From Amanita rubescens (taxonomy: Eukaryota > Basidiomycota > Agaricomycetes > Agaricales > Amanitaceae), in the NCBI GenBank assembly GCA_015039365.1, contig WION01000149.1:1-64000 (forward strand): a DNA stretch of 64,000 nucleotides. The letters are read 5' to 3'. Below, piece by piece: positions 1-64,000 of the stretch (the first letter of the stretch is position 1; every line of letters starts with the position of its first letter). The translations under genes and the position numbers were made by a program. The notes under the pieces are model-generated. The model searched no databases and was not told the DNA's origin. It worked only from the letters and a program-made list of their open reading frames with translations.

Positions 1-1140
1 CATACGTCACAAACGCCAAACGTCTTAGCCTCTCCTGGCTTTGACAATCATCTCGATCCCCCGCGCCAGCGACGCTACCACACTCTGGCGACAAATGCGA
101 TATACTTATACTTTTCGCTCTTGCCCCTTAGACTAACCCAGCGTCCACATTCTTGCTGACCGCCTTTCAATTCAATGTCCTCCCGCTGCATTAATGCCCG
201 CCCCCTCTGCCATGTACTCCAGCTCGCATGAACCATGCTGTTCACCACCACCGCTATGTTATAACCCGTCACCTACACCATGTCATCATTATCGCCTACT
301 GCTACATTCTCGTGCTTGAATCTTGCTGCTGCCCCCCTGTCGCAATGTCCTCCAAACCACTTTCACCGGCACGAAGTTCTCAATCCTCACATTCCCCCAC
401 TTTCTGCATCGCCTTCGCATCTGATCGCTCACGCTCTTGTGCGGGTTGCTCGGCAGCGCTGCGTGCTCTCTTCTCGGATCCTCGTTGATCATGATAGGTC
501 GTAGAACGTTTGGTGACTGAGGGAGAAAAGAACTCGGACTATCTTCTCGGATCCTCGTTGATCAGACGCTTATGGTACGATACGTCGTACAACGTTTGGT
601 GACTGACGGAAAAAAGAACTCTCTGCGTTCATCGCACACTTTATGCTACTCCTCAAACACTATCACTCTCTCTATTGTTACCTACCTCACTGTTTTCTCA
701 CTTCTTATTGCGTTACCCCGCTACTTGTACAGTTCTCTCACTTCTTATGGTTTTTGTCACCACTGCTGTAATACGACGCAGGCAATTGGAACGATCTTTT
801 TTTCTATTTTGAACTGCTTTGCTCGGACACGAAACCACTCTCAGAGCAGTCGAGCTCCGTTAGTGATGTGCCTTAGTTGTAACTGAATATAAGCTGAATT
901 CCGTTCGTGACCCTGCTTTCATATCGGGTTAGGGTTAGGGCGTTGGGTCACAAATAGAACACGTCGACACTTACCTTCCACTCAAGACATTGTCTTCGAC
1001 TACAAAGCTAAAAGTTGGTATGTATTATTAACTTTTACATTCCATTAACTAAATCATGATCTACGATGAGTTTCTTTCTAGGCGTATTCAAATGTCAATA
1101 TTTTGCTTATGAACGACGTCAACTTACATTATACCCTCCT
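1..1140. other. Gene-free stretch with a short direct duplication and a telomere-like run
   Basis: I see no convincing gene. An imperfect direct duplication lies at 471-535 and 544-621; both copies start with TTCTCGGATCCTCGTTGATC and end in a GTTTGGTGACTGA...AAGAACTC block. A short run of TTAGGG-type repeats (about two and a half units) lies at 926-940 and is not explained by a coding frame that I can see. Confidence 0.5.
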
Positions 1141-1417
1141 AGTTCATGACTCGTTCGGAAGAAGGAAGAGTTAATAGAAATAAGAAAGCAAAATTACGAT
1201 GGAAGAGGAATAAGAAGACAACAGATGTTGTGACAAATGATGTTGTGAAAAAGAAACGACGACGATCTGGTTTGTGTTTAAGTCTTTGACCGAATTACGC
1301 TTGACATCGATAAATAGATCGTCCAAGGGGCCGCCGATCGAAAGAGGCGAGACACCGACGTTTCCTCCGTCGGATCCATTTTCGGAATACAGCGAGGCTT
1401 GTTGCTGAATATCGCAT

Positions 1418-2440
1418 GTGTTGTTTGAGTTTAGCGTCAGCATATTCAAAGCTTGTTTAACAATCATCTCAGTGTATCATCATTGTTCCGCGATACCACG
1501 CGATTTCTTAACCCGCAAGTCTAAGAGTGTTGTTGAACATACAATTCGTACAAAATATGGCAAAAGTAAACACTCCATCTATAACACAGGCAACATCCAC
1601 GTTTCCTGTCCCTCATACGCAAAAACTGTTCTATTCAAAACACCTCGATTTAGCTTGGTTTCGAGAGCTAAACTTTCCACGCTGTCAACTTTACGTTTCA
1701 TCTTCCCCGATTTTTTGGTCAAACAATTTGGAAACGTAATAACCGATGGCCAGATGAAACAGCTAATCACCAAATGGCAGGCTTTTATTGATACAGGAGT
1801 AAGACCAAAGGGAAAGAAACATAAAACTCGTTCAATGACAGCCGCTTTCCATTTTGGCATTTGGAGACGTTATAAGAAGATTCCCTTCATCACGAGCGAT
1901 ACCAAATCCGACAACTGCGATATTCAGGCCGCGTTGGATGGGTTTTTAACCATGTTACGCAACCGTGTCGCGTCTAAAATCGCCACCTTCACCAAATACT
2001 ATTCTCCAAATGTCTGGAAAGTTCAATCAAAGTTCGTCCACTTCTATATACTTTCAACTTATCAAATTCATATTTTATTAAGTATTCCTCGGTTTCTTTC
2101 AATATTTGAAGATATAGCTGCTAGGTCTGCAATTGATTTTGAAGGCGCGTTCACAACCGTCGCGGTTCTGGAAGGCAGTTCTGAAAAAATACACATTGAT
2201 GCCAACGACCACGGTATAACATGGATTCTACCGTTGGGAAAGTGGACTGGAGGAACATTAGTCTTTCCTCAATTGAAGATGAAGATAGATGTGTATCCCG
2301 GTCAACTACTTGGTTTCAGTGCTAATATTCTTGCTCATTTTTGCACGCCTGTGACTTCTGGTCGTAGGATTGTTATCACTCTGTTCACATGTAAGAACGT
2401 TTTGTTTGATTCGATAGTGTTCTCCAAATTAGGATACTAA
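1418..2440 (+). CDS. TET/JBP-like 2-oxoglutarate/Fe(II) oxygenase
   Basis: The C-terminal half carries the signature of fungal TET/JBP-family oxygenases, enzymes that in the characterised families oxidise modified DNA bases. I see an HID iron-binding motif in KIHIDANDHG, the core GGTLVFPQL, a second His in LAHFC, and the 2-oxoglutarate-binding arginines in TSGRRIVITLFTC. Upstream, HFGIWRRYKKIP fits the usual N-terminal block of these proteins. A likely in-frame 51-nt intron lies at 2032-2082 (GT...AG); removing it joins VQSN to IPRFLSIFED. The Met at 1418 is uncertain: frames at 1147-1290 (a basic KKKRRR stretch) and 1270-1400 could be earlier exons. In Agaricomycetes these genes are often spread with KDZ transposons; no such transposase is visible here. 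The catalytic residues look intact. Confidence 0.72.
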   Translation: MLFEFSVSIFKACLTIISVYHHCSAIPRDFLTRKSKSVVEHTIRTKYGKSKHSIYNTGNIHVSCPSYAKTVLFKTPRFSLVSRAKLSTLSTLRFIFPDFLVKQFGNVITDGQMKQLITKWQAFIDTGVRPKGKKHKTRSMTAAFHFGIWRRYKKIPFITSDTKSDNCDIQAALDGFLTMLRNRVASKIATFTKYYSPNVWKVQSKFVHFYILSTYQIHILLSIPRFLSIFEDIAARSAIDFEGAFTTVAVLEGSSEKIHIDANDHGITWILPLGKWTGGTLVFPQLKMKIDVYPGQLLGFSANILAHFCTPVTSGRRIVITLFTCKNVLFDSIVFSKLGY

Positions 2441-2599
2441 GACTCTTTTATCGCTAGTATATATCGCTTCCTATATATATATTACACCATATCACTTCAT
2501 TGAATGTTATGGCGCATCAGCTTACGTATTGTAGCAATTTATAAGTTTATACATTCGCATCGACTACACTCATCCGCCGGGCATTGTCGATACACTCAA

Positions 2600-4059
2600 C
2601 CGCACCAGTGTTGTCCGATTCGAGAGCAACAAGAGATGGAAGCGGCCTTTAGTTGATGTTGGCGGTAACAATTGCAAAGAATGAGACATTGAAAAGAGAC
2701 ACGAAAAGTAACGAACCTCAAAAGCCTTATCCACAAACCGTTCCACAGCAACGACCGCAACGCGGCTCACATCCTGCTCATGTTCGCGCGCTCGCAGCAA
2801 CGCCCGTCTCCATTCTTCGATCAAGTCTCCTCCATACACTCCTTCGATTCTTATACCTTCATCTCCGAAAATGTCTATATATTACTTAAATTATGTAAAC
2901 GAACGCAACTCACCCTTACCCAACTTAAACAAGACAAGGATCAGCGCATAACGCTCGACGGCGTTCTCGCCCAGTGCGCCAACGTTTAAATTCACCTGCA
3001 TCTTGCACCACTTAGTATTTTCAGATCGCCATCCACACTCGACCCAAAACCACATACCTCTACCACTCTCAAATACGCCTCCAACACGGTCGTATGATCG
3101 CGCGCATCTACTCTCTCCACTGCCAGCGTCGTGTACATCCTTTGACTCTGTACCAGTTCCTCTTTCTGGTACCGCAACCTGTCAGCAAGCAAGTCAGGCT
3201 GTGAACGGCGGTCAGCGAGATTGTGGACGCAGGGTGACGAACTTGTGTTTGTCGTACCAAGAGGGTTGGGGTGAAATTGAGACAGGGAGTTGGGTGAGGG
3301 CGTAGTCGGGCTTGTGAGAGGGGGAAAGAGCGCCCATGGCCACAGTGGAGAGGGCGCGGTAGATGGAGTAGGACCCGGTTTGGGCGCCGATGGTATTGCG
3401 GTGTTTAATGGAAGAAGAGAGACGGGAGTATATGACGGGCCCGCGTGTCTTTGGGTCTTGCGTTCCCCAATTGAGCGGGTGGGGATCGATACCGTGTTGG
3501 TTGGGGTAAGCTGCCGGTCGAGTTTAGGAAAAGACGGGTGTTGATGGACGTACGGTAGTGTTGTGAGGATCACTGTTAGTGGAATGGTCAGATTGGACAT
3601 GAAAAGGGAAGAGATCGGCATACCGTCGAGTTTATGACTCGAGACTCGGAGCGATTGGAAGAGAATCTCGGGAAAAGATCCAATAAGAATATCTTGATGT
3701 TTGTAGATGGAGTGTAATCGGGTGGGAGATGGCACCGATGTGGCGTTTATAAACGTTGAGGTCCCATTTGGGTGGCGGAGGGGCGCTAGGTGCAGATCAA
3801 GGATGTTGGCGGCCCGAATGAAGGATCCTGCAGAAGGGGGTTGGTCACTGGCTCGGTACATACAGAAAGGGATGAACGCACCTTGGTAAGTGCTGGACCC
3901 TTCTGTCTGTCTCTGTACCATCGCCGTTGTCGCTGATTCCGACGTCAAATCTGAACCCCATCGCGGTACCATCGATCCGCTGGGAAGCGCTGGAGATTCG
4001 AACTGGCCATACAGTATACTAGAAGTCGGAGGGCCATCTTTGTACTGAAGATCGTTCAA
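2600..4059 (-). CDS. Multi-exon hypothetical protein, Pro/Ser-rich with a helical C-terminal part
   Basis: I do not recognise the family. The first exon (from 4059) encodes a long Pro/Ser/Thr-rich region, then a charged helical segment ending in VLEAYLRVVE. A canonical GTATGT donor follows, with a CTAAG branch site and an acceptor near 3014. The next exon reads MQVNLNVGALGENAVERYAL and ends in LVLFKL before another short intron. The exon after that encodes DIFGDEGIRIEGVYGG, a helical EEWRRALLRAREHEQD stretch and VERFVDKAFE. The last exon and the stop are unclear: several acceptors near 2640-2680 are possible. Continuous coding across three consistent splice junctions is the evidence for a real gene. 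The N-terminal part may contain further introns. Confidence 0.5.
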
Positions 4060-4317
4060 ACTTCATGCTTTCACTCGTAATGAGTCTCAAACTTGTAATA
4101 AATGATGTTCAATTCTTTTCGTGAAGCACGAGATCCCTTCTCCTTCTCGGGAAGGGGTAACGAGAATACCTCCTCATACTTGAGGTTCATAGTGATAAAG
4201 CCAAAGTGTTGTGATTGGTTGTCGCTTGCGCGTTAGTGGCCTGAGCTGTCGTTGTTGCTGGATCCACAGGAACAAGAGATGGTGTCGCGAACGAGCAACC
4301 ACTTGAGGGGCATTGTA

Positions 4318-4548
4318 TGGTTAGGGTTAGGTCGACGGATGATAGAAGATTTCATATGTGTAAATGTAATGGAACCGGGTTCTTAGACACCGATCAGACA
4401 CATTGCTGTGTTGTTCGGGGTCCTCATGTTTCTCGACGCTTGATCGGACGCGTTCACTGAAACCGCATCCAGAACGTGAGGAGGACAAAGAGAAACGTGA
4501 GAATGATTCGAGTACTTTTACTTGTCAGATTACATAAGAAAATTAACT
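4318..4548 (+). pseudogene. Broken inverted copy of the small gene at 8897-9226
   Basis: This stretch aligns, in inverted orientation, with the small minus-strand gene at 8897-9226. The best block encodes CCSGSSCFSTLDRTRSLK, against CCSGSSCFSTFERTRSLK in the other copy, followed by PHPEREED in both. Upstream of it a stop codon (TAG near 4384) and a frameshift break the frame, and the C-terminal tail has diverged. The telomere-like AGGGTTAGG at 4322-4330 is part of this homology: in the intact copy it encodes Arg-Val-Arg-Val. Confidence 0.65.
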
Positions 4549-4587
4549 TAGATTGTCCCAGGTCGATCAACCGCTTCAGCAACTGCA

Positions 4588-5877
4588 TCATTCTTCACCT
4601 TCTTCGCTCGCCCTGTCGTTTCGCTGATTCTCTGAGTTATCATCATCAATGATCATTTGGCCCAACTTCACCCTTATGCTGGCACGTTCTTCATCCCCAT
4701 ATCCAATCTTTCTTTTTACTACGCAATGCTTCCCTTGCGTTTTCAAGTTCTGATGCAATTTAGAAGCTGCTTTAGATGCAAACGCTTTCTGTAAACATAA
4801 AATCATTCATCCGCTTTGAGCTGACCACAATGTATCTATTTACCTGTGAGAACGAATTGTCAAGCATCGTCATGCTTCGCAAGATAGATACCATCTTGTA
4901 ATCGTTTCCAGGTAGCGATACCAACATAAATGTCATTTGCGCCTCAACGATATCGCCAATTTGAAATCGAACCGGCGATATTTCCACATATCTACCACAC
5001 AACACACTGTAAGTTTTTTTCTCCGCGCCAAAGTTTTTTTCAACTCACTTCGTTTCGCCCGTCTCCAAAATGGTACGCTCGTAATATTCGACAACGTTGT
5101 TAATGTTATGAACATAGCCTGAGTTTTCGAGATTTGACAGAATTCCATATGGGTCGGTATCACTTGAAAATGGGATTTGTCTCTCTGTCGGGCCACAATC
5201 TTTAATTGAAGAAAAGTAACGGTTAGATGAATCAATGCTCGTGAACTCGCCATAAGCATCAATACATCCACACGGTTTCAGTTTATCTCGTGGTACATGG
5301 CCTCCAAATAGTGAATATACATCGAGAATCCCTTTCACTGCTGCCTCGAACGTGGGAGTCCCAAGGCCGGTGAGTGATACACTTTGACGAAGGTACCTTG
5401 CTTTCTTTGCCGTTCTTTGTCGCGACCTGGTTAGTGGAGAGATTGTGTAATAAATACCAAACTTACATTTCTTGGTTCCTAAAGGGAGGGAGATCATGCC
5501 TCCAAATAATACCTTGCACATGTACGACAACTTCGACCAAGTCGCTCATCGTAGTCTCTGGATCTTTACGTGTTCCTTCTGCATATACAAGCTGCTTGGC
5601 GGATTTCATATGGAGGACTCTATACGCATTGGGCCAGTCTGAAACCTGGTCGGAAATCGCCTCAATTATTGAGTTGCGATGAAAACTTAATACCAACAAA
5701 ACTCACGTTGGTGAAACGCGATAACTGTATCCCCGATACAGCACTGACACTTCTTTCCCCTGAAAGGTATTCAAGTTGATCTGCTAATAGGTTATGCTGC
5801 GTTAGCCAAAGAGCTTTACAATTGACAGATGTAATGTGATCATTACCTGCGGCTTTCAAGTCGTAGTCGCCGTTCAT
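4588..5877 (-). CDS. Hypothetical protein, 311 codons, five exons (cassette gene A)
   Basis: Five exons join cleanly in frame: 5707-5877, 5467-5660, 5049-5426, 4844-5006 and 4588-4788, 936 nt in all including the stop. The donors are GTGAGT, GTAAGT, GTGAGT and GTAAAT, and every acceptor is AG. The start ATG at 5877 gives MNGDYDLKAAG. Features include a basic SRQRTAKKARYLR stretch, the segment GDIVEAQMTFMLVSLPGNDY followed by KMVSILRSMTMLD near the C terminus, and an acidic tail (ASEEGEE). I recall similar GDIVEAQ...LRSLxLLD segments in uncharacterised Agaricomycete proteins but know no function. No signal peptide or membrane segment is evident. It is transcribed away from gene B across a 617-bp shared upstream region. 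The open frame through five exons suggests it is functional. Confidence 0.7.
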
Positions 5878-6494
5878 GTATGTGATTGGTTACCAGTGAT
5901 TGATGCCGTCATCTGCTCCTCAGCTCATACATTTTCTATATAGGACCTACAGCGATCCTGAACTCGTGATCTTCCTTCCCAGGGATAGGGATCGACGGAT
6001 CGCCGAATGGACTTGACTACAATAGACAACGTCAGATGACGCAGTAGCTGCTGAAATAAGCATTGACGCAACGGGCGCCGCATCCGACGGCTCACCGAAT
6101 ATTACTATATCGAACAGTATCCCGCAGCTCAAAGATCATACTTCAAGTGATTAGCCTATGGTCGTCACGGTAAGTACTTCGGACTTCATGCGCGTTATCA
6201 TTTCTGACAGGCGAAACATCTAACGGAGCACCGAAGGCCACAATAACGGTGCTCCGATGCTCAATGATTAACCATCAGATGATGCGCCTTTACTACTGTT
6301 CTATTTCTGGTGTGTTGAATTCGATCGCAATACGATCTACAGTCAGCTTCTCGCCTGAACGATGCGGCTTCAAGTTCACCACCATCGTTACCCTTATCAT
6401 ATGAGGGTATGTTCAAGTTTTTTTCCGTGTGCTATCCTGCTCCCCACAACCAGTCTTTCACCTCTCACCGTTGATCTGTGGTCTTCGTGTCTCA
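5878..6494. promoter_or_regulatory. Shared upstream region of the divergent cassette genes A and B
   Basis: This 617-bp stretch lies between the start codons of two divergent genes, so it should hold both promoters. It contains several short repeats of a GCCGTCATC/GACGACG type and GATCGACGGATCGCCG. I cannot place a confident TATA box. Confidence 0.35.
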
Positions 6495-8668
6495 ATGGCT
6501 CCAAGGAAAAGGAAACGAAGTAACACCAAACAAGTAAAGTCTTCCTCGGTTGTTCCGGAGTCAGACAAGTATGTCTCTTGTCTGTCCATCACACGTTTCT
6601 CATTTTGCATACTTCTATAGCTTCGTCATTCCAGGCGATGATGATAGCGACGTTCCACTTGCGCGTGTTTCAAGCACCAACATCCTGTCTGAAACTGTCG
6701 CTCACGAAAACGAGATCACAGAACCTGAGCAAATGTATGTCATTCTTTAAGCTTTCTCTTATTCTTTTCTTACTTCTGTCTATTGTAGCCCTAACCTCTC
6801 TACAAATGTCGCTGTTGATACAGATGAATATGCTGTCGTAAATGTCAAGAAACCAAGACTTTTCAAGTTACGAAGGTACATTTCGTTTCATTTCAATGCT
6901 TGATGTAGACATTTATCGCATCCAGTGATTCGGACCTTGCCAAACCTATTCAGACAGCACGTCCAACCAGAGGGATGCCCCGCATAAAATCTCAATCGCA
7001 TACAACAAAAGAATCCTCTACTGTGTATGTTGTCGCTTTCCGTTTTTCTCCTCATGACGTTGGCACTCAACGTGTTTCATATCTCAGCGCTTCTAGTACC
7101 GAAGGAGACTCTGATTTCGGTATAAACGATAACAAAGATAGACACTCGTATGTTCAATTCTAACTCTATGTTCTTCCGCCAAACGAGATATCGACTCAGG
7201 TTTTCCGATTCCGATATCGACAACTCAAATGAAAGCGGGGACGATTCCGATGCGATGCACAGTACGCATTCACTCAAATCGAGAAACTCAACGAATGTTT
7301 TGACAAACTATCGAGCAAAAGAAACAAAAACAACATATCTGGACTCTTTTCCGGAGATTACGGACTCCGGTGTTACACGAAACAAAGATATTCAGAATAA
7401 TCCCTTGATATTAGAAGAAGAAGATATTGATCCCCTCTTACGCGAAGAACATAAGACTCTACCCACTCTTAGGCAAGTTTCGATGCATCCAACATCTTTG
7501 TGACTCTTCGTTTCGTGCTAACGTTTTCAACATTAAAGGAATGCATCTGTTATTCAATTTGTTCGGTTTGGCCAACCTCAACCTGAGCCAGGCTCTAACG
7601 TTGCTCTTGGATATGAGAAAGTTGTTTTAAACATGGTAGCGGGGCCTGAGGGTAAACGGTACGTATACTAAAAACTTGACCCAATGTGCCGATTACCATG
7701 TTTCCTTTTAGGCAATTAACAGCGGCAGTGAAATTTACCCACACATTACCTTTTCTCAATCCTTCTCGTGCATCGCCTAATCTAGTAGCATATGATGCTG
7801 GCAAAATATGCTTCAAGGGCGAAAACAGTAAACAAGGCAGGAACGCAGTGTTCCTTACGACTGGACTAGTTGTCGAATCTCAATTGAAAAATCCGACGGA
7901 TAGTTCGATTAATGCTAGTCACAAGGTGAGATTATATTTATTATCTTCTGCACTTCGTTCTGATAAACTGATATGGTGCTGCTATTTGCTAGATTCGACA
8001 GGTTGTCTTACTTCCTTTTGCGGGAGAAGTACAACGGCTTCTCGCCTATATAGGAACTGTGTTTGAAACGGACGAATATCTTTGCTTATTAGACTCAGGG
8101 AGTTTGCTTCTTACTACTCGCAGAGAAGGGGCCGGTGCAGATTATAACAACTCTGTAAATTATGCATCCTGTGCGTTTTCGTTCCTGATCTTCTTTGACT
8201 TCCCTAAATCTTTTGTAATCAAGCTTCAAGCTCCCCTTCACGTACGCGAGTACCTGCAGGACTTCTCACTTCATCGCCAGTCAAACTTGGATCATCGCCG
8301 AATCCAAACAAGGGAAAATCTACGCATTTTCCTCCATCACTTGGGTTCAAAGACAATGGTACGTACAATTTTCTGTCAACGTTATGTGTCTTAAAACATC
8401 CTCCTTCAAAGTACCTGTTTACGATGTGCGCAAAAGACCAGAGTTTATGTTTGACAAGGAAGGATTGAAGAATATCACGGATTTGCCGATATATAAAAAC
8501 GGCAAGACAGACATCCCCCCTTGCAAGTACATCGCTACTGTTGGCTATACAGTGGGCAGCTGGAAAACAAGAGCGAGCGCTGATGATGACACCATCAGAA
8601 GCTGTGCGAGCTTAAATATTCAGTTCATAATCATACTGGGCAAAGTTGACGTTAAAGACCTCGCATGA
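6495..8668 (+). CDS. Hypothetical protein, 536 aa, eleven exons (cassette gene B)
   Basis: Eleven exons join in frame to give 537 codons including the stop: 6495-6568, 6621-6734, 6789-6875, 6926-7024, 7088-7147, 7200-7472, 7539-7658, 7712-7925, 7993-8170, 8224-8358 and 8412-8668. One donor is GC (GCAAGT at 7473). The N-terminal ~230 residues are disordered and acidic, with a basic start (MAPRKRKRSNTKQ, a possible nuclear signal) and repeated Ser-Asp runs such as DDDSDV, FSDSDIDNSNESGDDSD. The middle is folded-looking (KFTHTLPFLNPSRASPNLVAY; LLPFAGEVQRLLAYIGTV). After a Ser/Pro linker comes a C-terminal domain (VPVYDVRKRPEFMF; YIATVGYTVGSW; LNIQFIIILGKVD). Uncharacterised Agaricomycete proteins carry a similar C-terminal pattern, but I cannot name the family. 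The complete eleven-exon frame argues for a functional gene. Confidence 0.7.
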
Positions 8669-8896
8669 TAACATCTATCTGATTGTTATGTATGATACAC
8701 GTATAACATAAATGACGGTTGTAGTTGACGTTATATGAACTCTTGCACCCATGTCTCCTCCATCTTCTCTACATGTTTCAATGTGCAGATATCAGTTTTT
8801 GGGAAAGGTTCATTCGCAAGAGTAAATGAGATACGCTTTACTTGAGTGGGTCCTTGAGGTAAAACGCATGGGCATGATGACGAGTCATCAATGACC

Positions 8897-9226
8897 TCAT
8901 GCAATTAAATGACTTATGTAATCTGAAGGAAAAGGAAACTCGTCATTGTCACGCATCTCTCCGTCCTCCTCACGTTCAGGATGCGGTTTCAGTGAACGCG
9001 TCCGTTCAAACGTCGAGAAACAAGAGGACCCCGAACAACACATATATATGTGAATGATCGGTAAAGAACCTTTGCTGTCCACGACATTTACATATAGGGA
9101 ATCTGCTGTTCCCTTCATCTTAACCCTAACCCTACTATATAACGTCAAGCCGATCTCAACGTCGCCAGCAAGCATTTCACCGCTGTTTATCTCTTCTTTA
9201 CTTAACGTTGGACTCCCATCCGCCAT
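8897..9226 (-). CDS. Small hypothetical protein (cassette gene C), intact copy
   Basis: A 109-codon frame starts MADGSPTLSKEEINSG and continues LTLYSRVRVKMKGTADSLYV; the middle has CCSGSSCFSTFERTRSLK and the tail is acidic. Conservation of codon frame with the broken inverted copy at 4318-4548 (substitutions such as Phe-Glu to Leu-Asp) supports coding. A short intron could interrupt the PIIHIYM region, which has no match in the other copy. Function unknown. Confidence 0.5.
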   Translation of the reverse strand: MADGSPTLSKEEINSGEMLAGDVEIGLTLYSRVRVKMKGTADSLYVNVVDSKGSLPIIHIYMCCSGSSCFSTFERTRSLKPHPEREEDGEMRDNDEFPFPSDYISHLIA

Positions 9227-9329
9227 ATGACATGTGTTCCATTCCTGTTGTTGAGACGCTTAGGGTAATTCTCCCTTCGGTTCGCCCCAACTCGACTTAC
9301 CTTGATTTGTCAGCAACTGGAATAGTTTT

Positions 9330-10085
9330 CAAGTCTAACCTTCAAATGGCGCTCACGCCAGAACCATCAACGGCTCTCAAATCTCTCACCTCATCTCCGT
9401 CGGCCGCCATACCAAAGTCGCCTCTACAAGCGGCTCTGGAGCCTGTCCCAAACACATTGACACCTGGTCAAACGGCGTTCATGCCCTTCTGACAAAAAGC
9501 CCATATGTCTACTCGCTCACGCTCGCAAGAGGGTCTCAAACCTACTCTACAAATGGCCATAGCACGGCCCCCCCTCCGCCCGTTACGTATCTGAAATAGC
9601 CGCCCATCCCAAACACATCTTCACGGCATTCAAGTCCTTCTCACAAACGACCCATACACCTACTCCCTCACCCTCAATAGCGGCTCTCGCATCTATTCTA
9701 CAAATGGCCTTAAGGCTTACACGTGCCCCCCCCTCCCCCCCAGCCTTACACGTGCCCCCCCCCCTATATATCCCAATTGGCCTACAAGCCTATCACTCAT
9801 ACCCTTACGGCCCTAGAGCCCATCTCACAAACTCCGGCTCTCTGTTTTCACCTCTCTCAACATCTGCGAATCGCGAATTCACCCTGTCACTATCAGAAAC
9901 GAACCCCGGTCTTATCAACTTGCCCGCTCACCATCAGAAAGGGCCCGTGGTTCACGCCTATGCTACTAAATACGCCTACGGTCCCCCCCGTACGTATCCG
10001 AAACCGCCTACAAATCGACCCAATCACAGCCACCGTACGATTCACATCCTTTACAAATCTCTCCAGGAGCGCACCTTTTGACGTT
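9330..10085. repeat. Degenerate repeat-rich stretch
   Basis: A block beginning CCCAAACACAT and ending CTACAAATGGCC occurs at 9447-9557 and again at 9607-9706, about 160 bp apart. Shorter related pieces (CTACAAGCGGCTC, TACGTATCCGAAAC, CTACAAATCG) are scattered on both sides. Runs of C occur at 9568-9580 and 9725-9770. Open frames here are C-rich by-products; I do not call a gene. Confidence 0.5.
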
Positions 10086-10230
10086 CATTGATGGGATTCA
10101 GAGAGGTGACTAACATCGTTCCATGTCATACTGCGTCTTTCGAAATCGGATATACGCCCAAATGTGCTCTGTACTTGCATACATCTAGTTACATACCATT
10201 TGTTTACCTAGCTCACCAATATCATTTCTC

Positions 10231-11049
10231 TTATAGAGTCTGTTCGATACTCGTATGATAGTCATGTGAAAATTTAAACTGTAGTGTAAAAAGAAACAAT
10301 TGAAGAGCGTCACTGTCAATCGACATTTGTGTACTCTGTATCACGTTTCTTCCCGGCATTCTTTTCTGAGGTCTTGGCCTGCTTGACGCGGGATGCGAGT
10401 GCTGTGCTACTAGAGACAGAGGATGTAGAAGACTGCAAAAGCAATGATGTGCAAAGGAAGGATAACTACCCAAAATGACCTTACCGCTACATTATTTTCA
10501 AGTCCACCATCAACAGGCGGGACAATCGCAAAAGGTCTTAGGCGATCGTCGTCGCTGTCGGTTTTACTCCCTTCTTTGTTGCTAGTGGAGTTGTTGATCG
10601 AGAGACATGTAAATCGTTCATCTATTGGTTCCTCCGAATGTATGACTCCTTTGACTCTCTCCGTGTAAATCTGATAGAACTTGTCGTCTATGATGTTGTG
10701 ATTCTAATAGTACAATAAACAAGGTCAGCGACTCCCTGTTAATAGAGAAGATGGGAAGACACACCGGACGGTGTCCAACATAGTGATTACCCGCTATGGT
10801 GAGAGGAGGAAGTTGCGCTACGTCCCCTGCGACGATGATGTTTCTCTCGTCAATCATAGATAAGCAATCGGAGGGCCAGGAGAGCATGAGGCTAAGCATT
10901 CGAAGAGACCCAAAACTGACCATGGACACTTCGTCAATGAACAGGTAGTCGAGACCATACCACAATTTGGTCATTTGTGCTTGGCAGGAAAGAAGGCGCG
11001 CCAATAGAGCAGGAGCAAGGGATGAATGATGCGGATGAACCTTTCCCAA
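10231..11049 (-). pseudogene. PIF1-like helicase fragment
   Basis: On the minus strand 10618-11049 encodes the central helicase motifs of the PIF1 family: a Walker B-like LFIDEVSMVS followed by NIIVAGDVAQLPP. A GT...AG intron may follow at GHRP. Downstream reading to about 10231 gives only short pieces. The Walker A segment (expected upstream, about 11050-11200) is not recognisable, so the gene looks truncated or decayed. It could be a relic of a Helitron or a stand-alone PIF1-like gene; it is on the opposite strand to the Helitron at 15-22 kb and is not part of it. Confidence 0.55.
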
Positions 11050-11637
11050 AACCCTTCACCTTTCAGGTTGCGGTGCTTCTTTGCCAAAGGCGGACAGGGT
11101 GTTCTAGAATTGCGTCGTCACATTGGCGCATCACATGATGGCAAAACTTTGAGCTCCGGAATACTGTAGGTTTGGTGATCCGTTCCGAGTTGCTGCGCCC
11201 TTTGCGTTAATTCATCATCCACACTAGAGTCAGCCGTGATCCATCGCACGATCGCATTCCTGCTGGAGCGTTCCAAAATGCTCCAGGAAATTCTCCAGAA
11301 AGATCCTGTGCCTGACGTCCCCACCCCACCTAAGTTGTTTGCTGAAGTGAGTAGGCGAAGTGGACGCATCAGTAGACTTCCGTCTGGCAGTGGCATCACA
11401 CGAACTAGCTGTAGTATAGCATTGACACTCGTACTAATGCCAATGTAAGGACCTATCCTCATGTCTCGAAGCGGTGACCATCACACATATAAATGCTATA
11501 CGAGCTACGTCGCCGACTAGTTGCTGTCTTTTGATGGTTTGATGCTCTATTATGAGCATTGAGAACAATCCCCAGCTTACAGAGCAACATTACGATGAGC
11601 ATTTAAACATGTCGTGTATGAAATTACATCTTTCTAT
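11050..11637. other. No gene assigned
   Basis: Short overlapping frames occur on both strands (11118-11462 minus, 11236-11448 plus) but neither has recognisable motifs or clear splice partners. It may contain further decayed remains of the helicase gene. Confidence 0.3.
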
Positions 11638-12646
11638 TTAATTCTTTATCACCATCTGTGGGTTAAACTGGTAAGTTTTGGCGTACTTCGTCAGTTTTAT
11701 ACACCACAATATGTTATGCCCCTCAAGTTTAGACCATTCTTTATTCTCTCCTTCAAGATTTATCATCCAGCACCGACTGTCTCCGAGCCAACGTGTCCTC
11801 ATTTTCAACTCATCCGCTGCGCATTGGAAGTTTTCAGTAAGTATTGTGTGTACCGCAAGCCAACCGCGTTTCTTGTATTTATCAAGTGCTTTCAACGCCT
11901 TTTTGTTTATCGGTCCACAAACTATTGTTTCTCGCTGGATAAAGGTGCTGACGGGATATAAAGAGTATGCACGCGCGTGTGTAATCACATTCATAACGCA
12001 GGCTTTATGTATCTCAGTTTAAGAACAAATCACATTAGGAACGCTACGCACTGGAATGAAAATCCAATATTGCACGAATCGGTGATGCCTTCGTCGCCAT
12101 CAATTGTACGACCTTGGCTGTACTTCTGTGCTTGAAGGTCTCCAGCGCCTCTATTTGTTGGAAGCTGGGATACTCATAGATGTTTTCGACAACATCCAAT
12201 GCATTATTTCCTATCTTTGGAACCAAGGTATACCCAAATGCGATCATCTGCGTCTTCCAGACTTCGAGGTGCTTCGCTTCAAAGTAGAGGTCCAAATCGG
12301 CATATTGATAATATGTCCTGTCGAAAAACTGCAACGCGGTGGAACCGCTGATAAGCGCGTCGGTACCCTTCATCGTTTTGACAAATTCTTGTACATCATT
12401 CTCCGATGACAAGAATGGCATAAGGACTCTTGTCAGTTTGAAAACTGACTGGCAGTATTCATCCTTCAGATCCCTCAGTCTCTGTGAGGTACGCTCTAGG
12501 ACCAAAATGTCTTCGATCGGCAGGAGATCAAAAATTTTGAACCACAATTCTACGCTGAAATTTGTCCTTAATTTCCGGTCATCAAAATAATACGAACAGC
12601 GATTGAAAAGTGTTACACACATATCGAAGGTGATCATCAATGACAA
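11638..12646 (-). CDS. F-box protein with a nucleotidyltransferase-like domain
   Basis: Two exons, 12052-12646 and 11638-12002, joined across a 49-nt intron, give 319 codons plus stop; the junction restores FHSTCVMNVITH. An F-box-like segment (FSVELWFKIFDLLPIEDILV) near residue 30 suggests recruitment to an SCF ubiquitin ligase. Residues ~95-120 read GSTALQFFDRTYYQYADLDL, resembling the G-S and D-x-D signature of nucleotidyltransferase-fold proteins. The C-terminal half (ITHARAYSLYP; LDKYKKRGW; DSRCWMINLEGE) matches what I recall of a lineage-expanded Agaricomycete F-box family. Whether the domain is catalytic is unknown; many such copies are probably binding modules. The start Met at 12646 is the first in frame; an upstream exon is possible. 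Confidence 0.68.
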
Positions 12647-13025
12647 TATCGGCTTTGTTATGCAAAAGATATGAGAACGGATAGAACGTGCACGAACGGA
12701 ATAGAGGTGACATCTAGAACCAGCATTGACGGTACTTATAGTTGTTCACGTCCAATAGGAATACTTCGATCATTCCTCTTCCGAATGGTTTAAATATGTC
12801 CCACGCGTGTAGAAGCCGCCTCGAACTTGCGTCTGTTCGTGCACTTTGTATTAAGAACTGAAGGATACATTCATTGATAACGTATATGATTCATGTGAGT
12901 ACTCTGTCTAACGTCCTCCACCTATCTACAACGTCGACACAGAGGACTGCGATAAATTTGTTCCATACGTTAAGCTTTACAATACAAATTAAATCAGTAA
13001 GAGAGACTTGAAAGTAGTGTTGATC

Positions 13026-13713
13026 TCACGATAAAACGATGCGTTCAGCCAATAAACGGTCAGTCGCCGTGATAGAAACAAGCCTTTGTTCTTCTGTTTT
13101 GGTGGTCTTCAAAATAAGCACATTGCCAAACCATAACGAATGACCGGCGGATAAGTTCATGATACATGAATTGACAATTTGATCTGTCTTTACTAAGTCT
13201 TTAACGTCGTTATAGCCAAGAATATGAGTGAAACATACCAACGACAAGAAGAAAAAGACATATTGATATTTCAATGGCAGAGGAGAACCAAGTGGAAATT
13301 CGTTCACGAGTTTCACTCGAGGTGTAGAGCCCTCAAAATACATATCCAAATTCATATTTTGCAAAGTTGGTTGTAATGATGGATGAATTAGAGGGATATT
13401 GATCAGAATGGGCAGCTTCGACGAGTCAGGAAATAGTAACGCCTTGAAAGTTGGATAGGATTCCTGCGCTTGATAAGAATTCAAACGTTATCGGTGGATG
13501 AAATTGTACGTACAACAGCAACTTCGCCACTTAGTTTAAGAATTTCCGAACGTCGCATATGAGGGCCCGAGAGATAGAAGTAGATGATGTCTGAGTGAAG
13601 GTGACTTTGGGAGCTAAGACGAGTCGGTGGTGGAAGTCAACGTAACATGTAATCCATAGGATGTAACCGTCGTCATCCGACTTGCCGGTTCCAACCAACA
13701 CGCTTAGCTTCAT
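13026..13713 (-). CDS. Hypothetical multi-exon protein
   Basis: A first exon from 13713 starts MKLSVLVGTGKSDDDGYILW. A second (from about 13463) encodes ESYPTFKALLFPDSSKLP and GSPLPLKYQ. A third ends LLAERIVLS at 13026. A GTACGT donor near 13513 and a GTATGT donor near 13240 are visible, but the first junction needs an extra intron or a frame change near 13531, where the frame from the first Met meets a stop. I do not recognise the family. It could be an intact gene with a short missed intron or a decaying one. Confidence 0.4.
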
Positions 13714-15290
13714 CGTTGCAGGGCAGTCCTATTGAGCTAAACTGTCATCCATGCATGCCGCGCGGGGTGTAATCTGCGGAAGCCCGTACTCACATCCATC
13801 CGACTTGATCATCCTGTATCCATAGTAACACTTTGAATCGGAAGCGAGAATTTCAGGATGGATCGCTGCGGATTTCCGTCCAAGTCCACCTAATCTGTCA
13901 TTGCGTCAACATGGCCGATAGCTTTACGTGCAAACATTAACGCACCCGGTAGCCATAATGGTGCTTTTCATGGATCAAGACGCCATCTCCAAGTCTTCAA
14001 ATGGTGTCTCTCACAACGCGCGTTCCGCGTCGGTGACTGGTTATCGCAGTGCGCGTGGGCGATAATGATTGAAATTGACTCCATGTATATCATGAGCGCC
14101 TAAATTTTACGTTAACAATGCGCCTCACCGTAGACAATGTACAGTCGTCAAATGGTGTCAGTCACGACTCACACAGGAGATCAATTCAGTGAATGAGACG
14201 GGATCTCCTTGATCAGCGGCCCACACGTTCCACATCTGCAATCGGTTATTTGTAACATGCTTCGGCAATGAGTTGATGTCGTGTGTATAGGCAGGAACAG
14301 ATAAATATTATGTAAATGTCTTGACTGTATCTGATATAGGCTAGCATGTTGCACGTGCGATGGGAATCCAATTATAACTGATAACCCTGTGACCGACCTC
14401 GACAGTCCTCCAACGTAACTACTACAAAGTGAAGATGTACATGTCGTGCGAATTGAAAGACTTGGTGAGTTTGCACTATGTGATCATCCATCCCTGTCTG
14501 ATTTCGTTATCCATTTAGCATCTTCTCATTTCAACAACTATCCAACCGTTCTATGGCCTATGTGTAGCGGTGGGGATAGATATTGATTGTGTTCTCGTCA
14601 ATGGTGCAATCCATTACATTGTCCATGATTAAGCTGACCTGACTTTTGGAAAAGCGCTGTTACTTTTCTCAAAAATGATTTACACAAGACTTGTACAGGA
14701 ATCGTCCATTACCAACTTAAGGAGTTTCCTGTACGGTTCACCACATCTGATAAGCTTGATGCGCGAAAAGCTATGCGTGAGTGATGATCATTGGGATATC
14801 AGTATTTATGTCTACACAGATGGATATACAGATGATGTTGCATGTAATCAACGCAGTTTCAGTGACCTCTTTTGCAAAATGGGATATCATGAATTGTGAG
14901 TCTAGTATGAGATGACGACGTTATGACGTTCCTTATTTTTGTTTTTAATAGCATTTCAACATGCGTTGTCTTTTTATCCTACGCTTGTGTGCCTAGTGGT
15001 CATCGTGGCATGCATATTAGTCAGAGACATCAGGGCTTTGCAAATAGCAGTTCTTGTACATGGTAAGAATCTATATTCGATATTACCCTCAAGGTCTTAA
15101 TACATATGATCCTATAGATTTGATTCACAATTCAATGTCTTGTGTTTATTCAATATCAGATACATTCTTATCTGTAAGTTCAAGCTATGATTCCATATAA
15201 TGTTCTAACACCATAATATATGTATAACAGCAACTTTATGTTCAATGTAGAATAGCATATATTCTTAACTTAGTTGCCCAAGACAGGGGT
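13714..15290. other. Gene-poor stretch before the Helitron
   Basis: I see no supported gene. A 74-codon frame at 14675-14899 has no recognisable motif. Base composition turns clearly AT-rich from about 14930, which probably marks the approach to the Helitron 5' end, but I could not fix a terminal TC dinucleotide. Confidence 0.4.
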
Positions 15291-15836
15291 ATGACTCTTT
15301 TGCTTGTTATCATACAAGTATGGTTACATATTGTCTCAGATGAGATGCAATTTGCTGCTTTCATCACATTGGTGGTCATTGAAATGTGTTTGAATGTATG
15401 GCATGACATTAGTCAATTTAAACTCTCAGCATCTAAAAGGTCTGAACATATTGGTGGCTATAGAATGCGTCCTATTTCCTATGATATGTTGATGCCTTAT
15501 CTGCCTAAAGCGATACAAGGTCACTTAGCAAAATCTGGTTGCACTTTCCAATATATTGAACACACCAAAGAGCCAAAGGATCAATATATTGATTCAATGT
15601 ATGTGCAGACATCCATACCTCTGAGTGCACTTGTAAAGATCATCCCTGTATCAGCATGTCGACAACTGGCTCAATCACATGGGATGAATGTAGGCTCACG
15701 ATCAACTTCAGCTATGCTTCACAACCTTTTCTTATTACATTCTTGTTCTGAGTGTCACAAATTTGTTACAATATTTGCTGTGAACAAACCAGATAAAATG
15801 GAAAAACCCCAAAAATTGTTGATAAGTTCAAACTAG
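15291..15836 (+). pseudogene. Helitron protein, N-terminal part in a separate frame
   Basis: Residues from about HIGGYRMRPISYDMLMPYLP onward look like the N-terminal zone of the Helitron protein, with a CSECHKFVTIF zinc-ligand-like end. The frame closes at 15836 and the Rep frame opens at 15881 in a different phase, so the N-terminus seems detached by a frameshift. The first 40 codons (hydrophobic) are probably not real. Confidence 0.5.
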
Positions 15837-15880
15837 AGATAACAGATACTAGATCTAAGACCAGAAAATTTATTAAAAAT

Positions 15881-18646
15881 ATGAAAGTGAATAATATAAA
15901 TGATATGAAGGACAAATCAGTAGACACATATTATAAATTAGCAGATAGTTCAACTATTGTAGAAGAAACATTGGATTCAATATTTCCACCGCCCCCAATT
16001 ACTAAAAGTATTGCACATACAGTTATTACTGGAGCATGCCAAAAAATGTCTAAGATAAACATTGAAGAATTAGGATGTGCTGTATGTGGGCAGTTGACCA
16101 GTGTAAAACTTCTCTCAAGTTTAAAAAATGTTAAGAACCTTCTTCATGTGTTAAATACTCCGGGTGTTACTAGACAGGAGAGACACAAGGAGCATGATAA
16201 ATTAAAAGAATATCCTGTGGTCATAGATCATTCTTGCAAACATGTATGTAACACATGTAGAACTGCTCTGCGCAAAGGCAAAGTGCCTAAACATGCGCTT
16301 GCCAATGGGCTTTGGATTGGTGAAATTCCAGATGAATTGTCTTCCTTAAGACTAGTGGAGCAAATGCTAGTTGCCAGGGTGCGACATTCTTGTTGCTCCA
16401 TAAAAATTGCATCAGGAATGCGGAAAATGAAAGCAAATGCTATAGCCTTCCCTTCTCCTCTACCAAAAGTATACGACATGCTACCTCCTCCAAAGGATGA
16501 CATAGAAGAGGTTTTGGCAATCATGTTTACAGGCCCTTGTAAACCATCTGCAGCTGATTTCAAGAGAACACCATTTCTAGTCCGTCGTAATCATGTAAAG
16601 AGAGCTCTAAACTGGCTCATTCTAAATCATGCAGATTATGCTGATGTGTGTGTATCTGAATCAAATCTAGAAAGCTATCCAGAAGATATGCCCCCAGTTA
16701 GTGTAGAATTCAAACAATTGTTTACCAATAAAACTGCTGAAGGTACAAGTGTGCATGATATGGAGGATGAAGATGGAACAGAGGAAGGTATGTGCTCTTT
16801 CACAGTCCATGGATTAACAGGAGAGCAACTTAACATAATGTCATTAAATGAAGTCAAGGCTAAGGCATTGCATCACTTAAACAATCAAGGCAAGGTTCTT
16901 GCAGTTGGACATGGTGCCCAAGCTGAAAGCATCTGGAAAAATCCCCATTTATATCCTCAAATGTTTCCCTGGCTATTTCCTTATGGATTAGGTGGTATAG
17001 GAAGTGTACCAAGATTGTCAGATGCTGAACACAAAAGACGACTACTTATGTATCATGATAAAAGATTTCAAACAGATCCTAACTTCCCTTTTGTAGCATT
17101 TAGTCATGAACAAGTTAAAGCAGCTACAACTAATGGTTTTTTACTAGCTGAAAAGCGTATTTTTGATGACATATCAGGGAGGCTTCTGAGTATTGATGCT
17201 GATGCACTGAACTCAATCATTCATCGCCTGTCAAAGGATGACTTTGTTGAGCCAAATACTGAAGCAGAAAAGCAGTGTTTTCAACTGATTAGAGATTTAG
17301 ATCATGTTTCTGGTAAAGTTAAAGGATCCAATACAAGCAAGAAATGGATGAGAAATGAGATTTGGTCTCTTGTTGCACACTGTGGAGCACCATTTTGGTA
17401 TATCACATTATCTCCAGCAGATGTAAAACATCCTATTTGCATTTACTATGCCGGAAATGAGGCATTATTTGAACCAATTAGCCTACCTTATGATGAACGT
17501 CTAAGGCGGATTTGCAGCAATCCAGTGGCATGTGCAAGATTTTTCCACTTTTTAGTAAACACATTTATTTGTGATGTTCTTGGGGTTGGTTCTACACATA
17601 TGGGCTTGTATGGTCATACTAAAGCTTTCTATGGTACTGTTGAACAGCAAGGCAGATTGGCTCTTCATTTACATATGATGCTATGGATCAAGGGAAACTT
17701 GACACCACAGGAAATGCGTGACCTCATTCTGGATCCAAACTCTGACTTCCAAGAAAAAATCATTGCATGGATTGAAAGTTGTCAGATTGGAGAATTTTTG
17801 ACAGGAACAAAAGATGAAATCTTACAAAGAATGGACCACATTAGTAAATCAGAGGACTATAAAGACCCTACTGAAACTTTGCCTGATGCACCTCCCCCAA
17901 TGTGCCCAACTGAATGTAATGACTGCCAGAAATGTTCTGATGTTGAATCTTGGTGGAAAAATTTTGAATTTGTAGTGGATGATATTGTCAGCAAGTCAAA
18001 CATTCATAACTGTGATAGAGGGTTAAACAAGGATGGTTCAATTAACAAAAGGGTGGCATATGTGGGGTGTAGAGACAACAAATATGGAACATGCAAAGCA
18101 CGCTTTCCAAGACCTACTTTTGAAGTGACTCAAATTGATGCAGAGTCTGGGGCTTTGAACCTGAAAAAAGGTGAACCTTGGATGAACTTCATTACTACTT
18201 ATTTGACATATATATTCAGGTGCAACACAGATGTAACAAGCATGTGGTCAGGTACTGCATTAAAGGCAGTTATTGTCTACATTTCTGACTATATTACTAA
18301 AAGCAGCTTAAAAACACATGTAGTGTTTGAAGCAATAAAAAGCATATTTGATAGAAATCAAGAAATCATTGGGAGTTCAATTTCTGAAAAGGATAAAGCT
18401 CGACAATTGCTGACAAAAATGGTAAACTTGCTGTCAACCAAATCAGAAATGGGTGGACCAATGGTTTGCATGTACCTCCTTGGGAATCCAGATCACTACA
18501 CCTCACATAAATTTGTCTCGTTCTACTGGAAATCATTTGTTAATGAGGTGCATAGTGTGTGGGACTCTGATGTGGCATCTACCCTAAATAGTAAAGTTGC
18601 AATTCTAAAAGTAAAAAAAAGAATAATTGGATTTTCACCTGTATGA
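15881..18646 (+). CDS. Helitron Rep domain protein (HUH-Y2 nuclease)
   Basis: This 921-codon frame carries the Helitron-like N-terminal domain and the rolling-circle replication initiator domain. The metal-binding HUH motif is seen as LALHLHMMLWIKG near 17674, after FYGTVEQQG. The two catalytic tyrosines lie in VIVYISDYITKSS near 18270. Cysteine pairs (CAVCGQL; CKHVCNTC) form a putative zinc region near residues 65-125. The protein should nick and rejoin the transposon end. The frame ends at KKRIIGFSPV just where the family continues into the helicase; the next codons in another phase read DYIYRPDVLENMCLYDW, which is the true continuation, so a frameshift truncates the protein. Confidence 0.85.
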   Translation: MKVNNINDMKDKSVDTYYKLADSSTIVEETLDSIFPPPPITKSIAHTVITGACQKMSKINIEELGCAVCGQLTSVKLLSSLKNVKNLLHVLNTPGVTRQERHKEHDKLKEYPVVIDHSCKHVCNTCRTALRKGKVPKHALANGLWIGEIPDELSSLRLVEQMLVARVRHSCCSIKIASGMRKMKANAIAFPSPLPKVYDMLPPPKDDIEEVLAIMFTGPCKPSAADFKRTPFLVRRNHVKRALNWLILNHADYADVCVSESNLESYPEDMPPVSVEFKQLFTNKTAEGTSVHDMEDEDGTEEGMCSFTVHGLTGEQLNIMSLNEVKAKALHHLNNQGKVLAVGHGAQAESIWKNPHLYPQMFPWLFPYGLGGIGSVPRLSDAEHKRRLLMYHDKRFQTDPNFPFVAFSHEQVKAATTNGFLLAEKRIFDDISGRLLSIDADALNSIIHRLSKDDFVEPNTEAEKQCFQLIRDLDHVSGKVKGSNTSKKWMRNEIWSLVAHCGAPFWYITLSPADVKHPICIYYAGNEALFEPISLPYDERLRRICSNPVACARFFHFLVNTFICDVLGVGSTHMGLYGHTKAFYGTVEQQGRLALHLHMMLWIKGNLTPQEMRDLILDPNSDFQEKIIAWIESCQIGEFLTGTKDEILQRMDHISKSEDYKDPTETLPDAPPPMCPTECNDCQKCSDVESWWKNFEFVVDDIVSKSNIHNCDRGLNKDGSINKRVAYVGCRDNKYGTCKARFPRPTFEVTQIDAESGALNLKKGEPWMNFITTYLTYIFRCNTDVTSMWSGTALKAVIVYISDYITKSSLKTHVVFEAIKSIFDRNQEIIGSSISEKDKARQLLTKMVNLLSTKSEMGGPMVCMYLLGNPDHYTSHKFVSFYWKSFVNEVHSVWDSDVASTLNSKVAILKVKKRIIGFSPV

Positions 18647-21300
18647 CTACATTTACAGGCCAGATGTATTAGAGAACATGTGTTTGTATGACTGGGTTAG
18701 AAGATGTGAACGAAAGCGTGTGTTCTTCCAAGTGCTTCAAAGAATAAGAAGACAAGTAATAATGATGCTTTTACTGAAGAAGATTGTGAAGATTGATCAC
18801 TGTCAATGAGTGTGAAATAATTGATGAAGATGGAATGAAAATAGTGAATATGAAGATGAAAAGTCTAAGAAACTGCAAATAATACATTCTATTTCAAGAA
18901 GTTGCATCCCTTGTTTGAAACACATGTAACTCATGTTAACCCTGACAAAGAAATATGGTGGTAAATTTTATAGGAGGCACATTACCAAGATGTGACCAGG
19001 GTAACAGAGAATACTATTGCATGACAATGCTGACTTTATTCAAACCATGGAGAACAGGAAAATCATTAAAAGACACCGAGTTCTTGGGATGATACCTTTA
19101 TAAATCACAAGTTTACAAAGACAGTGTCAATTGATGAAAAACTTTAATATTAAATATGAGTGCCTTGATGCTCGAGATGACTATCGTGCTCAAATGAAGG
19201 CAGGGAAGGGAACAGCATTGTTCATGTTTTGAAAAATAGAGACTAATGAAGAAGAAATAACACTAGACTGTTATGTTGATGGATTCAATTAAATGATGGC
19301 ATTGACACCAATCAAACATACTAGGCCAAGGAATTAAAGCTCCAAAAAGAAATGGCAGATATAGGGCAGTGATGCGTCAAACTGGTTGGACAAATGAAAT
19401 TTCTTCTCAGATTGATTCCAATACAATACAGCCAATCAATTCAGCAAACTTGAAAGCATCTGATTGGAAGGCAATTGTACAACTGGAAAAGCAAAAGTGA
19501 TTCAGAGAGAAACAAACATCAATCTGGTGCCAGAAGAAGGTGTCTCAAATGGTAAACCTAATGTTGTCAAAATCATTGACAAGTCATATTTGGAAAAAAA
19601 CATTACAATACCATTCATGAATTCTATCAACTCTTATGTACAGAGTTTAAAAATCAAGAGCAGGAGCGTGCATTTAAAATAATTGCACATCATGTTGTAA
19701 TGGAGAACTCAGGTCAACTGAAGATGTACATTGGGGAATGGGAGGTACAGGAAAAACTCAAGTAATCAAAGCAGTTACATCTTTCTTTTTGCAAGAAATG
19801 AAGCCATCGGTTAATTGCAGTTGCTCCAACTGGTCAGCTGCTGCACTGTTGTCAGGATCAACATCACTCAGTTTTGGGAATACATGATCTAAGTGAAAAT
19901 GCATCTGAAAAGATGTTATCTCAGTACACGTTAGAAGGTGTTGATTATGTATTTTGGATGAGGTTCAATGCTTTCATGCCATGAGTTATACAGGATCAGC
20001 ACTCAGCTTGCAAGGGTAATGAATCGTCTAGATATGCCTTTTGGAGGTATAAATTTAATTTTACTGGTGACTTTGGACAACTGCCACCCACCAATAGGTG
20101 GAGAAAATGTGTCACTATATAGTCGTAGCATAGGACAATTTGGAACATCCCTGAGATCACAAGAAGAAGCAATTGGAAGAGCTGTTTGGCACCAAGTAAC
20201 AACTGTTGTCATTCTGAGGCAAAATATGAGACAACAACAAAATACAGAAGATGATGATAAGTATCGAACAGCATTGGAAAATATGAGACACAAGGATTGC
20301 ACACCTGATGACATACAGTTCCTAAGATCAAGGATTACATCTCAGGTGCCAGGAAAACCCTCAATGTGATGAAAGTTCAGAAATGTATCAATAATCACTG
20401 CAAGGAACATACAGAAAGATGAATCAACAGGTTAGGATGTATAAAGTTTGCACAAGAAACTAATCAACTAACTATGTTCTATTCAGAAGACTCAGTAAGG
20501 GTCACAACTGATGAAAATACTCCAAGAAGAAAAGAAATACTAAGAAATTGGCTGCTATCTCTAATGACATGCAACATATTATATGGAACCTTCCACATTC
20601 ATCTGCTGATAAGCATGTACCAGGTAAATTGTCACTCTGTATAGGGCTCCTGTCATCATTAAGTGCAATGCAGCAACTGAACTATGCATCACAAATGGCC
20701 AAGAGGCTATTGTTGTTGGTTGGCATCAACAATAGGGACTAAGGGCAGTTATTGGAGACACTATTTGTAAAGCTATTGAACCCTCCAAAGACATCACATT
20801 AAGTAGTTTACCTCTAAATGTAGTTCCATGACTCGTACTACAAATGCAATAACTTGCAAACTGCCTGATGATAGCAAACTGCTTGTCCAGATCTCAAGTA
20901 GAAGTTCTTCCAAACTTTGCCATGACTGACTTTGCATCACAAGGGAAAACTCGCCATATAATGTTGTTGATCTGTCAATGTAGATCACATCAGGCTTATT
21001 ATACAGCACTTTCAAGGAGTGCAACTGTGAAGGCACAATCATCCTGCAAAGCTTTGACACAAAAAGATAACAGGCAGAGCTTCTAGAGCTTTGAGACAAG
21101 AGTTCAGAGACTTGGAGTTGCTAGATGAAATAACAAAGCTGGAACATGAGAGCAAGCTGCCAAGTAATGTATGTGGATATAGAAGGAATACTTTAATACA
21201 AGTTACAGAAAGTATAAAGGGATGTCTTATGTGCCTTCAGCTGTACATCGAGCAATTAGATGGAGCAAATCTGACCCTATGCTTGACCAATAGAAGGTGA
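18647..21300 (+). pseudogene. Helitron PIF1-like helicase domain, decayed
   Basis: Recognisable helicase motifs occur in order but in different frames: Walker A (GGTGKTQVIKAV, near 19740), a Walker B remnant (DYVFLDEVQ altered, near 19945), the sensor motif FTGDFGQLPP split by a frame change near 20065-20090, LRQNMRQQQ near 20215, and late motifs TDFASQGKTRH (20925) and YTALSRSATVKA (21000). Numerous indels and stops separate them, so this helicase is dead. It would have unwound DNA during rolling-circle transposition. Confidence 0.8.
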
Positions 21301-21539
21301 TGTAGAATGGAGATACTGAAGAAATCAAATAAAAGTGGTGCCAATCTTGGTTCAACAAATGTCATAAACTCTTTTATTCCTGCGAAAGGAAGTATCCCTT
21401 TAAATCAAAAAAAGAAACTGAAAGAGTGTACAGTCCTCCTACAATCTAAAAAATCAAAACTAAGACTGTAACAATTTTGAGAAAAGATTAAGAAAAAAAA
21501 AACAACTCCAGACACAGAGACAGGTAAAGTGATATCTGT

Positions 21540-22336
21540 TTCATCACTAACACCTTCTGGATTTTATTGGACTGAAAACAGCTGTGCATATGATTCTGCT
21601 TTGACCATATTACATGCTATTTGGAGAGTGACTGTATGAAATGGGATGATACATTTAGAAACATGAATGAGAGAATAATGGGTCCTCTTTTAAACAACTT
21701 CACAGCATCCAATATTGGACTGATATCATTGAATGCAAGCAGAGATAATTTACGTTTCAGATTAGAACAGTTATCTCCAATAAACTTTGCATGGGGACGC
21801 TACACTAGTATCACTAGGCTTTTGGAAATCCTACTTGAGACTCCAATAGATACTCTTCAAAGATCTATACATTGCTACAATGAACACTTAGTGGAAGATG
21901 TTCAGCTTCGCAACAATAGTTGTCTAATAGTTGCTGGTGCACAGGGGAATTATCTACTGAATCTTGGATGACAAATTTCAGAGAAGACATAGTAGGGATA
22001 TGCAATTTATGTCAAATAAACATATATAGAAAATTCAGATTTGCTTATGCACTTCCAATTGTAGCTTTGGATGTATCAGGTCATGAATTCCAGATTAATA
22101 GTAGATTCAATGTGACAATAGATCAGGAACATCATACATATATGTTGAGAGGAATCATTTACTTTTCAAATTACCATTTCACCTCTCGAATTGTATATGA
22201 AAATGGAATGACATGGTTCCATGATGGTATTACTACGGGTGATGAGCCAATATATGATGGTATGATAAACACAATACAAAATTTATACCACTGCAGAGGA
22301 AAGAATGCATCCATTGCCATCTATACAAAAAACTAA
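21540..22336 (+). pseudogene. Helitron C-terminal cysteine-protease-like domain
   Basis: The segment ENSCAYDSALTILHAIW near 21580 has the Cys-x-x-Asp-Ser look of the nucleophile region of the protease domain found at the end of basidiomycete Helitron proteins. The last frame (21920-22336) has NYHFTSRIV and NGMTWFHDGIT, which look like the catalytic-His region. At least two frame changes (near 21625 and 21930-21970) separate the parts. The closing frame ends at 22336. Confidence 0.7.
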
Positions 22337-22458
22337 TCTTATAGAGGATAGTGTTCAAGAATGAATGTTGACTTTAAATGTAAGTTACTCTTAATAGTTA
22401 ATCATCATGTCAGATTTGATATAATTAGATAAAAATAGCCTAAATAGGCCTCGGACTT

Positions 22459-22476
22459 GCCGTGCACTGCAGCGGC
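22459..22476. other. GC-rich imperfect palindrome downstream of the Helitron
   Basis: GCCGTGCACTGCAGCGGC is nearly self-complementary (GCCG/CGGC outside, TGCA/TGCA inside). It lies 120 bp after the last Helitron stop and could be the 3' terminal hairpin, but no CTRR end follows at the usual distance. Confidence 0.35.
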
Positions 22477-22559
22477 CCACATAACCAAGTAATTTTAGTG
22501 AAGCGAGGCCTTCCATGAACCTTTCAAAGCTACAAGCACCCAGCTCGCCACTCATTTGG

Positions 22560-22720
22560 GGTCCAGGCATGGTCCGAACCCGAACCGGACCTGAACCCCG
22601 TGTGCAGGTTCAGGTTCGCCCCCACCCCGAACCGAACCTCCATGTCCGGTGCAGGTCCGGCCTCAAGGGTCCCGAACCTGGACCGGACCGGACCGCGGCC
22701 AGTATACAGAGGAGTGGGCT
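22560..22720. repeat. GC-rich simple repeat of CCGAACC/GGTTCGG type
   Basis: Degenerate tandem pieces such as CCGAACCCGAACCGG and GTGCAGGTTCAGGTTCG give long but meaningless Arg/Pro/Gly-rich frames on both strands. I read this as a simple repeat, not a gene. Confidence 0.55.
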
Positions 22721-23250
22721 TACAACAGAGCAGGAGGAAAACGGTTGCGCGGGGAGGAGTGGGCAAGTGGGGGGAGGGGGGGAGTTATAACGCCGTAGTC
22801 TAGAAATTTAAACACGTTCGTGAAGCAGTGGTGTAGAATCTAAATCAACCATTACGGTCATGGGTCAGGAGTACGTAAACGAGCTGTGAGCCGGTGTATA
22901 AGTGGAGTGCCTTATCTTCCACCCTCCTCAGATTGCACAAAGCTGCCGATCAGAAACAGTGAGGATTCGTTCTTGACAGTTGCATACAACAAACAGATAC
23001 AAATAGGATATAAAAGGCATTTCAACCGCGCGAACGTACTTACTGAACTTACTTGCTTCTTTCATTCGTTCGGAGTTCCTGCCATCGCATCTCACTCTCG
23101 ATAGCGAATACACGCTCTAGTTCTGTCATCGCGCGTCTCAGTGTTTTTCCTTGTTCATTACGGGAGTTTTACACGTACGCGTTTTATTGGTGTGGGAAAA
23201 CACAACTTCAATTCTATATAGCTCCACGAAGACCAACTTGGCCATAAACA

Positions 23251-23912
23251 ATGGCCAAGCCGCGCGACGCTCCGAAATATTGGGATGACTCATATGAAAC
23301 AGTCGTTGCAGGAGTTGTGAGTAATTCTTAGACTTGGGCGGGAAAAAACCCTGCAAAAGTTTCGCATGTTTCTCAACCTACTACACAGGAAATGCGCGAC
23401 ACCCCCACACGGCTTGCCGACATCCTGGGCACCTACGTCTGGCTGTTCAGCGGTGACCCAGAGTGGGGCGGGGATGTCGAGGATATGCACCGCAGCGACT
23501 ACAAGGACGACGCGGCTTTCATCGCGAGGCACAGCATCATGCTCGGCGCTGCAAAGCACCGTCCTGGCCAGTCAGTCGCGCCCGAGGACGTTAGCGGGCA
23601 CATCGCCCTGGGGGTACGTGCACGGTCGCGTTTGACGGCATGCGGCATGTGCGGAAGGGGAAGTCTTCGAACGCGGCTGTCGTGGAGAGCTATTGGGAGG
23701 TGCTGCTGAATGAGGAGCAGGACGACGAGGACAGCGCAACATGGTTGGATACGGAGGGCAATGCAGTGGGCGTTTCGGTGGTGCTGGATGATAATGGGTC
23801 CCCGTTTTTGGTGTTTGAGTGGCACCTTCAGGGAGGGGGCCACAGTTCGTGGTCCGGCTATTATCTGGGGAAGCGATTGGTGAAGGGTGAAGGAGTGGCG
23901 GTTGACGGCTAA
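23251..23912 (+). CDS. Hypothetical protein, two or three exons
   Basis: A start at 23251 gives MAKPRDAPKYWDDSYETVV. A GTGAGT donor near 23318 and an AG acceptor near 23390 lead to EMRDTPTRLADILGTYVWLF and AAFIARHSIMLGAAKHRPG. After about 23611 the coding frame shifts to GMRHVRKGKSSNAAVVESYW, then GVSVVLDDNGSPFLVFEWHL, and stops at 23912. The second junction is either a very short intron near GTACGTGCACG or a one-base frameshift. GC-rich and codon-biased, so probably a real gene or a recent pseudogene. The family is unknown to me. Confidence 0.5.
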
Positions 23913-24119
23913 AGAGCGGGACCGGTTGGGGATGGAGGTCAGGTTTAGGAGTGTGGAGCGGTCGGTAAAAAGGGGGGCGTCCACGCGTGTATGAGGAAGA
24001 TGAAGGGGGAGGAAGATTACTATGGTCGGTCCGATGAGGATGAGACCAGTGGGGGAAGAGACCAGTGGGGATGAGGCTGTTAGAGAGAAGAGGAAAGACG
24101 AGCAGTGATAGAAAGAGGC

Positions 24120-24350
24120 GCTAAGAAGAGGAAAGTGAGCAGCGATGAAAGAGGCTCTACTAGTAAGAAGAGGAAAGCAAGCAGCGATGAAAAAGGCTCT
24201 ACTAGTAAGAAGAGGAAAGCGAGCAGCGATAGAGAGGGCTCTACTAGTAAGAAGATGGAAAGCGAGCAGCGATGATGAGAGGGCTCTACTAGTAAGAAGA
24301 GGAAAGCGAGCACTGATAAAACAGGCGCTAAGAAGAGGAGGCGCTAGGGA
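24120..24350 (+). repeat. 39-bp minisatellite encoding a basic SSDERGSTSKKRKA-type repeat
   Basis: Four to five tandem units of about 39-41 bp share the core GGCTCTACTAGTAAGAAGAG. In one frame the first units read SSDERGSTSKKRKA, SSDEKGSTSKKRKA, then an inserted base breaks the frame. The KKRK motifs look like nuclear-localisation signals. This may be the decayed C-terminal part of the gene at 23251-23912, or a separate remnant. Confidence 0.6.
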
Positions 24351-24941
24351 GCGTCACCGCGAGCGTCCGACGTCATGCTTAGATGTCTCCTGGTCAATTA
24401 CGGTCCTGTTACTATTGCTATTTCTAGATAAGCGTCGACTCCGTACGTCCTTACTAATAGCTATATCTTGTCAACACATTGTGTGATTTGTGAATTGAGC
24501 CAATGGCTGGGGTTCTACTAGGGTTACGCAATGTCCATATTTAGGCGCGTGTCCACTGCGTCATTGCCACTCGGTCTGTGAACGTGGAAGATCGGCAGGA
24601 TCCGACCCGTGCACGTTGTCTGAGGGTTTTCTATCATCAATTCGGCCATAGCGAGTTTGCACAGTGTGAGGCGCATCTGTTGCATATTGAACAAAATTGA
24701 TTGATATATGTAGATCATCAGTAGCATGTTATATTTGCAAACAGGCGATCGGAAGAATTGAAGCGTGCCACTCAAAGCGTGGCTAGACAGGAGGTTATGT
24801 GCAGGCGAACGACTCAAATGAAAATGAAATGGTCGTTGGGGACACCAGGGTAAATACAATCTCAATTGAATATGTATGTAAAGTAGTGTACTAATGTCAG
24901 AGCCGTGTTTCCATGTGTGATGCCATTTAGCATAGCTCCTA
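24350..24941. other. No gene recognised
   Basis: About 590 bp between the minisatellite and the stop of the FAD oxidase. Only short frames; I see no motifs. Confidence 0.3.
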
Positions 24942-26913
24942 CTAATACCAGCGACAATCCAGTGACTTGTCCCATTCGTCCGATCCAACGCCCTCCGCAA
25001 CCAAGAACAAGTCATCAGGGTCATATTTCCTCTTTATTTGCCTCAGGCGATTGTAATGGGAGCCAAAAAACGTCCTTTTCGGGTCTCTCTCATGTAAGGA
25101 AGCCTAAATGGTTCGAATTTTAGTTTTACATTCGACTTTGCGTCAAATATGAAGCCTCGTACCTCGTTGAAGTAGGTGCCCGAGTCTGGAGATACCTTGT
25201 CCAGGTAATTGTTGAGTTGATCGAGGCTATCCCGTATTAACACCTCTATCTTGGCCGCTGAGGTGCCTTCATCCCACGATGCCCCGCCGGTCAGCACTCC
25301 AAGCCCCTTTCTCCATGCTGGATTAAGTCCAACATTATCAGGGTCAACACGTGCAACAGCACCCCCAGCGACAAAGCTAAGACCGACATCAGCTTAGGCT
25401 TGAACGGTAAAAAGGTGGTGACTTGCGAGAAACCAACGCCGAGGGCAAGCGTTAACTCGGCAACCCTTTCAGGCTCCTCTTGGGCCTTCTTTCGAGACAT
25501 CAACCTTGATGTGAGTTCCAATAACCCCCCGGAACCACTCGGCGTGCTGAGGAAGAGATGCTCAAACTCGTAAAACGAGCTGAAATCTCCGAATTCGAAC
25601 TGAAAGTCTTTCGCAATGGATTTCGCAGGTTCGATGAACGGCGAAAACGTCTCTTTTGCCTCAAGTACTGATATGTTGGGGCCAATATAAACATGGTTAA
25701 AGGACGTGTTGGACCAAGAACCATAACCACCCCATCCTTTATCTGAAAGATCTGGGTGAAGGCGGATGAATTCCGTCATGAATTTCTTGGCAACTTCGGG
25801 GGTTGCAAATGTGGCGCTGGAGTTGAACGAGGCGAATGGCAGGACCTCGTGGGTGCGATAAGTAACAGTCGCGATGACACCAAATGTGCCACCGCCGCCT
25901 CCTCGTAAGGCCCAGAAGAGGTCACTGTTTTTGTAATCATTTGCGATGGCATATTCGCCCGAAGCAAGGACGAGTGTGAATTGAATAACGTTGTCCACAC
26001 CTTGCGCAGGACTTCAATTATATGCATCCGAGGCGGCAGATTTACGCACCTAGTCCATATTTGGCTGAAAACGCGCTGTGACCACCGCCAAGAATCCATC
26101 CACCAGCAGCCCCGACTGACCCTCCGCCAGATATTCCGCCAAGTATGAAACGTCCGCTGGCATTTGCGGCGGCATAGGCTTCTGACCATTGTACCCCAGC
26201 ACCGATTGTAAGAGCTGCAGATGTCACTAAAAAACGTGTTTAAATCAATAAATAACCCCGTACCTTTATATGATTCGGTTGAAGGCGCGCCATCTGGGAC
26301 AAAGTGGTCGTCGTATGTGATGTCCTTCAGTTTATGCGTCCATAACATGAACCCGCCGCGACCGGAGCTTCGACCCAAAAAGTCATGGCTTTGGAAACAA
26401 CGACGTCAATGGCAGAGAATGTTTCGTAGGCATTTGGACATACCCAGTATTCTTGATGATCAGCTTCAAGTTGTGCTGCTTTGCAAACCTGACCGCGGCT
26501 TGAATATCGCTGACCTTCTGTGCTTCTACACCGAGGATTGGTATATTCCCCTGCTCGCATGGATATCCGAGGGTCGTGTTATAATAACATGCATCGATGG
26601 TACCGTTTTTGAAAACGTAGCTCTCAAAGTTGAGTATCTGCATCGCCCCTGGTAGATTTGAGCGCCAAGTCGCGTCAGTCAGGTGTTCCTGGACTGCGGC
26701 GCAGTTCCCGGAGGGATGAGACGGCGGGTAGCAAGCAGAGGCCGGAGGAATGGGCTTGATCAATGGTACAGAGAGTTGAGTTTCGAGTTGGGCAAAGTCG
26801 GACGCAGACGGCCAGCACGGTTGATACGATAAGCATCGACAAGACGGCGGCTGCTTGGTAGAACCATAGGAAAGCAGAGTGGACAGTAGTAGCCACACAG
26901 CATACGCCATCAT
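24942..26913 (-). CDS. Secreted FAD-linked oxidase (PCMH/BBE family)
   Basis: The protein starts MMAYAVWLLLSTLLSYGSTK, a likely signal peptide. The FAD-binding PCMH domain follows. A GTATGT intron splits the flavin-attachment motif: NTG joins HDFLGRSSGRGG, whose His would carry the covalent FAD. Further on are the glycine-rich GGGSVGAAGGWILGGGHS and KYGLGAD, then VLASGE and DLFWALRGGGGG. The C-terminal BBE domain is spliced at FNE/ASLHERD and ends KRKYDPDDLFLVAEGVGSDE. Family members oxidise alcohols, sugars or alkaloids and make H2O2. The second attachment residue of bicovalent members, a Cys before VG.AGG, is absent (Gly-Ser), so a single covalent link is predicted. The junction near 25390-25430 is not clean in my reading: either an unusual splice or a frameshift. 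Confidence 0.8.
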
Positions 26914-29064
26914 CGTGGAAGGGGGACTGGAAGACAATGAGAATGACACCGTTTCACCTAAGCATGATATTTGTATGGGGCCATGCGTGAAAAAGTGCTT
27001 GCACATCATTGCTATCAGTTTATGGCTCCGTAAAAGACGTAAGTTGGCGCTGTTGGAATGCTGAAAGAATGGACATAAGCGGGAGCTCCATAGATTCCTG
27101 TTGATCTTGGCGTCGGTCATGCAGTATCGGCGTGTCTATGTTAGACGATGCCTAACAGTGTCTAACTGCCTTTGGTCAAATTGGTGATAAGCATAGCGAC
27201 AATATGAACTCACCTCGGGTCCCGACGTACGTATTCGCTCCAACGTGAATTGTCTTTACACAGCCTCCAATGAATTGAGATGAGGGTTTCCTGCTTCGTG
27301 TAGGTCATGTTTATGTCTAAGAATGGAAAAATTATGTTTGTGAACCTGTCAAGCGCGATCGATTACTCACACGCGCAATCAGTTTGCATTTTTGGAACAT
27401 CTGCTTGACGGGGAAGCTCTTGAAACGAGAGTTTCAAGAAATTTAGAGTGTTGAATGGAAGTCATGCCAGCGCTGGGCGGTTGTGTCACGTAGCCGTGAC
27501 GTCGCGCTGGCCCGACAGTCCGTTTCTGCAACGTATACACTGTCAAGCAGATCATCACCAGCGTTCTTCCCAACACGGCCCCCCCATCCCATCTGCACTT
27601 CAGCGCGCTGCCAACACAGCAGAACGTAAGCGTCAATCAGCCCCGCGCAGCATGATGACCACGGACAAGCCGGTGATTCCGCGATGCAGAGGATTTAACA
27701 TGACAGGGGGGGTGAGGCATTCTGCGGATTCTGTCATTCCGCCAAAGCATATGAGAAGTTAGAACGGTGGATTGAGGGTGGCGGGGTAAGACTCTTTTCT
27801 TGTTGGTTCGATTTTTTTACGATACATTATTGATGTGATGTTTAGATCCCATTTATCTATATTCTGCGGCAGCAGGCTATCTCATACCCCATCTCGGTTA
27901 CTGACTTCTATGTCAACGTTCCCCTCTTGAGACCCGCGACGAAAAGTATCGGGTTTAGGGGCAGTTACTTCGTCATATAGCAACGCCAGTGCATCTCCGA
28001 CTCGAAGCAGAGTTCCAACTTCCACTTACGTCAACTACACCAAGGACGAATAAGACTTCCAATACGGTGATACTGGAGTCTTGGGCTGGGGTGGCAAAGA
28101 ACGTTCTTCGCCGTGGCGGGGTCGCGCCATCAAGCTTCCCGACTGTCTTTCTTTAACTCGCCTAGCTAAATTTACGAACGTTCACAGAGCTTTCTATACA
28201 ATCATATCCCGCAACTGCTTATATAGCACACCAACAGCAATCGATGAATCTCGTTACCCCATTTATCAACATATGGCTGTACTAGCGACTCACGTTGGCA
28301 TAGATGGAGGCTTGCGCGGCCGATATTTCCAGTGCGATTTGGACGGATCCTTGGATTAGCGGTCTACACTTGAATATTTCACCATTGATTTCGCTAGATG
28401 ACGTCCAAATCAAACAGGACTTCGGTTATACTTCATGTTGGGCGCGCGATCGATGTTGATGGGACCTTCAGACCACAATGACCAGTCGGGACCATGGTCT
28501 ACGTGCCGCTTCTTCATCCAATTAATCGAAGAGGACATCACACATAGTAGTGAACGCGCAGAGCTAGGTGTCGCACGAATATTCATATGTGATATATCGC
28601 GAGATGAATGGTAAAGGGATCCTGAGCGATATCTGGCAGGTGCATGAGGATTCGATCAGATGTCTATAACTCCCAAATGAGGAAGCCTTAGATGTAGTTC
28701 CGAAGGCGCGAAGCTCGGACACGATCGGAAGGGCATCTTATCAACCCTAACCCATTCTTTATCATCGCTTGCCTCGCACGCTCACGCTCCAGCCCATCGT
28801 CCCAACTTTTCTATTGCGCATTCACAGTCGAGTCTCGACTTCATTGTATCAAACGTTGCATACCGTTCTCAATTTTGACGCAGTGACTGTTACTTCCCAT
28901 AGTCTAATTCTGTAGCACATCATCCTTCAAGCTTCACTCCTCGTTCATTAGCCCCTTGATCCCTGGCAGTTGCTGGTGGTGACTCCACGTGTAGGCCCAC
29001 CAGTTCATTATTACTTTTCTGCTACTTCCTATTGCTGGAAACCCGTATTGTACAAGCAGAGACG
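26914..29064. other. Gene-poor stretch upstream of the first GTPase gene
   Basis: Only short frames with no recognisable motif (for example 27448-27762 and 28081-28359, plus strand). A single CCCTAACCC occurs near 28745. The last few hundred bases should hold the promoter of the GTPase gene at 29065. I see no TATA box that I would defend. Confidence 0.35.
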
Positions 29065-32000
29065 ATGGCAGAGACTGCTGGTGCACATGTATCAGGTATG
29101 TCAAATATTCAGACTTGTGCCTTGCAGAGACTGATGTAGGATATATCAAAGTGCTTAAGGAACAATACAAATGCCCCCATTTTCGGATTCTTATCATAGG
29201 AAGGGCCAATGCGGGCAAAACAACCATTCTTGAGAAGGTCTGTGGTGTAGAAAGTGGGACAGAGCCTGTCATTTATGATCAGAATGGTGAGCTAAACCAA
29301 ACCCTCACCTACTGTATGTGTATTCACTGTGCTTTAGATCAACAATTGGTTCCTTCCACAATACATTTGACACCATCAATGGAGGTGAGTTGACTTATGA
29401 AAATGAACAATTGGATCAGATGCAATAGATTATAGCGAGGCATTCATGATATTGAACACCAAATTACATACCCTGGAAGCAACTTTATCTTCCATGACTC
29501 TCAGGGTTTTGAAGCTGGTGCAAGCGAGGAATTAGTAAATGTCTGGAAATTTATTGATAAGAGGTCAAGTGCAACTCGAGTTAAGGATCAATTACATGCA
29601 ATTTGGTATTTATGTTGTTTATTCTTTTCAACAGTAAACAGGCTAAGCTTTTTATAGGTACTGCATACCCATGGACAGTCCTCGTCCTCTTCTATGTGCA
29701 GAGCTTGAATTTTTTGCCAAAGGCATTGGGAAAGGTTAGTCCTGCAGCCAATTACACATTGTCATAATATTTGGTTGAGTTGGCAAGAGCCTCTCAGCCT
29801 TTTTTTGCAACTCTCAACTGAATGATACATTTTCAGTGCCTTTGGTAGTGATATTCACCAAATTTGATGGTCAAATAATTCAAGAATCTACTCAGTTGAA
29901 TGAAGCTGAAGATAAGTGGGAGAAGGCTAGAGAAAATGCTGATAAGACTTTTCTGGGAGTTTATCTTCCTAAAGTCCTGAGTACAAGATATCCCCCAAAA
30001 GCCTATGTGCGATTGGAAGGTAGAAATTAAAACAAAAAACCTAAATATATTATGTCCTAATGTTGCTCAACAGATATGGATATTCCAGGGAATAACTGTC
30101 CAGAATTGACTGAGAGGACTGCTGATGTAATTGATGATGCTAGTCTTCTCCAGTTGTTTGTCTCAACACAGATGAACAATGTCAATATTTGCATCAAAGC
30201 TGCACTGAAGTAAGAAATCACATTAGGATCATCACTCTGAATTTCACAATTTTTAGATGTATTTTGGCTGCAGGGGATTCCAGATGGAAGATAATTTTCA
30301 TGTTGGTTCTGATCCACTTTCCACACTATTGGGTGAGTGTGTGGCACCCTCTAATGGGAATGTTAAAAAATCTAAGATAAAGGATAGAGTATTGTAGCAG
30401 TATGTTCCTTCAATATTAATGAGTCATGCAACAATTGAAGTATGTAATAGGTTGTAAGTGTATTGACATCCCCTTGCACTGATGTGCTCAATCATGGCAC
30501 ATTGAACAGGATGAAAAAAATGTAAGACACATGGCTTGACACTACAGTGTTTTAGAAATTCTAATCACATCACATCTCACTCCCAACAGCTTGTGTGTGA
30601 TGCTTCAGCATCATTTCTTTGGGAAATTTGATTATACCTCATTATCATGAACAGGAAGTGAGTGATACTGCAGTATGTTTTTCTTAACAGTTTGATCATA
30701 CTAAGTACTACAGCATGTATGTGATCCTGCATTGTGTTTTTCCAGACAGCCTAATCACATTTCATGATATGATTAGTCAGTAAGTGACACAATAGTCTTT
30801 TTTCCTGCCCAGAAATCTAATCATATCACCCACCACAACCAACAGCAAGTAAATGACTCTACAGTTGTCATTTTTCCACCAGGCAGTCTAATGAAACTTG
30901 TCCCATGATTGTTAGACAGTGAGCAAGACAATACAGTTTTGCTCTGGTGGACAATCTGATGATGTTCATGCTGTGGCCATTAGCTTGTGAGCTACCTACA
31001 TTACTACCAGAAATAGCATTTGAATCTCATCCCATTCCAACAGAAGGTGGGTGGCCAGGAGTCCTTGGCCTTCTGCACCACAATCAATTTTTGTATTATA
31101 ATATGACCAACAGCAAGTGAGGGTAATTTAACTATTCTCTATTGAACAATTTAACCACATCCATACTTCTTCACAACAGAAGGTCCATAAATGATGCTGC
31201 ATTGCTTTTTTGTCAGGCAGTCTGATACATCACACCCATTATTGACAGATTGTGAGCAATGCTGTGATATTTTTATTGTGATGGTCTGATTACACCTCAT
31301 CCCATGGGGAATAGCTTGTGAGTGACACTAGGTATCCTCACAGTTTTCTTGCACCATGTCTTATGACAAATAGAAAGTGAGTGACTGTGGTGTGTTTTTC
31401 TGTCAGGCAGTTGATTACATCTTATCACATAACAACAGGGGGTGAGTAACAGTGTTGCATTTTCTACTGGACAATTTTATCACATCTCATTAATGAATCA
31501 CAGGGGGTGAGTGACACATCCCTCAAATGAGTGGCCTGATCACATCACATCCATAACCAACAACAGCAAGTGAGTAAAACTGCCTCTTCCTGGCTGTTTG
31601 ACCACATATGGCCAACAGATTGTGAGTGGTGCTGATTTTCTTTATATATCCTGAACACCTCACCCTATAAAAACAGGGAGTGAGCAAAGTATTTTTGCCA
31701 GGGAGACTGATTAAAACTTCTCCCATGATCAATAGTGGGCAAGTGGCATATACAAGCCAATTTAACCACTTTTCTTCTCATGACCAACAGCAAGTGAGTG
31801 GAACTTCACTTATGTTCTTTGGGGCCTCAGATCACCTGTTATTCAGTCTGTCAGTTACACTAGAGTCCTTTACCAGACATTCTAATTCCTGTCTCAATTC
31901 ATAATAAATAGGTTGTAAGTGCCAGTGCAGTTTTTGTCTTAAATGCTCTGATGATACCACATGTCATTCCAAAGCTTGTAAGTGATCCTGCATTGTTTTT

Positions 32001-35000
32001 TTATTACTTGGGGTCTGATTACATCCAATGTTATGATGACAGGAGGTCTGCAATTTTCTGCAAAGCAGTCTGATAAAATTAATCTTCTATGACAAACAGG
32101 AAGTGAGTAGGAGTGCATGCTTTGTTTCTTGTTTCTCAACTGTTTGCATCACATCCTATGACCAATAGTGGGTGAGTAGGGCCAGCATACTTTATGAAAA
32201 CAAGATAATCACATCATATCCATGGCAAACAGTGGGTGAGTGACACTGCAGTGGCCTTCAGAAATGTAGTCTTACCATGACCAACAGCCTGTAAGTTACT
32301 GCAGTGCTTTTCTCTCATCCATCCTTTTCATAATGTGACCTCCAGAGTGTAAGTGCCAATAAACACTTTTGTATCAGGGAGCCAATCTCATTACATTTCT
32401 GGTGACCAACAGGTTGTGAGTTGTGATGATGTAGGATTTTTTGATCACATCTCATATGATGGGAATAGGTTGTGGGTGACTTTGGAATCTTTGCAGTTAA
32501 TAGTCTGATCACTCCTTATTACACAATAGGATGTAAGTAATTCCTGTTGGCTGATCTGACCAAATCTCATGATCTAAGAGCAGCTTGTGAGTAACACTGC
32601 AGGAATTGTTTCTAGGCAATGATGACATCTTATCCATCACCAACAGCAAGTGAGTACAGTCACTGCAATGTTGTTCTGCCAAGTAACTGGATCAAATCTC
32701 ATTCAATGACCATCAGCAGGTAAGCAACACTACCCCTTTCCCTGCCAGGTAGTCTTATTGCATTTCATCCCTTGACCAACAGCAAGTGAGCAGTACTTTT
32801 TGCCAGATGCTCTAGTCTGATCACATGCTACCTGATGACTGACAGGAAGTGAGTAATTCTGGCATGAATTTTTCACTGCAAGTAAACTGGTACACCTAAT
32901 CTCTTGACTAATAGTCAGTAAGTTGCACTGCATTTCTTCTCACATATAGCTTGATGATATGTATTTTATTCCATGACAAATAGGAAGTGAGTAGTACTGC
33001 AGTGTCTTCCATCAGACACTTTGATCACATCTTACACCATACCAACAGATAGTTGAGTGATACTGCAGTGATTTCCATTAGCTGTCTCATTTGATCACTC
33101 TCAACATATGCAGTGGGTGAGCAACATTGCAACATTTTTCATTCATGCAGTTTGATCGATATCTCTTCCCATGATCAATAGACTATGGTATTATTGCTGC
33201 ACTTTTTTTCTAGGAATCTGATCACAACATTCTATCATAACAGGATGTTAGTAAAATTTGTTACCACCTCATACAATCATCATATCTCATGTGATAATAA
33301 CAGTTTGTGAGTGACACTGCAATGTTCCTGCATGGTCATTTTGAAACACATCCTCACTGTGACATTGAGTAGCTTGTGAGTGGCAGTAAACTCATCCCAT
33401 CCCACTTGTTTGAACATGTACATCTCATCATGACCAACAGCAGGTAAGTAACATTGCAATGTTCATCAGGCAGTATCTCTGATCACAATACACTCCATAA
33501 TGAACAGAAGGTATGAGTGCTTTAAGATCTGAGTATTTATATCCTATCTCATAACCAACAGCAAGTCAGTAGCAATCCAGTCTTTTCCTGCCATGTAGTC
33601 CAATCACTTCTCATGACATCAACCACAGATTGTAAGTCATGCTTCAGGTTCTTCTGTCAAGCAATTATTCAAGACTCATCTCATGACAAACAGGAGGTGA
33701 CATGCAGTCATTCCTATCAGGCATCCTAATCATGTTTTGTGCAATAATCAACAGATTGTAAATAATGGTGCTGTATGTGCTAGCAGAGAGTCTGATGAAA
33801 TCTGTTAACAGGTTGTGAGTAAAAGTGCACCATTTTTTGGCCAAACTGAAGCAGCCTGGTCATGTGTTTCTTTATCTCAGGAAGCAAGTGGCACAAAATT
33901 TTGTCTGTCAGGCAGTTTTCTGATGTCTATTGCATAACCAACAGCTTGTAAGTGATGGGGTAGCTTTTTTTCCTGACAGCCTCTCTACACCACATGTACA
34001 CAATCCAGAGTCCACAGCAAGTGAGTTATCATGCAATGATGTGATTACATCTTATCCAAGGGCCAACAGAGAGTGAGTGTTACTAGCATTCAGATCCTAT
34101 TCTTCCTGACAATCAGATTAATCTACCTTATGCTGGTTTTCAGAAAGTGTGTGCCACTTTTCAGATAGTCTAATTGCATGCCATATCACAACCAACAGGA
34201 AGTGAGTAGTACCATGGTGACTTTCTTCCATGGCCTTTGCCTGAACCTCTTCCCATGACAAACAGGAAGTGAGTGACACTCAAGTGATGTTCTGGCAGAC
34301 AGTCTGATCACATCCAACAGATAGTGAGTGGCTCTGTGACTTGTTTACACCAGATCTAATCATTGTCATTCTATGACCAATAGGAGGTGAGTGATACTGC
34401 AGTGTTTTCTGCCAAGCAATCTCATCCCATCCCATTCAATGGCCAAAAGAATGTGAGTGACACTGAAGAACTTTTGCCTGCCAGTATAATCACTCATTAT
34501 GCATTGATCATACATAGCTGGTGAGGGCACTACAATGTCTTGTGGTACATTGTCTGACTCATTACATCAAATGATCACACCCATGACCAACAGGAAGTAA
34601 GTAGCACTACTGTCTTTGTTTTTCTGCCTGGAAGGATGTAATTGCATTCCATGAACAACAGATAGCAGTGAGTGATATTGTGTTGCATTTGTGCTTGGCA
34701 ATTTATTGAGATGGATACATATCACCCCAATACCAACAGAAAGTAGGTGACAGTGCAGTGTTTCCCTGCTAATCATTCAACTCATACCATTCCATAAATG
34801 ATAGGAAGTGAGTTAGAGCCATCTTTCTGTCAGATGATTTGATCAAATATTGCCCTCCATATAAGGCCGTGAGTGATGCTGCAGTGATCTTCTGCAGAAC
34901 ACCATGATAAAATCTCATCTTATGACTAACAGGAAGTGGGTAATACTACATCCCTGGTTCTTCCACTACTCATTCTTCTCACAATCAATAGGCAGTAAGT

Positions 35001-36497
35001 GACAATACTATTGTCTTTGTTGTGCTGCTAGTCAATCTCATAAAATTGCTAACAGTTAGTAAGTGGTGATGCATCAAACAGTTGCAATCATATCTCATTA
35101 TGTGCTGATCAATTAACAGCAAGTGAGTGATAATGTGGTTTTTTGTTCCAGAAAGTGTGATACCTCATTCCACACCAAACAGTTTGTAAGTGGGACTCCA
35201 GTGATTTCTGCCAAGATATCAGTCACATATCCATATCCCCCAATACAAAAAGCAAGTGAGTACTCCTGCAGTTTCTTCTTCCACTGGTCAGTCTGATCAC
35301 ATATCTCTATGACCAACAGCTTGTGAGCAATATTGTCATTTTATCTTGGAACTCTAATGACATCACATCCCATAACCAACAGGAAGTGAGTAATAGTGTA
35401 CAAAACTGTATTCAAGGCAGCCTGATCAAAACTCATCCCATTACCAATAGCAAGTTAGTGATGTTAGTGTATAGCTCTGCAAGGCACTCTAACCACAGTG
35501 TATCCCATGATGAATAGCTTGTGAGTAAAACATTAATCTTTTTTCATGCAAACAAGTCTCATTTAAGACCACCAGGATGTGAGTGACACAACATGTTTGC
35601 ATTCCATTCAGCTTGATCATGTCACACCTCATAATAAACAGCATGTCAGTAGCACCACACTAGGCTTCAGCCATAGTGAGATGTATACTGATTCCAGTCA
35701 CCAACAGATTGTTGGTTGCATCACTGTTTTCATTGTTCTGCAACCTGGTCTGACCGTACATATCCCATACCCTAACAAACAGTTTGTGAGTAATGTTGGA
35801 TTTATCAGGATCTGATCTTATCCTTATACAAACAGGCTGTGAGCAATACTGCAATGTTTCCTGTCCTGGAGTCTGATTACAACAAACAGCAAGTGAGGAA
35901 ATATACTGTCTTTTATATTCTTTTCCATCACTCACACTTCAAAATTATCCATAGATTGTAAGATGTTATACATGGCCTTCCAACCAGTACATTCTGCACA
36001 TTCTTAACTTCAATACTGGTTCTCTAGGTCAGTGGTAAAAGACACAAAAGATTGATATACATACATGCTAATGAGCACTTAGCTTGTGTGCTCATTACCA
36101 AATTAAGTTGATATTCTGCTCATCAGTCACTAGGCTGGACTTCTCTCTTTGTTTGGAGAGGATGTATCAAATTTTGAAGAAACTGTAGGAGTTATATTTA
36201 TGCCTGCAGCACACAGCTGACATAATATAATCAGCCCATAGCCTTCCAAATCTTAGTCTGTAATACACAATGCTTGATTTATGGTTTTAAACTAACAATA
36301 TACAAGCAATGACTATCCTTGTCAAGCTGTCATTTTTTATAAGGAAGCCACTCCTTATATCATTACAAGATGCTTTTAACCAGTTCAAGGAACAAGACTT
36401 CGTGGGCAGACTCAAGATGCACATTACTTCTGAATCTTTGCCTTCTGACAAAAAGGCTTTGACTGCCTTTCTGTATGATTTGACTATCTCCATCTAA
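29065..36497 (+). CDS. GTPase-domain protein with a single-codon exon array (copy 1)
   Basis: Eight ordinary exons (29065-29095, 29128-29286, 29338-29384, 29436-29605, 29658-29734, 29837-30019, 30074-30209, 30257-30332) give 293 codons, ending in phase 0 at HFPHYW. They encode a P-loop GTPase: G1 GRANAGKTT, G3 in HDSQGFEAG, G4 TKFDGQ, plus YPPKAYV and NCPELTERTAD, typical of a GTPase family abundant in Agaricomycetes. Then come about 87 units of intron plus tiny exon (see the array). A conserved last exon (36291-36497, 69 codons with stop) starts TNNIQAMTILVKLSFF. If all units are spliced the protein is about 450 residues. The acceptor before the last exon reads AA, not AG as in copy 2, so this copy may end differently or be damaged. 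Codon use is AT-rich, unlike neighbouring genes. Confidence 0.75.
30333..36290 (+). repeat. Array of ~87 intron-plus-single-codon units in GTPase copy 1
   Basis: Degenerate units of about 65 bp, each reading GTGAGT or GTAAGT, a middle with CTGCAGT and a CTGAT/CTAAT branch-like motif, then CCAACAG or AATAG, followed by three bases before the next GT. The tiny exons include CAA, GAA, CTT, ATT, GTT, GAT and TGG. Exceptions that I read are 12 nt (30510-30521, Asp-Glu-Lys-Asn), and 6 nt (ACTATG near 33181; ATAGCA near 34669). I found no stop among them. The last unit is followed by a longer intron of about 330 bp. The count is by eye and may be off by a few. Confidence 0.85.
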
Positions 36498-37861
36498 TGG
36501 TGTGCATTTCATTTACAATCTGAAAGCTAACATTTTTGTCCAATTTGCTTTTAATCTGCATAGATATGGTCACCTGCAAATGGAAAAACACCTTTCCTTC
36601 CTAGGCCTATATTTGTGATCTTTTCCTCACATGCTTTCCTTGATAAAACTGTACTTCAAAGGCCCTTTAGCCCAAATTTTTCCTACATATATCGTGTATA
36701 CATGCTTGCTGTTGGTTTGACAACTATGACCAGATATCATTTTTCAAGTTGTGACATTGTAATTTGTGAGACAGAAATACAAAAATAAGATTGTTTATGA
36801 ACTCACTGCTTAACCCATGTATTAGCAAACATTTCAAGTAGCTAAAAAGGTGATTTGAGATCATGCTTCTGAAGGTGTGCTTTTCATCCAGAATGCTTCC
36901 AGGCATGAATTGAATTTGATATACTACATCTGTATATGTACATTCACTGGTTATTGGATGAGTTTCATTTGAAAAGTACCACTGCAACTACATATCAATT
37001 TACCATTGTTACATGCACATCATCTGGGATATCAGGGAGGAGTAGTAGGTTCAATAGTGTTGAAAATTTGTATCTGAATTTGTTGAGTTACTGTGTTAAT
37101 GCACCCCTCTGCTGCACAGTGGGGGTGCAGGCAACATATATATTAATATATATGTAGATGAGCTCAGAAGTTGGCAATGCTGAACCAATCCACCTTGAGT
37201 CAGTGGCATTTTGAGCTGCTATTCTGGTAGATTCAAATTTCACAATTGACTCCCAATAGTACTAGTAGGTAAAGGTTGAATGACATTATCATCCAAACAA
37301 CATGGCTAATCAAGTGTCTGGTGAGTGCAGCACTATACCTCGAGAACCCATGATCATTGATCATCATGATTCATTATCCTCTTGCTTCCTTGTGCACCTT
37401 CTTTTCTCCATTGTCACCATCGTACGTATTCAAGTCAACCTCCTACAAATTGATCACCTGTCATGCAATCACACAGTGACCTGCATTCACTCGACAAGGA
37501 AGTACCTGGTCCGAATTGGAAAAACATTCAACTTAGTTGTGCTCTCGGAGAAGCACATTAAATTGCACGACTGGCCCAACTTGAACGTGTTTCGCTGACC
37601 TCCGGATCACGACCCAGAGAAGCTCCATGAGGTATTACTATCAGCTGATCAACAGGTGTCACACTTTCCGATGCGCCTTCAAGGAAAGGCTCCGTTGCAG
37701 GGACGACATTCAAAACCGTGTTTCGATGGCGAAAAGTCCCCGAATCTTGAACGTAGCGAAAGTCGGCTGCCGAGTGCATGTTAGAATCAAAGTTGCATTA
37801 AGCACATGGCTTCCGGCAACTCCGGTAGTACAACACCGTGATAGGCATCAAGGCTATAGTA
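36498..37861. other. Spacer after the GTPase gene, with hairpin and palindrome
   Basis: AT-rich sequence continues to about 37300 and then becomes GC-richer. A stem-loop (GCACCCC at 37101-37107 with GGGGTGC at 37122-37128) is followed by a perfect 20-bp AT palindrome at 37135-37154. No convincing gene; frames at 37302-37598 and 37627-37884 lack motifs. Confidence 0.4.
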
Positions 37862-37885
37862 CTGACGGTCAGAGAGCACCGTGAA
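37862..37885 (+). promoter_or_regulatory. Conserved upstream motif of cerato-platanin gene 1
   Basis: TGACGGTCAGAG followed by CACCGTGAA lies 300-323 bp before the ATG. The same motif occurs upstream of the other two cerato-platanin genes (43450-43473 and 52871-52891). The core TGACNGTCA is self-complementary, as expected for a dimeric factor. Confidence 0.55.
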
Positions 37886-38140
37886 ATGAGGACTTTCCTC
37901 ACATGCGCATTTGATCGACGCTGGCGCCCATCATCCCTGAATCAATGACTGGACTAGTCAAGTGCTTCGGCGTAAATGGCCATGTTTCGACGGCAAAAGA
38001 CGAAAAAGCGCAAAAGGGGTAAGCGAGCGTGCACCGAGTTCTGTCAAGTGATGCTGTGGTTGTAGCTGCCCGTATGTCTGTCCGATCTTACGACACCGCG
38101 TATGTGAGCCCCATGTTAAGCTAACCGCATCCTCTTTTCG

Positions 38141-38147
38141 TATAAAA
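38141..38147 (+). promoter_or_regulatory. TATA box of cerato-platanin gene 1
   Basis: TATAAAA 44 bp before the ATG, followed by CCTCCAACTGAGCCAT, a block shared with the other two cerato-platanin genes and probably including the transcription start. Confidence 0.7.
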
Positions 38148-38184
38148 TGACCTCCAACTGAGCCATATCGTCCAAGCCCACGCA

Positions 38185-38625
38185 ATGAAGCTCACAGCCT
38201 ACTTCGCATCTCTTCTCGCGTTCGTCGCTGTTCCCGTGTTGGGTCAAATCACCGTCGCCTACGACACTTGGTATGACGATGGTACGGCTTCTCTGAACAC
38301 CGTCGCATGTTCGAACGGTCCCAACGGCTTGGAGTCGCGTGGTTATACCACTCTCGGCTCCCTTCCTAGCTTCCCGAATATCGGTGGTGCCTATGCAGTC
38401 ACGGCCTGGAATTCGCCCGCCTGTGGCACTTGCTGGCAGCTCACGTATACCAACGCACAAGGCGTGAGCAGAAGCATCAACGTAACGGCCGTTGATCACG
38501 CTGGCGCCGACTCGTTCAACATCGCGTTGAAGGCCATGAACAACATTACAAATGGTCAGGCTGTAGCACTGGGACGTGTCCCTGTAACTGCCGTCCAAGT
38601 CCCTGCTTCTGGGTGTGGCCTGTAA
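38185..38625 (+). CDS. Cerato-platanin family secreted protein (gene 1)
   Basis: A single-exon 146-residue protein. The N-terminal MKLTAYFASLLAFVAVPVLG is a signal peptide, probably cut before QITVAYD. The mature ~125 residues carry the family features: YDTWYDDGTASLNTVACSNG, GGAYAVTAWNSPACGTCWQL, INVTAVDHAG, and a terminal VPASGCGL. Four cysteines (VAC, PAC, GTC, SGC) should form the two disulfides of the double-psi beta-barrel. Cerato-platanins are small secreted wall-associated proteins that bind chitin oligomers, self-assemble and can elicit plant defence; they lack enzymatic activity in most cases. It is closest to gene 3 (53206) and less close to gene 2 (43673), suggesting tandem or segmental duplication. 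Confidence 0.93.
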   Translation: MKLTAYFASLLAFVAVPVLGQITVAYDTWYDDGTASLNTVACSNGPNGLESRGYTTLGSLPSFPNIGGAYAVTAWNSPACGTCWQLTYTNAQGVSRSINVTAVDHAGADSFNIALKAMNNITNGQAVALGRVPVTAVQVPASGCGL

Positions 38626-39933
38626 TAAGCGATTGTGAGTAACAATATCAGGTGCCATGATTATAGCTCACCTAACGCAGCTGCTTCGTAGGGAAATGGT
38701 TATCCGCATTCGTGAGTTTCAACAAATAAAGTAAAACCTGACGGATCTCATTTACGTCAATCGTAGATGGTCTTTTTTAAGTGTTATGGACATGGGGTAG
38801 AATGGACATTGAATTGTGTATGTTTTATGTGATCCTCAGACATATTATATGTGCTGGATACGTATCGTGAACCCGTCGTTAGCAAAGAAGTGTGGCTTTC
38901 GTGTAATGCACATGCCTCGTACTCGCCCGAATATCTGAACGCCATGTGTAAGTTGAGGGGTGCTTTGCGTGATTTGATTCCAATCCCATTGAATGTCACA
39001 AGATGGTTGATTGTTATGAATGGGGAACTGCATACGGTCTTGACCAACATCTATAAGACAAGCCCAGAAACGCACTCACGTAACTCCCTCGCAGCTAGTT
39101 AACTAGTCACCCTCGATGACGTCCAGGACCATTCGCACACGATCTTCGCCTAAACCTCGTTTCTTCATTTGGGTTGGCGGATGAAGGCGATTGGTAGCGA
39201 AGCAAATATACGCAGCAAAAAGTCAGCAATCTTCGCATATAACCGGATAGAATGACTCACGTTCAGATCATTCATCCGCCCACGTATACCTAGTTATTAT
39301 TCCTAATTTCGTGAGGAAACATACTCCTGCACGCTCCATACCAAGTTCTCTTCGCGGATTCAGCGATTTCGAAAGAAGCCAGCTTTGAGTTACACACGGA
39401 AATTTCAAAGGTATATGAAGTGAAACAGTGGGCACTTGGTCCCTCCTGCACGTAATGAGCTCGGACGAGAATACAATCACGAAAACAGGAACGTACCCAC
39501 CGCGAAGGATCAACACCATTCTTTCCGTTCATGTGTCCTTGACGCATCCTTGGACTGGCAGACGTCCAGCGGACCAGATGAATGTCAAATAAAGCATATT
39601 ATCACCATTGCGAGCGAGCTGGGCTACAGATCATGGATTTGCGTGTCACAGCGGGAAAGGAAGGTTATTCCCAGGCGGTGCTGTTATCGCTCCGTCCACC
39701 ATACCCCGCTTCTCCACACTTGCCCCTCCGGATCCCTGGCAGCTCCGACAGCTTAAGCCGTACGCAGACCTCTCATCCACCATTTCTTTCCGTCGACTTT
39801 GGCAAGCTTGATGCTTTTGTGCCCTGAACGCGCAACTGACCGATTTGCCAGTGTCCTAATACCCACATTGGTCCTTCAGGCTTTCATGCCGGCCTCTCTT
39901 CTTCCCATACCCGGTCTATAGGATCCAATTACC
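38626..39933. other. Spacer between cerato-platanin gene 1 and the H+-ATPase
   Basis: About 1.3 kb with only short, motif-free frames on both strands. The last 100-200 bp should contain the H+-ATPase promoter; it has pyrimidine runs (CCTCTCTTCTTCCC near 39890) but no clear TATA box. Confidence 0.35.
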
Positions 39934-42900
39934 ATGAGTTCAAACGTTGAAAAGGAACCCAGTCCCCAGCCCAACTCACCTGCTGGAGAGCCAGAAAAGA
40001 GGAAGAGAGAATGCGGGGAGTTTGGTCACGATGAGGAGAAACATGACACCCGTAAGTCCATTCCGCCGTCTGAAGCACCCCTTGTGACATACTTGGAACC
40101 CCAGATGCTGCCGTTGACATGTCTAAGGTTCGCCACTTTAATAAATCGCAACAAGCGCGTTTTTTCACCTATCCTTTCAGATTATACTCGAGGCAGAAGA
40201 TTTGTACGACAAAGATAAGGTCGATTTGGAGACAATTGTCCTGGAGGACGTTTTCAAACTTTTACAATGTAATGACGCTGGTCTCACAGTCGCGGAGGCA
40301 CAGCACCGTCTCCAAATTTTCGGTCCCAACAAACTAGAAGGCAAAGAAGAGAATGCTATCCTCCAGGTTCCCTTTCGGTGCCTTCGCTTTGACATGCGGC
40401 GCTGATAACAATGTAGTTCTTGAGTTTCATGTGGAATCCATTGTCTTGGGTCATGGAAGCAGCTGCCTTAGTTGCCATCGTCCTACCCGACGGCCCACCA
40501 GATTGGGAAATCTCCGTTGGTATCGTTTGTTTGCTGTTCGTCAACTCGGCGATTGGTTTCTACGAAGAGCGCAATGCCGGTAATGCTCTCAAGGCGCTCA
40601 TGGATTCGCTTGCTCCCAAAGCAAAGGTTAAACGCGATGGCTCATGGTCAGAAATTGAATCCGCTGATCTCGTTCCTGGTGATATGATTGCATTCAAAAC
40701 TGGTAACATTGTTCCCGCGGATTGTCGTCTAACCGAGGCTGTCAATGTCTCGATCGATCAGGCTGCGCTCACCGGTGAATCACTTCCTCAGCCCAAGAAA
40801 GTGGGTGACCAATGTTTCTCGTAAGTTCAAGTCGTTCTTTGTTCAGCATTCTTATTCATTCCATTCGCAGCGGTTCAACATGTAAGCAAGGTGAAGCAGA
40901 GGGTGTCGTCATCTCTACCGCTGCCAACACTTTCTTCGGTCGTGCTGCATCCATCGTTGGTCGCGATGACGATACTACTGGTCATCTACAAAAGATTTTG
41001 GCACAAATTGGAACGTTCTGCCTTGCTAGCATCGGTATCTTTATCATTGCCGAAATTTTCTGCTTGTACGCTGGATTCCGCTACAAGTACCGCCGTGGTC
41101 TCAACGATATCCTCGTACTCTTGATTGGTGGTGTTCCTATTGCCATGCCGACCGTCTTGTCCGTGACACTGGCCGTCGGTGCGCAACAACTTGCAAAGCA
41201 CAAGGCCATCATCACACGCATCACTGCCATTGAAGAATTGGCGGGTGTTACCATCTTGTGTTCCGATAAGACCGGCACTCTGACGATGAACAGATTGACC
41301 ATTGATCGCAGTATCCTTCGCACATACGGACCCTTCTCAGCAGAGGACGTCATTCTCCTATCCTCATACGCATCACGCACGGAGGATCAGGATGCCATGG
41401 ATGCCGCTGTCACAACCGCTTTGGGTGACTTGCCGCGTGCCCGCGCTGGCATCAAGGTTTTGGACTTCAAGCCCTTCAACTGTATTGACAGACGCACGGA
41501 AGCTACCTACCGCGAGGAAGCAACAGGTAAATTGAAGAGGGTCACGAAGGGCATGGTGGGCATCATCATTGAGCTTTGCACACGTAACAGGACCGACGAG
41601 ATTGATGATCGTCTTGAGATTGATGTCAATGAATTCTCTTCTCGTGGTTTCCGTACCGTTGCCGTTGCATATGAAGAATTGGAAGGTGATGATCCGGAAG
41701 CCGAAGGCAATGGCTTTGAACTCATCGGTATGCTCCCTCTCTTCGACCCGCCTCGCGACGATACTAAGAAAACAATCGATAATGCCCTTGCTCTCGGGGT
41801 CAAGGTCAAGATAGTCACTGGCGATCAGTTAGCTATTGCAAAGGAAACCGGACGTCGTATCGGTGTTGGCGATCACATGTATGCTGCCAAAGTTTTGAGA
41901 GATGGTCCAGCCCCCGGCAGCAGATTCAACACTCTCGACGACCTGATTCTTGAAGCAGACGGTTTCGCTGGCGTCTTCCCCGAGCACAAGTGTGAAATTC
42001 TCAAGCGTCTTCAAGGCCTCGGTCATCTTTGCGCTATGACTGGTGACAGTGCCAACAATGCTCCAGCTCTCTCGTGTGCCAATGTTGGTATCGCTGTCGA
42101 GGGTGCTACGGACGCTGCCCGTGGCGCAGCCGATATTGTCTTGACGGAACCAGGTCTTTCCCCCATCATCCATGCCATTCGTGAATCCCGTATTATCTTC
42201 CAACGTATGCGCAACTACTCCATTTATGCCTGTGCCGTCACTATTCGTGTCGTTGTCTGCTTCTCCGTCCTTGCCTTCGCTTTCAACTTTGACTTCCCAC
42301 CATTCATGGTGCTGATCATTGCCCTCCTCAATGAGGGTACCATCATGACTTTGCCTCTCGATCGTGTGCTTCCGTCGAATACCCCAGAGTCGTGGGACCC
42401 GATGGAGATTTTCGCCTACGCCATTGCCTATGGTTTGTACCTTGCCGCATCGACGTAAGTTTCTTGCCTTTCATCCTGAGTTGTAGTTGACGATTCCCTC
42501 TTATAGTATTGCGCTGGTTGCAATCATTCTCAAGACACATCTCTTCCAAGACAAGTTTGGCGTTACTCTCGAAAGCGATCCCCCAAAGGCCAACGATAAT
42601 CAACTTCATATGATTGTCTATCTTCAAGTTGCCATCATTTCTCAGGCGCTCATCTTTGTTACACGTTCACACGGATTCTTCTTCATGGAGCGACCTTCAT
42701 ATGCACTTTTGGGCGCGTTCGGCTTTTCTCAGCTTATTTCGTCCATTATTGCGGCCTATGGTAATTGGGGTTTCGCCGATGTTGCAGCCATCTCTGGTGG
42801 ATGGATCGGCATTGTCTGGGTTTGGGTATGTCGTTTTCATTGAGCCTTTAAGGCAGGACTAAAATGAGCTGGTAGAACATTGTCTGGCTCATTCCTCTCG

Positions 42901-43211
42901 ATTGGGTCAAGTTTGGGATGAAGTTCACTATTATCAGGTGTTTGCGTCGCCGTCACGAGGAGGCACGGATATTGGCGGCAACGCGGACTGAGAGGTTGGG
43001 CGTGCAGCAGACGGCGAAGTGGGCTGCGTTGCGCGCCATTCACGAGTCGCTGTACTCTAACCGTGTTTCATTCATTCGTCGGGCTGCCCGGAAGGCTGGC
43101 TTGGGGGGCAAGGTGTATGTCAAACCAGAAGAGTTGCGGAAATTCAGCAGTATTCAAGTACAACGTACGGGCGCGACGCTGGCGTGTCACCCCAGCCGGA
43201 CGGCCGCATAG
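39934..43211 (+). CDS. Plant-type plasma-membrane H+-ATPase, divergent paralogue
   Basis: Seven exons (39934-40051, 40105-40127, 40181-40366, 40417-40820, 40871-42454, 42507-42825, 42876-43211) give 989 residues, normal for P3A proton pumps. The A-domain motif LTGES, the phosphorylated Asp in CSDKTGTLT (41265-41267), [15 protein letters not shown] and DPPRDDTK are intact. The end matches the plant-like class of the pump known in basidiomycetes. It is unusual at key sites. The hinge motif TGDGxND reads [11 protein letters not shown] (42042-42068): Gly to Ser and the second Asp to Asn. The membrane-segment-6 LNDGTIMT reads LNEGTIMT, changing the Asp equivalent to Arabidopsis AHA2 Asp684 to Glu. 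Such changes usually impair pumping, yet the frame is intact over seven exons. It may be a weak or repurposed paralogue. Confidence 0.9.
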
Positions 43212-43449
43212 AGAAAAAGGAAAATGTGATCTGATGCCGATATGACCCACTCCATCCTGGACCTTCGCTTACTAGTGCGAAACCATGTACTTATAGTTTC
43301 ACGAATACGTTCTCATACTTCTTTCCAGTTTCCGTCTAATGTATGCTGATTCAGACAAGAAAACGGAGCATGTCTGAGGAGCCGATATCGCGCTCTCGGC
43401 ACAACGCAGGCCTTACCAAGATCGAACTTGAATGAACTCGGAACGATGC
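43212..43449. other. Short spacer after the H+-ATPase
   Basis: About 240 bp. No gene. It should contain the 3' end of the H+-ATPase transcript and the distal promoter of cerato-platanin gene 2. Confidence 0.3.
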
Positions 43450-43473
43450 TTGACCGTCAGAGGCCACCGTGAA
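43450..43473 (+). promoter_or_regulatory. Conserved upstream motif of cerato-platanin gene 2
   Basis: TTGACCGTCAGAG followed by GCCACCGTGAA, 200-223 bp before the ATG; matches the motif upstream of genes 1 and 3. Confidence 0.55.
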
Positions 43474-43618
43474 CCCGAGGGCAAGGTTAGAGTTCCTGCC
43501 AGCAAACTTCGCGATGATCGGTGTCTTGGAGTCAGAGTGGCCGCTGTGCCCTTCTCTATCCGTCTTAAGCTTTCCGCCACAACAGTCAATACTGATCGCA
43601 GAGTCGTCCTCGTCCTTG

Positions 43619-43625
43619 TATAAAG
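43619..43625 (+). promoter_or_regulatory. TATA box of cerato-platanin gene 2
   Basis: TATAAAG about 54 bp before the ATG, followed by TCCTCCAGCTGAGCCATTG, matching the block downstream of the TATA box of gene 1. Confidence 0.65.
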
Positions 43626-43672
43626 GAGTCCTCCAGCTGAGCCATTGTCCAATCCACTTCACCCTCAGCACA

Positions 43673-44113
43673 ATGAAATTTACAGTCAACCTCGCCTCTC
43701 TCCTCGCTTTTGTCACCGTCCCTGTGCTCGGTCAGACAACCGCCGCCTACGACGCCGCGTTTGACAACGGTGCGGCGTCTCTGAACACCGTCGCGTGTTC
43801 AAGAGGTCCCAACGGCCTGGAGTCGCGTGGCTTTACAACTTTCAGCTCTGTTCCCACATTCCCGAACATCGGCGGGGCATACAACGTAGAAGGGTTTAAC
43901 TCGCCTGCCTGTGGCACCTGTTGGCAGCTCACGTACACCGGCCCAGCGGGCGTGAGCAAGAGCATCAATATTACGGCAGTCGACCGCGCACCCGCCAATT
44001 CGTTCACCCTTTCATTGGAAGCGTTGAATACCTTGACCAATAATCAGGGTGTGGCGCTGGGACGTGTCCCTATTACGGCGGTGCGACTCCCTGCGTCTGC
44101 TTGTGGTCTTTAA
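43673..44113 (+). CDS. Cerato-platanin family secreted protein (gene 2)
   Basis: Single exon, 146 residues. I take the Met at 43673 because it starts the signal peptide MKFTVNLASLLAFVTVPVLG and aligns with the starts of the two paralogues; the open frame extends further upstream but that part overlaps the promoter. The mature protein has YDAAFDNGAASLNTVACSRG, NSPACGTCWQLTY and the terminal LPASACGL. All four cysteines are kept. It differs from genes 1 and 3 in the central loop (VEGFN) and near the end (TLSLEALNTLTNNQG), so it is the more diverged member. It is expected to be secreted to the cell wall or medium. Confidence 0.93.
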   Translation: MKFTVNLASLLAFVTVPVLGQTTAAYDAAFDNGAASLNTVACSRGPNGLESRGFTTFSSVPTFPNIGGAYNVEGFNSPACGTCWQLTYTGPAGVSKSINITAVDRAPANSFTLSLEALNTLTNNQGVALGRVPITAVRLPASACGL

Positions 44114-44396
44114 CCAGGAATGGTGAGCACTACTAGTATCCAGTTGCCGTACCCATAGCTAAACGATGCACAGCTGCGCGACAGGGAATCGATTCTTTCT
44201 GAGTTCGCGAGTCGAAATTGATAAGCTGTAACACGGCGCATCTCATTCGTTCTAGCTAATTTTGAGAGTCGTGAAAATTTTTACTCGTATGATAACACAG
44301 CATATGTACTGAAATCTCGTATCATTTCTATCTGTATTGATGTCGTCTACTTCCGCAATTGTCCAGACGATATCCATCGCGATACCAACGCACGAG

Positions 44397-45141
44397 CTAC
44401 ATCAACTCTGCAGGGCACGCGCGATGACGACTCCTCCCGAAGCTCGAAGTTTTGCAAAAGATGAAACTTTCTCCGCGGACGAGATAAACTTCCATCTTGG
44501 CGCATAGCAATGACTGGAGGAGACTCTTAGCATGTTTCTAAGACGAGTTGAACCGATACTCACATCTTTAATCGCTCGGCAATACGTAGCGCTCTGGAAA
44601 CAACACCGCACCTTCGTTGCTGCTGTGTCTGCCTCGCCTGGTCCTTGCGTTTTAGCTGGCAGGCTAAGAACTACCAAGTGGTGTAGATTTGGCCGCTTCT
44701 CCAGAAACACGGATAGCTGTCCACAAAACGAAGTCAGCCAAGTCCCGCGTATTTGCGTCGGAGCATCGAGTCATTCACCAAACATACATCTTGGGGAGGT
44801 ATTGCCTACACAAGTGCGTAGGAGTCTTTGGGTGCGTGCGCTACGCCTGGACGAGAAACGGTTAATGGCACGTTCAAATCGTAGTACGCCAATACATACC
44901 TCTTCTGCCAGATGTCCTCTCTACACGACTCGGAGAAAATCGCCGCTTTCATTGTAGCGACAGTGTGTACTGCTTGACCTCCACTGCGGCCTCGGATGTA
45001 CTGGTTCTTAGGGTCATACAACTTGGTGAGGGTGTTGATTTCCATCTGTGTTGTAAAGAATTCCAGACAGAATGGAAGCGTACAAATCTGTGACAGTGAG
45101 AAAGCGTTTTCCGCAACATCCAAAAAAGGATTTATTTTCAC
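44397..45141 (-). CDS. Hypothetical multi-exon protein
   Basis: Minus-strand reading gives a plausible chain of exons. The first encodes TQMEINTLTKLYDPKNQYI, then GGQAVHTVATMKAAIFSE up to WQKR at a GTATGT donor near 44897. A short exon encodes QYLPK. The next (from about 44662) encodes FLACQLKRKDQARQTQQQRR and ALRIAERLKM, up to a GTGAGT donor near 44559. The last (from about 44515) begins SLLCAKMEVYLVRGESF and stops at 44397. The spliced frame stays open, and a Lys/Arg/Gln-rich helix is visible, but I do not recognise the family and the intermediate junctions are tentative. Confidence 0.35.
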
Positions 45142-45589
45142 ACATACTTGTGTGAAGCAATAGCTTCGCTACCTTCATGCTCAAGCGCTCATCGCTAATG
45201 CCATCATGTTTAGAAGTACAAAGTCGTGCAATAAAGTCATCAATGAGGATCGTTTGACCGTGTAATTTTGAGCATGCCTCGATGCGATATTGCTTATGTC
45301 ACACAGTCACACGCCGAACCCTAAGCCCAGCTTCGACAGGCTTCGACCCACACACTCACTCTCACTCAGTCGAGCGGCGAGCCCCAACGTTTATCCCACG
45401 CGTGCCAGCCCGAGGATATTCCACCCTGCACTTACGTCAGCGTCCTAACGTACACCAGAGCCCCTCAGTCTGCAGGACTATCAGCATCTCTCACGAGTCG
45501 AGCATAATTATTCTCACCGATCTACAGTCTCACGCTCGTACTGGCTGCAACATCTTTGCATCTGAAACCTTTTTTATCTGAGCAGAGCA
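45142..45589. other. Upstream region of GTPase copy 2
   Basis: About 450 bp, GC-richer than the gene that follows. No gene recognised. It shows little similarity to the upstream region of GTPase copy 1, so the homology between the two copies seems to start near the coding region. Confidence 0.3.
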
Positions 45590-48500
45590 ATGGCTAAAGC
45601 TGAAGCTGCAAGTGCAGATGCAAACAGTGGGTTAAAATACTCACCTTGATTTCACCTTGATTTCACCCAGGCATAATTTACAGGTACAGATTTTGTAATG
45701 CTCAAGGAGCGATATAGATGTCCCTGGTTCCGTATTCTTATCATAGGAAGGGCTAATGCTGGAAAAACAACTATCCTGGAGAAGATCTGTGGTGTAAAGC
45801 ATGGAACAAAGCCAATCATATATGATCAGAATGGTATGCCATGAGGCAAAGCAAGTTATTTTGCATATTCAGTGATAATATAGGTGAAGAACTGGCTCCC
45901 TCTGGCACACATCTAATGCCATCAATTGAGGTAAGCAATATGATAGAAAATCAGTGCTTTTAATAATGTAATGAATTGTCAGAGAGGAATACATGATATT
46001 GAGCACCAGATCACATACCAAGGAAGCAACTTTATCTTCCATGACTCTCAAGGTTTTGAATCTGGTGCATCTGAAGAGTTGGAGCATGTTTGGAACTTCA
46101 TTGACAAGCGGTCAGCTGGAGCAGAGCTGAAGGACCAGTTACATGCAATCTGGTATGTGTCTAGTTGTATTGCTTCCTTACAACTAGGTGATAAGTAATT
46201 CAAAGGTATTGCATACCCATGGACAGTCCTCGTCCTCTTTTATCCACAGAAGTTGAATTCTTTGATAAAGGAACTGGGAAAGGTGAGTCAGAAGGCAGTC
46301 ACAATAATTTTTGGTTTAGTTTGGCCACTTGCCTTTTGCATTATTTACATGTCCTACATTTCATGTGGCCCTACAGGGATCACAGTGTACTGACTATGAA
46401 TATATTTTGCAGTTCCTTTGGTGGTTGTATTCACTAAATTTGATGGCCAAATAATTCAAGAAGCTGTCCACCTTAAATATTTTAATAATGAAGAAGATAA
46501 GTGGGACAAGGCCAGGAAAAATGCTGACAATACTTTTCATGCAGTCTATGTTCCTAAAGTTTTCAGTACTAAATATCCTCCAAAAGCATATGTGCGGTTG
46601 GAAGGTTGGATGGTTTGCATTTCTTTATTGCAGTCAGAGATAATGTTGTTTAACAGATATGGACGTTGCAGAAAATAACTGTCCAGAATTGACTAAGAGG
46701 ACAGCTGATGCCATTGATGATACCACACTTTATCAGCTGTTTATCTCAACACAAAGGAACAACCTTGATCTTTGTGTCAAAGCTTCCCTTCAGTGAGCAC
46801 AATGAAATGTAGAATCAGCTTCTTATTTTCTAGGAATGTTTTGGACCATGGAAACCCTGCATGGGATATCATTACAACTACAATTTTCTGCAAGTTTCCA
46901 CACTATTGGGCAAGTGAAAAAACTTTGCTGTTGATATAAAAGCTGAGTTAAGAACAGGAAGATTATACAGTAGGTTTCATGTAAAATAATGATAGCATGT
47001 ATAAATAAGGTCTGTAAAAGGAGGTAAGTCTTTTATATATCATTATATGACAAACTTGTCCCAATCATCATATGTGAAGGGGGTTGTATGTAATCCTTTT
47101 TTTTGTCTGCAGGGCAATGAAATGACATGACAATTTGCATCTTGCATTGAAGGGCAAAGAATTATATGTGAGCACTATAATATAATCTGTATGACCAGGT
47201 CTAATGCCATGTTAAAAGTGGGTAAGGTGTTTTCCAGACATGTTTAATATTTATTTGATCTCATTATACACAGAAAGTGAGTAGTCTTAGTTTTTTATGC
47301 CTCATCATATTAAATTTCATAATAATAGGGAGTGAGTGAATATGTATGTCTTCATTTAATTCTGCTCACCTCATATATGACCAATAGAGAGTGAGATACA
47401 TTACATTCTTCTACTATGCATTATCATGATTATGACTAACAGAGAGTAAGTAAAATTTATTTCTAGATAGTGTGATCTCAATTCCAGTATTCACAGGGAG
47501 TGAGCAATACTTCACTTTTGTATTTGTCTGATCACATCATCACATTGTGATCCATGTTTCACAGAGAGTGAGTGACATTGTAACACAGGATTATTCCCAC
47601 CATGGCCAATTACATCTCATTTCCACCTATAGTTTGTGAGTGAACCAGGCCCTCTTCATTATGACAATTTCATCAAATCTTGCCCCATGATAACAGCTGG
47701 TGGGTTTATGATGCTTTTTTTTTGGTAAAGATGGTCTTACTACATAGTATCATTCCGTATAATTAGGCAGTGAGCCACACTGCAGTTTTTCTTCTGGGCA
47801 GTTTCATCTTATGTCTTTTCATTGATCCACAGGATGTGAGTGGCAGTTGAGATATTCTTGTCAGGCAATTAATTACACACACTGTCATCATTCCGTGCCA
47901 TGATGAACAGGGAGTGAGTTGAAGACTACAACATTTTCCTGCATGCTTTTGTCACATCCTATCCATTACCAACAGAGAGTGAGCAACTCTCTTCCAGGCA
48001 TTCTCACTACATCTCATATAAATGACAGATTGTAAGTGATATTCTAGTTCTATCTGTCAGGTGGCTTCATCCCATGACCAACAGAAAGTCAGTGACATTG
48101 CTGTGCTCTCTGCCAGACATCTCATACATTTATATAATTGCACAACTAACAGTGTGCAAGTGTCACATCACTTCCCTCTATTGAGCAATCTCATCACACA
48201 TCATACCAACAGAATGTGGGTGAAATTCAGTTTTCTTTGCTAGTAACCTACAAATATCATGGTCAATAGGCAGTGAGTTACATTGCAGTTTCCTGAACAT
48301 TTAACTCAGGCCTGTGTCTCATCTCATGACCAAAAGCCTGTGAGTGGAACTGCAGAGTTTTCATCAAGGATTTCTCATGACTATATTATCAAAGGATGTA
48401 AGTGCACTGTTACAATCAGATGAGTCTTATTACATTAAGTCATTCCTATGAACAACAGGATGTAAGCAGCCTTGTCATGGACCTGTCTTATCATGCCAAA

Positions 48501-50342
48501 CATGATTGGGCCATAACAGTTTGTAAGCGGGTTGTTCATGTTTTACTATGCAACCCAATCAGACCTTCATCACCTAACTAGCAGGTGAGTGATACTTTAG
48601 TTTTTTGGCACCATTTCAGTTTAGTTTATGTGACTTCCCATGGACAGGGTGTGAGTCATACTCCACATTTTCTTGAGCTCCCAGATGGTCTTATCAGATC
48701 CAATCCCATAACTGGACCAGGGTGTGAGTCATACTCCACATTTTCTTGAGCTCCCAGATGGTCTCATCAGATCCAATCCCATAACTGGACAGGATGTAAG
48801 TCATACTTCACATTTTCTTGAGCTCCCAGATGTCTCATCAGTTATTCTCACAAAAATATTAGGACATTGTGAGTGAAATACCATGATGCTGTTGTGCAGA
48901 TCCTGGAGTCATTACTTCAAATTTCTTTCTTTTCCAATAGGTTGTAAGTTATATTGCAAAGTTTCTGTCATTGAATCTCATCAAATTTCATCACATGGCT
49001 AAAAGATCGTAAGTAATAGTGCTATTTTACCAGGTTGTTCCATCAAACCTTGACTTGCCCTATGACTAACAGGATGTGAGAGGCATTTTTTTTTCTTTCT
49101 GCCAGTCCATCTCATCTTCTCCGGTGTATTAATAGCAAGTGAGTGACATTGCAGCACTTCCTTCTAAGCATTCCAAAATGTCTCATCCCATGAATAACTG
49201 CAGTTTGTGAGAGATGTTATGCCTTCCACTGTGCATAATCTTACCAAGCTCATGCCAACAGCCAGTGAGTATTTTTTTCCAAGCAGTTCCATCTTAATCA
49301 CACAGCTGACAGTATGTGGGTGACACTACAAATACTTGCTTTAAATACATAACTGTAACCACTAATGTCCAAAAGCATGTATGTGACATTTTAGTGCTTT
49401 TATTATGCCCAGAAATTTGATAACCCCTTGTTCCATGTATAACAGGTTGTGAGTGAAGCTCAAGTGCTTTGTTCTACCACATCTTATATCTTACCCTTGA
49501 CCAACAGCAGGTCAGTGAAAATGCAACTTTGCTTCTTTCATTACATCTTATTCATGATTAAAGCAAGTGAGTGATATTGTTATTATATATTTGTTTCAGG
49601 CAGCCTAATCAATCTCACTAGCAAGTGAGTGGGATTTTTCCAAGCCACAAATCTTATCTCATCTAATACTGCAACCCCCAGGAAGTGAGTGACTATGATA
49701 GTCCTGGTTTATAGATCCTTCTTTGATGAGTAACAGATAGTGAGTTGTCTTTAGTTATGAACTGCTCTGTTCTCTATCGCATATACATAGATTGTAAGGC
49801 ATCATTCTCACTTCCAAACATGGCCTGATGGCCTTCTCCTAACTTTTCAGGTGAGAAATGGTGTAATGACACATACAAGATGCTAATATACATGCCAATT
49901 AACTTTGTCCTCAGTCTGTAAGTCACCAACCACAGAGTTGAAATCCAAAGGTTCACATTTGTTGTCATATTAGACTAAGCTTATCCCTCTGTTTGGTGAT
50001 GGGATTTCAGAGTTTTCAGTAACTGTAAGACCAATGTTGACTCTTGTATCATGCATGACTGAGGATAAGTGCACCAGCCTGTGGCCTGTCAGGCCTTAGC
50101 TGGTAGTAATGTTCTCTGCTTGATTGCTTTTTTAGACTAACAAGTTGAAAGCAATCAATATTCTTGCCAAGATGTCATTTTGGATTAAGAAGCCATTTGA
50201 AAAATCTATCCTGGATGCATTAATCCAGTTCATAGAGCAAGACTATGTGACAAAGCTCAAGGCATGCATCACTGTGGAGTCCATTCCCTCTGATCAGGAT
50301 GGCTTGGCTTCCTTCTTGAATAATAAGATTAAAAACATTTGA
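45590..50342 (+). CDS. GTPase-domain protein with a single-codon exon array (copy 2)
   Basis: Paralogue of the gene at 29065 with the same exon layout. The start is MAKAEAASADANS. The GTPase part carries GRANAGKTT (G1), HDSQGFESG (G3) and TKFDGQ (G4), then NCPELTKRTAD. The eighth exon ends CKFPHYW before a GC-type donor (GCAAGT near 46916). An array of intron-plus-codon units follows to about 49800, then a long intron of about 340 bp and a canonical TTTTTTAG acceptor. The last exon, 50136-50342, is 69 codons with stop and starts TNKLKAINILAKMSFWIKKP, matching copy 1. Other members of this family continue from the GTPase domain into a helical C-terminal part; here that part would be encoded one codon at a time. 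AT-rich codon use differs from flanking genes. Intact in my reading. Confidence 0.78.
46916..50135 (+). repeat. Array of more than 40 intron-plus-single-codon units in GTPase copy 2
   Basis: Same organisation as in copy 1 but about half as long. From 47280 to 49800 I read about 41 tiny exons, among them AAA, GGA, AGA, GAT, TTT, GCA, CAG and CAA, and one of 6 nt (GACATT, 48863-48868). The first part (46917-47280) is less regular and includes probable exons of 12 nt (GAAGATTATACA) and 15 nt (Gly-Lys-Glu-Leu-Tyr). I found no stop codon among the exons. Three units at 48651-48862 are nearly identical. Confidence 0.8.
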
Positions 50343-51227
50343 TGGTATGCACCTACAGTTTACTATCTGTTTAACATGTGACTTGGCAATTTCCAGTTTG
50401 AATTGTACAACAATCATCTTACTTCTCATTTTCCAAGTCATTTTTTCTATAAGATGTGCTTTCTTTCTATGTAACAGGATTTTGGAGAATCCCTGTTGAA
50501 ATGTTATCTCTTACTTCATCATTGGATTTCTTGTGGAGAAATTGGAAGTTGCAGATACTGTTCTAGTAGTGTGGAAAATGGCACCATGTGACATTGGAAC
50601 ACTATACTCTGACATTGAAATGGTTCAGTACACTATGTTACATAAATATCCAAATGACATTGCCTGCTTTCCACTGCCTTCCACATTCCCACATTTATAT
50701 ATATGATGTTGCAGATGTTGGGCCCATTAGCTTCTATACCTTATGCTGATTTTCTACTTCACCTTGAGAAGTGTTACAAACACGGTACGGACTCCTACAT
50801 TATGATTACATGACACGTCGGACATGCTTACTTTTTCGTATATGCCTACCCCTTCACCACATCCCCATTATGTTCACCAAACGGACTACTTTGTTTCCTT
50901 ATCGATCCCCATTCCGTTTACCCTATGCCCAATCCCTTCAAGTTCATACACGTACCATCCCTTATGCCCCCTGTTTTACCTATACTTGCTATCGCCCTTG
51001 TTCTACTTACGATACAGCTGTGTTTCTGTACATGTATATAAATCGATGTACTGTAACATCGAACCTTAAGTTCGACTTAGTTTGTCTTTTCAATATCATC
51101 TCATCTCGCCTAAAGAACGTCATTCCTACTCCGTTCATTATCGCTCTCAAGTATAAGACTTCTTCTAGTCGTCTTATCACTAAGCTTATTCGTTCACCTA
51201 TTGTTTGACTTGTCCATTGGACTTAGT
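50343..51227. other. Spacer after GTPase copy 2
   Basis: AT-rich until about 50780, then a pyrimidine-rich stretch (50820-51200) of CCC/TTC-rich words on the plus strand. Its open frames look like by-products of composition. No gene called. Confidence 0.35.
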
Positions 51228-51874
51228 CTACTTTGTCAAGCGCTCATTAGTAGCGTGGACACATTGTAGGTGGAGATTGACGTGATCATAACAAGAAGCT
51301 TCTCCATAACAGAGTGTAGTTTGATGTTGAGATCCCATAACTTTTTCCATGGTTTGGACTGCATAAGATAGCAAAGACTCTGCCACATCAAACCTTTCCT
51401 GACTTTTATATGTCAAGGCTAAATTGGCCATGACATGAAGGGTGTTCAAATGTTCTGAGCCAAGCTTTACTTTCCATGCATGCATAACCTCTACCTGGAG
51501 TGCCTCTGCCTCATGTGACTTTCCCTAATTCTGGTATGTTGATGCCAAATTGTTCAGGGAGGGTTGCAAGAGTGCCTGGATGATCTAATCCCAGCTTTAT
51601 TTTCTGTATATTCATCACTTCTACCTGCAGCTTCTCTGCCTCATCCCATATTCCCTGATACTGGTATATTGTATTTGTTGCCAAATTGCCCATGGTAGTG
51701 AGAGTACCTGGATGGTCTGATCCCAGCTTCACTTTCCTTGTATTCACTACTTCTACCTGCCCTCATCCCTTCTTCTGATTCTGGTATGTTGATGCTCAAT
51801 TGTTCACATTTGTGAGAATGCCTGGGTAGAGTATAACAGAGATATTGGCAGCCAGGTAAAAAATCACCTGTCAA
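51228..51874 (-). pseudogene. TPR (kinesin-light-chain-type) repeat fragment
   Basis: At least three tetratricopeptide repeats of the TPR_10/12 type are visible on the minus strand: RKVKLGSDHPGTLTTMGNLA, then IKLGLDHPGTLATL, then WKVKLGSEHLNTLHVMANLA followed by YKSQERFDVAESLLSYAV. They fall in different frames with stops between, so the copy is broken. In Agaricomycetes such repeats form the C-terminal part of NB-ARC or NACHT NLR-like proteins. No NTPase domain is found next to it; the NACHT gene at 62 kb is too far and on the other strand. It is probably a detached relic. Confidence 0.7.
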
Positions 51875-52870
51875 CTTGTTGGCCTGGGAATGTCACGGGT
51901 ATATAATGATGGTACTAAGCAAAGAAGGGATGTCACGCTTATTGTCACATATGTCACGGTGGACTCGGTGGAAAAGTCCAGTCCGTCGCCCTCCAATTCC
52001 TCCCATCGCCCATCTGCAAATATATATGCTGCTGGATCCGATGTATTTGCACAACATGTAACAGATGCCGCTCACACTGTGCAACTCGATCGCGCGTCAC
52101 CAATGTGCTAAACATCAGCAGGATCCGGACTGTCGTCGCTCCTCCGTGCGCGCGCGCGAAGTTACACCAAGCGGCAATGGTATCCATATTGCATGAAGAT
52201 GCGATATGTGGGTACTTTCGAAGGTCTTCACAATGGGCTCTCTGTGTGACTCTACTCCAATCGATACCTACCTGCACGCTTGGCTGCTCCTTCAACGTGA
52301 CCCTCACCGCACACATCTTTCTTCGCGCAGGCGAATGGTACGCTTTGCCTAGCTAAGATGGTGCTGAAGAGGATTACTGTTACGTGATGATGCTCGTCGA
52401 TGGCACGTATAGTTTCGTTTCAAAGAATGTATCTGACAGAGATTGCATATCAAAACACGATCTTGCTGGTATAAAACGTACACGATGATGCGGGGGGATG
52501 CGATAAATAGAGATACTGGCAGCACCGGAGTTCGTTCTGGGTTATCAACTGGCCTGCGGTGCTTAAAGATTGAGACCACTGAGCAACAGTGATTTTACCT
52601 TGGAGGTTGAACGTATGTCATTTTTCGTATGTTATGTATCCTGGGATGACGAGGAGGCCAAAGGTGGCCCAGGTGAAGAGGGTGTATATCGCCAGGAAAG
52701 AGTGGTTGTTGGGGGATGCAGTTCTACCGCGACTCTGAATCATGACGAGGATGTCAAGCTTCCCGATGTGCCGAAAGTCCCTAGGGCCGGTGTTCAGAAC
52801 TATCTCGGCTGTCAAAATGAGAAGTCCGTTCATAGATGCGTGTCAGAAAAAAGAATGTAAAGGCTACCCT
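51875..52870. other. No supported gene
   Basis: Several short overlapping frames on both strands. The most gene-like is 52618-52833 minus, which has a hydrophobic segment (SFLAIYTLFTWATFGLLVIP) and could be an exon of a small membrane protein, but I found no clear partner exons. Confidence 0.3.
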
Positions 52871-52891
52871 TGACGGTCAGAGAATGCCGTG
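52871..52891 (+). promoter_or_regulatory. Conserved upstream motif of cerato-platanin gene 3
   Basis: TGACGGTCAGAG followed by AATGCCGTG, 315-335 bp before the ATG; same motif as upstream of genes 1 and 2. Confidence 0.5.
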
Positions 52892-53159
52892 CCGAGAGCT
52901 GTGCTCAGAAACACCATCGCTTGCACCAAGGCTCATGGACTGTCAATCAATAGACGAGTGGATTTGGTTCGCGAACGGTTCGGTTAAATGCCCACGTTGT
53001 AGAATCAGATGACACGAAAAGAGTGCAAACGGGGTAACCGAGCCTGCAGCCGAGAAGCTTCCTCGGGCAACGCTATGGCTGTGCTAGTACTCATGCCTGC
53101 CCGGTCTCGCGATCCCGCAGATGGGAATCACGTCCATACGTAGCCGCCTTTCGTTTTGG

Positions 53160-53166
53160 TACAAAA
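53160..53166 (+). promoter_or_regulatory. TATA-like box of cerato-platanin gene 3
   Basis: TACAAAA, 46 bp before the ATG, followed by GGACCTTCAACTCAACCATG, matching the arrangement of genes 1 and 2 but with a C in the box. Confidence 0.5.
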
Positions 53167-53205
53167 GGACCTTCAACTCAACCATGTCATGCAAGCCGCC
53201 TCGCA

Positions 53206-53646
53206 ATGAAGCTTACCGCCCTCTTCGCATCTCTTCTTTCGTTCGTCGCTGTCCCTGTGTTGGGTCAAATCACCGTCGCCTATGACACCGCGTATGACAA
53301 TAGTGCGGCGTCCCTGGACACCGTAGCATGTTCAGACGGTCCCAATGGCCTGGAGACGCTTGGATATACCACGCTTGGCTCTCTTCCCAGCTTTCCGAAC
53401 ATCGGTGCTGCCTATGCGGTAGGAGGCTGGGATTCGCCCGCTTGCGGTACTTGTTGGCAGCTCACATATACCAATGCACAAGGCGCGAGCAAAAGTATCA
53501 ACGTAACGGCTGTTGACCATGCGGGCGCTAATTCGTTCAACATCGCGTTGAAGGCTATGAACAACCTGACCAACAATCAGGCTGTGGCACTGGGACGTGT
53601 CCCTGTGACTTCAAAGCAAGTTCCGGCATCTGGGTGTGGCCTGTAA
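53206..53646 (+). CDS. Cerato-platanin family secreted protein (gene 3)
   Basis: Single exon, 146 residues. The signal peptide MKLTALFASLLSFVAVPVLG is followed by QITVAYDTAYD. The core GGWDSPACGTCWQLTYTNAQ, SINVTAVDHAGANSFN and terminal VPASGCGL are nearly those of gene 1, so these two are the most recent pair even though gene 2 lies between them. The four cysteines are conserved. Same predicted role as the paralogues: a small secreted, wall-associated, non-enzymatic protein. Upstream DNA (52980-53150) still resembles that of gene 1, for instance the AAGAGTGCAAACGGGGTAA word, so the duplicated unit included the promoter. Confidence 0.93.
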   Translation: MKLTALFASLLSFVAVPVLGQITVAYDTAYDNSAASLDTVACSDGPNGLETLGYTTLGSLPSFPNIGAAYAVGGWDSPACGTCWQLTYTNAQGASKSINVTAVDHAGANSFNIALKAMNNLTNNQAVALGRVPVTSKQVPASGCGL

Positions 53647-54123
53647 TAGGGCATCTTGAGTGTTACTACCCGGCGACGTTCGTGAGTTACAATTAATAAC
53701 CGAATCCGGATTCCCTCTGATCCGCCTCGATCATAACAGATTGTTTTTGGCTTGATGGACATTAGATTGGACAAATAGGACATTTAGGTGTATGATTGTA
53801 TGATTGTATGATTATCGATTACCAATGTGTCATATACAGAATGCGGAACACCATCGACAATACTCGTGGTTTTCGGCACGTCAAAACTGTGGCACCACAT
53901 CAAAGTTTTCCTATAGTATGATGTCATTATCAACATCTGATGATACATGTGTTCAGATTCATTTCTGTAACACTACCTCCAATGCCTCTCGTCTGAAAGT
54001 CTTGCCATCTAGATTGCTGTCCCGTATACATACCATTCATTTGATCTTCTCAACTATGGCAGCGTTCCTTGTGACCCAATGTTGTTTCCGAGTATAAATG
54101 CGTTGCATCGATGCAATCAAAAA
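53647..54123. other. Spacer between cerato-platanin gene 3 and VPS11
   Basis: About 480 bp between the 3' ends of two converging genes. A short GATTGTATGATTGTATGATT repeat occurs near 53793-53815. No gene seen. Confidence 0.4.
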
Positions 54124-57100
54124 TCAAACCACCTCCCCCAACGGTCTTGCTGTATTCAACACACCCCGTCCAAACGCGCCCGAAACAGCCTCAAACCCAT
54201 TCTCCTTCACTTCTTGCAAAAACACTTCATGATGTTCCGCCAAACGCTCGTTATTTCTTCTAATCTCCCGAATGAGACTGTGCTCCCTCACGCAACTCGG
54301 GCACTCGGTATCATGTTCTCCCAAACACCTGTATAATAAGTATTTAGATTCGTGAGATGTAGAGATATGAGATGGCACCACACACCGTTGGTGATAACTA
54401 TGATCACACATAAAGTGGATACTCGGCAAATCAAGTTGTCCACTACAAGCCGAACACCGCGTGACGTGAAACACGCGAGGTTGTTCCGAATTAGACAAAT
54501 CGCGAACTTGACGAAGTTTCGTCGCCGTTTCCGAGCGATACGATTTCGTCAAGTCCTGGTCCTGAACACAACAAGTCAGCGATAATCTCCTGGACCCCAA
54601 CGCAACGTACATTCTGAATCTCATCCTTGGCATCCTTAATCCTCGCACCCAACCAATCCTTCACAAGACCCACACTAGCAACATTATTCCTACTCAAAAC
54701 CTGTATTATCCCCACAGGTGTTAAAATCCCTTGTTTATCCACATATTCCAAAATCTCTTTTACATCCGCTTGATGTTTGGTTAGCAACCCGGGCGTGGAG
54801 GTGAGGAACCGCAAGACGAGAAGGTATAGTCTGGGTTGGGAAGGACCGTATCGTTTGAGATGCTCAACGACGCGGTCGGATGCATCCGGGACGGTAGAGC
54901 CGTCTGCTCTTCGTGCCTTGTCCATCCAGAACCGGATCACGTCTTCGTACATCCCCAGTCGTTCCCAAAGGAGAACCAGACCGTCCGTGTAACCGTGCCC
55001 AGAACAGAGTATCAGCGCGTGCGTAGGATCGTAAGGTATCACCTCGCTCTTGAGCACGTTGATCGCTTTCTTGCGAAGCACCACCACCGAAGCTTCTTGC
55101 AGTAGTACACCGTGCGCTTTTGGTTCGACGGGGTGGTTATCGTCCCCCGGTAGAGTGAGATAAAGCTCCAACAACGTATTCCACACAGCCATTTGATCCG
55201 CCTTCTCAATCAACTCGTTCACCTCCTCTTCCTCATCGAAAGCCACCTGTTGTTGTTGTCCCACCACACCCGTCGCCACAACCTTGACACCCTCCTCATC
55301 CACAGTCTGTCCCCACCTCCTAGCCGCAACCGTCTCCAAAAACACAATAAACTGCTCCAAATGATCAACGAATAACGCGAAATAGAGACGAGGAGAGATT
55401 TTTCTTCTTCTCGGTTGAGGGGGTGGCAGCAGGATATGCGTTTGTTGAGGAAGGGGAGTAGTACCGGTACCCGTTGCGCTGCGCGAATGGCCTGTACCTA
55501 TCGTTGTTGCTGCGCGGGCGTGAGAGGTTCGGGCGCCACTGACGTTGGGACCGACTGTGGATGGTGTTCCGGGACGAGAACTGGGAACGAGGGTGAGGCT
55601 ATACGTTGAATCGCGGCTTGATTCTTGTCTCGTCGCGCGGATGGTGGAAGGTGAGGTCGGTGGTTGGTGGGTATCTGTCGCGGTGGTGGTGGTGCCGGAC
55701 AGACCTAATGCCAAATACGAAAGGTACGATGTTGTGGCTTTTTCTTCTACCGCTGCTGCTGATGGTGGACCGTCACTTTCGGGCTCGTCGGTTACCAAGA
55801 CGGTAAGAGGCCCCGTTGTCGTACACAGATCAACCAAAAGCTGAGTCGTCTCAGCGGGTAGGTTGTCAAGCAGCGCACGACCGTATCGTGCTAGATTGCT
55901 TTCCGCCTGCCGTCGTGTCAACGATACGAAGACATAAATGCGATAAAAAACCCACCACTTCCGATCCCAACACCCTCAAGTACTGTAATGCTTCCTTGTA
56001 ATTTCCGGCATCCTCGATTTGGATCCTCAAATAATCCTCATGCCGCTCGTGCTTCTTTGCAAGATACGATGCATGCTCAAAGTACCCGGCTTGTCGACAC
56101 ACTCTGATCGCCGTTTCAAGATCGAACGGCAGTTCTGCTTGAGCGTCCAAGTGCGAGCCAGGGGCAGCAGATACAAGAGTAGTAGACGGCCGAGTCGTAG
56201 ACTCTAGTTTAATAAAACTATCGAGTCTAGAGAGATCCTTGAGCTTCGTGTAGGTGTTGAGAAGAAGTGTGGTGTGATCGGCGTTTGCCAACCCCATTGA
56301 ATGGAGTTCTTGGAGGTACGTCACGAGGTTGTTGATCCGCTGCGAGTCCAGGAACTTGCAAGCATTCTTGAATCAACAAACCGTAATATTAAGCTGGTGC
56401 GCTCACCTTTCGGATAACGTAACTCGCTTGCACGTGTCCTATAGTATGGAGGTATTGCTGCATTGCACCGTCGTAATCACCTTTTATATAGAGGTGATCT
56501 CCGTACTGCTTATGAATGTCAGCTACAGTGGCTTCGTCCAAGCCTTGCGTCTTGGCCAAACTAAGCGCCATGAGATACAGCGACTTGCGGTACAGAATGT
56601 CAAGTTTGTCTTGCGTTGGTTTTTCCTGGAACATGAACAACTATCCAACACAAAAAATCAGCAAAAAACGCGAGAGCATAGGGTTGGCCACTCACGTTCC
56701 CATCGTTTGTCAAAACGTACACTTTACCCCATTGCGACACCACGTCCCGCACGCCATGAGGAAAAGTACCAGTATATGCCACATACTTGTTCTCCAAGTC
56801 GAATATAGAGACTTTGGTTATATCCGATTCGCCCGCGTTGGCGGTACGAGCGACGTAGTTGCGTACAGTGGCCGAAGCGGAATGAGCGGTAGGTGTGATC
56901 GGGGGTGAGATGATAACGATGTAGTGCCGGTGCATATGGATGGATGATTTTACTCCTGTATAGAGTCGATAAGCGAACCGTGATTGAAGGAATACGGACG
57001 GACCTTCATAAGCGTAACACGCTCCTCGACCATCAGTCCCGCATAAATAAATCGCTTCGTCCCTCGCGACGACCATATGTCTCGCTTTCCAGTCCATCCT

Positions 57101-57982
57101 CGCACATCCCAACCCCGTCCCGATTTCATCGACCACCGCAGCCTGCGTGCCTGTTCCTTTTCCGGAAACTTGGTATGATAGGACGTGGCTCGTGGTGACG
57201 ATGAAGAGGTACACCTTTGGAGAGTCGTCTGTGGGTTGTTTGAACCCGAGACTTGTAACGGGTTCGCTGCCGACTACGGTTCCTGAGGCCGAAGAAGAAG
57301 AAGAAGGTAGAGTTGGTTCGTGTATCGTACGGACTTTGGGTAAGGCTGTGAGTGATGAAGAGGAAGAGAGTGATTGGTCGAGGTGTTTGTATAGCAGGAC
57401 CGTGCCGTCTGCAAAGCCGATGGAGAAATGAGCAAGGTTGGGGGCTAGAGCGATACATGATACGGGGAATGGTTTGAGGGAGGAGATTTGTTGTTGGAGT
57501 TTGACGGAGCGAAGGAGGAGTGGGGATGGGGGTGCGGAGGTCGGTTTTGGGTCTCGGGCGGCGAGGTCGAAGATTTTGAGGACGGGTCCGCGGGTGTTGA
57601 TTTCTTCCTGTGTGTAATATGGTTAAATTGATAATAGGAATTTGGAGGTTAGTACACACCCCGATGGAGACTAATATTCCATTCTGCTCTGCCATGTGGG
57701 TAACCCGACCTTGTACATGGGCAACCCAGCTTGTTATAGGTTCAAAATCCTTGTTGAGGAGATGAATACTCCCGTGGGTATCGGCGACGAGCACGCCGAT
57801 GGAAGACGAGGAAACGCAAGATATTTCAAGAGCTGCCTTGAATATATCTGGTGGGCTTTCCAAGTCGTGGACATCTTTGACCGGCGCGACATCAAAGAAT
57901 GTGAATTGGCGCCACTGCAAAATGAGTTGAGAGTAAAAGTTCGTAATGTAATATGGACACTTACCGCAGGTGCAGCGGTCAT
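54124..57982 (-). CDS. VPS11: Vacuolar sorting protein Vps11 (HOPS/CORVET core)
   Basis: Several exons, starting at 57982 with MTAAPA spliced to WRQFTFFDVAPVKDVHD. The N-terminal part is a beta-propeller-like domain (VLVADTHGSIHLLNKDFEPI; IYLCGTDGRGACYAYEG). The middle is alpha-solenoid with clathrin-type repeats (YGDHLYIKGDYDGAMQQYLH; FDLETAIRVCRQAGYFEHAS; EDYLRIQIEDAGNYKEALQY). The C-terminus is a RING-H2 finger: CSACSGQLDLPSIHFMCDHS, YHQRC, CLGEHDTECPSC. Vps11 is a shared subunit of the HOPS and CORVET tethers, acting in fusion with vacuoles and endosomes. A Ser/Thr/Pro-rich insertion (about 55300-55750), encoding runs such as SGTTTTATDTHQPPTSPST, separates solenoid repeats. About 1,150 residues, somewhat longer than yeast Vps11. 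It shares a ~90-bp promoter with ATP18. Confidence 0.88.
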
Positions 57983-58071
57983 GGTGTAGGATTGAGTAAG
58001 AAAGGAAGTTTGTTCCCACGGAACTCGCGGTTGAAAACGGAAGACGCGAACATCAAATTGAACCAACTCAA

Positions 58072-58362
58072 ATGGCTTTCCTTGGAATGCGCAAGTGGTC
58101 TACTCCAGTTGAGTTTGTTCAAGCGATTTTCAAGACTTTTGTTCTTACTTGCAGGAAAGGTTATAAGGCCAATGTGGCCGTTCCTCATTGGTGGAAGTGT
58201 CGTCGCATACGCAGTGTACAGTTTGCAGGAAAAGGGCGTCCGATGTGCGTTGTATTCAAGCTCTTTTGGAATTAATCTCACTCGTCTTTTTTAGCGGAAG
58301 AATGGCGCAATGACGCTCGCAACCCATACGCAGCACAAATCGCAAAAGAATCGTTGCATTAG
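58072..58362 (+). CDS. ATP18: ATP synthase subunit J (i/j), mitochondrial
   Basis: Three small exons (58072-58107, 58160-58244, 58295-58362) give a 62-residue protein: MAFLGMRKWSTP, VIRPMWPFLIGGSVVAYAVY, then SLQEKGVRSEEWRNDARNPY and AAQIAKESLH. This matches fungal subunit j of the mitochondrial F1Fo-ATP synthase, a single-pass inner-membrane protein that supports dimerisation. The one hydrophobic segment is WPFLIGGSVVAYAVYSL. The gene is too spliced to show as one frame. It is divergent from VPS11 (start codons ~90 bp apart) and converges on COX16 with only 19 bp between the stops. Confidence 0.9.
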
Positions 58363-58381
58363 AGAGTAGACAATAGTAGAA

Positions 58382-58798
58382 CTAATTATTGCTGGGAGGG
58401 ACACCCCATTCTGGTACACCTTTCGGCCGAGCAATTCGTTTATTCTCCCATTCCTCGTCAGCCTGTGCACTCAGTCGCTGGTGTCACTTTAGTCAACGAG
58501 AGACTTGAAAAAGAAGCCGAACACGCACGAAATACTCTTCCCTAATGTCAAACTTTTTCCTGTCCTGTTTCAACTTGAGTTCCTGCTCCTTTGTCACCTA
58601 CCCGTCATGAGTACAAGTCTAAGCGTGATCCTAATACTACCCCCCCACCTGCTTGACCTTTTGATCATGTAAATCGTACCTCGTCTGGGTGAACGTTGAC
58701 AACCCGTACGACGCTGCGACCATGAGCAACACAAACGGAACTCCGAATAACGCCGGGTGTTTCTGCGCGTGTTTCGAAAGAATGTGGATGACCGCCAT
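58382..58798 (-). CDS. COX16: Cytochrome c oxidase assembly protein Cox16
   Basis: Three exons (58649-58798, 58529-58597, 58382-58477) give 104 residues. The first encodes KHPALFGVPFVLLMVAASYG, the conserved membrane segment, followed by STFTQTRYDLHDQKVKQ. The second encodes VTKEQELKLKQDRKKFDIRE. The third encodes the conserved end DEEWENKRIARPKGVPEWG. This is Cox16, an inner-membrane factor for assembly of the Cox1 and Cox2 modules of complex IV. Lengths and phases fit exactly, and the family's PRP/RPKGVPEW end is clear. It is divergent from the adenylosuccinate synthetase gene, with 96 bp between the start codons. Confidence 0.9.
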
Positions 58799-58894
58799 TC
58801 TCAAAAAAGGCAGCCGGTCATCGCCGTCGTCGGAATTTCCCCTCCGTTGCCAATCCGTTTTTAATGTTTTGCTTTTTGATACCTTACACTCATC

Positions 58895-60339
<1,445 letters not shown>

Positions 60340-60368
60340 GCTTATGAGTAATAACAATATCTTGAACC

Positions 60369-61966
60369 ATGACTACCAGCACAACGGCTCAGAATCTCGA
60401 AGAGGCGTCGACTATAGCGTCCGAGTTTCTCTATAGCATCGATAACTTACCAAACGAAGTCCAATTTCTACTCGCTGAAATCAAAATACGCGATGTCCGT
60501 GCGCAGGAACTTCAACTAGAAATTGACCGAGATTCTGCGAAATACGTTCGACATTCTCTCAAAGCCGCAGCCGCAGCCTCCGCTGCTACCACTCCATCTA
60601 CATCTGCCTCATCCTCTGCAACAACTACAAATGCCACATCCACCGCAGCCACAACTCCAACCCCAACCACCAAAGAACCTCTTATCACGGCTACTTCAAT
60701 ATCCACCCCCACACCTGCCTCCAACGTCCCTACAACCACAACCACAACCACCGCAACGACCAGCCCACCAGTACCCACCCCAACACCCAACACCCCAACC
60801 TCAACCTCAACCTCAACACCACCAACAACCACAACCCCAACCATCACCATAACCACCGCCCCCCTCACAAGTACTAGTAACACCCCCTCCTCCCCCCTAG
60901 CCCTCAAAATCGCCCAAACATACTCCGAAATCCAATCCCTATCCGAAGAAAAACAATTATTAGCTCAACGTCTCATCGAATTGATCAACCGTACGAGGTC
61001 GAGGCTTGAGTTTGATTTAGGTAGGGTGAGAGTGTTACAGGGGGAATCTGTTGCGGGTGCTGCTGTTGCTGCTGTTGTCGGAGTTGGGGGTGATTATGTT
61101 GGTGGTGGTGTCAGTACTGGTACTGGGGGTGGTGCGTTTGGGATCGGGGGGTTAGGTTCGTTGGGGGGGATTGGGGGTGCGGGGATTGTAGGGGGTGTTG
61201 GTGTTGGCGCTGGTTTGGGAGGAGTGGGGGTGGTAACGGCTGCTGCTGCTGCGAAGCTTAATGGAGTTGGAGGGATAGGAGGAGGGACGGGGTTGGAAGG
61301 GTTGGGTTCGTTGGGCGCGTTAGGGGGCAGAAACACCGCGATGCATTTGACTGATTCGATTCGGTCTGCGTTGAGGGTTAGTCCGTCTGGTGCGGGAAGT
61401 GTGGGGGCGGGGGCTGGGGGTGTCGAGTCGGGGGGTGCGAATAAACGTGGGTGTCTAGGTTTGTTTTTTTGGGTGTATCCTAATGTATATTCACAGGTCG
61501 GAGAGTGGGGACTTCGGCGTCGATCAAGCTTTCTACGACGCCATCGAGGAGAAGGTCTGCGTCTCCGGCGACGACGAGTGCGGTTGCTACGTCGCATACG
61601 CACCAACGGTCTCGTCTTTCACGACAAGTTTTGCCTCCTGAAGAGTCGGAGGAGGAAGCCGAGGCAGAAGAAAATGCGGAAGAGATGGAAGATGTGGATG
61701 CGGAGGAGGACGACAAGATTTATTGTTTCTGTCGCAAGAAGAGTTTTGGTGATGTGAGTCGTTTTTTTTTCTCCTTCAGCGTGGTCTTGTGTGCTGACGA
61801 GGTTTAGATGATTGCGTGCGATAATGAGGGGAATTGTCCATATGAGTGGTTCCACCTTACGTGCGTTGGGTTGAAACAACCTACACCCGAGAAATGGTAT
61901 TGTTCGATATGCACTGCGAATATGTCAAAGGGAGGTTCGGGGACGAGAAAGGGCAGGAAAAAGTAG
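60369..61966 (+). CDS. ING-family PHD-finger protein with low-complexity insertions
   Basis: Three exons (60369-61458, 61497-61753, 61808-61966) give about 501 residues; the first donor could also be at 61453. The ING N-terminal domain begins [20 protein letters not shown]. It is split by about 110 residues of Ser/Thr/Pro repeats and resumes as [21 protein letters not shown] Gly/Val-rich stretch ([16 protein letters not shown]) follows, then an acidic region. The PHD finger at the end ([11 protein letters not shown] / [20 protein letters not shown] / [15 protein letters not shown]) keeps the Cys4-His-Cys3 ligands and the aromatic residues that bind methylated H3K4. ING proteins are subunits of histone acetyltransferase or deacetylase complexes. 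The gene starts 30 bp after the ADE12 stop on the same strand. Confidence 0.88.
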
Positions 61967-62240
61967 TGGGAGTTTATACAATGTTGACGCCCATAGCTAA
62001 TACATGGAATTGAAAATTGTACTTGTAGTAGAGAGAGACTTGGAAACGTTGGACGCTCATGTCAAGAAAGGAAGTTCGTTCCCATGAGCCAACAAGTCTA
62101 ACCATCTACGGCACAGTGTCAACTTGTGAAATGAAAAGAGCCATGTGGTCCTATCAATGCGGGCTCAGGTTGCTGTACGGAACAATCGCTCAAGATTTGG
62201 CCTCTAATAACCCATCGCGACCCCAGCAGATCCGTATCTT

Positions 62241-64000
62241 ATGGCAACTCGGACGATGAATCGTGGGGATACCGTGCGGCGCCTGGACACCTCGCGACAT
62301 TCAGCGCAGCGCCATCGTAAAGGGGACGCTGTGCACTCGGCTCTTGGGGCCCCGGATACCTTCCCCTCAGCACAGCACTATCATGAAACTCCCCCTAGGG
62401 ATACCTACGAGCGCAATCACGTTGAGATTCCTCCCATTCGACAGCACGCTCCTCAGACTCCTCTCGTTGAACCTTTAGTGCAACGTGAAGCGGATACTGT
62501 GTACTCGGCTCTTGGGGCCCCGGATACCTTCTACTCAGCACAGCACTATCATGAAACTCCTAGGGATACCTACGAGCGCAATCACGTTGAGATTCCTCCC
62601 ATTCGACAGCACGCTCCTCAGACTCCTCTCGTTCAACCTGGTGCATGGGATACATTCCACCCAGCCCAGCAACATCATGAGACTCCTGTCATTCAACAGC
62701 ACGCTCCTGAGCACGAGACGCCTCTGATTCCTGGGTCCACCCACTTTGCACCGCACTATCATAATGAGGATCCTGCAATTCGACAGCATGTTCCAAACAT
62801 TCCTCCCGGGGATGCCTTCCACTTAGCCCAGCATCATCACGAGACTCCTCTCATTCGATCACAAGCTCAATATACACATGAGCCGTTTGCAAACGCCCAC
62901 GATTTCATTATGATGAATCCCGTCTTTAACGATATGGGCACATATAATAATTATTCAGACGAGCCAGGTAAATGTTATTCAAGCGTTTCTATATCGTGCT
63001 GATTCAGGGATACACTAGAATTGGACCGTCTTTGGAAGTACATCTCGGCTGATGCGCTTCATGACTCTTTCGCACGTTCTCCTCCACCCAGATGTCATCC
63101 TGGAACCCGTGAAACCGTTTTACGGAAAATCTACAGTTGGATCGACCAACCAAATCCGCGCCAGCGTATATTATGGTTGAATGGCCCTGCTGGAGCAGGA
63201 AAAACCGCTGTTGCCCAAACTGTCGCAGAGCACTGCAAGGGACACCAACTTGCGGCTTCTTTCTTTTTCAAACGAAACACCAAGGACCGCGGTGTCGTGG
63301 ACCGTCTGTTTCTAACGCTGGCGTGGCAGTTGGCGACGTCCATACCCGAAACACGTCCCTACATCGAATCTGCACTGAAGGCAGATCGTCTACTCCATAC
63401 AAAAGCTATCGACGTTCAATTCGATCAACTATTCGTGCAAGTTTTCCGGAAGCTTCTCCGTGACAAGCCTAACATACGTCTAGAGAAAACACTCGTTATA
63501 ATAGACGGTGTAGACGAATGTGCCCCCGAACGAGACCAGAGGCACTTCCTGAATCTTATCGGGGATGCATTGGCACCTGGTGGCATACCACTACATTTTC
63601 TGCTTTCCAGTAGATCAGAATTTCAGATCCGGGAAACATTCGATATGGAAAAAATGGGAAACGCAATATTCGCCATTGCATTAGACGATACAGTTGCGCC
63701 GAATGATGATATTCGAAGATACCTGGAAGATATATTCCTCGACATCTTCACGAAACGTCAGGTTTCACCTCTCCCAACCGACGCGGATATCGACTACCTA
63801 GTCCTAAAAGCATCCGGCCAATTTATTTATGCATCAACGATCGTCAAATTTATCGACGATGACGATTGTAATCCAAAGGAACAATTAGCCATTATCTTAA
63901 AAAACCTAAAGCTCCGTCCCATCAATTTGTCCTCGCCCTATGCACCGCTGGACGAACTCTACATTCAAGTACTTTCGCAGCAGCGAGACACGAGGCTGTT
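62241..64000 (+). CDS. NACHT-domain NTPase (NLR-like), incomplete at the window edge
   Basis: The first frame (62241-62968) encodes a His/Pro-rich protein with two near-identical ~50-residue repeats (TYERNHVEIPPIRQHAPQTP in both) and more diverged ones (HHETPLI, AQHHHETP). A GTAAAT donor near 62969 is likely. From 63009 a second frame encodes LHDSFARSPPPRCHPGTRE, then the P-loop LNGPAGAGKTAVAQTVAEHC, a Walker B-like LVIIDGVDECAPERD and the sensor region PLHFLLSSRSEF, running open to the end. This is the NACHT module of fungal NLR-like proteins, linked to non-self recognition and programmed cell death. The splice junction did not resolve in phase in my reading, so the two parts could be separate genes. 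The C-terminal repeats lie outside the window. Confidence 0.75.

Follow-up and report, generated by a model that had tools for sequence, protein, structure and literature searches.

Two GTPase genes with arrays of predicted tiny exons

The window, a stretch of 64,000 nucleotides of Amanita rubescens DNA, carries two genes of the same architecture, gene 1 and gene 2, in which a GTPase part is followed by an array of predicted small introns separated by tiny exons and then by ordinary 3′ exons. Their features are as follows.

29065–30332, + strand: gene 1, exons 1–8, P-loop GTPase, 289 codons in one open frame, last residues ...HFPHYW, phase-0 end
29065–29095, 29140–29286, 29338–29384, 29436–29605, + strand: gene 1, ordinary exons 1–4
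29658–29734, 29837–30019, 30074–30209, 30257–30332, + strand: gene 1, ordinary exons 5–8
30333–36133, + strand: gene 1 array, 89 predicted introns, 88 tiny internal exons, 95 residues; exons, 85 of 3 nt, 12 nt at 30388 and 30510, 6 nt at 34662; predicted insert of 285 nt (95 codons) joining exon 8 to the exon at 36134, SIVAVDEKNLEHSQTLKQ...IFAQIL
36028, + strand: first donor base of a candidate recursive splice site, a zero-nt AG/GT after the last array codon ATT
36134–36184, + strand: gene 1, ordinary exon, AGLLSLFGEDVSNFEET
36235–36259, + strand: gene 1, ordinary exon of 25 nt, PIAFQILV
36307–36497, + strand: gene 1, terminal exon, SMTILVKLSFF...TISI, stop TAA
45698–46909, + strand: gene 2, GTPase part (tblastn span), last ordinary exon ending ...KFPHYW with a GC donor
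46910–49973, + strand: gene 2 array, 47 predicted introns; exons, 42 of 3 nt, two of zero length and single ones of 12 and 6 nt
48641–48841, + strand: recent tandem repeat in the gene 2 array, intron-plus-codon unit of 73 bp, 2.8 copies, 94% matches
49974 (or 49980)–50024, 50078–50102, 50152–50342, + strand: gene 2, 3′ exons

A protein database search found homologues of the gene 1 GTPase part in Amanita and other Agaricomycetes. Pfam gave eight weak matches to gene 1, the best being MMR_HSR1 at 18.2 bits, below the cut-off of 21.9; neither NACHT nor NB-ARC was among the eight, so gene 1 was not assigned to the fungal NLR or STAND proteins. The exon at 36134–36184 aligns with ILPELFSVFG... in the database proteins P0001 and P0002 and with ILPGLLSLF... 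in P0004. An earlier note on this DNA had placed eight GTPase exons of 293 codons before an array at 30333–36290 and a last exon at 36291–36497. The phase-0 end of the GTPase part and the start of the array were retained, while the codon count became 289 and the array was found to end at 36133, with the two ordinary exons at 36134–36184 and 36235–36259 preceding the last one. The proposed last-exon start was abandoned, as AA precedes 36291 and the terminal-exon acceptor AG, shared in position by all 30 loci compared by eye (many of them duplicates), lies further on, giving a true start at 36307.

The gene 1 array consists of acceptor–3 nt–donor units

The chain of acceptor, three bases and next donor that the earlier note had described downstream of exon 8 is real. 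The pattern YAG-N3-GTRRGY occurs 58 times in the gene 1 array, other gaps from 0 to 12 nt occur 0–2 times each, and at most three acceptor-N3-donor matches appeared in 500 first-order Markov simulations. Supportively, a splice-site Viterbi parse of 30257–36497 without any exon-length preference, using site models trained on the 58 strict sites and a 3′ end that proved wrong, returned 71 of 84 segments of exactly 3 nt. The final decode, which favours 3-nt exons, forbids stops and admits introns of the GT/GC–AG type only, yielded 89 introns of 48–127 nt with a median of 62. A stop-free reading and AG acceptors are imposed by this decoder and so carry no independent weight, whereas the regular-expression counts do. 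About 87 single-codon exons and about 92 residues encoded one codon at a time had been proposed; the long 3-nt chain and its coding nature stood, with the numbers corrected to 85 exons of 3 nt among 88 internal exons, and to 95 codons, three of the exons being longer (12, 12 and 6 nt). The array thus has the consecutive, short and frame-preserving exons of a micro-exon gene. At its 3′ end, the final decode treats the candidate recursive site at 36028 as the interior of a single 125-nt intron; 12 of the 13 sequences inspected, genes 1 and 2 included, have a zero-nt acceptor–donor junction at about this position (10 AG/GT and 2 AG/GC).

The arrays form a family with probable turnover of codon units

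At least 150 scored matches to the terminal exon and thousands of single-codon exons were found in the assembly, indicating that the codon-by-codon architecture is a family trait. A scaled estimate of ~54,000 single-codon exons genome-wide was discarded, because the exact pattern is matched much more frequently in homogeneous arrays than in the five arrays used for calibration. The four arrays compared (those of gene 1, gene 2 and two sister genes, C1 and C2) belong to one loose intron family, random pairs of units being 51–53% identical against 48% after shuffling. Neighbouring and random intron pairs were about equally identical in gene 1 (0.533 vs 0.528) and C1 (0.524 vs 0.519), and neighbours were slightly more alike in C2 (0.539 vs 0.517) and gene 2 (0.541 vs 0.511); simple recent tandem duplication was therefore rejected for gene 1.

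Other members of the family are far more homogeneous. Most introns are nearly identical within the arrays C13, C79, C769, C228, C254 and C257, and the codons differ between units. Among eight related arrays, intron pi was 0.004–0.085 and exon pi 0.33–0.65, calculated on the 348 of 390 units that had been retained for their resemblance to the commonest intron. Copies that are 97–99.8% identical over 3.6–4.3 kb differ in unit number or codon string, as was seen when C769 was compared unit by unit with C228 and C254. These eight arrays thus have the form of a minisatellite with interspersed variant repeats; gene 1, with diverged introns that are ~53% identical, does not. In C13 and C749, some intact introns are separated by exons of 0, 1, 2 or 4 nt, a pattern compatible with a process acting on the triplets themselves. 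The combination of near-identical introns and differing codons in some relatives suggests, at the level of sequence comparison, that single codons may have been reshuffled by recombination.

The same combination in C13, C79, C769, C228, C254 and C257 looks as if one intron had been inserted repeatedly, and the loose intron family shared by the four compared arrays would likewise agree with an origin by insertion, in which an existing exon was split, codon from codon, by mobile introner-like introns, as opposed to tandem duplication of units. We regard this origin as unlikely, since the near-identical copies with different unit numbers or codon strings point to unit turnover, the gene 2 array holds the 2.8-copy unit repeat, and we know of no mechanism that inserts introns at every third base. 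We favour the reading in which arrays would grow by duplicating intron-plus-codon units.

Selection acts on the splice sites and on the triplets

Between gene 1 and its paralogue C767, intron interiors had changed at 364 of 1,842 positions (19.8%), whereas the acceptor AG had changed at 0/70 and 1/69 sites and the donor GT at 2/70 and 1/70 sites. Of the 89 introns decoded in gene 1, where GT/GC and AG are a decoder requirement, 84 retained GT and 86 retained AG in C767, indicating selection on U2-type GT–AG introns. On the opposing side, the array codons of the two genes comprised 54 identical, 1 synonymously changed, 28 non-synonymously changed and 2 gapped.

The triplets carry the marks of coding sequence. 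No stop was found among 404 non-redundant strict single-codon units (18.8 expected) or, in a later set, among 502 (23.9 expected), the expectations being derived from base frequencies by position, and TGG occurred 15 times in the 404 units against 0.9 expected. Genome-wide, exact CCAACAG-N3-GTGAGTG was found 2,073 times, compared with 14 for N2 and 9 for N4; 309 of the exact-motif triplets start with T, and these include two TGA (in C537 and C557), no TAA and no TAG. Codon choice in single-codon exons departs from that in ordinary exons of the same genes as splicing would demand: C-ending two-fold NNY codons (Cys included) made up 2/98 in single-codon exons vs 51/204 in ordinary ones, and G-ending E/Q/K codons 23/161 vs 84/182.

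Even in a family spliced codon by codon, gene 1 or gene 2 could be a copy in decay, its array having lost faithful splicing. Of the 89 gene 1 array introns, 15 are longer than 95 nt or carry a splice site that is weak or odd, one donor scoring −13.5; the gene 2 decode gives a shorter, glycine-rich peptide and requires a 195-nt intron; and a protein-database query with the gene 1 array and 3′ part returned 654 candidates, none at E ≤ 1. Yet 9 of the 10 gene 1 donors scoring below 2 are still GT in C767, and gene 1 reads open from start to stop over 98 predicted introns (7 upstream of, 89 within and 2 downstream of the array), in a decode that disallows stops inside the array. Decay of either copy appears unlikely. 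As no database protein matched the gene 1 array, we infer codon-by-codon splicing of gene 1 from that of its family.

Array peptides of sister genes match proteins encoded on short contigs

The C1 array peptide, parsed by splice rules, was identical to the variable region of P0004 at 50 of 60 residues, including 42 of the 50 residues from single-codon exons. The alignment scored 261.5, against a maximum of 48.5 in 2,000 shuffles and ≤4.5 for readings shifted by 1–2 nt; the decoder was blind to P0004, although the array end points came from conserved exons located with P0004. The C1 decode lacks counterparts of three P0004 residues, E, D and G. For C2, the array scored 86, 92 and 93 against P0001, P0002 and P0004, with shuffle maxima of 25, 31 and 30 (1,000 each). 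The micro-exons of C1 and C2 are thus found joined in intron-free sequence, through P0004, P0001 and P0002, on contigs that would represent RNA. A query with the C-terminal part of P0004 matched P0004 and P0001 alone among 501 candidates, leaving few independent intron-free examples. In the C1 gene, a shift of one base precedes the PELF-like exon and the terminal exon contains frameshifts; this copy may therefore be decaying. Structure prediction for P0004 from the single sequence was uninformative, with a mean pLDDT of 35.

P0004 has 478 aa and lies on a public contig of 1,486 bp, a length from which the contig is most likely a spliced mRNA. Contigs of this type are known by length and protein alone, and they could instead be genomic DNA of an organism whose gene is intron-free; this is very unlikely, because all ordinary introns are absent too, yet P0004 exon 6 shares 91% identity with C1, a gene rich in introns, and even a processed retrocopy would stem from a spliced transcript. 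That the array is a non-coding minisatellite in one large intron, with 3-nt spacing from repeat homology and the tiny exons skipped, agrees with the mutual relatedness of the units and with NCBI Amanita models, most of which, among those listed, cover ~260–350 aa and the GTPase part only, but is ruled out for practical purposes by splice dinucleotides kept while intron interiors diverge, the near absence of stops, the codon choice and the recovery of the C1 and C2 peptides within full-length proteins encoded on short contigs, the match to P0004 above all.

Discussion

The region is very probably a coding array spliced codon by codon and shared by a family of at least 150 copies. Consecutive single-codon splicing in phase 0, as the earlier note had proposed, is supported for the family by splice-site conservation, near-absent stops, codon choice and P0004, and is predicted for gene 1 as a family member. 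Each array unit of ~65 bp would comprise a small spliceosomal intron (GTRAGT...branch...AACAG) and one codon; the introns would be recognised singly, by intron definition, and then removed, so that codon-by-codon assembly would produce the C-terminal stretch of ~95 residues that follows the GTPase domain and precedes a conserved C-terminal domain. Tentatively, the arrays may be a codon-level diversification system in which each C-terminal residue, perhaps ligand-facing, would sit in its own recombination cassette, near-identical introns would provide the homology for exchange, gain and loss of units within and between gene copies, and splicing would keep the frame. Recognition of self and non-self or of pathogens could be a function of such a family.

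Schistosome micro-exon genes have many consecutive short exons and form an expanded, fast-evolving family that is hard to annotate. Aphid bicycle genes have ~17 exons on average, the internal ones almost all in phase 2, and megacycle has >100 microexons for ~2,000 aa, hence tens of nt per exon (PMC9168663). The Amanita arrays resemble all of these in their rows of short exons and their expanded, fast-evolving, annotation-resistant family; unlike the bicycle and megacycle genes, they have dozens of one-codon exons in a row, in phase 0, separated by introns that are related to one another. Exons of 1–3 nt can be spliced: Arabidopsis APC11 has one of 1 nt (PMC4674806) and Drosophila hth one of 3 bp (PMC7392893). 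Those are isolated exons, whereas each decoded Amanita array has 42–85 single-codon exons. In the open-access literature searched, no precedent for arrays of consecutive single-codon exons was found.

Introners, or introner-like elements, are related, sometimes near-identical introns multiplied in one genome and inserting into many genes (PMC9860276, PMC4457414). Some Amanita arrays share their near-identical introns, but the examined units lie in tandem, within one gene family, with a codon between them. The Podospora hnwd non-self recognition genes carry polymorphic WD-repeat arrays under concerted evolution, with deletions, duplications and new unit variants (PMC2873952). The Amanita family resembles them in having polymorphic repeat arrays that evolve in concert and change in their units; its unit is one codon plus an intron, in contrast to the coding WD repeat of hnwd.

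Exon definition looks sterically impossible on consecutive 3-nt exons, and natural genes with dozens of them allow direct tests of how small an exon can be and of the intron-definition model. The findings also suggest that a large gene family has been cut short in public annotation, and they point to a possible new route to protein diversification, in which the single codon would be the unit of duplication and recombination.

Gene 1 structure and the spacing of its splice sites

Gene 1 starts at window position 29065, and its eight ordinary exons encode a P-loop GTPase part of 289 residues, in which GRANAGKT, DSQG, and TKFD presumably represent the G1, G3, and G4 motifs, respectively. A splice-site decode that favoured 3 nt exons, forbade stops and admitted only GT/GC-AG introns resolved the array at 30333-36133 into 89 introns and 88 very short exons, of which 85 measure 3 nt, two 12 nt, and one 6 nt; together these exons carry 95 codons. 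Three ordinary exons follow:

36134-36184, plus strand, first ordinary exon 3′ of the array
36235-36259, plus strand, second ordinary exon 3′ of the array
36307-36497, plus strand, terminal exon

The predicted protein has 472 residues, array stops being disallowed by the decoder. Its array-encoded stretch lies after the GTPase domain and before a conserved C-terminal domain; it has a high content of E, Q, L, K, and I, a composition that looks helical.

The 3 nt spacing was also found independently of the preference built into the decode. Acceptor and donor were separated by exactly 3 nt at 58 plus-strand sites of the gene 1 array, compared with at most two sites for each other gap from 0 to 12 nt and at most three 3 nt gaps in any of 500 Markov simulations. 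A Viterbi parse without exon-length preference, trained on these 58 strict sites (YAG-N3-GTRRGY), assigned 3 nt to 71 of 84 segments. At these 71 exons, comparison with the gene 1 paralogue on contig C767 indicated that AG was changed in 0/70 and 1/69 cases and GT in 2/70 and 1/70, whereas 364 of 1,842 positions (19.8%) were changed in intron interiors. Over all decoded gene 1 introns, the paralogue retains GT at 84/89 donors and AG at 86/89 acceptors. Judged from this comparison, the splice sites of the gene 1 array are under selection.

Protein evidence for codon-by-codon splicing

The predicted gene 1 protein was searched against 5.8 billion proteins; 8,000 candidates were scored and 601 matched, of which 120 were listed. 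Among the matches listed, four JGI proteins on contigs of 1,486-1,669 bp (P0001, P0002, P0004, and P0007) covered 97-100% of the query and matched the three 3′ exons, with a variable region of ~55-80 residues at the array site. The family gene at C1:30432 has an exon 6 that is 91% identical to that of P0004. The decode of its array used donor and acceptor models learned from gene 1, a branch model set by hand, and nothing from P0004 except for the end points, which were fixed by conserved exons located with that protein. The decoded peptide and the matching P0004 region are as follows:

C1 array, decoded: VGREDKHNEVDWFESADNAAAKERQYYDDGVHAGYGYYGGEKISEKERDKRKDFVEREIL
P0004: VIREEDDKHNEIDWFESADDAAGKEREYYDDGIHSGGYGYYGGKKISEKERDHRRDFVEREIL

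The two are identical at 50 of 60 residues, and at 42 of the 50 residues from single-codon exons; the P0004 residues E, D, and G are absent from the decode. The alignment score was 261.5, compared with a maximum of 48.5 in 2,000 shuffles and at most 4.5 when the C1 array was frame-shifted by 1-2 bases. The array on contig C2 likewise matched P0001, P0002, and P0004 far beyond shuffles (1,000 each). This peptide match is the strongest support in the sequence data for codon-by-codon splicing, P0004 being known from its protein and contig size alone; were its contig a genomic retrocopy, it would still record a spliced transcript. The C1 copy itself has a frame shift near its 3′ end.

With the C-terminal part of P0004 as query, 501 candidates yielded nothing beyond P0004 and P0001, and a database search with the C-terminal part of gene 1 gave no match. 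Among the matches listed, NCBI models of the GTPase family in A. rubescens and A. brunnescens are mostly ~260-350 aa and comprise the GTPase part alone; their annotation thus seems to lack both the array-encoded and the C-terminal part.

Coding signal in the single codons

No stop was observed in 404 non-redundant strict units, where position-specific base frequencies predict 18.8, nor in an enlarged set of 502 including these 404 (23.9 expected). The exact motif CCAACAG-N3-GTGAGTG occurs 2,073 times genome-wide, compared with 14 times for N2 and nine for N4, and its 309 T-initial triplets include two TGA and no TAA or TAG. The looser AAYAG-N3-GTRAGT gave 5,338 matches in the assembly (142 for N4 and 292 for a reversed control) and recovered the equivalent of 111 of 312 decoded 3 nt exons in five arrays; therefore, the number of single-codon exons in the assembly, counting haplotype duplicates, would be in the rough range of 5,000 to 15,000.

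Among two-fold NNY codons, 2/98 end in C in the array exons vs. 51/204 in a set of 19 segments from ordinary exons (p = 7e-8); among E, Q, and K codons, 23/161 vs. 84/182 end in G (p = 1e-10). By these counts, synonymous choice in single-codon exons is skewed in the direction that splicing would demand, plausibly because C is poor at donor position -1 and a final AG would rival the acceptor.

A gene family in the assembly

In the assembly (786 contigs, 75.7 Mb), a search with the terminal exon gave 150 scored matches among 217 candidates, in which groups of equal score look like haplotype duplicates. An array was present in all 30 loci fetched around the best matches: the 29 with full flanks carried at least nine strict units in ~3.2 kb on the gene's strand, and one truncated at a contig end carried two, compared with 0-2 on the opposite strand. 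The decode identified gene 2, within the window, as another family member. Immediately beyond the window on the same contig (C56) there is probably a third, on the strand opposite to genes 1 and 2 by its exon matches:

C56:64698-68338, minus strand, probable third family member
C56:64698-64880, minus strand, its terminal exon
C56:68153-68338, minus strand, its exon 6

A zero-nt AG/GT or AG/GC site follows the last array codon in 12 of 13 sequences; that of gene 1, at window position 36028, resembles a recursive splice site within a short interval and is a candidate for one. In the C1 gene the zero-nt site falls between ATT and CTT exons, where P0004 reads I-L with no residue intervening.

In C372:21500-39900 (L041-L042), ~9.6 kb without a gene 1 match, possibly a mobile element, interrupts the array of a gene 1 paralogue. 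Further tandem repeats in the window, at 24086-24339 (42 bp period), 60732-60856 (6 bp), and 62329-62639 (165 bp), have no visible kinship to the arrays.

Origin and turnover of array units

Random pairs of array introns from gene 1, gene 2, C1, and C2 were 51-53% identical, compared with 48% after shuffling and 46% against ordinary introns; on this similarity they form one loose family. Neighbouring introns of gene 1 are barely more similar than distant ones, and its array is therefore old; the gene 2 array includes a single recent repeat of a unit. The arrays on C13, C254, C257, C769, C228, C749, C79, and C8 look young by their intron pi of 0.004-0.085 vs. codon pi of 0.33-0.65, calculated on 348 of 390 units (28-70 per array) whose intron start was like the commonest intron, which lowers intron pi and leaves exons unselected.

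Gene copies with 97-99.8% identity across 3.6-4.3 kb including the arrays, be they alleles or recent duplicates, vary in the number of their units or in their codon strings. Between C769 (L059) and C228 (L060), two adjacent codons are wholly replaced (ATC GGA to CGA CGA), whereas the 631 bp 5′ flank has no difference and the introns have four substitutions and two indel bases per 3,326 bases. Between C228 and C254 (L056), four adjacent exons differ as a block, against a background of 11 substitutions and seven indel bases in 3,324 bases of intron, the flank having 15 substitutions in 659 bases; C257 (L057), also one of these near-identical copies, differs almost wholly in its codon string. Such replacement resembles unit exchange in a minisatellite with variant repeats, the unit here being an intron plus its codon.

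In the C13 array (L055, C13:581600-585000), every one of the 47 introns kept measures exactly 62 bp, yet four of the 47 exons depart from 3 nt; in that of C749 (L052, C749:1900-5200), 17 of 46 exons depart from 3 nt and 12 of 46 introns from 62 bp. The odd exons, of 0, 1, 2, or 4 nt, stand between nearly identical introns; the concatenated C749 exons total 134 nt, no multiple of 3, with frame 0 open end to end. These lengths may reflect a triplet-targeted process, dead copies under relaxed selection, or long-standing exon diversity combined with homogenised introns.

Probable splicing mechanism and known parallels

No report of single-codon exon arrays was found among the top papers listed by searches of an open-access library, subscription papers and preprints being thinly covered, and the phrases single-codon, one-codon or 3-nt exon gave no match there. 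The nearest cases found are a single-nucleotide exon in Arabidopsis (PMC4674806), the bicycle genes of aphids, which have ~17 exons, along with a megacycle gene that has >100 microexons (PMC9168663), and introners (PMC9860276; a term search of its text gave no mention of Amanita).

The array introns would be recognised across themselves (intron definition), because a 3 nt exon can hardly carry factors at both ends simultaneously; the ~62 nt introns, with their strong GTRAGT donors and AACAG acceptors, fit such recognition. The array frame would be safe, because every unit contributes one codon. In its fast change and high copy number, the family may be likened to recognition genes, for example hnwd of Podospora (PMC2873952), but Pfam detected no NACHT or NB-ARC domain.
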